A stretch of DNA of 64,000 nucleotides from Macrotrachela quadricornifera (lineage: Eukaryota; Rotifera; Eurotatoria; Philodinida; Philodinidae). Position numbers and translations under genes: made by a program. Below the pieces are notes generated by a model. That model did not search any database and was not told where the DNA came from. It worked only from the letters and a program-made list of their open reading frames with translations. Positions 1 through 64,000 of this stretch are shown piece by piece. The stretch lies in assembly GCA_022393335.1 (NCBI GenBank), contig JAJEKB010021113.1, forward strand, positions 100,451-164,450, read 5' to 3'. How positions within the stretch are numbered: position 1 is the first letter of the stretch; each line of letters begins with the position of its first letter.

Positions 1-616
1 TACATGTTGCAATTCAATGGTATGATATTGAGTGAAATATTTTTGCTCTTTGTTTTGTTTTATTCTGTATTTAATTAAAAGAAAAATATTTGGTTATGTA
101 TAGATTGATTAAGATTAATTCCAGATGATTGTTTTTAATATTGAATAGGTCGTTTTTCTTGATATTCATTCTTTAGATATAAATTAAAACATATGTATTT
201 ATAATTTGTCTTTTCTTTTTTCTTTTAGAATATGATATTTCAAGAATAATAATTCAAATTCTCTTCTATAAAGTATTCTCGTTGAACATTGTATCTTTAG
301 ATTATGTACTAATATTCATTTCAGAATTAAATAAATATGGATTGATTTCTGAATAAATTTAAAACAAAAAACAGATAAATATTTCGAATCTTTTACAAAA
401 TCTGAATAGCTATTAAATATTTATTATCAAATTAATAGAAATACTTATATTTAAATAAATTAAATATCTTAACAATCGAAAAAAAAAAACGTTGGAAATT
501 ATTTTTATCACACATATAGATGTATCTAATGTTGTCAAATTAATTGCAAAGAAGAAAAGAAAAAAAAACCAATAGATTAATATATACATTCTCATAAATA
601 AAAAAAAAAAAGAAAA
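1..616. other. AT-rich intergenic stretch
   Basis: No gene or clear repeat is seen. The sequence is strongly AT-rich with homopolymer A and T runs. It lies 3' of the CAP-Gly gene, which is on the minus strand and stops at 617, so it should contain that gene's 3' untranslated region. Confidence 0.5.
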
Positions 617-3600
617 TCACCAATTTGATACACAGTTTAAGGATATTGAACGTGTAAAATGCTCATTATCATGTGTATTTGTTATTATTGATGATAAACT
701 ATATGCACGTTTGCGAAGTTTTTGTGTAGAAAGAGGAGGTAAATTTGATTTGGATACTGATGTATTTGACATACGTAATGCTCGTTGACGAATACAATAA
801 CGTAATGTTTCATTTTCAAATGTTAATTGACGTTTATCACGTTCTAATTGTGCTAATTGTTCTTTTAATTGATCACGTTCTACAGCCACAACTCTAAAAA
901 TATTATTTATTAAAATTAAATATAAAAAGGATTTTTCTGTAGATACAATTTAATATGTAAAAAAAACTGAAAAAATGGCAATAATTATTTGCATATATAG
1001 AAGAGAAACTCTTGAATGCCTTATCTACTCTATGCTAGTTTGGCAATGAGAAGTTTAATTACTTTTCATTTAATTGCCAATTACGAAGAAGACAAACAAG
1101 ATCTTGATTTCGATTTTCAACCATATCAATTCGTCTTTGTAATGTCATGTGATCTTCACGCTAAATTAATTTAATAAAATATTAAAATAAAATGAAAAAG
1201 AATATAAGTATATCATACTTGAAATACTTGTTCATTAATTTTTGTTCTTAATTGTGTAATTTCTTGATTTTTAAATTCAAGTACAGTTTGTAAACTTGCT
1301 TTATCTTTTTCTAATATTTCTACATGACGTAATAATGGATCAGCATGTTCACTATTTGCCATTTCTTCCATAAATCTATCAACTTTTTCTTGTAATGATG
1401 TACAACGAATTTCTAATTCATTTTTTTCACTCTATTCAAAAGTAAAAAAAAAAATAATGGAAAGAAAAAAGAAATTATTTTGTTTTTTTACTGATAATTT
1501 TTCAATTTGTTGTTGATATTTAATAGATTCTTGTTTATGAATATCTTTTATTTTATCAATTTGATTTCGATATTGTTCATTTAATGTATCTAATTGATTT
1601 TTATGTGATAATTTTAATTGTTCATTTAATATCTATTTAATAAATTTATTTATTTTATTATATGAAAAAAAAAAATCTAAATTCACCTTTAATCGATCAT
1701 ATTCTATTCGAACTAGATTTTCAAAAAGAAAAAAAAAATTTTTTTTTTGTTTTTTATATTCAAAAATTTATTGAACAAACTTTTAGATAGTATCGATTGA
1801 TATTCTTGTTGAGTTTGTTCATTCTAATAAACGTGAACAAAAAAGCGAATTTTTATCGTTGGATTTTAAAATTTAATCATACTTCTGTAATATAATATTG
1901 ACTTATAATACATATAAGATCAAATTGATTAAGTAAATGTTGGTATTGATTTTTAATTGTTTGATTAAGAAATTTTTGTCTAAAATTTTTAAATAAAATA
2001 AAATATCTTTATTATTTTTCTTTACCTGATTAATTCATGATCAAATTGTTCTCGAGTTATATTTGAAGTAGTTTTCGAGAGTTTTGGAATATTTGATGTT
2101 AAATCAGATTGACTATGATTAATTGAATTAGATGGTGAAATAGATTGATTTAATTCTAAATAATATTAATAAATTTTTATAATAGAATGATGATCAAAGT
2201 CTCCTCTTTTAGAATATCTGTGGCTTTTCGGAAAACGATTAGATTTTGACGGATATACTATGTAAATCAGGTTAAGACGAAGATCATAGATCTATAGCTT
2301 TAGTTTTTTGAAGCATATGATTTAAATGGACAAGCTTTTCTTCATAAAGACTAAAAACGTGTTCTGCCAGAATATAGTAATAGGAATACTTTACAATTTA
2401 AAAACCGCTTTGATGTGTGTGAAAATCTTGTCCTATTCTTCGAAAAAATAACAGAATTATCTTTTGAGGAGGGTTGTCCGTTCGAAAAGAAAAGATTTTT
2501 CTACTTGATTGTGAACCAAATGAAACTATTGATTTTTTTGAATTTAATTTATTTATAGATAGAAGACTTTGTTTTGGTGATGTGAATGATGCTTGCCGTT
2601 GAAGTGTTCGAATATTTATTACTGGTACAGATAATTTTCTTTGAGGATCTTAAAGAAACATTTTTTATTTTATTAAAAAATTCTTTTTTTTTCATACCTT
2701 TTTTTATTAATGGAATAAAAGTTGGTACACTAGCTTTTTTCTTATTAAAATTTGATTTATTGTCTAATACATTTATTGATAATTTATTAATTGATGTATT
2801 TGAATTTGTTAATGATTTTGAATTTAATGAATTTCTTTTAAGAATTTTTAAATTTCCATTTGAATTATTTATTTGATGGGATTTTTTAAAATCAATTGTA
2901 GAAGATGATTGATGAAGAATTTCATTTTCATGATCTGATTCATTGATATTACCTTCATCATCATTATCATCATCTTCTTCCTCCTCTTCCTCATCATCAT
3001 AATCTTCATCATCAATTGTACCTTCTTCACTTATTGCTATTGAACCACGTGATTGATTTAATAAATTTTCTTGTTCTTGTTGAAGTTTATGTAAAACTAA
3101 TGATACACTATCCGTAAAATCTGCTTCAATAGGTTCTACAGCTAAAAATATCAAGAAAAATAAAATTCATTATTATTATTAATAAAATATTTTAAACAAA
3201 CATTCATCAATTGTTAATGTTTCAGATTTATTTATTGATTCAATTATGGATTTTGATTGTTCATTTGATGAAAGAATTTCCTAAAATTTTTAATATGATT
3301 TTAAAAATAAATTCTCTATTACAACTAAACGAACATCATTATTTATTTCAATATTTGATATTTGTTGAATAGATGTTGATGAATTTGGAATAATATCAGG
3401 TAATTGAACAAGTTTTGATGATAATGATGATGATGATTTAAGTGGATTTTTTTCAATTTTATTATTTACTGATGTAGATATTGTCATTGAACGTGGTATT
3501 GCTGGTGGTTTTAAACGACTAATTAATCGTTGTGATGTCTAAATATTTTTTTTTTGTAAATTTATTCTTATTGTATTTTTTTAAAATAAATATATACAGA

Positions 3601-4098
3601 TACTCGTTCTTGAGGTGCTAATACAACTTTATCATTTGGTACAAATACTCCATGATTAGTTTTACAATGAAAATATCTTTTTAAAAATAAAAGAAACTAT
3701 TATACTTAATAAAAAATTTTTATTGTTTTTTTTAAATACCGTTTATTGTGAACTTGTCCATCATGTTTACCATCAGGTTCATCAAGTTCAATACCACAGA
3801 ATAATCCTTCAGCAAATTGTACTCTACCTATATAACGAATCGTTCCAATTTTAAGACCATTTACTAATACACGATTGCCAACTTCAAATGATGATTTACT
3901 AGAAATCAACAAAAAAAATATTAAACTTGACCTTCAAAAAAAAAACATAATAATAATCTACATATCATTTTGTGCAGTCAATGACATTGACGTTGTAACA
4001 GGTGTTGTCGGACGTGATGTACTTGGTATGCTACTAGATCCTACAATTGTATTTGATCGTACTCGTAAGGGTAAAAATGATTTACGTTCAGTAGTAAC
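617..4098 (-). CDS. CAP-Gly domain plus coiled-coil microtubule-binding protein, 15 exons, 5' incomplete
   Basis: Likely a CLIP/dynactin-type plus-end microtubule-binding protein. I traced 15 exons: 4098-3962, 3898-3740, 3676-3598, 3538-3323, 3280-3202, 3141-2698, 2648-2505, 2155-2026, 1979-1883, 1823-1781, 1712-1687, 1632-1492, 1431-1219, 1160-1063 and 893-617. They are joined by GT-AG introns and the phases agree throughout, giving 2,283 nt (760 codons plus stop). Exons 1-3 encode a complete CAP-Gly domain: FEVGNRV, then GLFCGIELDEPDGKHDG (the usual GKNDG reads GKHDG), then RYFHCKTNHGVFV. A Ser/Asn-rich linker follows, with an acidic run of Asp/Glu near 2960-3010. From about 2155 to the stop there is heptad-like coiled coil. 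No start codon is assigned: the first exon has an acceptor at 4099-4100, so at least one more 5' exon lies upstream. The family is clear from CAP-Gly; the subfamily is inferred. Confidence 0.82.
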
Positions 4099-5873
4099 CT
4101 ATAATATATAAAGTAAAGAAATGGATTAGTTTACATTGAAAAAGAAGATATTTGATGCGTCTTTTTTTTTTTTCTTACTGTCCAATACCAGACACATTAA
4201 TCTATTCTATAGAAGAGGAAGAAAGAATACATCTAATCAACAACAAAAGATCAATATATGTATTCTTTCTTTCTCATGGGATGAATATAAGTAGAAAAAA
4301 ATTAATAATAAAGAACCATAGATAAGCATTACATGCTGTGAAATTAAATGCATACACATGCACATAACATTTACTTTTTCTCTGATCATTGTCATCGTCT
4401 TATACTTTCATTGTTAATAATAGATTAACCATGGTCATTTTCAATACTAAATTTTATATATAAATGATACAAGAATAAAATTTATGTTAAGTGTTATAGA
4501 CAGCTTAGACAGACATGCTCAAGTGTAAGATATATATATGTATGTATATTTTATCTTACCGAAGTATTCATGTGATTGATTAAATGTTAAAGATAATTTA
4601 ATGTAATAAATGCTTATTCACAAGACGTTATAATCACCGGAAAAGAAAGGCAGACCTTGCAAGACGCCCTACGAAATGAAGCGTATAACAAGTAACAGTC
4701 TTTTTCATTGATATATCATTCAATAGTAGTTAAAGGACATCATTGGTAAATAGACTAAGACCAATATTGTTTATTCATAATTGATGTTATTTTATATAGT
4801 TTTAAAAAGAATTATTTTTGATTTTATGATTATATTATTTTTTGATAAATCTATGAATAATTATTTCGAATGAGACCGCACCTGTCTAAAGAGATAAATC
4901 ATATATGGGGGACATTTATTTGTTTATCTTTTTTTTTTAGTTAGAAAAGTTTTCAATTTAAACTTGTATAATTTGTACGATGTGATCAATGATTGAATGT
5001 TTAGTGTAAATAGACTTGTCTTTTCGTTGTATTTTAATTAATCATCTGTGGGACAGAAACATAAGTGACTTATTTTCTAGTTATAAGACTCGAATAATTA
5101 AATGAGATGAAAACGTAACAATGTTAGTCTAAAAAAAATGATTTTTGTCATTCAAAGTGCGACAACTGTCTTCACCATCAGTTTTCTATTATTTAAACAA
5201 AGAACATTCTATGTAGACAAAAACTGTAACAGAAATGCTTTTTTAAAAGTACAAATATGGGTTGCTTACAAATTCAAAAGACGTATTCTTTTGGAAAAGA
5301 GAGAATTTGAAGATGATAAAATCGCGCTTTCTTCAAGGAAACTTCTGGATTTTTAGTGCAAAAAGTGCATATTTTGGGACCTTAAACAAGCGTTTCTTTG
5401 CTACGAACTTTTTATCTTTAAATAGCATTGTTAAAAAATGTCGGAGTTCTTCGGAGTCTGGGTTAGACTTCTCTCGCAATTGAAAAGATCTAAAGATTAT
5501 TGAATATGTTGGACAAGAAGTGAAAAAACTATAGAATTCATTTTTTAGAAGAGGAAGAGGATAATCAAAAAAAACAAAATACATCAAACATTTTGCTGCA
5601 TGATTAGTTGATTATTTTATCTGAAAAATTAGAATATTTAGACAAATTCTATCATTTTCCTAACGATACTAATTATTGTTAGACTTTCTTTGAAAGAAAC
5701 AACTGTATTTACTATTTCCGATAGATTTTTTTATACGAAATGTGTTGTTTTCATAATATGATCATTTGCTCATATCATTTCTATTCTACATAATTCAAGC
5801 ATTTTTCAATTAAAGAGTATCGAAATCAAGATTGTCTTCACTTGTTTGTTGGTATTGAATTTATTAAATTGCA
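4099..5873. other. Intergenic, expected to hold the 5' end of the CAP-Gly gene
   Basis: I found no convincing exon here. Overlapping open frames at 5138-5587 on both strands have no recognisable motif. The missing first exon(s) and promoter of the minus-strand CAP-Gly gene should be in this stretch or beyond. Confidence 0.35.
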
Positions 5874-6299
5874 ATGGATAATAATTATTTAGTACTACAA
5901 CAAGGTAAAGATGAATGAGAAAATACTTGTAAAAGTGAATATTTTGCTATTTGCTCAGGATGTGAACATGCATCATGGGTTATACAAATGTTAACAAAAG
6001 AACATATAGACTCACTTGAACAAAGCAAGATATTTTTAATTCTCACTCATTCTTAATACCATAACAATTTTAATTTTTTTCAGTTTTTCAACATAATAAT
6101 ATTCCTAAAATGTATGAAATCAAAAGTCTTGCCGCACATCTTAATATATCGCATCATTATGTTCGAATAAGAAAATATTTTTCTATTTTAAATGATGTTT
6201 TTATTTGATATTTATTTCTAGACATGGTTCAGATATCGTCTCCATGCAGAACTTGCTCGTCGTCATTGTCGACATTACAGTCCTCGTGTTGCAAGTTAA
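5874..6299 (+). CDS. Minimal homeodomain protein (85 aa, four exons, two non-canonical introns)
   Basis: Exons 5874-5904, 5959-6024, 6084-6166 and 6222-6299 join in phase to give 85 codons plus a TAA stop, and the protein is little more than a homeodomain. Helix 1 reads LTKEHIDSLEQIF (about residues 24-36), helix 2 reads EIKSLAAHLNI, and the recognition helix reads HHYVRTWFRYRLHAELARR. The diagnostic WF pair is present, but the usual WFxNRR is WFRYRLH, so Asn51 is replaced by Tyr. Intron 1 (5905-5958) is GT-AG. Intron 2 (6025-6083) starts with GC (GCAAGA). Intron 3 (6167-6221) starts with ATAAGA and ends CTAG. All three are needed to keep the homeodomain in frame. Loss of Asn51, which normally contacts adenine in DNA, suggests either a divergent factor or early decay. 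No paralog class is assigned. Confidence 0.6.
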
Positions 6300-6693
6300 A
6301 AAAGCATTTAATTGAACTCTTTAATTATGTAAAAATATTTTTTTCTTCATATAAATAAAATAAATATGTTCAATTTTCCAATCATTTATTCTCACTTTTT
6401 CCATAAATCAATCAATTATCAAGAAAAATATGAAAAAGAAAACAATTGTATAATTCTAGTACATGAACAATATTGATTAATGTATGTTGTGTTTTATATG
6501 TTGGAATTCAACGAATAATAACATTAATATAAGTAAAATTAAAATGAAAAGATGATTTTCTACTATAATAAATTGCTAAAAATGTACCTGTTCACTTGAT
6601 TTTGGCAGCAATTTTATAGATGACGTTTCATGTTGCTTATTGTATTTTATTTCAAACTCATTAACCAGTTGTTGATATTTGGCTTTTACTGTC
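6300..6693. other. Intergenic AT-rich stretch
   Basis: Nothing recognisable. It contains the probable 3' untranslated region of the small homeodomain gene, with AATAAA-like runs near 6350-6365. Confidence 0.4.
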
Positions 6694-6930
6694 TACCCAG
6701 GATAATGCTTACGACCGCCGTAACCGTCAAAAGTCACAACGTATTCTGTTGTTTCCGACAGTTTACGGGTCGTATTTCATCGTATTGTAAATGGGCGTAA
6801 ACAGCCGTTTACGACAGTTACTAATCGTGTACGATACGAAAAAAAACGGCCGTAATAGTATGCATATGAAACGAGTCAAATACGATACAAACTGGTCGCT
6901 TACGGCCGGAGGTGATTGATATGGGTATGT
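6694..6930. repeat. TACGRC-rich short inverted-repeat element, copy A
   Basis: An island rich in CGT/ACG words in an AT-rich setting. It starts near TACCCAGGATAATGCTTACG and ends near ACGGCCGGAGGTGATTGATA followed by GGGTATG; the ends are roughly inverted copies of each other. The interior repeats words such as GTTTACG, CGTATT and ACGGCCGTAA. A second element with the same composition and similar ends is at 25893-26206. No coding content is credible; the open frame at 6763-6978 is a by-product. Confidence 0.5.
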
Positions 6931-7507
6931 CAGTTTGCATGCCTGTTGATTAAATGCAGCACTGGTGATGTTTTGCATTTTTGCAGTAGCGTTCAGATAG
7001 TGATCATATCTTTCTACCTATAATTTTAAAAAAAAGTCAAGGTCAAAATATAATTGTAGATGTAATATTCCTAATTAGAACAGTTTGTTTGAAGTCATAG
7101 AAAACCTACTTATTTCAAATCGTTTAAATAATTCGTAAATACAATAGCAAACAAAAGAAACGGCTTCTAAATTAGAGCATCGAGAGAAAAACAAGCGAAA
7201 ATTTAAAGAACAATTCACTTCACTATTCGAACTTGAAAATTTTGATATACTTCTGGGATAAGAAATGCTCTTTATTCTTATACACATTATCTTAAAATGT
7301 ATTTCGAGATAAACAAAAACAATTTTCATATATAAAGATAAAATTAGCAGGAAATTCGAGTTTTTTAGGAAAATATTCATCCACAGAGTTGTGCTAGAAA
7401 AGAATATTCTGCCTTTCGACTATCAAGAGACATTTTTTATAGTCTAATAATTCTCCTAGAACTATTAATAGCTGTAGCTCTGAGCAAAAGGTTGGCTTGA
7501 ATTAATC
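6931..7507. other. Intergenic, no gene recognised
   Basis: An open frame of 101 codons on the minus strand (7075-7380) has no motif, no neighbours in frame and a low-complexity hydrophobic composition. I treat it as chance. Confidence 0.4.
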
Positions 7508-7883
7508 AGAAAAGATAGCAGATGTAACAGGTAAAGCATCAAATACTTTGAAATGCATGCCTTTCAAAAAATTACTTTTACAACACTGGTTTTATGAGAA
7601 AAACGAGTATTTTTGCTCAAAATTCATTTTTAAAACCCTGCCAGATACAACTTAATGAGCTCTATCATTTGATATAAAATTCAACATCTCATCGAATTCT
7701 ATCTGGCACAGATTTAGGAATGAGATGTTAGGTAGAAATACTCATTTTTTTTTACTAAAAACAGTGTTTTAAAAGTAGTATTTTGAATTTTGTAGCTGCT
7801 TGCTATAATAAGAATTTTTTGAAAGGTATGCATTTCACAGTATTCGATGTTCTACTTACTACAATCAGCATCTTTTCTGGCAC
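7508..7883. repeat. Imperfect inverted-repeat element (MITE-like)
   Basis: The left arm near 7508-7640 (containing GAAATGCATGCCTTTCAAAA) matches the reverse complement of the right arm near 7745-7883 (containing GAAATGCATACCTTTCAAAA). The match continues outwards through AGAAAAGAT at both ends. No transposase is present. The short open frame at 7783-8028 lies across the right arm and is not a gene. Confidence 0.6.
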
Positions 7884-8278
7884 AAATCTGCACCTTGAAT
7901 ATTTTCTCAAAAAATTTGAATCTACTGCCAACTTTACCCATAATATCGTTATGTTAATCTTCATCCTATTTGTAGTTTGTTCTATTCTTGATTTATCAAC
8001 TCCAAGAAATATTGCTATTAAGAAATAAAGTTGATCGTTTCAAAATACAGTACAAAATAAAAGAGCTTTCAGAGGATTTGCGATAATAAAATTAGTTAAT
8101 TATAAAAGCTTTACTTCTCTAATAAATACATTGATACTATCGTTAACATGAGATGATTTTAATCATGTTTATATTGTTATAGAATTAATAAATGTTAATT
8201 TTTATCAAATTATTTAGATTGTGAGAGAATATCTTATCTTCTTTATCAAATATTATTGTTAGATCAGATTAGGCACTA

Positions 8279-8908
8279 GATCAATTCGTCGCATATATAT
8301 GATAGCAAGAGAGACACGTATAGAGAGAATCAATAATTGAATTACACGATTTAAACAAACTTGTTACTTACCAAATTATTGGTTTCAAAAGTTTCGTATG
8401 AAGTTTCTGAGCTATACTGTGCTTAAACGAAATTACTATTAGTTTGATGAGAGCGTCCAGAGCATCAAACTTTCATCTTGAAACACAGGAAAAGCCTTGA
8501 TAATGCGTTTGTCACCATCGAATAACTGGATTGATTCAAGTGAACTGCTTCTTAGTTAATACTGAGAAAGAGTATTAAAAATGTTAAGAACAGTAATGGA
8601 AGCAATACTTGCTCTCAATGTATGTTTAAGTTTTTTTGAATGGTTTATTTTTAATTACGTACCAAATCTTAATTATTTTCAACAAGTTAAATTAAATTTT
8701 ATGCTTCATTTCATTAATTCTCAAAAACTTGTTTCAAATTTTTTCTTAAACTTTATTTTTTTTCAGTCAACTATGACTGGTAGATGTACTTAAGAACACT
8801 TTGGTGAACAGTGTAGTCAGTTACAACTTAGTTTAAATCGTGTAATTCAACTATTGATTCTCTCTATACTTGTCTCTCTTGCTATCATATGTATATGACG
8901 AATTGATC
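8279..8908. repeat. Terminal-inverted-repeat element of about 630 bp
   Basis: The left terminus (GATCAATTCGTCGCATATAT, through AGAGAGAATCAATAATTGAATTACACG, about 90 nt) is matched by the reverse complement of 8817-8908. Both arms carry the same run of AGCAAGAGAGACA, a shared GATTCTCTCTATAC word and a shared AATTACACGATTTAAAC word. The interior has no transposase, so this looks like a non-autonomous element. Confidence 0.75.
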
Positions 8909-9148
8909 GGTCACCTCTTTCACTTTCCTATAAATTTGATCATCATTTTGTCCTGCCTATAAATCTGAAAGAATTAGACACTTTTTAGGTGTATTGGGGA
9001 CGAAAACATGATCAATCCAAGAATCAACATGAGAACCAGTTAATTTTTTCGATTTTGCGCAAGTAATGACGACATTATCAGCTTGGAACATTCGTGATTA
9101 TATACCTGAAGTTTAGTGAAGTTCAAAAGTCTTTAAAAGATTAATAAT
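8909..9148. other. Intergenic, nothing recognised
   Basis: No gene or repeat structure is seen between the inverted-repeat element and the transposase remnant. Confidence 0.4.
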
Positions 9149-9819
9149 TTAAACTTTACCTTCAGTCATTCGACCGCTTGGGTCTTGAAAACATAAGAAT
9201 AGCGGCTCGGCTACTTTTCCATCTATATTGATAGGAGGTTGTATTGTGTAAGAGTGACTATTTGCGTTCTTGGATCTTCCTGAATTAGTTGTTATCTTTT
9301 CTCCTTTAAGAGTAAGTGTACGATCACTTCGAAATTCTTTTACCAAGTTAATTTAATCAGTATTAAAAATCTGACTTGATGAATAGTTCTCTATCTCTGC
9401 TCGAACAACGGTGACAAAATCTTCGGCTGAAGTGTCAATTTCATCAACAACTCATTTTTTTCTTCTTCTTCTGATGAGTCTGTTTGTTCATTATTGTCTT
9501 CCATATCTTCTCCAGATTTTATGTCTTCAATATCTTCATCTTCTGAAGAATCATTTGATGACATTGTTTGATAGAGTATAAATTCATCGTAAATTTCAAA
9601 CAATGGAGCAGACAAGAAATTTTGAATAGTTTCAAAAAGGTACTTGATGAGCTCTTGAATTTTTTTATTTCCTTTAGGCTGATAAGTATCTCCTTTTGAA
9701 ACTCGTTTAGATAGCATAGCTACAACATCAGCTACTTCAATCATTATTTTGAACAAAATGAAGTTGGTATAAGTTATTGTATGCATTAAATGTTTCTCTC
9801 TGACATCGACATGGCACAC
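9149..9819 (-). pseudogene. Decayed DDE transposase (pogo/Tigger-like style)
   Basis: Two minus-strand blocks belong to one former protein. The upstream block (9819-9391) ends with an acidic Ser/Asp/Glu segment. The downstream block (9346-9149) contains NTD, then VKEFRSDRTLTLKGEK, HSYTIQPPINIDG and a PLFLCFQDPSGRM segment. This order resembles the first catalytic Asp region of DDE_1-type transposases. The frame is broken twice: a one-base shift near 9390 and an in-frame TAA at 9353-9355 directly after NTD, where a CAA codon is likely ancestral. The remaining catalytic acids and the DNA-binding region are absent. It is inactive as it stands. The family assignment rests on motif resemblance only. 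Confidence 0.55.
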
Positions 9820-10751
9820 GTGGTCAACAACTATCGATGGTCATTTTTCTCTTTTGTTCTCTTCTTCTCTTCTTTCTTTATTTACGACAGTACACTCCAA
9901 CAAATCTTAAATAATTACAATTTGTTATTCTGAGTTTAGACGAAGCCATAGGTTGAAAATCACTGGAGGAAATAAGTTATTGCTAGAACTAACTGTATAA
10001 ATGCTAATCTAGAACTATTTAGATAAAAAACCTTTTCAAAAGTAAAAAAAAACGCTTTTTTAATGATATCTTTTTGGTCATATTTGGGAAACAGAGCCAT
10101 GAGCACGCAAGCTTCTAGGATTTTCTTAGTCTCAATGAGGTCTATCTGTAGCCAAAAGATGAAGTCAAAAGCTCGGAATCAGTTGAGTCTGTCCCTCGTT
10201 AGATCTATCTGACGCACATACATAGAGCTCGCCTTAACATTTTACTAAAATTTTCGTAACATAAGGAAAACCTTCCGGGAAGAAGCTAAAAAAGGCATCT
10301 TTTGGGGATTTTTCTCATCGCATCGAAGTCTACCTTTTGTACTGAAGCTCAACTTGAAAATGTTTTATGAGTTCTATGAAATCCTTCATTTGATGTATAA
10401 AATCATCTTGACCAAACCTGTTTTCTGGTAATCTCTCAAAGATCCAGGGGAAGATCCTTTCTTAGTTTTGTAAAATTACCATTTTTTTTACAGTACAGTC
10501 TTTGAGAACAGCACAAGTTTATTCTTCCGCATAGAAATACAAATGTTGATCGATATGTCTAAGTGTTGAGATATTGCGTGTCAAATTGAATTAACGTTCA
10601 TTAAGAAATCTTATCTATATAGATGACGAATAAAGTTGATTTTACAACATATATGGTCGTACTATTTAGTAGACGATCTTATCCATCTGGTTTAACAGCT
10701 AACGAAAAACTGATACATGAAACTAATATTCTCTTTCTTTTTCATATTATT
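9820..10751. other. Intergenic, nothing recognised
   Basis: No coding or repeat structure is supported. The right end should hold the 3' untranslated region of the phospholipase; an AATAAA word overlaps that gene's stop codon on the minus strand. Confidence 0.4.
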
Positions 10752-12806
10752 TTATTCATCTGTTAAACGTGCGATCAATCTGTTTAATCTGTTACTATCA
10801 TGAACTTCCATTTCTTCCCAATATTCATATGCAATATTTTCCAATTTATTTACAATACTTGGTTCATATTTATCTAGTTCAATAGATTTTTCAAACCATA
10901 CTTGCCAACGATAATAATTATTATCATTCATCAAAATATTCATCTGATAATCTACATTATGTTGTTGACTATCAAGAAGAACCTTAACTACATTATCACG
11001 ACGTTTTTTATAATATAAAATATCTGGATGATCATTACCAACTAATGGATCTTCTATATAATCACCTGTCCCTAATGATAATACAAATATGTTTTCTTTC
11101 TCATAACCATATTCAATAGCTTGTGTATATGCAGCCAATGTTGGATTATTCATTTGTACACCACCATCAATATAGGTTACGCCATTCAAAGAATGTGGTT
11201 TAAAATAAGTAGGTGCAGCTGTTGTTGCCATGAGAACATCTACTAAGCATGTTGAATATAAACCATCATTTCTAGTAAATAAATGAGTATAAGTATCACC
11301 ATTTTTCACAGCTGGTATAACAATATCAGTTAAACATTCATATAATAATGTTTTACCAAAATAATATTCAAATAAGGTTTTTTTACCTTGAGAAGAATAT
11401 TTTGGTGCAAGGAATAAAGGAATTCTATGGGGATTTAAAGGATGACGCGGTTTTTCAACAAATATATCTTTCCCACAAGTTTCATAGAGTTGAACTAACT
11501 TGGAAGCATCATGAGCTGGATTCGTTCGATGATTTATATCAGGTGCAGATAAACCAGCAGCAATAATAGCACCTGTTGAGGTTCCAGCCATCATTTGAAA
11601 CATAGATGAACAGGTTCGTTTCGTTTTTCGTTCTAATTCACGTAACCAAATAGCAGCCATTATTCCTCGAATACCACCTCCATCAATAGATAAAATATTA
11701 TATGATACACAATCGTCAGCACGTCTTATATGGTGTACACTATGTTCTATAGACAGTGTTTCCGTTGATTTTCGTTTTTTTAGTTTCTCTATTATAGTTT
11801 GCTCCTTTATTACTTTTTCATTAGTAGAATTCACCTTAATAGCTATTTTAATACTCGTCTCTGCTATTAAATAATTTTCATAATCTATTCTTTCGTTATC
11901 ATTACTTGAATATTGTTTATATTTGCGCTGTGCTCTAGCAAGTAGGTACCATACCTCATCTGTTTGAATCCTTTCATCTGATAATAGTTTTTGTAATTCT
12001 TGTATGGCGATTGTATGTTTATTAAGCATAATTAAACATTGATAATAACCTAATAATTCAACAGGAGTAAGTTCACGTTTTAATTTCTCTATAGCCTTAT
12101 AACATTTATATATGTCTTGACATTGCGATAGTAAAAGTAAGTGTTGATGAAATTGAAGTTTTTGTATTTGTCTAAAATATTCATCAATTAATATATTATA
12201 TAATGATATTTTGCTATCATTATTGACATATGTCTGTAATAGTAAATGATTATGAATATGATTAACGTGAAACATAGTGTACGAAGGATTTGTGGTGAAA
12301 ACAGCTTTGATATTTTGTCCACGTTTATCACATATATAATATATAGCTGGTGATATTCTATGATTTTTATCAATCGGTACAAATACACGACCATGAATAG
12401 GATCATTTTTAATAATACACTGATAAAAGACCATTTTACAAGCTATAGATAAATATGGTAGATATTTAACAATCAATATAGGTCCTTCTTCATATAGCCA
12501 ATGAACAATTTCAGTGTGCAACGTAGGGCTCATTTTTTCAAATGAGATTCTAGGTAATATTTCTTCCTTCAATATATCTCGATTCAACGCTGGATAAATA
12601 TCCAATAATTTATTTAGAGTCACAAAATCAGACGTGAGAAGATCAGTTCGAAATATTTGCTTACAATATAAAATCATCCTATTTCGAATTAAAACTTTAT
12701 TAATATTATCAAAATAGTTAATATTATCATCTTCATATGTAATTAATTGTGGTTCAATCCCTTCTGGAGTTGCATTCTGTTGTTCATTATCGTTGTCAAT
12801 TTCCAT
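10752..12806 (-). CDS. Patatin-like phospholipase with helical (TPR-like) N-terminal half
   Basis: A 684-residue single-exon gene. The C-terminal half is a patatin (iPLA2-type) lipid acyl hydrolase using a Ser-Asp dyad. The oxyanion glycine loop is DGGGIRG (375-381), the nucleophile elbow GTSTG has Ser410, and the catalytic Asp547 is in DGGVQMNNP; all key residues are present. Such enzymes cleave acyl chains from phospholipids, probably in the cytosol or at membranes, since no signal peptide or membrane segment is seen. Residues about 200-345 form helical pairs like degenerate TPRs (YYQCLIMLNKHTIAIQELQKL). The start is the first ATG. A splice-acceptor-like CAAATAG lies 9 nt upstream, suggesting a 5' leader exon or trans-spliced leader. 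The intronless state contrasts with the spliced CAP-Gly gene, so horizontal or retro origin is possible but unproven. Confidence 0.9.
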   Translation of the reverse strand: MEIDNDNEQQNATPEGIEPQLITYEDDNINYFDNINKVLIRNRMILYCKQIFRTDLLTSDFVTLNKLLDIYPALNRDILKEEILPRISFEKMSPTLHTEIVHWLYEEGPILIVKYLPYLSIACKMVFYQCIIKNDPIHGRVFVPIDKNHRISPAIYYICDKRGQNIKAVFTTNPSYTMFHVNHIHNHLLLQTYVNNDSKISLYNILIDEYFRQIQKLQFHQHLLLLSQCQDIYKCYKAIEKLKRELTPVELLGYYQCLIMLNKHTIAIQELQKLLSDERIQTDEVWYLLARAQRKYKQYSSNDNERIDYENYLIAETSIKIAIKVNSTNEKVIKEQTIIEKLKKRKSTETLSIEHSVHHIRRADDCVSYNILSIDGGGIRGIMAAIWLRELERKTKRTCSSMFQMMAGTSTGAIIAAGLSAPDINHRTNPAHDASKLVQLYETCGKDIFVEKPRHPLNPHRIPLFLAPKYSSQGKKTLFEYYFGKTLLYECLTDIVIPAVKNGDTYTHLFTRNDGLYSTCLVDVLMATTAAPTYFKPHSLNGVTYIDGGVQMNNPTLAAYTQAIEYGYEKENIFVLSLGTGDYIEDPLVGNDHPDILYYKKRRDNVVKVLLDSQQHNVDYQMNILMNDNNYYRWQVWFEKSIELDKYEPSIVNKLENIAYEYWEEMEVHDSNRLNRLIARLTDE

Positions 12807-13685
12807 ATCAAGTATCTATTTGAAAAAATAGAATATTTATTATAATAACAGTCTAAGAATTTTGTTATTTAGGTAATTTTTTGATGGGACAGGTATTCGA
12901 AGAGAAATACTCATTTTAAAAATGTATCTACTCAAATTAGACAAAACGAATATGACGTTTAAGATCTATTCTCGCGTACAATATTAAACTATAGACTCCA
13001 AATATCTTCAGTGAGTTATCGAAGAAGGTATTGCAAATTGAAACGAGTCCATTTCTGAATATGTTCCTTCTCGAGTTATGATCGTTTTATTGGATACTCG
13101 ATGTGGTATATGGAATTTTGAAATATGTTGAATGATGTATGTTCGATTTGAAAAATTGCGCATAAATACGTCTTATGAACATTAGAATATTTTACAAATT
13201 TTAGCACGAACAGATGTTTTCTTTTCGGGCTAATCCAATTTACAAAGTAACGCAACTGTCAGGAATGGTTAGTAGAATAGAAATTCCTTTAAACCTTGAT
13301 TATATCAAGAAGAAGAAGACATCCGCTTGAGCTAAAATGTTCAGAATATTTTAGTGACTATAAGACCTATCTCTACGCAAAATTTTAGGTCGAATGTACT
13401 TTGGTCAAAGTTTTTTAAAAATACCATGTTACATATCGAATATCTAGTTAAGTAGTCGTAAATTAAAAAGGAGACATAAAGGAATGTATCTTTTTCAATT
13501 TTTTATATTTCATACAGGTTTATTTATGGACAAAGAATAGGATCTAAACCGTTTAAGGTTCGGTCGTCACCCAAACTTTTATTTTTGCCTTAGAACATCC
13601 AATCTCCATGAAACTTTTATAGTAGACATATCTTGAACCTTTCAAGAGATAGTTTAAGGTTATGGTTCAAAACAAAGGTCTTCAT
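12807..13685. other. Intergenic, upstream of the phospholipase gene
   Basis: No gene is recognised. The promoter of the minus-strand phospholipase gene should lie in the left part. No repeat structure was found by eye. Confidence 0.35.
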
Positions 13686-14001
13686 GTGTCCCAGATTTCT
13701 CCGTCATTTTAAACATTAGGAAATTCAAGCTGGTTTTAAAATGTAGCCAAGATTTGGGGCTACAACTTAACAGAATCTGATTTTTTAATTTTTCTGTAGT
13801 TTGGTTTTTAAAGAACTTCTACGTCATGATATGGTATCAGTAGAGTGTAAGTTCTCAAACATTTTCTCCTCATCTGACATCAATTATGAAATCGAAAAAT
13901 CTGACTCTGTTAAGTTGTAGTATCAAACCTTAGCTATGTTTTAAAACCAGTCCGAGCTTAGTATCTTTCAAAATGGTGGAGAAATCTGAGACACGAAAAT
14001 G
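13686..14001. repeat. Inverted-repeat element with arms of about 105 nt
   Basis: The left arm (about 13686-13792, starting GTCCCAGATTTCTCCGTC) and the reverse complement of the right arm (about 13884-14001) share long stretches. These include CAGATTTCTCC, GGTTTTAAAA and CTACAACTTAACAGA. A roughly 90 nt spacer separates them. No coding potential. Confidence 0.65.
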
Positions 14002-14361
14002 TAAAAACAAAACAATCTCATTTTGAGAAAAACGCAAAATACTTTTTAGAAGTATATTTTATGACTTTTCATCTAGTAATAGTGTTTTTCTATCATCTTA
14101 AATAATAAAAGACACTTTGAACTCATTATGGTTGGAGATATAACGACAAAAGTTTATTAGTAGGTTCATCTAAATGACCTTAAACTAATATTCAATAAGT
14201 TATTCACATCATCTATGTTTACCGATGATGATGATGAATCTATTCACTTGTATTTGTTTAAAAGATTCGTATTACTATTTTCTTTTGTATACTTCGAATT
14301 CTGTTTATAGATCAAAGTAAACAAGATGGAAGCATAGAGAACGAACGTAAAAGAAAAATAA

Positions 14362-14726
14362 ATACAGAGTGAGTCATAAATATGTATACGATAAAAAAAC
14401 TTGAATATCTCTATTACGGCTCGAGCAAATGTGCTGATTTTTTTTATCAATGATAGAGGCATATTCAAGCTTTATATTCGTAAAGACATGTCTAGAGAGA
14501 CTCTTTGTTAAATATAGTGTTTCTTTCGTATATGTGAAAAAGTAAATTTTTTTTGTTGAGATCAATATTGATAATTAAGAAAGAGTCTCTCTACCCATAT
14601 CTTTATGAATATAAAGCTTGAGCACGCCTCTATCATTGATAAAAAGAAATCAGCACATTTGCTCGAGCCGTAATAGAGATATTTAAATTTTTTATCGTAT
14701 ACATATTTGTGATTTGCCCTGTATAT
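14362..14726. repeat. Tc1/mariner-like inverted-repeat MITE, copy 1
   Basis: The arms are about 130-140 nt. The left arm contains AAATATGTATACGATAAAAA, CTCGAGCAAATGTGCTGAT and ATCAATGATAGAGGC; the right arm has the same words inverted. The outer end on the right reads CCCTGTATAT, so the terminus is CAGGG beside TA, as in many Tc1/mariner elements. An element with the same internal words (TCGATGATAGAGGC, AAGACATGTCTAGAG) is at 63348-63907. The short open frames at 14244-14565 are inside the arms and are not genes. Confidence 0.7.
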
Positions 14727-15987
14727 AACTCGCTACGTGACAGAATCAAAGTCAAGATAACATTCTGTACAAAAGAAAGAAATATATTTTACCGATATAA
14801 ATTGAAATGCGCAAAACCAGTGAATTATTTGAAAGACCTCGTTTTTCTTGAATAAAGATTTTCAGAAAAAACTTCTGTAAAACTTTGAAAATTCATCGTA
14901 AATAAAATAAATTATAGTGCATTCAATAGCGGACGTGGTTCTCTATCACATGCACTATTTTAAAAAAATCGATAAATTTCACAAAGATCAACATTTCTTG
15001 CGTAGAGGCTAAGTCTTAAGGCGATAAATATCGAACAAAAATTTACTCAATGCCGTGAAAACAAACAAAATATACGAAACAATTCTATTTAATTGCCTCG
15101 ATTTTTCAAAAAGGATGCCCGTCTTGTACCAAACTTTTATTTCATTACATTAGAAAGAGCTATAAATAACGATTTGTCATTATAAAAGTCCATTCTGCTT
15201 TTTTTGCATTAAAGGGTGGCACCCCTGTTTTAACAAAAGGGGGGGGGACTTATAATTATACCGTAACTGAGACTCGAAATTTTTAAATTTATTCATTGAT
15301 ACTAATTGATCAAATTTATATCAATATCGCATATGATCGTCTACTGTTGCGTTTTCATTGCTATGACATTAGTGTGACGAAAAAGAGACGATCGACAGAT
15401 ATTGACACGGGAGAAGATCCAAAAACGCAAAACTGTAATGATTTATTTAATAGTACAATCAGAAGAACACACCACAATACCGTACATATAATAAGAACAT
15501 GTATGTATTAAGCACTGCAAGCGTACACTAAAACAAATCGTATGGAGAATACTTCTGTGCCCGTTTCTCCACTCAACCTATTCCGTTCTCTCTATTATAT
15601 TCGACACATCTCATATATATGTCGGTACAGAGAGAGAGAAGAACAGGAAAAAGGAGGCAGATGGATACAAAGAAAAATATACAGAGAAGGGGACAACGCA
15701 TCATAACAACAAGGACAATGAACGTCGTCTAGAAAGACGGTCACCATCTTGTTATAAATTCCAATAGCCTGGTCACATTGATTTGACATAACCTTTTGCT
15801 CCATATCATAAGGAAGAACGCGTCTCGTATAAGACATGCTCGATTCACCTTGTCTTGTCTGAGTGATATACTCCTTGGCATAGTTATATCAAAAAAAGAA
15901 CCTTCTTTAGCCGAAAAAATCCTTATTGTTTCCAAAATTTGATAGAGATCTTATAATTTTGCTAGCCTTTGTACATTGAAAAAAATT
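14727..15987. other. Intergenic, no gene recognised
   Basis: Short open frames at 15296-15511 and 15595-15935 show no motif or splice support. A G9 run at 15241-15249 is the only compositional oddity. Confidence 0.35.
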
Positions 15988-16287
15988 TGAAACCTTTTCT
16001 GTTATAGAAAATTTACAGAAATCTATTTAAAATTATCAATAAATCAAGCTCTTTCTATCGACTTTTTTTTGTTCTAGGTATTCCAAGAAGGTGATTTTTA
16101 GATTCAGCATGTAAAACTCCACATGAAAACATAAATTAATTTATGTTTTCATGTGCAGTTTTACATGCTAAGTCTAAAAATCACCTTCTTGGAATACCTA
16201 GAACAAAAAAATGTCGGTAGAAAGAGCTTGATTTATTGATAATTTTAAATAGATTTCTGTAAATTTTCAATAAAAGAAAAGGTTTAA
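15988..16287. repeat. Near-perfect fold-back palindrome of about 300 bp
   Basis: Two arms of nearly 150 nt meet at about 16138 with almost no spacer; the centre is CATAAATTAATTTATG. Long identical words occur in both arms, for example CTAGGTATTCCAAGAAGGTG / CACCTTCTTGGAATACCTAG and AAATCTATTTAAAATTATCA. Identity is very high over the inner 100 nt. As DNA it can form a cruciform; as RNA a long hairpin. There is no coding capacity. Confidence 0.85.
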
Positions 16288-19200
16288 GCTTTTTTTGAAG
16301 ATATATCAGTGAATTGTGTTTGCATTGTCCGATTGCATTTTCAACACTATAATGCACATATCTCAACTTCTACTTAACCAATTTTAATAATTTTTTTTTT
16401 TGAAATACGCTTAAGCTTTGTCCTACTTATCCTACAGATATCAAGACTTTTAGCTATGATAGCTATAAAATTTTTAAGCACGAAAGACCAAAATGAGTGG
16501 TTTTCGGGTACAAATTCGGTGAGAATCGCTTGTACTGTCCTACAATTCTAAATAAGTATAAATAATATATTATAACCATTTTGTAGTTGAGACTTTCCGC
16601 TTTTGCATCATATAAATTGAGCATAGGTTCGTTTTTGATTTTCTGATAAAATCTCGCAAATACGAGCTAAACATACACTTTGACCAGTTTATGCCTCGAC
16701 ATATTATATTGAATTTCTTGAAACTAATACAAAAGCAAATCCTAATCTGATTTTACTTGTCACTAGAGTAAAGAATGAGAAATCGTTTGATAAAATAGTT
16801 TCTTTCTAACGATCTTATAGATCAAATAAAAAAATTAAAACAAGACGACAGGGGTATTATTTCTTTACTGAATGTCCCGACAGATTTTATATTTTGTTTC
16901 TTTGATTTCTCGGTAATTTTAAGAGCTAAAGTCATGATTTGTTTACCCTTTTTAACTAACTATATGTTAAATCTGTGGTAAAAATCTCAGCCCTTAAACA
17001 TATACCGTTCATGAGAAAATAGTACTTTATTCGAAAAATGTCCCAACAGATTAAATTCAATCTACTAAAGCTGATTGACTAGTAAATTCAGATTTCCTTT
17101 TTCTATTTGAAAGAGTAAAAGCAAGAGAAATCTTTTGATATAAAAAATTTTGTCTAGGAGTCTTATGGATGAAATAGAGGACTAAAATTAAGATGGTAAG
17201 GGCTATGCTGAGTGTGTCACGCATACATTTAAGCTTTTTTTGTAGACATGTATTTGTCGATAAAGTTCTGTATATGCTTATTATATTCTCCTTTTCACAA
17301 ACTTTCGATTGATGTATAATAACAATATATAACTGATTATTATGATTTCTTTGTGAAAATATTTCTAAAATTATTTATCTTATTATGACAAATCTCGAGA
17401 AATATGCATTTTTAATAAAAAAAAGTAATTTTTTTCTGAAAGGAAGAACCTAACAGTTGGAAAAATACTTGATTTATACACAATCAACGAAGCTCTATCC
17501 AATAAACAATTCAGATATCCTTCAAAGTCACTTATTTTTTTCGAATTTTTCGGCCCAATCGTACAATCCTAGCGCAATTCACTCATATATTCCTGTAGAA
17601 CTCGTCAAGCTCTATCTAACCATATGAAAATATTGCAGAAAAAAACTTGCTGGATTTTTGAATTACTGGCGGCTTACAAATATTTGCTTTTACCCTTTTT
17701 TATGTTCTCTTCTTATCGTATTAAAATATGAGTGACTCGATCGATGCTGATGCTATGCAGGAATGATCGACTATTTGCTTTATTCCTTAGTCTTCCTGCT
17801 ACATGTTAAAATAGAAACACATTAAAGGAAAAAAGAACCAAAGCAAATACCTGTATGTGTCTGTGTGTATATGTGAAAGACCTTATATTTCTTGTAGTTG
17901 AATACTTAATGAAGGAAACACTCTTGTCAAATTATCATTAGTTTAATAAAAACATTGCTGCTCGTCGCATGTGACATTATAGTCTTAAAATCACTTTTCA
18001 GTTTAAAATTCAAGCCAACGTTTTTCTAAGTTTTACATTAAATGCAAAAAGAGTATTAGACGGGTTCGACTTCTGTAAGAACATTTTTTCCCTGACGAAA
18101 AGTGCTCTGTTATTATTATATCGCTCAATAGGAAAAAAAACTGTTTTGTTATGATGTAACTTTGAAAATTAAATAAAAATATGAGATAAAGAGATCAAAT
18201 TTGGTATAATGTCTATGAAGCATTAATAAAAATTTAGTACTGAAATACTGTTAAACATGAATTGCTGAATAAAGAAACGTTTAATTATTTTATAGGTTAA
18301 TCATAACTGGTGGCTATATGCTGTCGATAGTGCAATGTCAGTAACACATCTTTAAACTGAATAAGAACTTATATATTTTACCTTTTATTTGCCGCTTGTG
18401 GTTTTTGTTCTATTCTTATTCTAAATAATATATATTTTTAACTCATTCTCCTTGTTTTTTGTTTGCTTGTTCTTCTTTTCTTCTTTGCCTTACTACTATT
18501 AAAGATACTAATGTTGAAGTCTCCCAGGGACAAATTATTTTTTATGACCATTTCATCATCCACAATTTCATGTTTCTTTTTCATATAAATCTTAGTATTT
18601 TTTCATTTTTGATATGTGTAACTGTGTCAACTAATAAATCTGGCAACAATAAACATCAGCTATACTTTAAATGCTCTTTATTTTATGAATTCTTTTTTTT
18701 GTACAAATGGAAGAAAATTCATTGACAGATGACTACAGAACAATTGATTATAATTACCGCATCTGAAACAACTCTACCATTGAGAAAATAAATTATATGA
18801 AGCGGTTGAGTAAATCTATTTTTTTCATTTGAATTTAGATTAATATAATCTGACGGGACTGGAGACCATTAATTAATTCTCTTGTATATAAAGTATTCAT
18901 TCGAGAGAGAATGAATAGAATTAAGTCGCTTTGATGTATTGAAGAATTTTCTAAGAAAATATTGGTTAACTTCATCTCTAATAGATTATCGTCATGACTG
19001 ATAGTGGAATAATCATATTAAATAAAATTCTGTAACTTTCTTATATATACAAAAAACGTTTCATTCAAGTTCACTGATTATAGCCGCACCATCTGAAACA
19101 TTTAACATATCATAAGGATTCCATTTGTGAAACATAAAAAGAGAAACAGAAAATAATCCATAGTACGAAGGAAAGACGAAAGTCTTTGAGGGTGAAGCGT

Positions 19201-22200
19201 TTCTTGTGGCTCTTTTAACTACATACACAAATATGTTATCAACATTGGAAATCGGCAAATTCAGTTCTACTTTGAATCTGACCATTTATTGAAAACGTTT
19301 TCTGATTTGAATTAATTTGTTCGTACAGTTCTTTTAGATCTAGTTGGGATGACCATTCATTTGAAATATTACGAACCATGACCAACAAAAACATTTTTTG
19401 CTCGTACAATAAGGCAGTTTTCATTTTCTTTTTTTATTCTGTAATTTTTTGTTTATTTAAATTTAGTTTTCTTATATTATTTAAAAAAGATACCAGTAGA
19501 ATAGTTCTCACACGATAAAAATTATCATTTTCCTATGATGGTTTTCTTTTCAAAATCGACAATCCTTTCTTTAAAAAGAACCTGTGGATGTTTGTCCTTT
19601 TCAAGACATGATATCCATTCTTTGCTATCATTTTTTAATGAATATTTGCTTTCTACCTTGTCAAAAGAAAAGAAAAATTTCATTTTAATAAAACATGTTA
19701 CATCTATATAATATATGAACTTTCATCAAATGTTATTCTTAACTACCTTAAACAACGAAAGGTTAATTTTATTGTTCAAGGTTTTTTAAAAATCTGTAAT
19801 AAAAAGAAAAACAGAAATCAATAATAATAATATTCAAAATTTGCTCGTAACAAAGAATGTTAAATGTCACAAATAGTATAGAAATTCTCATTTATCTCGA
19901 GCAAGTATATAAAGTCTATAAAAAGAGAACGAGAAAAAAACAAATGTTATTCTTCGAATCAAGGTGAAATAATTTTTTATCAAAAGAATAACGAAACCGC
20001 ATTATGGCCGTTGCACGGTAACTTATTTTTAGAGGAGCAATAAGTAATCAGTTCTTATTTCTTGTTCAAATTTTTTCTAGAAGAAGTAATTAAATATATT
20101 TCTTTACTGATGTGTCACTCATGTACATATGACTAGCATACATGCACTTAAATAAGGGATGAGTCAGAAGAAATGAACCTTTCAGTATTTTGCTAATTTC
20201 TTATCTCTAATTCAGCTTAGAAAAAAATTATTTCTATAGAAAGATTTCTTGTCAAATTTTCTACAAAACGCAGATATTTTTATTATTTTGAATAGTTTCT
20301 ATTATTCTCTGCCATGTGATGTAATCGATTGGTGCCAGAAACACAACTTTCAAATAAAATGTTCATAGAAAATAGTTTTAGGAGAAGTCAATCAGAAAAC
20401 AACGCAAAGTATTCAGAAAAAATCTTTTCTATGAGTTTTCATTGTTGAATTTCATTTATAAATGACTATGTTATAGTCGAAATACTAAACACACTTGAAA
20501 TATAGCTTCGCCTAGTCAGTGATATTAAAAGCCAATTACAATATCATAAAACGGTTGTATTGTGAAAATATATGAGACAGTAAGTTTTGTAAAGGAAAGT
20601 CTGCTCTACAAGACTGTGTAGGTAGTTTTTCAAATACATTGAAATATTATGAATAAATTTCGTTAGAACATTGGAAGGAGTATTTTTCCTAAAAGCAAAA
20701 AGCATCATTTGTTTGATTCTGCAGTTTTCCATCGACATTTCATTAAGGTATTTAAATATATTTGAGATTCCACTTATACTATATTGTCGAGCAAACTTTC
20801 CTCTACAAAATCTACTGAGTCACATTTCTCCATAGTACGACAATTTTAGAATATGCTTATCCTACTAAAAATTTCTTGTTTGAAAGTTGTGTTTTTTGGA
20901 CAAATCAATTGCATTGCATCTAATAAAATAATGAAACCTATTTGAGATAATAAAAATTGATACGTTTTGTACAGAATTTGACGAGAAATCTTTTTATAGA
21001 AATATGTTTTTTTCCATGACGAATTATGTCTGAGAAGTATGCAAACTACTGAGAGGTCTATTCTTTTTGCACCACCCGTTATTTCTAACAAAATCAGACC
21101 ATTTCATGCGTTTCATATTGTACGAGACTCGATTTAGTTACCCTTCTTTTGCCTATGATATAAAGGCTATATTTGTTCGTAGTATAACACTTTTGATTGC
21201 CAGAAATCTATCGATCCATTTTGGACCGTATAATGATGGATAGATCTCGATAAGATCTATCAATTGATGCTAAAAACATCTAGAAAAATGAATAGATAAG
21301 ACAGTTTATTGTAGCATACAATGATCAAAACTGCCAAACGATATGTTTTTCGACTAGTTTTTGATCAATTAACTCGTCAATCGACAGAATAAATTTTAAA
21401 AGCTAATATATTTAAGATCAACACCAAAAACAGAATCGATCTATGTATTCTTTTTATTGTGCTTCATAGGCTTCCATTTTTCTCGAAAACTCAGCCGCGG
21501 CCCTTCCCTCTCTGGGATACGTGAAAAAATAAATTCGATGGAAGTATGGTTCTCATCATTTATTCATTTAACGTAACGTTCTTTTTAAGTGATCGCGAAA
21601 ACTTTGATAAAATGAACGTGTTTTCGATAGGTAGCGTAATTTAGATTGGATCAGTCATAATTGTGCCCATCATTCGATGAGATATATTTATTTGAATCAG
21701 TAAACAACAAGTAACGCTCGTCAACGGTGACTCGCTTAACCCTCAACTGAATTCATTCTTTTCATTTTGAGGATCATTGTCAGGTAATTTATCAATAAAT
21801 GTGATGCTATAGTTACCTCAATCTGAGAAAAATTTTCACATTTTATCATTTCCAAAAGGAAGACTATCAGTTTCCAATTCGAAAAATACCAAGCATCCGC
21901 ACTTTCTTCGTCATAGATAACAATTTAGGCTTTTATAGACCATCAATAAAGTGCTGACATGAGTCGCTTGGACTGCAGTTGGTATACTTGTTTCCAAAAA
22001 TATCGTAAACTTCGTCGAAAGTTGTACACAATACGAGATCATGCTAACCTTGTAAATGAATGATGGATTGCTTGTCGGAATCTTTACAAGGCGTCACTTA
22101 CAACTAGTGAATACCCTCATCCTATCTTCTTCTCAAACTAATCTTCTAACTATATTATGACTAAACCAAATTAATTCCCAATTCGTAAGAATCAGTAGAT

Positions 22201-22914
22201 TATTAATAGAATCATTTCTAATCAAGGATCATAAAACTCAAACAGAAAGAGAAGCAAAAAAAACTACACAACCACAATTTGTTGAAGAAATCGCGCGTGA
22301 CGATAGTGATTTAATTTTGCATACCAAACCTTTCAAATATGTTCCTTTGTTTCCAAAGGAAGCACATTTTTAGATCCTGTAACTCATGCCAACCATTGTA
22401 AGTTAGCCAAAACGTCTTTTTTCTTTTGATCTATGTCTGCTTCATTCAGCAACTAATAGTTTGATTTCGTTCACAATCCATAAAAGTCATGCCTTACTGT
22501 GTACAAATGGTTATGAGTTTTAGAATAGAACTTCAGACGCAAAGTTCAAAAGCTAAGCCTATTTTACGTATTCTTTATGATAAAGTATCTTCTGTCGAAC
22601 TGAATGGGATACTGCTGTAGCTTTTAACTATTGTAGTTTTTAAAATTATGTTTGTAATGGAATTTATATCAATTACTGTCCGTCATACATGTTGAATTGA
22701 CCCGAAAAATGTAGAAGCATTTCAATTTATTAATTTATGCTCATTTGCGAAATATTTTATGAGCAATAGATCATCTACGTCTGCTAGTCAGCCTTCCGCT
22801 TATGAATTGACTTAGACACTGTAAAAAAAATAATGATCTGTATATAAATAAGAGATGATCTAAAAGTCGCGAACCAATATATAGATAACTCTTCAGTGTA
22901 AATTGAATTTATTT
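16288..22914. other. Long gene-poor stretch (about 6.6 kb)
   Basis: I recognise no intact gene here. Weakly coding-like minus-strand frames at 19061-19424 overlap with a shift (MKTALLYEQKMFLL... and MVRFKVELNLPIS...VSDGAAIISELE) and may be remains of a gene; a sequence like its 3' end recurs at 18745-18780. Other open frames (18459-18725, 20544-20738, 20846-21091) have no motif. No tRNA-like or tandem structure was seen. Confidence 0.35.
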
Positions 22915-23046
22915 ATGGATGATTCTCACGATCAAATTTTCGAGATAAATCCTTCTGTATATGACCGAATGGACGACAAGTTGTCGAAGTCCATTGTAGA
23001 TTTATCAAATGCATTTACAGGACAAGTTAAGTTAGCAGTTAAATAA
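22915..23046 (+). other. Short open frame in decayed sequence
   Basis: A 43-codon frame starting MDDSHDQIFEINPSVYDRMD has a mixed, protein-like composition. It is followed downstream by short stop-interrupted stretches of similar flavour to about 23290. No family is recognised. It may be the start of a broken gene or chance; no splice sites could be placed with confidence. Confidence 0.2.
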
Positions 23047-25296
23047 GTAATGAAACGAAAACGAATGCTATTATATCAGAAAAAGTCAATTAGAAAATGA
23101 TTAGCCAGCCAATCAGCAAGGAATAACTAGAATTTATCTCGACAACCAAGGAAAAATAACACTTCTAATCAAAATGCTGGAATAAAAGACACAAAGTTTG
23201 TGTGACAACTGGCTGATATTGAAAAAGAATTACAAATTTTGCAGCATTCTTTGTCTGAGACCTGTTATATTCCTATAATGATCTGAAAAAGATGCAAAAG
23301 TTTCATATTTAAGTCTATTAGGAACTGTGCTAAAAAGTTATTTATACATCTCTCTGTCAGACTAGCGTTCAACTTTCAAGAGAGAATTCTCCGATTCACA
23401 AGAAAATAATTCTCCCTGAACATATCGAAGTTTATGTTTCGTTGATAGCTATCTATTACAAACTCAATTTCGTCATCATTCTAAAAAAGTTGCATTATTT
23501 TGAAAGTTTTGAATATCAGAATGTCAATGAAGTTTTTTCGAAATACCTGGTAGATTTTCTACAGACTTATTCTGTAAGAATCTCTGTGGAACGTCACAAA
23601 CGAGCGACTAGTCCCTCTCCCTGCCAAACACTCAAGCATTAGAACAAAACATTTCATAAGTTCACGACTGAATATTTAAAACAACACGTGCAAGTACACA
23701 CGTAAGAGTACAAAATTATTTTGGCTCTGATGTTCTTTTTACCTTAGCATAAACAATCAGACACACAACCTCGTTTTAGCTTTTTCCATATGACCCTTCC
23801 TTCAGTCAAGGGAGTATTTGCATCCTTGAGGAAGAGTACATATTGTTTTTTATAATGAATTTACATGCGAAGCAAGTTTGTATCTCCGATAAGGGGCATT
23901 GATTTGTCTTAGTATTCTAGGATCTTAATCAGTATTGATTACTTTACTAGTGGTATAAACTTGCACGGGATAGGAAGATTTTATTAAGATATCATATATA
24001 TTAGTACAGTAGTACAGTCAAACTAGTAACATTGATAATTGTATATCTCTACTTGGAAGATCTTGGAAACCGAACTCTTTAAGGACATTTAATAGCTCAC
24101 TGAAGTCTATCACTTGAGCATATACTCGATTCAAAAGTGAGAAGTCAGCAAGGGTGTTCCCTGGTAGATTTAACTCTACTTGAACAACCCCTAATTAGTC
24201 TCGAACATACTTAATTTTAATTAAAAGTAGAAATGAACGGCTAGTCGTGAATGGCGCCTCAAAGAGACGCCACTCACGACGAGCCGCTCCTCTATGTATC
24301 CATATTTCTTCATTCTTTGAAGCTTTCTCTATACGATCTATCTCATTTATCCTTGCGTCCTCCCATCGTTCTGCACGATCAGCCTAGACATTCTAGTTGC
24401 ATAACGTTCTTTACATAATTCACTATTAGATTTCTGAGTACTTAAACATTCAGCCTCAAAGCAATGTAATCAATCAAGAATTCATCATCGAAAACTCATA
24501 ATTAGTTGCAATTTAGGGCTGAAAAAATGTAATTGGAAAAGAGTATAAGCTCGCCAAATTCTGATTCATTGCATTTTCAACCTAATAGAATCTCAAATGT
24601 CCTAAACCTAACACTTGAAAATCTATTATTCAGTGAATTTTTCAACTCCAACACTTTTATTGGTTGAAAGCGCAACACCAAAAACCTTTAATGGGATTGA
24701 CTTCTCACTTTAAAAACTCTAACAGGTGAAGAAAACGAGCTCGAAAACATCCGATTCTATAAGATCTGCAGCCCAAAAAAGTGCTTGGTTCAAAGTGTGA
24801 CGTCAAACAAACTTTAATTGGGTCATTGCTCAGATTCCAAAAAACAGTTTTTTGTAATCTTGCATTTATTTAACCTGCGCGCTATGGCCTGGCACAATCA
24901 AACATGCGCACGAAATCCTATTAGTATTTTTGCTATAACTTCACTTTCGTCGAAAGAAAAAAATTATTCGAAACAATTCAAAAACTAATAGTACCGTTCG
25001 ATTCCACAGCCACGAAAACCGTGGCTGAAATGTTAATATTCGATTTTTTCAAAGTGACGATTTCTTGTTGTCGATTTCTCTAAGAACATGGATTTTTTAC
25101 CTTTGACCTGGCACAAACAAACACACAAACGCATTTCACTTTTTTCTGTGTCACCCTCCCTTCAGTTCAGGGGATTATCTAATACGTATTTGATTAACAT
25201 TTTTAATTGTAATCAAACGATAAGCAATTATAATAGTAGTTCTACCTATATTTCTATTAATGTCTCAAGATAATTAATATAAAATAAAATAATTAC
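23047..25296. other. Intergenic, with a short GC-rich hairpin
   Basis: No gene is recognised; the frame at 23442-23642 has no motif. The notable object is a hairpin at 24236-24293, listed separately. A smaller one is formed by CACAGCCACG / CGTGGCTG near 25008-25028. Confidence 0.35.
24236..24293. repeat. GC-rich hairpin
   Basis: GAACGGCTAGTCGTGAATGGCG pairs with the reverse complement of CGCCACTCACGACGAGCCGC around a short AAAGA-like loop. It stands out in AT-rich surroundings. It could be the tip of a mobile element or a structured RNA; nothing nearby decides between these. Confidence 0.5.
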
Positions 25297-25838
25297 CTTG
25301 ACATGCTCTGTTAAATGCTTGTTGAACAATTTTTTCATTTGTATTATCAAGTGAACCAGTTGCTTCATCTAATAAAAGTAAAGTAGATTGTTTCATAAGA
25401 GGATGAGTTAATGCAATAGGTTGTTTTTCACCACCACTTAATTGTATACTATGTTCACCAATAATTGTTTCCTATTTCTTAATTAAATATAATTGATTTA
25501 TATTTATAAATAAAAATAATTGTTAAATACAAACATTTGGTAATTTCATAATGAAATAACGTGCATTTGATTGTCTTGCTGCTTGTTCAATTTTTTGTCG
25601 AGGTGCATTTAATTTTTCAAATCGAATATTTTCATAAATACTCATATTAAATGAAATCTATTTTAATACAAGTTAAAGAAGACAAAAAAAGTAAATAAAC
25701 GTACAGATTCTTGACTAATAATTCCAATATTTTGTTGAAGTTGTGTAAGATTATAATGTTTAATTGATTGTCCATTTATTATTTTACCAGAAGTTAGTTC
25801 ATAGAAATGAAGTATAAATATACAACTGTTTATACAAT
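25297..25838 (-). pseudogene. ABCB-type (P-glycoprotein-like) transporter nucleotide-binding domain, degenerate
   Basis: Three minus-strand exons in phase: about 25838-25705, 25657-25535 and 25471-25297, with GT-AG introns. They encode FILHFYELTSGKIINGQSI (following Walker A), the Q loop in NIGIISQES, the NMSIYENIRFE block, the ABC signature QLSGGEKQ, and Walker B LLLLDEAT followed by GSLD. This is the order of an ABCB half-transporter ATPase. Defects: at the Walker A position the frame reads DDCINSC, lacking the P-loop glycines and lysine; a stop lies just upstream; the residue after SGGEKQ is Pro instead of Arg; and a repeat (25893-26206) sits immediately upstream. ATP hydrolysis is not expected. 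It is a remnant of an export pump gene. Confidence 0.7.
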
Positions 25839-25892
25839 CATCTTAACACTATTATCTCTCGGTTTTTAATATATATATATATTATTATTTTG

Positions 25893-26206
25893 AGTACTCT
25901 GGTCAAACAAGCGCGGTCATCAACGACCGTACACGAAAAAATACGACGATTTTCCTGCAGTCGTATTACGATTGTATATCTCCGTCTCGTATACGCTGAA
26001 ATACGGAAAAAAAGACGATCGTTTACTGTGTCAGTGAATAGTGGCCGTATACGATCTCCGTATTTCTCCGTATACGACACGAAAACATACGATCGTAATA
26101 CGGTCACAGATAATACGGCAAAATATAATCGTAGACGACCATAAGTTTTACGGATACCATCGTATATGACCGTTTATGGAGGCCATAATGTTCAATCTGG
26201 GTATAC
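25893..26206. repeat. TACGRC-rich short inverted-repeat element, copy B
   Basis: A CGT/ACG-rich island with many copies of words such as CGTATACG, ATACGAC and GACCGTA. Its right end (GGCCATAATGTTCAATCTGGGTATA) is similar, in inverse orientation, to the left end of copy A at 6694. It sits exactly where the ABCB transporter reading frame is lost. Open frames on both strands here (25838-26144) arise because the unit is nearly self-complementary. Confidence 0.55.
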
Positions 26207-26703
26207 ATTACTAATATGATCAATTACAACTATTATCATGTCATCTTAATAGATGGTTCAATGAATAACATTATGATTTAGAATGAAAACTTTCTTAGAT
26301 ATCGCTATTAAATTAATTAAAATTAAAATTATATGAACTTGATAAAAAATTTCTACCATAATCATCTTCTAGTATATTGATTTTTCTCTAAATAACTTGA
26401 TTCATAATATTTTATTATCACCTATCTATTTCTATGTTTTCTCTTTGCTTTTCTTTTTCTATCATTAATTTTGTTTATTGTAAAATTATTAAAAATTTTC
26501 ATATCGTTGTTTCTGGTGATGTATTCAGAAAGGACACAAAAGCTTGAATCTTTAATTTCTTGCTTAGAAATAAAATCATATTTGTGGCGGTTATATATGA
26601 AATTTTCATTTAATATATGTAACATAAATATCAAGCACATAAACACTCACATACGAGATATGTAATCTATAATAAAAAAATATATTAAAAAAAAATATTT
26701 TAC
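26207..26703. other. Intergenic or former intron, nothing recognised
   Basis: Strongly AT-rich, lying between the two parts of the ABCB remnant. Frames at 26422-26665 on both strands have no motif. Confidence 0.35.
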
Positions 26704-26864
26704 ACGAAACTTATCACGTTTGAAGTAATTAAAAACAACATTCCTTAATTGTGCAACCTAGGAGAATAAAATAAAAATAGAATTTAAACATTTAATTCTT
26801 ACTTTATAAATATTTTCAGCTAACACTTGAATGGTTAACAGTGTTGCACCACCCAGACACGTAG
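26704..26864 (-). pseudogene. Possible ABCB transmembrane-domain exon remnants
   Basis: Two short minus-strand blocks, up to 26864-26813 and 26757-26704, are separated by a GT-AG intron (GTAAGA...CTAG). Joined, they read TIQVLAENIYKVAQLRNVVF followed by NYFKRDKFR. The pattern of an aromatic/acidic turn, Arg-rich loop and YFxR fits the first intracellular loop of an ABCB membrane domain. The block lies on the same strand upstream of the ATPase remnant. The upstream end runs into sequence resembling a transposon edge (CACGTAGCCAG). Assignment is tentative. Confidence 0.3.
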
Positions 26865-27050
26865 CCAGATATTTTCTCAAAGGGGATCACCATCTAGAAA
26901 AACTGTTTTTCGGTTGGCAATATTTGAGCGACCCGTATCTTCCTCCAGATGTTTGCATTTTTCTTGAAGGTGAGGGAGATCAATCTCCTTAATCCATCCC
27001 CCGAGTACGTCTCTGACATCACCTGCAATACTTCTACCACCTATATTATA

Positions 27051-27369
27051 CTACTTGAAATACCAGTAACTCTGGTTAAGACAACTCGATATGCCTAGAA
27101 AGAGAAACTTGTATTTGAAAAAACAAGATAAAAACCCAACCGGAGTGTTCAATTGTATGTTAATATGATAATTCTTGATTATTTTATTGACTATTTGAAA
27201 AGCTTCACCAACTTTTACTGGATCATTTGGTGCCATTTTGTTAACCAGTGTTTTCAACCAATTAACTCGAGCATCTCGTGATTGATCAGCCTAAATAATA
27301 AAACAAATCATCAAACAATAATATATTGATTTAAACCTCCTGAGTTACTGCCATCAATATTTTCTCGCT
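27051..27369 (-). pseudogene. EDC4/Ge-1-like C-terminal fragment
   Basis: Two exons, 27369-27337 and 27290 to about 27140 (open to 27051), join in phase through an intron ending TTATTTAG. They encode KILMAVTQEADQSRDARVNW, LKTLVNKMAPNDPV, then GEAFQIVNKIIKNYH. The R-x-x-WL...M-x-P-x-DPV pattern followed by a helix is reminiscent of the C-terminal domain of EDC4, the scaffold of mRNA decapping. The rest of that large WD40 protein is missing, so this is a fragment. No in-frame start is evident. The resemblance is from memory of the family pattern and needs a profile search. Confidence 0.35.
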
Positions 27370-28589
27370 CTATAATTTTTCCGTGAAGGCTTTACGCTGG
27401 AAGGCAAAAAAAATACGGAGGCAAGGAAGAATAAGAATACTATGGACGAACATAAGGGCAAACAAGAGAAAAATATTCTTACCATTTTTTTCATTTTTCT
27501 TCTTGATCGATAGCAAATGACCAATTGAACACCAGCAATGATATTTTATGTGTGATGTGTACACCTTATATCTTCGAAGGAATAAGATTTATATGAAACA
27601 GAAACATTGTTTATAGTCTATATTTATAGCAGAATAGACCACTAGATTATCGTAAAGCGCGTGACGGATACATTCGACACGTCCATCTATATTTTTTCTT
27701 TCTTTGAACTTTTATTAATCGAGGTTTATTCTCTATTATGATTTACATAAGTACATAGTATTTATTACTATAAAATAGAATACAGACGATCGATGATAAT
27801 TATTTACATGCCTTGGATAAAATAGAAGAAATAGAAATTATAGATCAATCCTCGATCTTTTGCGAAAGTTAATATTTGATCTTGAAGGCATTCATGAACA
27901 AGGACACAAATACTGGAAATTAGACTTTTCAAAAAATTACTTTCTCGATATTTCGAATGATTTTGATTTGTTTTGTTGTAAAATTGATAGCAAATAAAAA
28001 TTATGATCTGTTTTTCCGTTGATCTCTTCTAGTATACTAAATTCATGATGTATTGAAAACTTTCAGGTAATATTTGTTTCAACTGTTGATGTAATGGCTG
28101 TTTTGTATCAGTACAGAGAATCTTTAGATGAATGATGAATTGATCTAACATCACTGCAGTTTGTTTTAATATCATAAAACAAATTGATTAGATCCCATCA
28201 GTAGTAATATTGACTTTTAAATCTATGTAAAAAGAATAGTATAGAAAGAATTTATTAGACATATATATGCGTCATCGATAAGAAACGAATTAAACTTACT
28301 TTTATGTTCTAATTTATGTTTGAAGAAATGTTGGCATATAAATAATGAAAAAATTAGATTGAGTCAGTCGACAAATGGTTCAATTTTTTTTAATTTCTTT
28401 AGGTATTTGAAAAGAAAAAAAATTGTTTTTAACTAAATTATTTTTTCATATTTTCAAGAAGACAACAATAGAATTTTTTGTCACATGTATTTTGACAGTA
28501 ATTTTCTATGCATAATGTAACACTTTCCATGATTTGAATTATGTTCTACATTGTTGTATTTGCCAAATCTGTTAACATTTCAGAATTAA
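27370..28589. other. Intergenic, no gene recognised
   Basis: Low-complexity AT-rich sequence. The last part (28300-28589) may continue the stop-riddled frame to the right, with several stops and no identifiable motif. Confidence 0.3.
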
Positions 28590-29578
28590 GTATATTTTTT
28601 CTTCTTCTTCCATAAAATTCCACAAATAAAAGTCATTTTGATGTTGTCCACTTTGACATTCATCTGTATTTGAATCTATTCAAGATTCAAAATCATTTTT
28701 ATTAAATTCTCTTTTTAAATTATATAGTTGTTTAATAATTTTACTATCAATAAGTAATGTTTGAAAAGAATTTTCAATTAAAGAAGAATGAATCAACGAT
28801 GATTGTATCAGATTATCATGCATTATATTATGCCTTAAATGATTCATATCAATTAATATTGTATTTTCTAAGAATCAAATAAGACCATTTACAATCATAC
28901 TTTTATTATAATATTGTTTATTAATTTCATTTAATTTATATAATGGATTATTCTTATTTCCTATGTCTTTCCGTATATCTTCATTTGACTGACTCGAATA
29001 TTTTTTATCAGATTCTTTGTTAAATTAAATACGAAAAAGTTCATGTTGAAAATTTATAAGATTATCTTTAATCACATCAAATATACAGTCTAAAAACAAA
29101 AAAAGAAGATTATATTAATAATAATTCAGTTATCAAAAGCCTCTAGTAATTTGTCAGTTGCCATCAAAATATCTTTAAATTTCTGGCTATTAACTATCCG
29201 ATGATTGTTCCAGTCTTCAAGTAATGTCTCGCGATGATTGTGATCATTTGGATTTCATATTTGTCTTTTGACTATGAAATATTCAAACCATTTTATGTCG
29301 TATTCACTTGCAGTATTTTTCAGTAATGATTTATATAAAACTTCATATTTGTATATGTAATTTAAGAATTGAAATTTATGAATAAAAAAAACAAATACAA
29401 TTTTTTCCATATTACCCATTGTGACTTCTAATTTGTCAAAATAATCTTTTACTTTCATTTTCAATACATTGCTATTTATGATTGTTGATTGAATAGTTGA
29501 TAGAAAGTGTTTAGTGATCTCATAGTTACTTGGAAAGTTTTTTTGTAAAAAATTAATTAAAAACACAATGTTTTCCAA
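28590..29578 (-). pseudogene. Broken protein gene of unknown family, single frame with several stops
   Basis: On the minus strand a protein-like reading runs from about 29600 to 28590. Segments include NIVFLINFLQKNFPSNYEIT, PNDHNHRETLLEDWNNHRIV, RKDIGNKNNPLYKLNEINKQ and ECQSGQHQNDFYLWNFMEEE. In-frame stops occur at 29257-29255 (TGA), 29027-29025 (TAA), 28877-28875 (TGA) and 28682-28680 (TGA). One probable intron (about 29146-29090) has a normal acceptor but no GT donor. I do not recognise the family. Few frameshifts beside several stops suggests a fairly young loss, perhaps of a large helical protein. Confidence 0.45.
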
Positions 29579-29687
29579 ATCAATTAAATGGAAACTTATT
29601 AAACGATAAAAATAATTTATGTTAGAGTTTTAATAATTATACCAATATATATTTTTATAAAAGTTGTATTTACACTTTTCTTTATAG

Positions 29688-29919
29688 TGGAATATTTAAT
29701 CAATCAAAAGTAATTCAACCAGAAGGAAATAATGATAAAAAAATAGATATAGATACATTCTATGATGTAGTTAATATATCGAATATGTAAAAGTAAAACA
29801 AAAAAACATTTTTTTTATTTGAAATAAATTAAATTTATTATTTTAGAAATTCAAATGTAACAAAACAGAAGAAAAAATCATATTATACAGTTAAAAGATT
29901 TAAAGCAGTTATTTATTGA
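29688..29919 (+). pseudogene. Two-exon 3' fragment of an unrecognised gene
   Basis: After a good acceptor (TTCTTTATAG) an exon encodes GIFNQSKVIQPEGNNDKKID and DTFYDVVNIS. A GTAAAA...TTTTAG intron follows, then NSNVTKQKKKSYYTVKRF and a TGA stop. Phase is conserved across the intron. No upstream exon on this strand could be found, since the left neighbour reads on the other strand. It is probably a severed 3' end. Family unknown. Confidence 0.35.
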
Positions 29920-30236
29920 TATATTATTTATGATGTTTGATATAAATAATTATTTGAAAATATATTTTGATAAAATTATCTATACACAATATCAACACAT
30001 ACCATTCATGATATATATCCAGGTGATTCGATCCGACAATCGGATCGTATCGAATCCGATAAAGTGAGTTCGATCTGAGTAATAATAAACTAAACGATTA
30101 GGTACATCAAAACAAAAACAAAATTAGAATACTTCATATTTTTGTTTTACTTTTAATTTAAATATAAAAAGATATTTGTCTTTTTTTTTTAATATAAATT
30201 CACCATATTGTCGACCATTTTTATTCTGTTGTTTAG
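29920..30236. other. Short intergenic gap
   Basis: About 300 nt of AT-rich sequence with a small imperfect inverted repeat near 30016-30058 (GATTCGATCCGAC / GGATCGTATCGAATC). It should include the promoter of the Tudor-like gene. Confidence 0.35.
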
Positions 30237-31109
30237 ATGAGTAAAAAATCTACATCGGTCGCAATATTTTACAACATTACTCATGATTTGAAGCAGGTCA
30301 GTATAAAAGAATGTAGTCATTAATAATGTTAATTTCTATTTCCAGGACGATGAAATTCAATATGTTTTAAATGAGATTAAATCAATAAGTCAAACATTTA
30401 ATTACTCGAATAAAGTGCAATTCGTTAAGAAAGAAGAAACAAAACATATTGAAGAATGTAAAAAAATTATTTGATGATTTTCATGGTTGTGCAGAGAAAG
30501 TATTAAAATTGAAACAAAAGAATAAAATTGTAAGTGCAATTTTCAAAAATAAAAACAAAAATGAAATGTTCATTTTTTATATCTTAGACTTTGATACAAG
30601 CTGGAGAAAAGAAGAAATTATTAACTTTTAATAAAACAGCTTGTGATCATTCATTTTTTTATATACAGATATTAGCACATGATATATTAACAATTGCTGC
30701 ATTAAATGGTCATTTACAATTATGTGAAAAAACAAAATTAGCAATGAAAGATATCTTACTCAATATATCATATATTGTTTATCATAATAAAGGTTATTAT
30801 CGTGCTAAAATTGTTTCATATATCGATGATTGGTATATCTTACAAGATATAAATATTAATAATATAAATAGTGTTCCTGAAGATGAAATATTTCATGCAG
30901 CATCAATAGCAAAAAAATATCGCTTATATGATGTTTGGGATAGTAATCAAGAAAAAACAATTGAAGAAATAATAAAAGATATTCCATCAAATGAAATCAT
31001 ATCGACGATAACTGAACGTGCAGATGCTGAATATTTATTTGTAACACTTGTAAGAGAAAATAATGATGATGTTAATGATCACTATCGATCTGATAATACA
31101 ACAACATGA
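30237..31109 (+). CDS. Tudor-like domain protein, three exons, apparent +1 frameshift
   Basis: Exons 30237-30296, 30346-30529 and 30588-31109 have GT-AG introns. The N-terminal part is helical (DDEIQYVLNEIKSISQTFNY; KLFDDFHGCAEKVLKLKQKN). The C-terminal part has a Tudor/SH3-like barrel pattern, YHNKGYYRAKIVSYIDDWYI then PEDEIFHA, of the type that binds methylated lysine or arginine. SGF29 (SAGA complex) is one family with a similar helical-then-Tudor layout, but I cannot assign it. In exon 2 the frame shifts inside an A7 run near 30460-30467. Removing one A both restores the protein and makes the exon a whole number of codons, so this is either an assembly error or a real one-base lesion. The stop is at 31107-31109. 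Confidence 0.55.
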
Positions 31110-31744
31110 TAATAAACGGAAAATATAAAGCGTGTGGCATAAGTTCTGATCCTGTAGTGAAATATTTTTTTCTTAGGTTCCTGAAGTCGAAGAGAGTAAT
31201 GTATACAATAAATGTATACTTGATGTCTACATCTACTCAATGCTAGAATTTCAGCTTTCTGCTTCTTATTGTCACCGAGATAGAAACATTACCAAAATAA
31301 TAAGAATTTCTGCATTATAATTAGAACATACATGAATGAAAAAATTGTATGCCTACTATCACGTGTTCCTTCCGAGCAATTTTTGCTTTACTAGTGTAAC
31401 TCTTATGTTCTGTTACGTGTCATCATCGTTATGAATAGAAATAAATATATATGATCTATTTTCTCTGCTGATCGTAATGTTCAGAAACAACGAAATGTAT
31501 GAACCAATTACATGGAAAGTCAAAACTGATTCTCATATTGACTGAGTAAGTTGGTAGATAATTGCCGTTTTCCTAAATTGTACTACACTGTAAAAAAAAG
31601 GATCTTTACCAAACCAAAAAACAGATCCGCGGGTGGGCACACGGTCCGATCATTTGCTGGTTTCGTATTAAACTTTTCACATCAACTAAAAAGGAAGTTT
31701 CGTATGAGCTTATTCGCTCTGAACCTTTTGTCATCTACCCAATA
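31110..31744. other. Intergenic, nothing recognised
   Basis: The short frame at 31551-31745 lacks a motif. A CACTGTAAAAAAAAGG word near 31587 resembles the A-rich edges of the element at 32815-33737. Confidence 0.35.
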
Positions 31745-31949
31745 GTTGATGATGGAAACAGCTCCAGAGGTATTGAAACAGTTAAGTCTCCATATTGCAT
31801 CCATAAATTGATCTTATTTATATATGAAAAGCTACATAGAATTTGTGTACGAATTCTATGTGGGTTTTCATATATCAATAAGATCGATTTATGGATGCAA
31901 TATGAAGACTCATCTGCTTCAATACCTCTAAAGCTGTTTTCATCATTAG
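31745..31949. repeat. Fold-back palindrome of about 205 bp
   Basis: Arms of about 95 nt meet near 31850. The left arm reads GATGATGGAAACAGCTCCAGAG through CATCCATAAATTGATCTTAT to TACATAGAATT; the right arm is its reverse complement with few differences (GATCGATTTATGGATG, CTCTAAAGCTGTTTTCATCAT). No coding content. It is like the palindrome at 15988-16287 in design but not in sequence. Confidence 0.8.
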
Positions 31950-32315
31950 TTAAAAATAATACTTAATCGCCATATTGTTTCTTAAATTAATCTACAATAA
32001 AAAGCAAATCATTTAATTTTATATAATACAACAAACTTACCTATACAGCTTATAAGTGAGTCGATCTAAACAGAGAAAATAAATATGTTTATTTTCTATT
32101 AGTGAAATCTACCCATAATTTGATACAAAGATGGTTTCAAGATAAAACACGAGTTAATTTCGATTAGATGATAAATGTATCCACGAGTCGCATATTGAAG
32201 TCAATTTGTAACAGAAAAGAAATTCATTTATTTGAATACAATAAGCTTACTGATTAACTTGTGGGATTTCTGAAAATATTGGGTTCCGCAGTGTTGTCAC
32301 CGAACCTAAAACTGG

Positions 32316-32440
32316 TCACACGACATTTGCGCGCACGACTTTTCCGCGCCACAATTAAAAGTGACACTTCCGCGCGCCCTCACCCTCACTCAGACACACT
32401 GCGCGGAAGTGTCGCGCGTGAAAATATCGTGTCACGGATA
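32316..32440. repeat. GC-rich inverted repeat with CGCGC words
   Basis: The stretch CACACGACATTTGCGCGC...TTTTCCGCGC is mirrored by the reverse complement of GCGCGGAAGTGTCGCGCGTG followed by AAAATATCGTGTCAC. A third partial unit, GTGACACTTCCGCGCG, lies between them. It is the most GC- and CpG-rich 120 bp in the window. The overlapping open frame (32261-32497) is judged a by-product. Confidence 0.6.
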
Positions 32441-32539
32441 CTTTTTCATGAATTCACTCGTGTATATATAACCTACACCGGCAAAACAAAACGGTGAATG
32501 AGTAATGGAGAAAAAGGTTCCGTAATTTTTAAACGCATG

Positions 32540-32814
32540 CTTTAAGGTGCTATAGATAATGTTTTGAAGGCTAACTTGGAGTATCATTCGTAACTTTTTG
32601 AGGGCTGTCTCAGAGTAGTATAGGTAACTTTTTGACGACTCTCTTCGAGTACTATGAATAAATTTTTGAGAGCTATCTTGGGGTATTCTATATAATTTCT
32701 TGAGGGTTATCTCAGGATAATATAGGTAACTCTTTAAGAGCTATCTGGAGTACCATTAGTAGCTTTTTGAACCCTACCTTAGCTTACCATTAGTAACTTT
32801 CTGAGGGCTATCTA
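32540..32814. repeat. Degenerate tandem array, unit about 45-50 bp
   Basis: About six imperfect units are built on GTAACTTTTTGAGGGCTATCT then an AGTACTATAG-like part. Examples are near 32590, 32630, 32675, 32720, 32755 and 32795. It directly abuts the palindromic minisatellite element at 32815. Confidence 0.6.
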
Positions 32815-33737
32815 ACATTGTACAAAAAAAGAGGTGTTCTACCGAACTTTGAAGGTTTGATATTGTTTCAAGAAACAGTTTTAATTTTCGTAGCATGAAA
32901 ATTGTTTCGTAAATTTTCATACAGAATCTCATCCTCAGCCCGAAAATTGAATAAAGCTTCAAAGTTTGATTATGAAATCTTTGAGAAGTTCTCTGTATCA
33001 TGCGTTAAACTTTCAGCAGTTCCGTATCCTTTGTACAAAGCTGTTGATATCTTCTCAGAGCATCTAAAGGTTTCGTATAAGTTCTATAAAGTCATTCAAG
33101 GTTTTGTAAGTGCTGTAATAGTTCCGGATGCATTATACGAAACTATGTATGGTTTCGTAAAAAATATGTCGAATCATTACATCATTTATGACACTATGAA
33201 CAGTTCTGTACAATATAAGCTGAACCTTTTGATGTTTTACGAAACTTTCGATAGGTTCATATAAGATATGCGGAAGCTGTAATTGTTTCACGAAACTATC
33301 AGTGGTTTCGTAAAATATTGAAAGGTTCAGCTTACATTGTATGAAACTGTTCATAGTTTTGTAAATGATGTATTAGTTTGGTACATCTTTTACGAAGACA
33401 TGATTAGTTTGGTACAACGTGTACAGAACTATTAGAGCATCTACGAAACTATGGCTGGTTTCGTAGAATATATACGGAACGTTTAAATACTATGCGAAAC
33501 TATCAATAGGTTTGCACAAAGGATACGGAACTACCGAAAGTTCAGTGCATGGTGCACGAAACTTTCAGTGGGTTTCGTAAACAAACTTCGGAACCTTTTG
33601 GAATTTCTGGAACTTGAAAAGGTTCTCTATAATAATTACAAAACGATTTATATGCCACAGAACTTAAAATCGTTTCGTAGAACCGTACCAAGCCTTTAAA
33701 GTTCGGTAGACCTCCTATTTTTTTTTTCAGTGCACCT
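32815..33737. repeat. Terminal-repeat element filled with palindromic minisatellite units
   Basis: The ends are inverted: a run of A, then GAGGTGTTCTACCGAACTTTGAAGG on the left, and the reverse complement of AAAGTTCGGTAGACCTCC then a T run on the right. The interior consists of degenerate units of about 65-75 bp whose core is TTTACGAAACT...AGTTTCGTAAA, itself a palindrome. Because units are self-complementary, open frames on both strands encode the same repeated FYET..SFVK-like peptide (32902-33264 plus, 33133-33354 minus). I do not regard these as genes. Confidence 0.65.
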
Positions 33738-33878
33738 GAAGATCGGTCTCTTGAAATGAGATCGAAATCGCGGATTGTGGTAGTTCCTTAAAATACTCAC
33801 CCTCAAGATAGTTTCAAATAATGAAGCATTAATTTAAAGCACCTGGAGAGGCTGAAATTTAGTCAAAACGCGTCGTGA

Positions 33879-34058
33879 TGGCTCTTCTGTTCAAACTCAT
33901 CTTCAACACCTCGCTACGATTATCGAACACTCTACAATACCATTTACTATGGATTTGGTGTCCTGTACTCACTTCTCGAACAGTGTAACATCGCTGGTGG
34001 ATGTTCATCAAACACATCTATATCCATTATTAATTGTAATATCAGTTTAATTTTGTAA
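33879..34058 (+). pseudogene. Short protein-like remnant of unknown family
   Basis: A 59-codon open stretch between a TGA (33876-33878) and a TAA reads WLFCSNSSSTPRYDYRTLYN then YYGFGVLYSLLEQCNIAGGC. The mixed composition and the coherent reading just upstream of the TGA (KFSQNAS) suggest that an Arg codon became a stop. It may be a transposase tail. No family is assigned. Confidence 0.25.
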
Positions 34059-35388
34059 ACAAATTTGAAGAATAACAACAAAAGGAAAGTATGAGCAAAA
34101 AGACGACTTTCTTTCTAACACAAACACAAAAAACACCAACAATAGCCAAAGAATAGAAACTAGAAAAAATAGTTATCGTCTCTGCATATAATGTTGTTGA
34201 ACTCAATGATAACTTGTCTTGCGTGTAATCCATTGATCATTTGATCACATTGTTGTTAAGGATATTAATCGTAAAAAGCTCGTTAGAATAACGATCGAGC
34301 CGGCTAATAAGGATATGAGTGAATTCAATATGAATTCAATTTGTATAATTGGAAAATGATAGTGGACACCTTGAATGATGTTTTGATAGACGTCGAATGT
34401 TTCGTTGGTGCAATAAACGTCAAGGATTACGCCATCATCTTCTTCATTTGTTTATTAGTGTCACGCTGTTAATACTTTGACTGAATAGATATAGGTAAAA
34501 TGTAACGCGGTAACAGAGGAACTTATTATTCATGTTCAAGATGATTGTTTATTAGCTGCATGTTTGTATATTTGACATTGATTCAAACAATAACTATTAT
34601 CCTTGCTAGCATTTTCTCGTTTTTCTATCGGCTGACCCATATTGAATAACAAGCAGGTTAGCGCCAAACGATGAATGAATATCGTATTTACTTTAATCTT
34701 GTCTATATTTAATTTCTTGGTCACAACAATGATGATCATATAAGTGTGGTTCGTCTGATTTATAGATCACACTGATAATGTGTATTAGTTATCAAAAAAT
34801 GCACCACCTCTGTCTGATACCAGCTTGAAGTAAGAAATCACCTGATGTTTTATTTTGATAACTCTTACATTAGCACGAATATAATTATTGTTGTTTAATA
34901 ACTGTGCACAATAATTTTCGATTATCATCGATAACATTGAAATGAAACAGGATATTGTTTGTTTTATCAATTATACACGTTCGAATAATCGGCTTTAATA
35001 TTATGTTCATTATTAAAAGAAGTAAATGGATCATATAAGGTAGTATAATGTTTATCTTCAACTATTGTTGATAATAATGGTAAGAATGTAGTCTTTGATA
35101 GTCGTACTGCCAAGATGAGCTCATTGTAAGTGAAACTAACAAAGGATATACACATGGGTGACGTAGAAAATACCAGCAAAAATGAGGAAAAAAACAAAGG
35201 AGGGTAGAAGCAAACGTATCACTGTAACTGAATGAAACGAATGCGAAAAAAAGCAATAAAAAGCAAACTATGAAGATCCTAAGAGCAAAACGGATAAGCA
35301 TAGAACCAGAGAGAACAGAAACAAAAGATGCATAGAAAAAAATACATGATACTATGACAATGTAACAGTAAGTCTTGAAATTTTGTCT
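34059..35388. other. Intergenic, no gene recognised
   Basis: Several short minus-strand frames (34536-34739, 34785-34970, 34967-35301) have no motif. Part of this stretch should be the 3' untranslated region of the minus-strand coiled-coil gene, which ends at 35389. Confidence 0.35.
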
Positions 35389-37149
35389 TTAACATCCATC
35401 AGAATGTTCCATGATCGCATTCTGTAATGATTCTTGATCCACTTGAACCATATATTGATTTGCATAATTAGGATACCAATTATCATCTGCTATCATTCGT
35501 TCTGCTTCCGTAAAAGCATCAGATTTATCGGGAAAATGACCTTTCGCATAATTTATCGTTACTTCAGCTTCATCATATGCTTTGCTTTCAATAAATGCAG
35601 CGATCACCATTATAAAAGAATTGAAGATAATGTCTAGAGGCTGTTTCATAGCAGCTTCATTGAACTTGGAAACTGCTTTCTCATACATATCAAGTGCTAA
35701 TTCGATTTTAGTAGCTGCTTCTTTTAACTTTCCCTCATAGTATAACTTTAATCCTTGTTCATTGATTCTTAAAGCTTCGACTATATCCTTCCAACGGGCA
35801 ACAAGCTTTGAAGCTGGTTGTTCGCTTACGTATGTATCTTTCAATTGCTTCCAGTGATTTGCAGACTTTGAAAAGCACTGTGTGGCTGTTTCTCTCTGAA
35901 CAGTGTACTCATCAAATACCTGTTTATTTGCTATCTGTTTTTCTGCATCAATCATCGAGATTCGCTGCTTTTCAGCGTTCTTTTCACCTTCAATTCTAGC
36001 AACTCGCTCTGTCTCTTCCCTCTTTTCAGCTGCTCTCTGCGCTTCTGTAGCTTTTTCCTCTGCATCTGCAGCTCTTTTTTCTGCTTCTGCGATCTTCTTC
36101 TCTGCTACTCTCTGCGCTTCTACAGCCCTCTTTTCCGTTTCTGCGGCCCTCTTTTCCATTTCTGTGGCCTTCCTTTCTGCATCTGCAGCCCTCTTTTCGG
36201 CTTCTGTCGCCTTCTTTTCGGCTTCTGCAGCCTTCTTTTCTGCTGCTCTTTGTGCTTCTACAGCCTTCTTTTCCGTTTCTGCCGCCTTCTTTTCTGCATC
36301 TGCAGCCTTCTTTTCTGCTGCTCTTTGTGCTTCTACAGCCCTCTTTTCTATTTCTGCGACCTTCTTTTCTGCATCTGCAGCCTTCTTTTCTGCTGCTCTC
36401 TGTGCTTCCACAGCCCTCTTATCTGCCTCTGTACCCTTCTTTTCTGCTTCTATAGTCTTCTTCTCTGCTTCAGCGGTTTTCTTCTCTGCTGCTATCTGTT
36501 GTTCTCCTGCTCTCTGCGCTTGTTGTCTACACGCTTCTGCTATCCTCTGCGTCTCAACAGCCTTCCTTTCTGCGTCTGCGGCTTTCTTTTCTGCTACTCT
36601 CTGCAGTTCTTCCGCTCGCTGGGCTTTTTCTCTCCACGCTTGTTCTCGCGCTTCTGCGGCCTTCTTTTCTGCTATTGTCTTCTGTTCCGCTGTTCTTTGC
36701 GCTTCTGCTGCTCTCTGTGCTTCTGCTGCTTTCTCCGCTTCTGCTGCTTTCTGCGCATTTGCTGCATTCTGTGCTATTGTTATATTGTTTTTGAATATAG
36801 CCTCATTGGTGTAGCCACTTTCACAGGTATGATACGCTGCGTTAAAAAGTTTTTCAGCTTCTTCGAAGTTCTTTTCATTAAACAATGCTAACCCTTTTTT
36901 ATTTGCAGTTTCAGCGGCTGTGTTTTTTGTCTCACCTAGATAATCATCTCCATAGTAATATTCATAACTTTCTATACGATGTTCACCAACTAATTCACTA
37001 ATTCCGAGAGTAAAAATACCAGTAAGAGCTCTAACGTCTCCTTTTGTCTTACGAGTCTTTATTCGTTTCGTGACACCTCCCCTCAATGTTTCCGTTGTAT
37101 ATTCATATTCCACACCCCATTCAGCGGACGATACCAGATTCAGCGACAT
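35389..37149 (-). CDS. TPR-flanked Ala/Glu/Lys-rich coiled-coil protein, 586 aa
   Basis: A single-exon gene. Residues 1-75 form a unique head (EWGVEYEYTTETLRGG, YEYYYGDDYLG). Residues about 80-130 look like a TPR pair (KKGLALFNEKNFEEAEKLFN). Residues about 128-405 are an uninterrupted long helix of AEKKAAEAEKKA type with heptad spacing. Residues about 440-560 are again TPR-like (INEQGLKLYYEGKLKEAATK; YDEAEVTINYAKGHFPDK). No signal peptide or membrane segment is seen. Within the coil a unit of 25 residues (75 bp), R/QRAAEKKAADAEKKxAExEK then RAVEAQ, is tandemly repeated near 36240-36420. An acceptor-like TTTATATTTAG lies about 45 nt before the ATG. A cytosolic scaffold role is inferred; I know no characterised homolog. 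Likeness to TolA or LEA proteins is compositional only. Confidence 0.85.
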   Translation of the reverse strand: MSLNLVSSAEWGVEYEYTTETLRGGVTKRIKTRKTKGDVRALTGIFTLGISELVGEHRIESYEYYYGDDYLGETKNTAAETANKKGLALFNEKNFEEAEKLFNAAYHTCESGYTNEAIFKNNITIAQNAANAQKAAEAEKAAEAQRAAEAQRTAEQKTIAEKKAAEAREQAWREKAQRAEELQRVAEKKAADAERKAVETQRIAEACRQQAQRAGEQQIAAEKKTAEAEKKTIEAEKKGTEADKRAVEAQRAAEKKAADAEKKVAEIEKRAVEAQRAAEKKAADAEKKAAETEKKAVEAQRAAEKKAAEAEKKATEAEKRAADAERKATEMEKRAAETEKRAVEAQRVAEKKIAEAEKRAADAEEKATEAQRAAEKREETERVARIEGEKNAEKQRISMIDAEKQIANKQVFDEYTVQRETATQCFSKSANHWKQLKDTYVSEQPASKLVARWKDIVEALRINEQGLKLYYEGKLKEAATKIELALDMYEKAVSKFNEAAMKQPLDIIFNSFIMVIAAFIESKAYDEAEVTINYAKGHFPDKSDAFTEAERMIADDNWYPNYANQYMVQVDQESLQNAIMEHSDGC

Positions 37150-37576
37150 TTGTAATATAAGCCAACGACGGTTACTGATATTTCTTGTTTTATCTAAATA
37201 TAAAAATTATAGGAAGATGAAGAAATCATTATCAAAATTCAAATAACAATCAAGGTAAGACTGATGAGAAGTTTTATGATCGACTACCATGTCAAAGTCA
37301 ATATACGATCGCGGAGTTTTTAAAAAATTTTTCACTTTCTTTTTTTCTCTAATGTGAAGTAGTGTTACATATCTAGAAAGAAAGGATCGCATAAGATGCT
37401 GCATCGGTCCACGTGTGCCTCTTGTCACTGATTCGAAATGAGTTACATACAGGATGAAGGAGGGTGAAAAGAAGATCATTTTGACAGAAGATGTATGGTA
37501 CTTTACAATACCTTTTGATCCATAAGGTTCGTCGCAAGATGCACGAAAAAGAGTAAAAATTACAATTCAGCATTCA
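37150..37576. other. Upstream region of the coiled-coil gene
   Basis: Contains the presumed promoter and leader of the minus-strand gene that starts at 37149. Two overlapping minus-strand frames (37207-37573) have no motif. Confidence 0.35.
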
Positions 37577-38111
37577 GGTGTTGTTTGACTCTTGTTTCAG
37601 GACAGACGTTCTGTAAAAATCATTCATAGTGAATTCGATAGTCTGTTCGACTGGGAAGGTTTCCATTGACAAGTCATCTTTTCAACGATATCTCTCGCAC
37701 ATTGCCCTTCTCGACAGTAACGTTACTTGAACTACATTATCCATATCTCACCATGAGCACTTGTTCGATACATCCTTTTTAATAGCGACTTTCAAGCGCT
37801 ACAAAACCAGGGTTTCAATATTTTGAAAATCCTATTTTGGAGAATTTATCAGCTGTTATCATTTTCTCCGACTTTTGTTAGAAACAATTTTCTCTATTGA
37901 AATCACTATTTAGATTCTTTTCACTGTTTTCTATGATCGTAAATACGCATAATGTAGATCAAGTAACGTCACTGCCGAGAATGGTAATGTGCAAGACATA
38001 TTGTTGAAAAGATGACTCGTAGATGAAAGTTTTACTAGTAGAAAAGGTTATCAAATTCACTATGAACGACGTTTTAGACAACGTCTGTTCTGAACCAAGA
38101 GTCAAACACCA
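37577..38111. repeat. Terminal-inverted-repeat element of about 535 bp
   Basis: The arms are about 165 nt. The left arm (GGTGTTGTTTGACTCTTG...CAGGACAGACGTT...TCATAGTGAATT...GTCATCTTTTCAAC...GTAACGTTACTTGA) is matched in the same order by the reverse complement of 37950-38111. The spacer is about 200 nt and has no coding capacity. It is a MITE by structure. Confidence 0.8.
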
Positions 38112-39667
38112 TCTGAGTATTTAATTGCACTTTTGCTCTTTTCCCTTCATCTTACGATGGACCTTATGGGTTAAGAGGTTTTACAAAATACCATGTATTT
38201 GATCCCTGAATGATCTTCTTTTTATTCTCCTCCATTCTGTATGTAACTCAATTCGGATCAATGACAAAAGGCACAAATAGATCGATTCGGCATCCTATAC
38301 ACCCCTATCCCTTCCTTTTTTGATATGTGGGCATGCTGCTCTATTTTTAAAATAAATACACTCATCCCTTATAGAGGATAAGATATACTAAGTAATAACG
38401 GAGCAATCGAAAGTGGTATATTCACAAGAACTTCGCGGAAGACAATGTGAAATGAATCTATTTCGACGAAATGTTACACTATGTATTTGTTGATAAAAAA
38501 AATACTCGTGCAGAGCAATGGTGCTACTCCAGACTGCAGGACGTCGAAAGCCCATAAGCCAACATTTTCTCTCTTGTTACACAGTTTACTATAAACTAAC
38601 GATAATACTAACGAAACAAATTCATGTTATATAATATTTATTTATTCATTCGGAAGACTTCGACTACTTTACGCACGATGATCATTAGTTTGATCGAAAT
38701 TCTCCATGATTTACCACGTATTTAGAGAAAATCTAGTTGTGAAAGTCATTTTTCAAAAGATTCGGTGTAGTTTTTATTCGAATTTTCACAATTTAACAGA
38801 GGGTATTTTTACTGTTTTTGAGATGGTCGCATACCTTCAACCTATACGCCGCTATTTCTAGAGGAACAAGCAGTTTCGACAGAAACGATCGCGTATATCA
38901 GCTAATAAACTGAGAAACCGAATAAAAAAACATGACGAATCATATATAATATATTCGAACTCAAAAAGGGATTTTAATATGTATGTGGATTCATGGAGAG
39001 ATTGATCAGTCGATAAATCACAAGTTTTTCGTAAACTTTAAGACCTATTCATATTAAAAATCGGTTCAATTCTTAGTAGTAGTAGTAGTAGCATATAATC
39101 TGATCTCGTATTTTACTATGACTTCAGGGTGTATGACTTTCTCAAGAGTTCAGAATTCATGGAATTCGGTCACTGCTGCCATCTTTATGCGATTGTACAG
39201 TACATTGGTCAATTCAGCATTAGAGAAATATATATTGATTTTAGATGAGTTTTTATGCTGAGAAACGTTTGAGTATTCTTACAGAAAATCTTCTGAACCG
39301 GAATTTACTCATTTTTAGCTCTCACAAATTGAGTATGGGTTTGGGCGTGAATGAGGCTATTTCCTTAATCGTAACTCTACGGTCGCAAGTTCTCCAATAG
39401 AAAACAATCGAATAAACCTTATGTTCACAGGCCCATCTAGGAAGAACCGATTTATAGCAAAATACTATATAGATACAGATATGTGAAACTCTGTGCGCAA
39501 ACATATGCATCTTTCGATGTTTTTCTTCCTGCTCCAGATAAGCTACCATTACTATCCTGTACATTAACATTTTCTTAAATAATATGTTGTAAACGGATCT
39601 AGTGCTTGATAAAGAATGAATAGAATAGAGTTTCATCTATAACAGATGTGTGTTGTCAGTTAGAGCT
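38112..39667. other. Intergenic, no gene recognised
   Basis: Only a short trinucleotide tract (AGT repeated about six times, 39076-39093) stands out. The minus-strand frame at 39322-39636 has no motif. Confidence 0.35.
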
Positions 39668-39993
39668 TGATGCACCAATAAAAATCCACGATGTGCCTCA
39701 ATCTTGTATTTATATCATAAAAAAACACAACGTTATTATGAAATAAAATGTTATAGTGTCTAGATCTAGAAAGCGATGTGAATGTATGAGTAAAAGTGCA
39801 TCAGTAATTGTTCACTGGTGCTGATGCGTTCCTCGATTATAGTAGTTTTATATACCTAATTCTGTTAGCATCCTCAACTACGGACCAATTAATAAGCTAA
39901 GCACATCGACATTTTATTTTATAGTGATATGTTGTTTTTCCGCATTATATGTACAAGGTTGAGGCACATTCTCGCTTCCTATTGGTACGTCGA
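39668..39993. repeat. Terminal-inverted-repeat element of about 325 bp
   Basis: The left arm has CACCAATAAAAATCC then GATGTGCCTCAATCTTGTA and ATAAAATGTTATAGTG. The reverse complement of 39895-39993 has ACCAATAGGAAGC, AATGTGCCTCAACCTTGTA and ATAAAATGTCGATGTG. Arm length is about 95 nt with about 85% identity by eye. Non-coding. Confidence 0.65.
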
Positions 39994-42989
39994 GCTTTAA
40001 ATGACAACATACACACATTGACTATCGAGCACTGAATCCGTTTACAGCATGTTATTTAACACAAGACGAGGGTGCGCGATAGTGAGGATACACATAGTTT
40101 ATCTGGAACAGGAAAAAAATATGGAAAGATGCACATGCTTGTGCACAGAATTTCACATACCCATATCTATGAAGTGTAGCTATAGATCAGTTTTTCTAGA
40201 TGGAGATATAAAAGTCTTGACGTCATGAGAAAAAGGTTTGTCCAACATTATGACTGTCGTAAAGAGAAAAACACAATAGTAAAAAATAACCGATTCATCG
40301 ACAGACAGCTATCGGTCTGAGTATTCATTTTCTGTATTATCGTTTTCTTTTTTCTCTTCTTATTCTTCTCTCTTGCTCACTTATACGTGTAAATCTTTGT
40401 TCTTCATCTACCCTTTATCAGTTATTTTTGACGTGATTCTCTTCTCTTCCATTTGTGTCGTGTCGTTTTTACCATACCATTTTTTTTCTTCCTTTCAGTT
40501 ATTAAGCAAGAAAAAAACACATATACTTCCAACAGGAATTATATCCATTATAAAATACCGGTTCTCCAAGGCACGGTAACGATATTTTTTTTTCTTTTGA
40601 ACGATACTTGATTGTCGAAAGTTAAAGACAATATAAAAACGGTATAGTATAAACGTTATATGTCAGTCTTCCTATCCTTTGAATAAATACTTTTGGTGTA
40701 TTACTATCATGGATATTGGAAAAATGAATCACATATATGTCAGAACCGTTACAAAAATCAATCATAAAAACAGTGTGGAAGCCTAAAGTGAGTGATTGAA
40801 CATCATTTAAAGAGCATGTTCACTGAGTAGGGCCGCTTTTATGAGAACTAGAATCCTATTTACAGATCTGCTATGTAAGGCTCTGCTCGATAATTAAGGG
40901 TTGTTCCAGACAAATGGGAACGTTGTATAGTTCTGGCGAACAAAAATGCCAAACATTGAAAGACTCGCTATTCAAGAATAGTGAATCAAAAAAGATTCTG
41001 TCTAATACTGTGAATCTCTGTGAGGTTTTGTCAGAACCTCAATCATAAAAAGGTGTCAATTGAAAAGTGTGAAACAAAGAAGGTTCTGTCCAATAGTCTA
41101 GAACCTTCTAGAATTTTATCAAAAAGTTGCTGAACTATGGAAATCGCTCTCTACAAAGACACCGAAACAGCAAAGATTCTGTCAGTTCTACAACACTCTT
41201 CAAGATTTTTTTTATCAGAATAAGATATTATAGAATAGTTTGAATAAGAAAAAATTGTTGGTTGATCATCTAACAATTATGAAATCTTTTCTTGAAACGC
41301 TTGGAACAAAACAAGTTTCCGGCCATTCGATTTAGAATCTATCCAATGGGGCTATTTCAGCACGTATATTTTCATTGTTTCATATAGCGATACATCATCA
41401 TATCAATTCAATAATTTTTTAGAACAATCGAAAAATGTTTGTACCCACTTCAAAAATCAAGACACAATTAGTTTTTTTCTCTTTTAGCATTGTCACTTTG
41501 TGTCTATCGCTCAACCACTATTTTTTTAAGAATTAGCTAACAGATTTGATGAACTATTTGTAGAAACACATATAGATGCAAATAGGCGTGAAAGCATACA
41601 CACACGACTCACATATCTAGGTAGATATATCAATATACGGTTAGAGGAAGACACTGGAAACCACATGGATATAAACCAATAGGTATATAGTTATAAGTGT
41701 AAATTTATAAGACTACGTACATATATAACTCGAGGAGGAAATAACTAACCTCAAGGATTCAAATTCCCGAAGAACTTAAAAAACTTCAAAGAACTTTACA
41801 GGACCTCAAGAAATTTTCATAAACTTTGTGGTAATCTATGGCATTTTCAAGCCATTAAACGATCCCACGGCTGAAGTTTCTAGTGTTTCCCCATCAATGT
41901 ATAGATATATGGGTAAGTGTTAAGACTGTATAATTATAAAGCTATAGTTATAAGGATATAGTTATAAGATCATAGTGGCCACAGTATAGATACAGGAAGA
42001 AAACCACCAAAGTGACGAGACATTTTATATGCCGAACCCAACGATTTTTGGACAATAAATGAAAATGAATCCTTCACTTTACTGTAGAACTAGTTTTAAT
42101 GGGAAATTGGGAAAAGTTTCACTAGTTTTGTGCAGAACCCTCTTTCAGACAGAACTCTTTTTCAGGTTTCTCTGCAGTGCCCGAAGTCAGAGTTGACCAG
42201 AAGGTTCTGTAAACTAGTGGCGTAACCAAGAGAAAGTATGGACAGGATGATCTTGTCCACCAAGAGATTTGAGCATCTTCGTCGGATTTTATAGTTTTCG
42301 TCATCTTCGTTACGCCAATGATCTGAATAGTAATGTAATGACGCTTAGAACCTCCTTAAGCTCTTCACAGTCATTTAAGTGATTCTATGAACATAAATTT
42401 TAGCTACGAGTTGCCGGATTTTTCATATCAAAGAAATGACACGAAAGGAAGTATGCGAGTTCCACACTTCAGCTTCAAAGAAGCTGCGTTAATCAGATAT
42501 TTTTGGTAAAATTTTAAAGAATTAAATATAGCAGTTTTCAATTCTCTTTTCGTTACACTCACTGCAACAGTACATTGTCTTGTTTCTCCGTTTATAATGT
42601 AACAAAGTCTATCATGTTGCATATTTTAAAATCTGCAAAGATAATCCTATTAGTTTTTTAATATCACATCAAAACGTGTTTGGAAACACTACGGTTTTGA
42701 CTGGTTCTTATAAAAAACACAAAAGTCAAATCGTTCATTTAGCTTTGCAATACCACCATTTCAGCTGTTTACAAAAGTCGAGTAAATTTTCTAATTTCCA
42801 TGATGGAAAGAAACAAGCGGAAACTACGGTCTAAACCAAATTTTTTTTCTCGAGCAAAGAACAGTGGAATTATGTTTCTCAAAAATAAGAACGATTTTAG
42901 TAATTCGGTTCATTTATTGATAATCAACCGGCATTAGTATTAGTCACACTATTTATTTTTCTAATTGCATCATTTCTAGATCATAAAAA
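39994..42989. other. Intergenic, with degenerate short repeats
   Basis: No gene is recognised. From about 40880 to 41340 there is a degenerate repeat built on AAGATTCTGTC...AGAACCT words, with a related composition near 62750-63020. At 41630-41970 short ATATAGTTATAAG words recur. The right end carries the leader of the giant gene; an acceptor-like CATTTCTAG ends at 42979. Confidence 0.4.
42970..42989 (+). promoter_or_regulatory. Probable splice acceptor of a leader exon or trans-spliced leader
   Basis: TCATTTCTAG ends at 42979 and is followed by a 10 nt leader and the ATG of the giant gene. A pyrimidine-containing AG so close to the start fits either a short 5' intron or spliced-leader addition, which is known in bdelloid rotifers. 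No donor or leader gene was identified here. Confidence 0.35.
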
Positions 42990-45900
42990 ATGATAACTGA
43001 AAAAAATAAGAAACCGTCAGAAACATTGTACATTATTATCAATGAACAAGATCTTAATAATGAAGATACTCTCCAAAATGAATACAAACAAATTGTTCAA
43101 AATTATATTAAGAATAGTTATTCAACAATTGAACAAACGATTGAAGATTATCTCAACAAAAAGACATCATATCTTTTCGGTATTACAAACTTACATGAAT
43201 CGAATGCTGGTAAAAATGAAGAAGAAGAAGAAAACGATAACAATCAACATTGGATTAATTTTAATGTAATTAAATCCAATGGAAAACTATTTGTATTTAT
43301 TATTGATTCAGTTGAATGTAAGGTAGATGAAAATGAGAAAAAGATTCAGTTTAAAAAGTTATTAACAAATACGATAAAAGAAGATATTGAGTTTTTTGAA
43401 TATGATAATCGAGATATATCTGGCATTTTTGTTAGAAATATTGACATTGCATTTAGTCATATTGAAAATTTCATTCATTTCTTAAACAATGAAAAACAAG
43501 AAATAGAAAGAAAATTTAAAGAATCGAAATTTTTTGAGAAAAATAATCAGTCAATCAAATTTGAAAAATTAATTGTAGAGCAAGGATTAACAATGAGAAT
43601 ACGAACAAAAGTAACATTGCAAAAAATTTTATCTCCATTGAAATCTATTATTGATAGTGATAGTGAATATAAATTACCAGGACAGGATCAATTAAAAATG
43701 CTCAGTAGCATATTGGCTAGTAAAAATTTTTTACCAAGAGACAATGATAAAATTGATCTTATAAAAGAAGTAATTCATTTTTTGGTCATATTTAAAGATA
43801 GAGGACAAGAATTGAATGGCGAAATAAAGAAAAATATTAAAAAGTATTTTCTAGAAAATCGAAATAAATATCAACAAAATATTAATGAATTTAATACCAG
43901 GTTACATGAAAATAGTCGAGATACAATTATTCAAGGTTGTTTAGATTTAGCTTTAAGAGATCGAATAACATTCTTAGTTAATATCAATAGATTAATACCA
44001 GAGGAAATCAATCTAAACGATATTGATCAATTTTTCAAATTATTTAGTGAAAAACATCAACAACAAAAATTAGAAAATCAAAAAAATGAATTAGAAAATC
44101 AATTCAAAATTGTTAAGGAAGAGTCAATTAGAATCAGTAATGAGATAAGTGACATACAAGAAAAACTTGATTACTACACAAGAATATCTGAAATTAGTCA
44201 AAAATTGAATATTAATGATTTGATTATTATATTAGGAGATAAACTTGAATTATATAATAATAAAGAAGACTTTTCTTTTTCTCAACAAACACTTGAGAAA
44301 ATAATAGAAATTGGAAAAATAACAGAAAATAATCAAGTAGCTTTAGCAATTCTTAAAATATTAAATTTCAATGAAAAACTTTTATCTGATACTGAACAGA
44401 AACTTGAAGAATTAGAGGAAATATTAGATAATATTTTACCGCAAATTTCACAGGAGAAGACTCGACTTATTTTAATGCTCTCAGAAAAACTGAAAACTAT
44501 CAATAATTCAAGTTTATTAAAATTTCTACATCAGACATTAATCGACAATCCGCATTTGACAGAACGTAAAGAAGCATTGGAGATTTTACAATCATCAAAA
44601 GTTGAGCTAGATAATTTGAAATATATTAATGAAACAATTAAATTAGAAGAAAAATGTTTAAAAAATGATTCCAGTATTGTTGAAGATTGTTTAAAACATG
44701 TTAAAATGAAAAATAAACTCACATTTAATTGTTTTGAAGAGTTAAAAAAATATTTTCATGTTAACAAAACTATTCAAACAATCATCGAAATTATTGAACA
44801 AGAAATACAAAATTTACCAAAATGTTTTATTGAAAATATTTTAAAATACATTCAATCATCACCATGGAAAACTACTAATCAAATGAATATATTTCAACTG
44901 AGTAAATTATTATTTAAAAATAAACAAATCAATTTAAATGATATTCCAAATATTGGAGAATTAATTGACAATTACAAATCTTATGGAGATGAAATTTTTG
45001 ATTTATTATTTCTTGAATATCAAAATGGAAATGATATTCCAAAAGATCTTCTTCTCAAATTGAAAACAGCTGGAAAAACCAATGAATATGCACAAAATCT
45101 AATCAAATTAATAGAAAAAACTCCTACAGATATTGATATATTAAAAAATCCAAGAATTAGTCTAAAAGCACGAAAAACTGCTCTAGAGAATATTATCCAA
45201 AACAAACAAAATTATACATCATCTACAATGAAATTATTACAATCACTAATCATATTTGATATCAACTTAAGAACCGATGCATTTAAAGCATTGATCACAA
45301 TATTACCAAATAATTTCAGTCAAACAATTGATTTTAATATTGATTTAATTGAAATTGGAAAATGTATCGAAAACGACGAGAATCTTTCCATTGATGATTT
45401 AACTCGTTTACTATATAAGGATAAAATGAATGAAAATTTCGCAGGAGTTCTACCAATAATAATAAACCGAATTGTAAATTCACAAGTTTCTGTTGATGAG
45501 GCTAACCGAGCTTTAGAATTATTAACTGAAATATCTGGTGTAAAACAAAATGAAAAAATCATTTACGATCAATTGCAATATTTGTTGAACATTGCGTTTG
45601 ATACAACGAAGAACAAACTTCGGGAAAATATTATTAGAATTATTCAAAATTCAATAAATGAATATGAACAAAATAATATTCAAATATTTAAAGATCAAAT
45701 TGAATCTTGTTTAGCAGATGAATTACGTGAACTTGTCATTTTACAAACATTAAAATTCGATGGTAATTCATTGAAGAATTTGAAAAGAAGTGTTCAACAA
45801 GGATGTGCAATAACTGAAGATCAAGTGAATATATTAATTGATACTCTGATAAATTTTGATGAACAGAGACAAAAGCAATATTTCTACTCAGAAATAACTG

Positions 45901-48900
45901 AAATATTATTTGAAATAAATCTTCGACAAGGTCTTAGCAATGTGAATATCCATCGAATAAGCCAAAATTTAAAACTATTAAACTTCATTGATGTTATTGG
46001 GATTCTGACTATTGCTTTAAGTCGGAATATACGATTTTCCGATGAAATCATGCAAAATTTTTGGCAAAAATTCTCTTCAATTGATCATCAGAAAGATCAG
46101 ATATTAAAAAATTATTTAATTCGTGCAACAGCAGCAACAGTTATCACTCAAGAGAAATTTGTACCGATAAACATATTGGAAAAGATTGTAGATTTTCTAA
46201 CTGACCAAACCAACACAATTGAAAGGAGAATTCTTTGTGCAAAGATTTTATCCAAAGGATTAAAACAAATTTCAAACTATTCTCAAATAACACCAATCAT
46301 GACTTCATTGAAACAAGTTGCATTATTAAAACGAAACAATCGAAATGAAGATTTATTAAATAAACTTATATTTGAAATTTTAGAAAATCATTTAGAGAAT
46401 AGTTTTTTAAAAGAATATTATATTCAATTTAAAACCCGGATTGCCAATTCTAATGAAGAATTAAACGCACTCGATAATTTTATGTTCAACAATGAAAATA
46501 TTGTCTCTAATTGTGAAAAATTCCATCTATTGTGTACATTGAATAACACATTATTCAATCGAGAAAGAATTGATTCAACTATTTTCGAACAATTTCCTGT
46601 GAATGAATGGCGAAAAGAAATTTTATCTAGTGATTTATTAGCTGGAACATTTAAATTACTTCAACTCGATCATGGAATCAATGAATTCGAATTAGAAAAA
46701 TTTCGAAATTATATTCATTTAATTAATGATTTTATTCTCACCCTTGATTCGAAAAATTATTCAATTGAAAATTTATTACAAACATTAATTGATAAACAAA
46801 ATCTTTATTTCATTCCTCTTCAAATGATCAATGATATTTTATTAATGTTATTTGAATCAAATGTAACAGAAGCATTGGATATTGTTCAACAAGAACAACA
46901 AACATTTCTCATACAATTACGTCAATTATGGTTAGAAAAACGAATGAAACATTTTGCTATCGAATTCACCAATGAAGAATTGATAGAATTCAATACATAT
47001 TTACCATATAGAGCAGAAATAATTAATTTTGTTTTCAGTCAAATTCATGAAAATATTAAAATCAATGAATTAATTTCATTTTTCAGAAAACTATTTCAAT
47101 CTGGTTTAACCATTGCAAGTAGAGAATTTTTTCTAACAAAAGAAATAACAAAAAAAATTAGTTTAAATACATTAACATTCAAATTAAATGATCGATTAGT
47201 TTGTCTATTATTAACAAATAAATTTGCCAGTTATGCTCAATATTTTCATGATAGTGAAAGTTATAAATTAGGAACAAACTTTTCATCATTTGTAAGAAAT
47301 GCATACAATCAAGCAGATACGACATATTGGTATACAGCAGAAGATATCACACAAATCTCATCGGAATTAATGAAAGAATTTGATCTTCGAATTACTCAAG
47401 CATTAGATCAACAAACTAATCGAGATCTCTCGACAATATTAATGGAAATTTTAAATGAATATAAAAAAGATTTTAAATCAACAATTATTCCATTGAATAT
47501 CGCGGAAAATCATTGGATTGTCGTAGCAATAATCTACAATCGAAATAAACAGGAACACGTTGTATTATACAAAGATTCCTTAGGTGAAAAAAATCTTGTT
47601 AAAGAAAGAGAAACAATACAAAAAATCTTTCTTGAACAATTAAAAAATGTCGAATTTAAATTTCATCGATCATGTGAACAATTGGACGGATTTAATTGTG
47701 GAGTATTTACTCTCGCAAATATGAATTATATGGCAAAGAATTTATCGAATAAAAATCAACAATCATTTATTGATAATTTTCAAAATTCGAATTTTACTAC
47801 ACAGACACAAGCGAATGAATATCGTCGTGAACATTTTCCAAAAATGTATGCATTGAGTTTATTTCAATCTTTCAAACGACAAAAAATCGTCAATCATCAT
47901 TCAATTGAATTGAAATTCCTAAAATCTCTCCTTGAAATAAACTGTCCGATCATAATTGATGAAACAAGTCTATTTGATAATGGATTACATTTATCAATTT
48001 GTTTACCAAACGAAGAGAAATTAATTAAACAAAAAGATTATCAATATTTGTACGTTATTGAAGCAGCAGAAACATCAGTTGATTTTCGAACTGATAGTGA
48101 TTTAAAGAAAAAAATTCAAAATTTACTGAAAATCAAAGAATATTATACAATAGAAAAGAATATTATGAAAATATTAGATCAAAATTTATCAATTATTAAT
48201 GAAAATAAAGTAAAGAAATTAGATTCAAAAGAATTATCAAAGAAAATAACTGATGAAGATATTGAAACTCTTTTAAACCAACTTTGTGTTGAAGTTAATC
48301 AATCGAATAAACAAATTTTATGTACAAATTTAGGTTTATCTAATAATCAATTAATTAAAACTGATAAACCAATTGATATAAAAGAATATGAAATAGTTAA
48401 GAAATTACATCGAAAATTAACAAAAGTTTTACATTCTGGTTGGACATTGAAATCAATCAAACAAATAATTAATCATATTGATTCAACAAATAAAATTCAA
48501 TGTTTATTTGATGCCTTAGACCCAACCTATGAATATGGTTTAAAAGAATTTGATGCTAATATCAAAGGAAAAAATTTAATCGATATTTTGACATCGTCAT
48601 CTTCATGGTTCTTCTCTGATAACTTAACAAAACAAGTACATGACTTAGCAATATTTCAAATATTCAAAGGAACTTATGATAAAAATTTACAACAATTAAA
48701 AGATGATATATCAGAATTAAATCAAAATCAGAATATTTCTTTTTTGAAAGATGAAAAATTCATCGAAGAATATAAAAAAATTCAAATTGCATACACAAAT
48801 AAATCATCAATATGTTCAGATTTTGGTTCGATTGAAAAATGGTCAACATCAAATATAAAAACCTGGAGTGAAAAGATCAAAACATCAATCTCAAATGATA

Positions 48901-51900
48901 TTAGTCAATATGAAAAAATTGCAGTTGTAAAAAGAGCTGTCGAAATTACGAGTAAATTTCCACCACGTGAAATTCAATTATTATCTGTACTGATAATGCT
49001 TAATTCTGAAGAAGAGAAAGGACGTCTAGCACAAATTAATACTGGTGAAGGTAAAACAACAATTGTTGCAATGTTAGCAGCAATCAAAGCTCTGGAAGGA
49101 CATCAAGTTGATATTGTTACTAGTTCACCAGAATTAGCCACACCACAATCAATCCAACAGAAAGAATTTTATAAACAATTTAATTTAACTGTCTCACATA
49201 ATGGAAATGATTCTATTGATATTAAAGAACGATATAAGGCTGATATTGTTTATGGTGCAGCAGGAAATTTTCAAGGAGATATTTTACGAGATGAATACAG
49301 TAAATTAGGCACTCGAAATGGTCGACAATGTGATGTTGCAATTGTTGATGAAGTTGATTCAATGTTAATTGATGGAAAAAATCATATTGTAATGTTGTCT
49401 TCACCAATGCCAGCAATGGATCATTTAGAGCCACTTTTAGCAGCAATTTGGACACAAATTGGAGAATTATCGAAATGTATTAAAGAAATAAATGGAATAA
49501 CTTATTATGTTGATCAACCGGATATATTCAACGATGATGGAACAATCAAATCTAATATTATTGAAAGTGCTTCTCCGATCAATGGTACGAAAGAAGATTT
49601 TATTAAAACTTGTACGGAAAAATATATAAGAAAAGTGATTCGAGATGTTGAACATTTATCAGATGATGAAGATAAAAAAATCCCTGAGAAATATCCAGAA
49701 ATCAAAATTCCGAAACATTTAAGACAATTAGTAGTAGAAAGTCAACTAACAAAATGGATTGATAGTGCAATTTATGCTAAATATCGATGTCAACATGAAC
49801 AACATTACATTCTTCGAGATGGAAAAATTGCGCCAGTAGATGCGAGTAATACAGGTATTGTACAAGCAAATATGCATTGGAATAATGGATTACATCAATT
49901 TCTACAAATCAAACATGGTGCAAAGATTTCAGCTGAAAGTTTAACAACAAATTTTCTTTCCAATGTCACTTATTTTAAACGATATGGTTCAAATATTTAT
50001 GGATTAACTGGCACACTTGGAAGTGAAAATGCTCAGAAATTATTACAAAATATTTATAATGTTGATAGTGTTATTATTCCACCTTTTAAAAAGAAACAAT
50101 ATCACGAATTAACACCAATTATCGTCAATAATGAAAATGATTGGTATGAGAATATTGTTCAAAGTTCAATCAATAAACTTAATAATGGTCGAGGTGTCTT
50201 AGTAATTACTAAATACATTAAAGAAGTTGATGAAATTAAAAATCGACTGATTAAAGCTGGATATAATCAATCGAAAATTAAAACCTATCGAACTGAACAT
50301 GAGTCAAAAACGGTTGCAGAACAAATGACACCTGGTGAAATAATTATTTCGACGAATATTGCTGGAAGAGGAACAGATATTCGAGCGAATAAAATTGAAA
50401 TCAATGGAGGATTACATGTTTTAGTTACATTTCTACCACCAAATGAACGAGTTGAACAACAAAATGTTGGAAGAACATCAAGAACAGGAAATAAAGGAAC
50501 AGGACAATTTATTTTATTACAAAAACAAGAAAATGATTATCTTAAATTAAAAGAAATTCGAAATCTAGAAGAAGAAATTGGAATACACATGGGTGAGAAA
50601 GAAATAGAAAGAGTAACAAATAAAGATGCAATATTTAAAGAATTTTGTAAACTACTCACGGAAATTGGTGGAAATTTTAGTTTTAGTAAAAATATAGAAT
50701 TGAAAAATCAAATCCGAGCAGTGGAAGATAGATTTGGTATTTGGTTAAAATTCCAAGAGACAACAACAACGAAAGAAAAAATGTTAGATAGATTTAAGAT
50801 CTTTCGACAAGAAATATTAACTGATAAAAAGAACGGCAATCTAATCAAGAATCCATATTTTCATGTTTTAATTGGAAATGAATATTTAGATGGTAAAATG
50901 AACAAAACAAGACAAGATGCTATTAATGAATTTACAAGAGCAATACAATTAGATGAACCTTTTCAAGTCAATGCCTATTACAATCGTGGATATACACGAC
51001 TTGCTCAATATGGCAGTGATTGTAAAAAAAATAAAGAAGAAATTGACAAAGCAGTTGAAGATTTTAAACGAGCAAAACAAATTATAAATGATAATTTTGA
51101 ACCAATGTTACATATTATTCAACAAGCATCAAATTCCGAAGCTTTATCTGAACAAGTATCACATAAACTGACATTATTTGGTATACAAAAAAATACAATT
51201 GAATCAGCTATTGGAATTGGAAAAGAAGGAGTGAATAATGAAATACAAGAATTAAAAAAACAGAAAGAACGAATAGATATCAAAGAAGAAGATAAAAATA
51301 ATATTGATAAACAAATTCAATTTTTAGAACAAAATAGAGAATCACAAGAACTTGGAATTATTGGTCAAGCAAGAAAAAAAGATCACAATATTGAAATTGA
51401 ACATGTTGAAATTGAACAATCATTACCACAAGATCAAGATATCACATTTTATAAAGAAGAAATTGACGAATATAAAAATAATGGATTTCGAGGATCTTTC
51501 AAAATAAAAGAAATCAAACCCATTGATTGGAAGGCAGTTATTACTGTTGCAGCGCTAGGTCTAGCACAATTAGTTGCAGGAGCAGCCCTTGCTGTATTTA
51601 CTCTTGGTGCTGGTGCTTCTATTGGTATGGGATTAATCACTGAAGGAGTGAGTGATCTCATTACGGCAGTTAAAGACGGTATTATTAATCGAGATTTTAG
51701 TTGGGTATCATATGGAATACAAAAAGCTATTAGTTTAACTGTATCCCTTGTATGTGCCGGATTGGGCGCAATAAAAGATGCTGCAAAAACGGCAGTTGCT
51801 GGAGTCAAAAGTATTGGTCAAGTAATGACAACAACAGTAAAAGCAGGGTGGAAAATAGCGGCAAAAGCAATTGGAACAGGTTTAGCTAAAGGTGTAGCGA

Positions 51901-53657
51901 AAGAATTAGTAACACAACTTGTTGATTATGGTGTGAGTAAAACTTTGATGCCAGCTATACAAGACGAAGTAATGAAACGAATTGAACAACCAATACAAAA
52001 TGCATTACTAGCTAATGTTCGTGTGAAACAAATGTTAGAATTAGATGGTGTAAATCGAAATAGTTATTATGAACGTTTAATTAAAGATCGAGCAATGGAA
52101 TTGTTGAATTCACAAAAACAACAAAATGCACTACTCACTATAACTGTTGGTATAGGTAAAGGAATAGCTACACAGAAAATAGCAGGTTTATCGACAGTAT
52201 TGACAACTTATGAAGTGACGCAAGCCTTAGCAGAATTAGAGAAATTCGTACCTGATTTCATAGAAAAACTAAATGAAGTAATAGATAAAATATATGAAGA
52301 ACAAAAAATTGATGAACAACAATCGAAAAATCAAAAGAACTCAAATGAAACTCAAAAAAATCAAGTAGACAAACAAAATGCAGCTGATAGAAAAGAAAAG
52401 AACAAAGAAGAAATATCTCAAAACTATGCATCGAATTATACTCCAGAAGCATCAACTGACGACATTGATCTTAATAATGACAAAGAACAAAAACAAATTC
52501 AATTGGAAAGAAGAAGTAAATCTTCAGATGTGTTATGTGGAACATTAGCAACGAGCGTATCTGCAAAAATGTGTAATATTATACAGAAAAAACTAATTAC
52601 ACCTGCTACTCAGACAGGTATCAGTTATAGTATGACAAAATTAACATCAGGATTAGATAAAAGTTTACAAGATGAAATTGGACTTTATCAAGCGGAAAGA
52701 AGAATTGAATTTTCTCAAAATCGAGATAAAAATAATCGAATAGGAAAAGAGTATAAGGAAGGTATGAAGGACGAAAAAGCACAAGCCAAAGCTAATCAAA
52801 TGATAGATGATTTAAAAAATGGGGGAGAAGCTGGATTACCACATTTAGGACCATTAAGCGACGCAGCTGGAAGACCGATAAAAGTATTAGATGAAAATGG
52901 ACAACTTGTACGCATCATTGGAGAAGACAAAGGTGGTGAACCTATCGAAGTTCAATATCATAAACCAAATGAAAAGAATCCTTCCGGACATTGGACTTTA
53001 CCCGGAGGAAAAGAGCCAACTCTTGACAATACTGGAAAAAATAATTGTTTGTTTAATGTTGTTGCGCAAGCAACAGAAAAAGATCCCAATCAATTAAGAC
53101 AAGAAACTGCTGTCAGAATGGAAGCTGATAAGGAAAACTTTGCAAATCAAGCTCGTGATATCACACGATTAGAGCAGGATAAACGGGATGCATTAACTAT
53201 GGGAGGACAAAAAATTTATAGATCTTTACATCCAGCTGAAGACTCTGACGAGGGCTTAGAACCTCGTAAAGAAGATGGATCATTGAGTCCAAGAACGCAC
53301 ATTGCTGATGGAAGCGCAGAAAGCCCATACATCTCAGCCACTACAGATCTAAAAGTTGCAAAAAAGTGGGCCAATAAAACCGAAGGTGGCAGAGTAGCGG
53401 AGATAGACACGGATATAGATCCAGAACTTGGACAAAACATTATAGATTTAAATCAACCAGACCAACTACAACAACATATACTTGATAGGCCTGGTAGCGC
53501 AACTCGAAAGGGACGATCGATAAGCAATGACCGAGTTGCACAAGATGCAAGAAAATCTAAAGAAGTTCTTGTAAAAGGAAGCATTAAGAAAGGAAGTTAT
53601 AAGATAATACATCGATCTCCATCCAGATCCCCATCCAGAAAAGAAGAAAATCCATGA
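42990..53657 (+). CDS. Giant multidomain protein: Ulp1-like protease, SecA-type motor, TPR, OTU-like and ART-like domains (3,555 aa)
   Basis: One uninterrupted exon. In order: residues 75-160, a degenerate Ulp1-like fold (HW at 87-88, D106, Ser144 where Cys is expected); 350-405, coiled coil; to about 1400, helical repeats; about 1440-1610, Ulp1/C48 cysteine protease with His1508, Asp1529, Gln1564 and Cys1570 (DGFNCG); about 1960-2520, SecA-type DEAD motor with GEGKT (2019-2023), VDEVDS (2119-2124), YGLTGTLG (2337-2344), NIAGRGTDI (2456-2464) and GRTSRTG (2494-2500); about 2620-2680, TPR-like; about 2845-2985, Gly/Ala-rich hydrophobic; 3334-3360, GHW then NNCLF (Cys3353); about 3405-3535, ART-like (Arg3411, Ser3449/Thr3451, Glu3525). 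The tail has RSPSRSPSRK. No signal peptide. Expected activities are de-ubiquitin/SUMO-type proteolysis, ATP-driven unfolding or translocation, and NAD-dependent modification. An effector- or toxin-like role is inferred. AATAAA lies at 53756. Confidence 0.9.
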   Translation: MITEKNKKPSETLYIIINEQDLNNEDTLQNEYKQIVQNYIKNSYSTIEQTIEDYLNKKTSYLFGITNLHESNAGKNEEEEENDNNQHWINFNVIKSNGKLFVFIIDSVECKVDENEKKIQFKKLLTNTIKEDIEFFEYDNRDISGIFVRNIDIAFSHIENFIHFLNNEKQEIERKFKESKFFEKNNQSIKFEKLIVEQGLTMRIRTKVTLQKILSPLKSIIDSDSEYKLPGQDQLKMLSSILASKNFLPRDNDKIDLIKEVIHFLVIFKDRGQELNGEIKKNIKKYFLENRNKYQQNINEFNTRLHENSRDTIIQGCLDLALRDRITFLVNINRLIPEEINLNDIDQFFKLFSEKHQQQKLENQKNELENQFKIVKEESIRISNEISDIQEKLDYYTRISEISQKLNINDLIIILGDKLELYNNKEDFSFSQQTLEKIIEIGKITENNQVALAILKILNFNEKLLSDTEQKLEELEEILDNILPQISQEKTRLILMLSEKLKTINNSSLLKFLHQTLIDNPHLTERKEALEILQSSKVELDNLKYINETIKLEEKCLKNDSSIVEDCLKHVKMKNKLTFNCFEELKKYFHVNKTIQTIIEIIEQEIQNLPKCFIENILKYIQSSPWKTTNQMNIFQLSKLLFKNKQINLNDIPNIGELIDNYKSYGDEIFDLLFLEYQNGNDIPKDLLLKLKTAGKTNEYAQNLIKLIEKTPTDIDILKNPRISLKARKTALENIIQNKQNYTSSTMKLLQSLIIFDINLRTDAFKALITILPNNFSQTIDFNIDLIEIGKCIENDENLSIDDLTRLLYKDKMNENFAGVLPIIINRIVNSQVSVDEANRALELLTEISGVKQNEKIIYDQLQYLLNIAFDTTKNKLRENIIRIIQNSINEYEQNNIQIFKDQIESCLADELRELVILQTLKFDGNSLKNLKRSVQQGCAITEDQVNILIDTLINFDEQRQKQYFYSEITEILFEINLRQGLSNVNIHRISQNLKLLNFIDVIGILTIALSRNIRFSDEIMQNFWQKFSSIDHQKDQILKNYLIRATAATVITQEKFVPINILEKIVDFLTDQTNTIERRILCAKILSKGLKQISNYSQITPIMTSLKQVALLKRNNRNEDLLNKLIFEILENHLENSFLKEYYIQFKTRIANSNEELNALDNFMFNNENIVSNCEKFHLLCTLNNTLFNRERIDSTIFEQFPVNEWRKEILSSDLLAGTFKLLQLDHGINEFELEKFRNYIHLINDFILTLDSKNYSIENLLQTLIDKQNLYFIPLQMINDILLMLFESNVTEALDIVQQEQQTFLIQLRQLWLEKRMKHFAIEFTNEELIEFNTYLPYRAEIINFVFSQIHENIKINELISFFRKLFQSGLTIASREFFLTKEITKKISLNTLTFKLNDRLVCLLLTNKFASYAQYFHDSESYKLGTNFSSFVRNAYNQADTTYWYTAEDITQISSELMKEFDLRITQALDQQTNRDLSTILMEILNEYKKDFKSTIIPLNIAENHWIVVAIIYNRNKQEHVVLYKDSLGEKNLVKERETIQKIFLEQLKNVEFKFHRSCEQLDGFNCGVFTLANMNYMAKNLSNKNQQSFIDNFQNSNFTTQTQANEYRREHFPKMYALSLFQSFKRQKIVNHHSIELKFLKSLLEINCPIIIDETSLFDNGLHLSICLPNEEKLIKQKDYQYLYVIEAAETSVDFRTDSDLKKKIQNLLKIKEYYTIEKNIMKILDQNLSIINENKVKKLDSKELSKKITDEDIETLLNQLCVEVNQSNKQILCTNLGLSNNQLIKTDKPIDIKEYEIVKKLHRKLTKVLHSGWTLKSIKQIINHIDSTNKIQCLFDALDPTYEYGLKEFDANIKGKNLIDILTSSSSWFFSDNLTKQVHDLAIFQIFKGTYDKNLQQLKDDISELNQNQNISFLKDEKFIEEYKKIQIAYTNKSSICSDFGSIEKWSTSNIKTWSEKIKTSISNDISQYEKIAVVKRAVEITSKFPPREIQLLSVLIMLNSEEEKGRLAQINTGEGKTTIVAMLAAIKALEGHQVDIVTSSPELATPQSIQQKEFYKQFNLTVSHNGNDSIDIKERYKADIVYGAAGNFQGDILRDEYSKLGTRNGRQCDVAIVDEVDSMLIDGKNHIVMLSSPMPAMDHLEPLLAAIWTQIGELSKCIKEINGITYYVDQPDIFNDDGTIKSNIIESASPINGTKEDFIKTCTEKYIRKVIRDVEHLSDDEDKKIPEKYPEIKIPKHLRQLVVESQLTKWIDSAIYAKYRCQHEQHYILRDGKIAPVDASNTGIVQANMHWNNGLHQFLQIKHGAKISAESLTTNFLSNVTYFKRYGSNIYGLTGTLGSENAQKLLQNIYNVDSVIIPPFKKKQYHELTPIIVNNENDWYENIVQSSINKLNNGRGVLVITKYIKEVDEIKNRLIKAGYNQSKIKTYRTEHESKTVAEQMTPGEIIISTNIAGRGTDIRANKIEINGGLHVLVTFLPPNERVEQQNVGRTSRTGNKGTGQFILLQKQENDYLKLKEIRNLEEEIGIHMGEKEIERVTNKDAIFKEFCKLLTEIGGNFSFSKNIELKNQIRAVEDRFGIWLKFQETTTTKEKMLDRFKIFRQEILTDKKNGNLIKNPYFHVLIGNEYLDGKMNKTRQDAINEFTRAIQLDEPFQVNAYYNRGYTRLAQYGSDCKKNKEEIDKAVEDFKRAKQIINDNFEPMLHIIQQASNSEALSEQVSHKLTLFGIQKNTIESAIGIGKEGVNNEIQELKKQKERIDIKEEDKNNIDKQIQFLEQNRESQELGIIGQARKKDHNIEIEHVEIEQSLPQDQDITFYKEEIDEYKNNGFRGSFKIKEIKPIDWKAVITVAALGLAQLVAGAALAVFTLGAGASIGMGLITEGVSDLITAVKDGIINRDFSWVSYGIQKAISLTVSLVCAGLGAIKDAAKTAVAGVKSIGQVMTTTVKAGWKIAAKAIGTGLAKGVAKELVTQLVDYGVSKTLMPAIQDEVMKRIEQPIQNALLANVRVKQMLELDGVNRNSYYERLIKDRAMELLNSQKQQNALLTITVGIGKGIATQKIAGLSTVLTTYEVTQALAELEKFVPDFIEKLNEVIDKIYEEQKIDEQQSKNQKNSNETQKNQVDKQNAADRKEKNKEEISQNYASNYTPEASTDDIDLNNDKEQKQIQLERRSKSSDVLCGTLATSVSAKMCNIIQKKLITPATQTGISYSMTKLTSGLDKSLQDEIGLYQAERRIEFSQNRDKNNRIGKEYKEGMKDEKAQAKANQMIDDLKNGGEAGLPHLGPLSDAAGRPIKVLDENGQLVRIIGEDKGGEPIEVQYHKPNEKNPSGHWTLPGGKEPTLDNTGKNNCLFNVVAQATEKDPNQLRQETAVRMEADKENFANQARDITRLEQDKRDALTMGGQKIYRSLHPAEDSDEGLEPRKEDGSLSPRTHIADGSAESPYISATTDLKVAKKWANKTEGGRVAEIDTDIDPELGQNIIDLNQPDQLQQHILDRPGSATRKGRSISNDRVAQDARKSKEVLVKGSIKKGSYKIIHRSPSRSPSRKEENP

Positions 53658-55838
53658 ACCATTCCATGTCAGTCACGACTGGTCGTGCACTATCGAATTT
53701 CTTTTTTTAAAGTTCTCAAATTACACGACCAAGAAACGAGGCTTACAAATGTTAAAATAAATCAAAATAAAAGAAGCATAGTTTTGAAATGGTTTTAATA
53801 AGTAGATAAAAGCACCAATTTTTCTTTTCGTTGTTCATATCTTTTTCTTAGAGAAAATATCTAATATATAACCCAGTGCGATTATCGATGTAACAGTATG
53901 GAGATCCTTTCATTTTTTTGTATGTTGATGTCCTTGAGTTCATATATCATTTAGATAGTGTTGCTTTGTATGTTTTCTGCAAACAATTATTCATTATGTT
54001 CTGTTCTATATTTTATCCTTAATCATCAGTTTTTTGTATTCTTTTAATTTTTTTGTCATTTTGTTGCACTAGTTCTCTTTCAATTCAGCTAGTTCATAAT
54101 ATGTATCTTTTTTTTTCTAAAATAAAGTGACAATAGTTATTGGGCCGGAAACGAGTTTTTATGTTTAGGAATATACAAAGAAGTAGCATACATGATCACC
54201 TCGTAGCTCTTTAACACTGAGATCTGACGTGTCAAGTCATATGTTATTTGAATTTCGTGGTCACTCTTAGGAACACTTGCTTTTAAATTTCGATCATAAA
54301 ATTGACATAAAATTATACACTGAGAATAACGAATTAGTTTTGAGGGTGAGGGTGAGTATATTTGATTATTCTAAAGAGTTTAAGAATAAGCTAACATGGC
54401 ATTTGTCCACAGTGGATGCATGATACATTCCAACACATGTATCTGCTTGAAATTGTCAGCAAGAACGAAAGAATTGTTAGAAAACTTCATAAAATCAAAG
54501 CAAAAAATCGAACCTATATTTTCCGATATCTGTTCGGCTAACTGTAAGTATCAAGTTGGCTTTGCGTCACCTGAATTGCACCGTAGTTAGTCATCATGTT
54601 TTGAAAGATATTCAAATTCTGTTCTTGACTAGGATCGGTACTAATCTTTGGTTGTTTCTATTCCTTAGAGAGTGCGGTTTACGGTCACTAATTAGCGAAA
54701 AAACTATGTCTATTGGAATTAATCAGTTAGAAAGAATAAAAGCAATTTTTTTCTCAAATGAAAGCAAGGTAATACGAAAAAAATGGAAACACGTTTGCTT
54801 CTCGATTTATATGTTTGTCGCAGGCGAAAGGTTAATGGTAAAGAATTTAAGAAAATGGTTTTTGCGGTTAAGGAATCGACTAGTATACTTAGTTTTTTGT
54901 TCCAGTAAGCACTCTTTTAAAAAACAAACATGGCTTCTTTCAAGTTTGATTAAAAGTGATTAGAGTCGATTAATCGATTCGTATAGTTATTTTTCTACAT
55001 TGATGATTTTGTATCACTGAAAAATCACTCAGTCATAATTTCTAATAAAACTTGCTAACTGCTAGTGACTACCGTGAATGCGAAGTCGAAGTCAGGATAA
55101 AGCTTCATTGAGATATTCTTCCGTTTTTTTTCGAAGAATTACGTATTCTTTGTAAGCTTAATTGAAGAACAATCAAGAGACGTATATTTGTGCTTCTTTA
55201 GAAATAATGTCTAAAGGACTTATCGGAGGAATTAGCCCGTAATGTATTTTTGAGCAGAATCACGATTTAAGTTTGTAATCTTTACTCTGTCCAAGGGACT
55301 GTTCGTTGGTAGAGCCGGGCCTCTGTATATGGTGTCATTCGAGATTGTTTTTATTACAAATATCTCTTTATCAATAACTTTACGTCGGATCTTCAGATAA
55401 CACTTATCGTGTGCATGGATAAGTAAAGAAAGTGACCGCTGGAAATCCATGGATTGGCTTTCTCTAAACGTTAACGGTAAAAAGTAAACTAAGATGTGTT
55501 TTAGTCAAGGGGAAAACTACGGAATTCTGGAATCTTACGGAATCACATAGAATCTTGAAATTAAAAATTTATTTCTTTCGGTATATATTTTAGCTTAACA
55601 TCATTAAACTTGTAAGAACATAGAATATAATTTAAAAACGTGAACATGAAAAAAAACGAGATTTGAATATAAACATTTAAAAAAAACATTTGGTAATAGA
55701 AGAAGGATTGTCAGTAAGGTCATTCCTACTTAAATATAATGTAACATACTTAACAATAAAAAGAAGACTAAATATAAATTCTAAAAAAAAACAATTTGTC
55801 ATTTGTATAGAAATATCACAATAGTATGCATTGAATAT
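53658..55838. other. Intergenic, 3' of the giant gene
   Basis: The 3' untranslated region with an AATAAA at 53756-53761 lies at the left. Open frames at 54396-54963 and 55232-55450 have no recognisable motif. Confidence 0.35.
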
Positions 55839-55981
55839 GTCGCAGGACAGATTAAAATGTAGTTCAATTTAAAATAGTCCCAGTTCAGATTAAAGTTTTG
55901 ATTTGACTCAGTACAAATTAAAATTTTAATCTGAACTAGAACCAATATAAATTGAACTACATTTTAATCTGTCCTGCGACA
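55839..55981. repeat. Fold-back palindrome of about 143 bp
   Basis: TGTCGCAGGACAGATTAAAATGTAGTTCAATTT on the left is the reverse complement of the right end, ATTGAACTACATTTTAATCTGTCCTGCGACA. The arms are about 65 nt with a short middle. Non-coding. Confidence 0.8.
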
Positions 55982-58596
55982 AATACAGGATGATTCACCT
56001 ATTTTTACTAATTTTAGTCAATTTATTGTATTTCTATATGATTGAATAGAACGTCGATTGCTCTATTCAATGGTATAGTTTTCATTTGATTTATCTCATG
56101 TGTTAGTTAAAAAATGAGAAAAGTTTCGCGAAGTAAGCAAAAAATGTTTTGTTTTTCTATTAAATTTTAAGATATTTCTTTCAAGTAATTCGAGTAATTA
56201 TAACGTATTTGACAAATGAATATATTTCAGTTTTATATAGTTCGATAGAGAAATGAATTCGCCATCGAACTATATATTTTTTCGGAATTTATTTTTCACT
56301 TTGACTGAAAATTCAGTGAATATTTAGGACATTTTTTTAATAAAACTCATTTATTTATCTTTGTCGAGTAAATTACAAGATAATCCACCTAATTTCACTA
56401 GTTTTATTTTTGTGTACTCAAAAAGTGAGTACACTCTAGAATCGGTCAGTGTGTCCGTCCGGCCGTCCGTTTACACGATAACTCTTCACAATGGCATTCG
56501 ATTGAGCTGAAATTTTGTGCACACAATTGTCTCATCAATATCTCGGTCGAGTTCGAAGATGAGAAAGATTCGACAAGAAATGGCTGAGTTATCGAAAAAA
56601 TTGTCATTATTCACCAGACCATCGCTGAGGGAGGATACGGGGATTTTTTCAAAAAAAAATTTTTTCTCAGAAATACTTTAAATATATATGAATCGACTCA
56701 GTTTGTAACGCTGATTCCGAATATGATATTAGTTTTGAATGAAATCATACGTTTTTAAGTGAAAGCTGCCTAAACAAGGTCCCAAAATGGACAAAAACTC
56801 TATCCACAAACGGAATTGCCTAGATATGTCTCAGATGAGCAATAATTTCAGGGTTTTCCCAAATGCCTGGTTTGTAGCTAATCGAAAGGACTATCGAAGG
56901 GTAAAAACCCGAATCGATAGCTAATAATATCGGTGATTTATTATGAAAATACTGATGCTTGTATCTATCATATATCTCTTATAAATTCATGAGGTTGCTT
57001 TCGATCGTAATCCTGTTAGATATAAATACAAATTCATTCGAAAATAACTCTTCTTACCAAGTTTTACAAGCTGGACACGAATCTAAACTCAAATTTTTGT
57101 GATTTTTAAAGATATTATATCACTCTGAGAGTAGAGTCAGTGATCACCGGCTATGAGCGCATACTGTGTGACCCATGCTAGCTTAGTATGCCTGTATTTT
57201 CTCCTTGCAATTTAGTGACAAGGGATGTATCGTGATGAGATTTATGTCTTACAGAAACAAAGAAGTACAGGGCCTAGTGCATCACGTGAGAAAAGTTCAA
57301 ATACTCCCTCTCGAAATATGCTATATCACTGAATTTACGCAGTTTTTGGCTTATAATACTTTTTTATCCCATAATTTACTCTCTGAGTGTAATGAATTTC
57401 TAGATCAAACTGTTTTCCACCCAATTGAGACCTTCTTTAGCTCAAAGGGTCAAATCGTTCATGAGACAAAGTTATTTTCTATTGATTTTTCGTAAGCCGG
57501 AGGGGTGTGTGGTGCGCACTGGCCCCCTTATTTACGCCCTTGGATGGAACAGTAACCAATAAAAATGAAGTTATGAGAAAAATGGTTTTTCATAAAGACA
57601 ATTTTTCATGATAGTTTTGGCGTTCAAACATTCCATAATGACTCATCTGATTCACACACTTTTTGCAGCATACATAACTTTCGGATAAAATCTGAAGTTT
57701 TCGCATTTATTATTTTCAAAAGATGCACTGTCAAAAGTTCTACACAAACTGTAAAAATTGTATAGACAAATGCTTATTACAAAACACAACAGTCTGCCAA
57801 CATTTTTATTATCACCTGACGAATTTTTATGTCATTTTTTTCAAAGCACTGAAGTTTGATTTCTTTTATTGTATTTTTTATTTAAAATTTTTTCATATTA
57901 AACAAGTGCCTATATATATAAAATACTTGACATCTACTATACAGACATATAATGGAATCAAATTAATGTTGTGTAGCTTTATAATATGATTTAAAACAAA
58001 AAATTGGAGAAATACTTTTAACGTCCACCGTATCAATAGTGATGCAACATAAAGTTAATTTCTTTTTATTCTGACTGTTTTCTAAAGATATAATCGAGGT
58101 TAATAAATAGGAGAAATAAAAAAATGTTCAATTCTTTGTCTTATTGAAACAACAACAACACTTAAATATAACAAATGTATTTTTCCAAAATCTCACTAGA
58201 TGGGGCTCAAAGATTCGTAGGTGGGGCTGAGCTCTATTTGGCCCATCCCTGGTTGTGTCACTGTTTAATTGTAATGAGAAATGACTGTTTCATTGAATAT
58301 TTATAAATCACTTAATTGATAAAAATGCATATTATACTTATGTGTATAAATCATACAATACAGACGTCAATATGAAACAATTAAGTGTATGATAAACATA
58401 TGGGCTACTCTCATTTTTTTTTCATTCATACATTTGATATATGAATGAAAATTTATGACGAGCATGGCCGACGAAGTCAACCGCTTTGTCAATAAATGAT
58501 ATCATATATAAGAGACTGAAATTTACTATTTATTTCAATAAGTTAAGCAATTCTCTTAATAATAAGTTAGTTAGGATCAGATAGGGCCCTTAAAAT
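55982..58596. other. Repeat-derived intergenic stretch
   Basis: A direct repeat, ACAGGATGATTCACCTATTT (55985) and ACAAGATAATCCACCTAATT (56375), brackets about 390 bp. Inside is a hairpin, ATATAGTTCGAT...ATCGAACTATAT (56236-56274). After it, 56410-56660 holds GTGTGTCCGTCCGGCCGTCCG and a GAGCTGAAATTTTG block, of a kind found in dispersed repeats of several invertebrates. The 57205-57495 and 57723-57989 frames have no motif. Confidence 0.4.
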
Positions 58597-58755
58597 ATTT
58601 TTTCATTTTTCTTCAATTAAATAATTTTCACATTCAAATTGTTATAGATTATTAATTAAATGACTCTTTCTGTTTCAAATGTAAGACTCATTTAATTGTT
58701 AATCAATAACAAATTAAATATGAAAGAAAATTATTCAATTGAATGAAAAACACCC
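58597..58755. repeat. Fold-back palindrome of about 160 bp
   Basis: TTTTCATTTTTCTTCAATTAAATAATTTTCACATTC on the left pairs with GAATATGAAAGAAAATTATTCAATTGAATGAAAAA-like sequence on the right, and ATTAATTAAATGACTCTTT pairs with AAGACTCATTTAATTGTTAAT. The arms are about 70 nt. A smaller palindrome (GGAAATAAATATACTACT / AGTAGTATATTTAGTTCC) follows at 58786-58842. Confidence 0.7.
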
Positions 58756-59181
58756 AAAATCTAAGCATTTACATATCTTTTTTTGGAAATAAATATACTA
58801 CTGTTACATTGGAACAGATAGAGTAGTATATTTAGTTCCATCCTAAATTTTTCCACAAGGGTGTGAGGATGAGTGTTAGCCATTTATTCTAACTACTTTT
58901 TTTTAGCGTTGAATGAATGTATGGTTTCTACATTAATTCAACCCAGAGAGATACTGCTCTTGTTGGACAAAGACAACGAAAAGAACTTTTATGTACCTAC
59001 ATTGTCTTACCGCTGTTGGCTTTTGTGCCTCCAACAATCAGAGTCTCTCTGGTGGCGCGCACACATGAATATAAATATACATCAATTCATTTATTTCTTC
59101 TCACTTATAATTACACAGCAATCAAAACGTTATAATCAAAAGCAGAAAATAAATAAAATTTATCGGTTCATTCCGTCAATT
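58756..59181. other. Intergenic, 3' of the NHL gene
   Basis: Contains the presumed 3' untranslated region of the minus-strand NHL-repeat gene. Plus-strand frames at 58873-59262 have no motif. Confidence 0.35.
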
Positions 59182-60710
59182 TCATGGTATTTCAATATCA
59201 AATCGTTGTGCTCGATTGTTATTATGATCAACAACGTAGAGATTACCTTGTCGATCAAATGACAATCCCACAGGTCCATTGAGTTGATTTGCTTGTGTTC
59301 CCCAACCATTTCCACCAACAATAACATTTCCTTGTTGTGCTTCTTTAGGCCAACGTACAATTCGATGATTATCAAAATCAGCTACATAAACAGTACCTAA
59401 TTGATCAACTACAACTCCATTAGGATAATACAATTGTGTCAAACTATTTCCATATCCTTGCCCACTAGCAACAACTATACCTTCTTTTGCACCTTCTTTC
59501 CATTTCATCACACGGTGATTATAACAATCAGACACAAATACTGAATGCTCTCGATCGACGAATATGTAAGCGGGGTAATTAAGCTGATCAAGAAGATTTC
59601 CTTGTCCATTTCCACCTGCTACTACTATTCCTTGGGATTCACCCATTCGATATCTTCTTACTTCATGTTTATCAACATCAGTGACATAGAGAAATCCACT
59701 CTCATCCATTGCCAAACCCCGACAAGAGATATTCGAAATAATTATTTCTCCACTTGTTTCATTTTGACGAGGCCATCTAACTACTCTGGTATTCCCCATG
59801 TCACATATAATAAGACTATCTGTCTCTTTGTCGACGATCACATCTGTTGGTCCATACAATTGATGAGTACCATCTCCTTTTCCATGTCCACCTGCCACTA
59901 TTTGTCCATTAGTTTCACCCGATTTCCATGCTACAATACGGTGATTTTCATAATCAGCAACATAAATTGTTTGTTCATCATCCACATATAAACCATGAGG
60001 GCGAGAGAGCGTTGAATTTTGTCCTCCTACTGTTTGACCATTCTTATTCCATTTGGCATTTACAGGAACATCTCTCAAACTGGCACGAAATGGTACTAAG
60101 AGAGAGAGCAAACATGATTATCATTAAAAGAAATCTTTCATTGTCTTTGAATTGTGAGAAAAGAGATACCTCTCTAATGTTGTTTTTCACTCTGTTTGAT
60201 GTAATAGAGAAAAAATAGAGAGAATTCTCAGTTTCCATAAAGAAAAGTACTATTATAATGTGTTTTACTGATGCTCATATCAATGATTTCTCAAATATGA
60301 AGAAAATATAAATTGAAGAGAAACTTTTTCTTGATAGAAGTAGTTTAAAATCCTCGAAAGACATATAGAACATTGCTAAATATCATGTTTTGAAATAATG
60401 ATAGAAACAATACAGAGATTTCTTGTTCTGTAGTGGTCTTTTTTCATATTCATTGTTTCATTGAAATCGAAATAAAAAATATTCATATCTCACCTACAGG
60501 ATAGTATATTTCTTGAAGTTTTATATAATTTCCAACAGTGTTCAATGGAGCGGATAGGTGAGTCCACTCAAAAATGTTGTCTCTCTTACTTTCATTCTCA
60601 TTATTAATGATATTCATTTTGTCTGTTTGGTGACCTTTCCCTTCGGTATGTGATAGTTTGCCCCTTACTATTCGTCCGACACGATTCGTCCTAAATACTT
60701 TTTGTTTCAT
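59182..60710 (-). CDS. NHL-repeat beta-propeller protein, two exons, about 376 aa
   Basis: Exon 1 spans 60710-60494 and exon 2 spans 60095-59182; the intron (60493-60096, GTGAGA...TCTTAG) joins codons in phase. The C-terminal 290 residues hold six NHL blades, each with a pattern like LYGPTDVIVDKETDSLIICD or LYYPNGVVVDQLGTVYVADF followed by a DNHRIVRW-type turn. A six-bladed propeller is therefore complete. NHL propellers bind protein, RNA or glycan partners. The exon 1 part (MKQKVFRTNRVGRIVRGKLS) is basic and lacks a signal peptide or RING/B-box motif, so it is not a TRIM-NHL protein as modelled. The ligand is unknown. The start chosen is the first ATG of exon 1; further 5' exons are possible. 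Confidence 0.85.
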
Positions 60711-61203
60711 TCCATTGTGTCCTTTTAAACCTCGTCCAAATTTACATTCTTCTTATATATTTTATCGTGTAATTTTTTGAAGATCAATTTCAACAGAAAT
60801 TGAAAAAAATATTTGAGGGTGAATGAATTTTTATCGTTACGTCTATTGAATCATTATGGTTTTCAAAGACCAATTGAAAATAGATAAATGTCCTCTATCT
60901 ATTCTATACATAAATCTAAATTATTTCTCTTTTACTTGTTCATTTGTACAAGTACGTATTACTATCTTGAAAGAATTCGTATTTATAGTGAGATAATGAG
61001 CCAGATTCAAGTGTTGACAAGTTCTCGAGAGAATCTGATATTATAGTATACGGGTTATTTATACACTCAACATTGTATGACAAAGAAAAAACGTATATTT
61101 CGTTGTGAAGACTGAAATTGTAAAAGTAAGAAAAAAATAATTAAGTATAATCTCTGAATTTCCTTTCATGTTTTTTACAGGTTGATGTCATACGAATATT
61201 CAG
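60711..61203. other. Intergenic between NHL gene and transposase remnant
   Basis: AT-rich with no recognised feature. It should include the promoter of the minus-strand NHL gene. Confidence 0.35.
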
Positions 61204-62490
61204 ATGGAAGTGTTCATTAAAGAACCATCGGAACATAGTGATGCACCTGATCCAAATCATGTTCATATTGTTCGATTAAAAAATGAAATTAAAACTCGAA
61301 GTTCATCATCAAATGAAGTCACTAGCACCATATTATTTGATGCATTACGTATCATTTCAGTAAATGCAGTTGTTGATTTACCAATGGATAACGTATTAAT
61401 GCAAATAATCTGTCGTGAACGACCACCAGTACAACTTGATGAAAATGGTCAATTGCCGTATATATATTTCGATTAACTGATCGTGGGGAGAATTTCATCT
61501 TATCTGGAGATCATTTGATGCTGATAGTTACGTGTCATCAAAATTTATCGATTTTAAAGAAATGTAAACAGCGGTTTATGGACGGAACTTTTAGTGAATG
61601 CACGCCCTTACAACTCATCTTTTTATATACAACTCGCTCATATAGATATGCCCAAAAAGCCATTATCAATTATTTATTGTTCATGGCATGTTTTCCCTTC
61701 AAACTATTTCTCTCACATATGTCCTACTTATTGGCAAACCTACTGATAATTACAATAATTTTTTCAAACAGTTACTGTTGCAGCATGACTTTGAACCTGA
61801 ATCTATTTGAGTAGATTTTAAAAGTGCAACACTCAAGTCAATTAAAATAGAATTTCCAAATGTTCATCCAATAGATCATTTTTCATGCGATTTTTGTCTA
61901 AAAACGTCTATTTCATATGAGTCAATGTTTTTGGTGGGAAGTGTGGACATTAGGTTTTCAAAATAGATACACCACCAATGATGAATTTCGAATGAACGTA
62001 AAGAAGCTAATGGCACTTGCCTTCGTACCTATTTCAAATGTGGTAAAGGGTTATGCATTCATTGTTGATGATTTTGAACGAGTTCAAGTTGGACAAAAGA
62101 AAGGTCGAGGTTTGTGTTCGTTTAAACGTATTTATTTGATGCCTTCAGTAATTCGTAATCCTTATTTAGGTATTCAAGGTGATCCACCAAAATTCAGCTT
62201 GAAGCTTAGGAATATATACGAAAGAGTTATTCAGGATTTATCAAAATCAAACAGTTTGGTAGAAGGATAGCATCACGCATTCAACAATCGAGTATCGAGT
62301 AAACATCCCTCTATCGTCAAACTTACTAAATGTATTCTACGTGAACAATCTCGGCGTGCTGGTACACTTTCAGAAAAAAAGAAAAAAGTGTATGTAGATC
62401 TTGATGCACGTTTAAAAACAGTCACGTTGTCGTACAATTTTTATGATATTGAAGATTATTTAAACCAAATTGCGATGAACTTGAAAGTAT
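61204..62490 (+). pseudogene. Decayed MULE/FLYWCH-type transposase
   Basis: Successive plus-strand blocks in shifting frames follow the order of Mutator-like transposases often coupled to FLYWCH fingers. They are FIKEPSEHSDAPDPNHV; a helical part; SGDH...NLSILKKCKQRFMDGTF (the first catalytic Asp is in DGT); VDFKSATLKSIKIEFPNVHP (second Asp region, D[FW]E-like, here DFK); a Cys-containing block; LMALAFVPISNV; then YERVIQDLS and, past a stop, HHAFNNRVSSKHPS. The frame is broken by stops at 61474-61476 and 62268-62270 (TAG where Trp is expected before HHAFNN) and by several shifts near 61500-61960. The FLYWCH finger itself is absent. It is inactive as it stands. Confidence 0.6.
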
Positions 62491-63347
62491 GAGTTTAAAT
62501 GATTTTAAATAAATTTTATTTCATATTATCGTTATAAAAAATGATTACTTAGCTTTTGGGACGAGGTGTAAGAGGACCAAATGTAATGGAACGAGATATA
62601 ATTAGAACAAAATTGAATTGGAACGAAGTGTAAAGAAACGAAATGAAATCGAACAAAAGTATTTAGGACGAATAGTAAAGGACAAAATATAAAGAACGAA
62701 AGATCTGAGTGCCTGTCTGTTTCGAGTAATAGCTCTAAGGAAAATCATTGATGTTTCAGCGCAAGATTCTGGAAAGATATGATCAGAATCCTGCAAGGAT
62801 TCGATATTTTTTCCTGAAGAAACGATTAAATCCTGGAAGAAGCTTGTAGCCAGGAAGTTCCAGGATTCTGTTACGAATTTCAAATTTTCAAATTGGAAAA
62901 ATAAAAGATTTTTGCTTTCATCTTTTAGAATGTGATTGGAATTCCTCAAAGATTTTGTCCAGTATCATGACAGGATCTTTGTAGAATTGAACTAGGTTTT
63001 CTTCGGGATGGCATTAGGGTTCTTGACAGGATTTTCTAAATGAAATATTAGAGAAATGAACATATAGAGTATCAATCGTCTAAATCTCCAGTTTAAATAC
63101 CGATCACCTTACTTAAGCTGAATGTGTCATATTATACTATGTAGAGGTGGGCAAGTACGGTCTTCTGCGAGTACTAGTACAGATGCATAAAGACGCAAAT
63201 ACAAGTTTTGGTAACGGTTGAGATAATTCATGGGACGTCAACCACGTTTACGTCGAGTTTCTCTAAATCGCGTGAAACTTTCAGCGTTTGTAGATCATAT
63301 TGGCATATTAAGATGCCGCATACCAGTTTGTGAAATTTCTTTAATAA
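62491..63347. repeat. Minisatellite and degenerate repeat stretch
   Basis: From about 62560 to 62690 there are roughly seven degenerate units of 17-20 bp resembling GGAACGAAATGTAAA. From about 62740 to 63020, AGGATTCTG and CCAGGATTC words recur at irregular spacing in a pattern like that at 40880-41340. The minus-strand frame at 62602-62949 is a by-product. Confidence 0.5.
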
Positions 63348-63907
63348 ATACAGGGTGTTTAAAAAGTCACTTACCAAAAAAAAATTTGAATATCTCCCTT
63401 ACAGTTCGAGCAACCGAACTGATTTTTTTATCGATGATAGAGGCTTGTTCAAAGTTTATATCCATAAAGACATGTCTAGAGCGATGCTCTGTTAAGTATC
63501 ATTATTGGTTTGAACAAAAAAATTTTTACTTTTTCACAGATAGTAACAGAGTGAGCCAAAAGCTACCTTACCAAGAAAATATTGAATATTCCAGCCACAG
63601 CTCAACCAAACAAACTGGTTTTTTTACCTATAATAGCGGCATGTTCACACTTTAAATCCAGACGGACAAGGTTAGAGAAAACCTTTGGAAAGTATCATAA
63701 ATGATCTCAATAAAAAAATGTTTACTTTTTCACAGATAAGAAAAAAAAACAACATAATTAACAAAGAATTTCTCTAGGCATGTCTTTATGAATCTGAAGC
63801 TTTAATATGCCTCTATTATTGATAAAAAAATCACTCCGTTTGCTCGCCCCGTAATGGAGATTTTCAAATTTTTCTAACACTGTAGACTTTCTGGACGCCC
63901 TATATAC
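63348..63907. repeat. Tc1/mariner-like inverted-repeat MITE, copy 2
   Basis: It begins ATACAGGGTGTTTAAAAAGT and ends GGACGCCCTATATAC, giving CAGGG-type inverted ends beside TA. The interior shares TCGAGCAACCGAACTGATTT, ATCGATGATAGAGGC and AAGACATGTCTAGAG-like words with the element at 14362-14726, here in an extra direct copy (63550-63700), making it longer. The frame at 63230-63655 crosses its left part and is not a gene. The last 90 nt of the window show nothing. Confidence 0.7.
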
Positions 63908-64000
63908 TTCTTTTTTTATCTCGAATTCAAAAAAGATTACAAAACACCAAAGAGTAAAAGAAGATAACCAATTTCCATTGTTCTCGAGTTAAAGAAAAAT

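Follow-up and report, generated by a model that had tools for sequence, protein, structure and literature searches.

A giant SecA-family protein with a conserved body and an exchangeable, ADP-ribosyltransferase-like tail in the bdelloid rotifer Macrotrachela quadricornifera

What is a protein of 3,555 amino acids, which joins a protease, a SecA-type motor and a toxin-like C-terminus in one intronless frame of 10.7 kb, doing in the genome of a rotifer? The window analysed here, i.e. the whole 64,000-nucleotide stretch of DNA that contains the gene, spans positions 100451-164450 of a contig that measures 351,235 nt, within the Macrotrachela quadricornifera assembly of 450 Mb. The protein consists of a conserved body followed by an exchangeable C-terminal tail, and is kin to giant proteins of intracellular bacteria.

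Domain architecture of the giant protein

The features recognized in the giant gene, all on the forward strand, are as follows.

42990..53657 (+): single-frame giant gene, 3,555 amino acids without internal stop; body, residues 1-3406; tail, residues 3407-3555
43065..43610 (+): degenerate second CE-clan domain lacking the catalytic Cys (residues 26-207; hhalign)
43707..47249 (+): long region common to near relatives (residues 240-1420; BLAST coverage)
47298..47939 (+): CE-clan (Ulp1/RickCE-type) protease (residues 1437-1650; fold match to OtDUB, RickCE and CidB DUB)
48813..50579 (+): SecA-type ATPase motor (residues 1942-2530)
50694..51380 (+): TPR-like helical repeats (residues 2569-2797)
51531..51773 (+): two hydrophobic helices, possible membrane hairpin (residues 2848-2928; Kyte-Doolittle)
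52788..53207 (+): predicted circularly permuted OTU-like thiol protease (residues 3267-3406; His3334, Cys3353)
53202..53207 (+): Gly3405-Gly3406, body/tail boundary and proposed cleavage site (Gly-Gly in 80/90 relatives)
53208..53654 (+): exchangeable tail, here ART-like (residues 3407-3555; R3411, S3449, E3525)

The frame reported by the first-pass annotation is indeed free of stops throughout 42990..53657, and the Ulp1-type protease, SecA motor, TPR-like part, OTU motif and ART-like tail which it had listed are all present. The domain order, for which it knew of no described precedent, is on the other hand shared by bdelloid relatives among the best 120 of 279 matches examined, and the idea of a unique order is consequently abandoned; a protein from a Rickettsia sp. 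metagenome-assembled genome (P0028) has its catalytic modules in common with the giant, except that the CE protease is placed earlier in the chain. The long region at residues 240-1420 has no Pfam match above cut-off.

The CE-clan (C48) domain contains His1508, Asp1529, Gln1564 and Cys1570 in this order and shares both these catalytic residues and its fold with RickCE, OtDUB and the CidB DUB, while the Pfam RickCE_cat score falls just below cut-off. Unlike these proteases, the CE domain of the giant is one internal domain of a longer chain, accompanied by a degenerate N-terminal copy; residues 26-207 align to the family's own CE domain with a probability of 98.4% (hhalign, E 5.7e-15). A further difference concerns the catalytic Cys: it is intact in the Macrotrachela giant, but seven of the 18 near relatives have another residue in its place. 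The His (17/18), Asp (18/18) and Gln (18/18) are nevertheless kept, and a binding role for this domain in some copies is thereby suggested. The motor at residues 1942-2530 matches the SecA fold, its Lys K2022 is kept in all 120 relatives and the motif residues are near-invariant. It is nevertheless not a canonical SecA, the best NCBIfam score being 185 bits against a cut-off of 862. Residues 2848-2928 are alone within the protein in exceeding a Kyte-Doolittle value of 1.6, and the top hydrophobic stretch lies in the same region in nine of ten relatives checked, the exception being P0044 where it is N-terminal. These two helices are predicted to enter a membrane as a hairpin.

A conserved body, a Gly-Gly boundary and unrelated tails

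Of 121 proteins, 96 were matched by a profile of residues 3270-3409, and in 90 of these the match extended to profile position 120 or beyond. Within the 22-residue stretch searched, Gly-Gly is present in 80 of these 90 relatives and absent in 10. When compared all-against-all (phmmer, E <= 1e-3), the 135-residue segments preceding the boundary form one component with 2,838 of 4,005 pairs linked, while the 88 tails of at least 30 residues (two shorter ones being dropped) fall into 34 components with only 164 of 3,828 pairs linked, a number raised by near-identical copies kept in the comparison. The largest of the tail components comprises 29 tails, and the tails from named bdelloids are spread over eight components. 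Of the 50 residues immediately preceding Gly-Gly, 44 are identical between the giant (P0001) and P0002 of Rotaria magnacalcarata, as against 10 of the 50 that follow it; the same drop, from 28-44 to 6-15 identical residues of 50, is seen in all ten near relatives compared. Even within one species, Adineta steineri, P0006 and P0007 are 92.5% identical before Gly-Gly and 29% (36/125) after, and the P0006 tail is an Endonuclea_NS_2 nuclease (Pfam, 4.6e-10). A conserved body with unrelated C-terminal tails, as defines polymorphic toxins, is thus found here inside an animal genome, and since the tail is an exchangeable cassette following Gly-Gly, 'polymorphic-toxin-like' describes the giant better than a single fused machine. 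The GC content of the tail (0.405) is only marginally above that of the highest body window (0.403), so composition is no proof of a recently acquired cassette. A GHPxxH-like, unassigned type of tail is common to rotifers, moths, a bee and Rickettsia (P0002, P0003, P0007, P0008, P0009, P0019, P0028, P0040, P0042, P0053 and the Macrotrachela paralogue L093) and belongs to the component of 29/88 tails; the P0002 tail of this type has no Pfam match.

The segment directly preceding the boundary looks like a circularly permuted OTU protease. An 11-row alignment of this segment, searched as a profile against solved structures, matched OTUD5 (1.8e-6 and 6.3e-5), OTU1 (0.0039), OTUD3 (0.52) and OTUD1 (0.86); the weak matches also include unrelated chains. 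The matches to OTUD5 and OTU1 cover the part around the Cys and that leading up to the His, with the two parts swapped in the giant. In OTUD5 (3pfy), residues 33-107 of the chain are matched by profile positions 61-128, which surround the Cys, and residues 119-173 by positions 15-67, which run up to the His; this order is the reverse of that in the giant family, where the His precedes the Cys. An ordinary OTU, with the Cys half before the His half, was rejected for this reason, and the domain is called permuted OTU-like. Taken singly, the two partial matches to OTUD5 are weak (0.59 and 0.05); only their combination reaches 1.8e-6, and it is on this combination that the call is based. Among the 11 members, 7 are matched by Pfam OTU at E <= 1 (best 2.3e-4), the segment of the Macrotrachela giant itself not being one of them. 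All of the 19 near relatives carry His3334, Cys3353, Gly3405 and Gly3406, and among the 120 relatives the His is retained in 82 of 84 and the Cys in 81 of 82 that align at these positions. The structure model of the segment has a pLDDT mostly of 74-92. Foldseek with VIA-align, run on the C-terminal model, listed helical proteins alone; as helices fill this list, the missing OTU and ART folds there do not count as evidence. In viral contigs, 11 matches to the permuted OTU pattern were obtained and none was confirmed.

The tail itself, residues 3407-3555, is predicted to be an ADP-ribosyltransferase (ART) toxin. The R, S and E residues are aligned and kept in five of five related tails, and the best match of a profile of these five tails among solved structures is 9zdm, a 'Probable Rhs-family protein' (2.2e-11), while TreX (0.33), an ADP-ribosyltransferase and Scabin follow at 0.33 to 1.7. 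The second-best match, a ferric uptake regulator (E 0.01), is probably due to chance. The R-S-E pattern is thus shared with the ART tips of Rhs-family proteins (9zdm, TreX), with the difference that the present tail sits on a SecA giant in an animal genome. Pfam DUF7587 scores 8e-5 on the tail, below its cut-off, and the pLDDT of the tail in the C-terminal model is about 30. No giant of similar length carries the same ART tail (E <= 0.001) among 150 candidates sharing five-residue words; distant ART tails do exist, for instance on P0098.

Relatives, genomic copies and origin of the locus

Residues 1400-2650 gave 279 protein matches (E <= 1e-5) among 4,409 candidates. The best 120 of these comprise 35 from bdelloids (Rotaria, Adineta and Didymodactylos), 12 from arthropods (moths, butterflies, a bee, mosquitoes, a sandfly and an ostracod), three from liver fluke, three from Tetrahymena, six from bacteria (the Rickettsia sp. 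metagenome-assembled genome, Tisiphia, a Megaera plasmid, Amoebophilus and kin), two labelled as eukaryote gene models and 59 without organism name. A scan of GTDB genomes yielded at least 554 confirmed matches, of which 79 loci were kept; Rickettsiaceae, Midichloriaceae, Amoebophilaceae, Legionellaceae and Parachlamydiales are found among the matches listed, mixed with housekeeping SecA. A tree was built from 157 of 197 SecA-core fragments by a quick LG+G4 search, which gave long-branch warnings; it excludes eight identical or near-identical rotifer sequences and 32 bacterial loci, most of the latter being housekeeping SecA, and the region is missing from P0056. A single branch (SH-aLRT 100) separates 151 sequences from six canonical SecA sequences. 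The Macrotrachela giant pairs with P0002 (support 99), inside a seven-member clade of Rotaria, Adineta and unnamed sequences (100), itself within a 20-member clade of bdelloid and unnamed sequences (97) that lies not far from those of moths, a bee and Rickettsia. The giant hence belongs to the same clade as Amoebophilus Aasi_1610 and the insect giants, apart from housekeeping SecA. The bdelloid label requires 12 changes on the tree (nine of them forced by starred branches), which implies that entry or exchange took place more than once. We infer that the family has passed between intracellular bacteria and animals, the tree being compatible with either direction.

That the gene, or the whole window, is contamination from a bacterial symbiont might be suspected from the intronless frame of 10.7 kb and from the relatives in Rickettsia, Megaera and Amoebophilus, but this is barely credible given the length of the contig and of the assembly to which it belongs, the position of a paralogue on a contig of 1.89 Mb, and the assignment of the nearest giants to Rotaria and Adineta, one of them located on a 13.9 Mb contig. 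The window also contains a patatin gene (10752-12806) closest to Rotaria sp. Silwood2 (66%); together with the contig context, this kinship identifies the window as bdelloid DNA, near Rotaria. Bacterial contamination, against which the first-pass annotation had cautioned, is accordingly rejected. This patatin-like phospholipase gene, on the reverse strand, has bdelloids as its nearest relatives, with arbuscular mycorrhizal fungi (Gigaspora and kin) also listed, and is possibly a second transferred gene.

The Macrotrachela genome contains 56 SecA_DEAD matches, of which 16 have E <= 1.8e-15, and 12 of these 16, the studied gene included, lie in open frames of at least 1,900 amino acids. Many of the 40 weaker matches (E >1.8e-15) lie in frames of 2,000-3,900 amino acids and a few in frames of 8,700-13,700; as L106, which holds one weak match, has no BLAST match to the giant, the weaker 40 may be other helicases. 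Examination of 16 stretches, corresponding to the other 15 strong matches and the next in rank, revealed the OTU-like module in six, i.e. in seven genes when the studied giant is counted. Gly-Gly is present in four of the seven and absent in three, and the Cys is kept in six; in L098, which also lacks Gly-Gly, it is replaced by Ser. One of the genes, L100, is split over two frames. Only one of the 21 tail pairs among the seven is alike (E <= 0.01), giving six kinds of tail, which include the ART of the studied gene, a tail resembling those of P0014 and P0020 (L092) and the GHPxxH type (L093). Comparison with the 59% identical paralogue L093 gives a dN/dS of 0.25 over 1,776 codons of the body (residues 1590-3406; dS about 1.0), of 0.18 for SecA, 0.48 for the end of the CE region and 0.13 over the 140 codons of the OTU part, the lowest of the parts measured. 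Purifying selection has consequently acted between the two copies, over a time which, with a dS of about 1, may include that before the entry of the genes into the rotifer. In three other SecA-family genes of this genome (L103, L104 and L105), the similarity is split into short in-frame blocks, which is consistent with introns and in turn with a long residence in the animal.

Relatives linked to phages are found in two IMG/VR contigs, L080 and L081, which encode SecA giants of 3,554 and 3,556 amino acids with a CE-like part (in L080, RickCE_cat 2.6e-4, below cut-off) and without an OTU module. The giants are located at L080:7872-19990 and L081:7872-18985, downstream of a terminase-like gene (Terminase_6C 0.0012, below cut-off). 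Aligned in blocks of 100 columns, the two agree at 92-100% for the greater part of the first 2,900 columns, with some blocks at 82-88%; thereafter the similarity declines until the ends are unrelated. The L080 tail combines WHH (1.1e-16) and Colicin-DNase (2.3e-11), the next, overlapping ORF encodes SMI1_KNR4 (SUKH-1; 3.7e-23), and a further ORF repeats the pre-tail sequence with another ending, like an orphan cassette. In L081 both the tail, which is unassigned, and the next ORF differ from those of L080. The WHH tail with its SUKH-1 neighbor conforms to the standard arrangement of toxin and immunity genes and illustrates what form the family can take in bacteria. Beside the Macrotrachela giant, a Pfam scan of both 4.8 kb flanks in six frames detected no immunity gene; the giant would therefore work like a polymorphic toxin system without being filed as a classical member. 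A TPR/coiled-coil ORF lies directly upstream of the giants in both L080 and L081, and in the rotifer window a 586-aa ORF with long Ala/Glu-rich coiled-coil repeats and tandem repeats is located at 35389-37149 on the reverse strand.

Proposed release of the tail, alternative readings and significance

How may these parts work together? Ubiquitin is cleaved after its Gly-Gly by OTU deubiquitinases, and it is on this basis that a release of the tail at Gly3406 is proposed. In the mechanism which we favor, the N-terminal part would recognize something in the cell and the CE domains would bind, or trim and strip, ubiquitin-like tags, after which an ATP-driven SecA-type clamp would thread the C-terminus, as the first-pass annotation had suggested, the permuted OTU would cut at Gly-Gly, after Gly3406, and the freed ART, whose activity is predicted, would modify its target. 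To the reading of the giant as a body with an exchangeable tail, here a predicted ART toxin that is threaded by the SecA motor and likely freed by the permuted OTU, we assign a probability of about 0.6. As many relatives come from intracellular bacteria, the most economical role would be that the animal deploys the giant inside its own cells against such bacteria or other invaders. The tail differs from those of the closest relatives and is predicted to be ADP-ribosylating, which points to a likely animal-owned weapon with an exchangeable warhead. The initial suggestion of an effector or defense protein taken over by the animal fits in that the gene resides in bdelloid DNA and its family is tied to intracellular bacteria; the defensive role, for its part, is a deduction. 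That bdelloids own a whole polymorphic-toxin arsenal of SecA giants, with warheads freed by a permuted OTU at a ubiquitin-like Gly-Gly, is a tentative extension to which we give somewhat less than even odds.

Alternatively, the OTU part may remove ubiquitin from other proteins, as the CE domain would, making the chain one multi-enzyme effector from which no tail is released. Both folds are best known as deubiquitinases, and the structures to which the CE domain comes closest in fold are such enzymes. OTU domains in large endosymbiont proteins have also been proposed, in the available part of PMC3482391, to act on host ubiquitin. Against this, the OTU is located directly before the drop in similarity, with Gly-Gly at the boundary, and thus occupies the place of the release peptidase in polymorphic toxins as described in the same text, which makes an effector without release unlikely, if still a serious competitor. 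The low dN/dS of the SecA part and its near-invariant motifs make the motor the best conserved part of the protein, as might be expected of a SecA-like motor domesticated for the animal's own protein handling, with tails that are incidental; the toxin-type tails (nuclease, ART-like) on otherwise similar bodies, their fast turnover and an NCBIfam SecA score far under its cut-off nevertheless render this highly improbable. It is very unlikely, too, that the giant travels as cargo on a mobile or selfish element, so that tail turnover would serve the element rather than the animal. Such cargo would agree with the patchy spread over animals, ciliates and bacteria, the many copies in the Macrotrachela genome and the SecA included in the phage WO module (PMC5062602, as far as available), yet the six-frame Pfam scan of the 4.8 kb flanks detected no transposase domain, and no direct repeats of at least 30 nt occur in 38000-58000, where a single inverted pair, near 55.9 kb, was found. 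This pair (55832-55987) has 74-nt arms, 88% complementary and 8 nt apart, and lies 2.2 kb after the giant gene. We therefore retain release of an exchangeable toxin tail as the preferred reading.

Parts of this family are already in print. The accessible texts of PMC3639933 and PMC9680635 describe the giant secA genes wBol1_1091/wBol1_1092 of Wolbachia with homologues in insects, Daphnia, ciliates and Amoebophilus, and that of PMC5062602 places SecA in the eukaryotic association module of phage WO. The transfers are read in PMC3639933, as far as its text is available, as having proceeded from eukaryotes to Wolbachia and Amoebophilus, i.e. against an entry from bacteria. Like the Macrotrachela giant, the Wolbachia and insect giants described there are very long and have a SecA motor common to animals and intracellular bacteria, and Amoebophilus Aasi_1610, which PMC3639933 names (our P0065), falls in the same clade. 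The giants are interpreted in that text as transferred SecA genes, and the words 'toxin', 'rotifer' and 'C-termin' are absent from the text searched; tail exchange, the permuted OTU and the bdelloids are added here. Amoebophilus effectors with SecA-like domains, like polymorphic toxins generally, are treated in PMC3482391, and SecA-like domains of giant actinobacterial toxins are mentioned in PMC8195603. Polymorphic toxin systems, as outlined in the former, share with the giant a conserved body, a peptidase or pre-toxin part before the boundary (in the giant, the predicted permuted OTU) and a variable C-terminal toxin, whereas the giant is animal-encoded, has a SecA motor in its body and no adjoining immunity gene was found. 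In the open-access literature searched, which excludes subscription papers and preprints, no paper covers bdelloid SecA giants, exchangeable tails, the Gly-Gly boundary or the permuted OTU. Giant SecA genes are hence already known from insects and Wolbachia, while the swappable tails, the Gly-Gly boundary, the permuted OTU and the bdelloid set are new relative to this literature.

Since 2013, long secA-like genes common to insects and Wolbachia have figured in the literature, where they were read as SecA moving between kingdoms. If the body is a toxin-delivery chassis, the scattered annotations of 'protein translocase subunit SecA' in animals would become one family of likely weapons, and tail exchange, a hallmark of bacterial warfare, would be at work inside animal genomes. 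A new type of release peptidase would then be named, and, were the permuted OTU to free each tail, a deubiquitinase fold would have been turned into the switch that releases a weapon inside animal cells. A function would also be suggested for such genes in Wolbachia, Rickettsia, Megaera and Amoebophilus.
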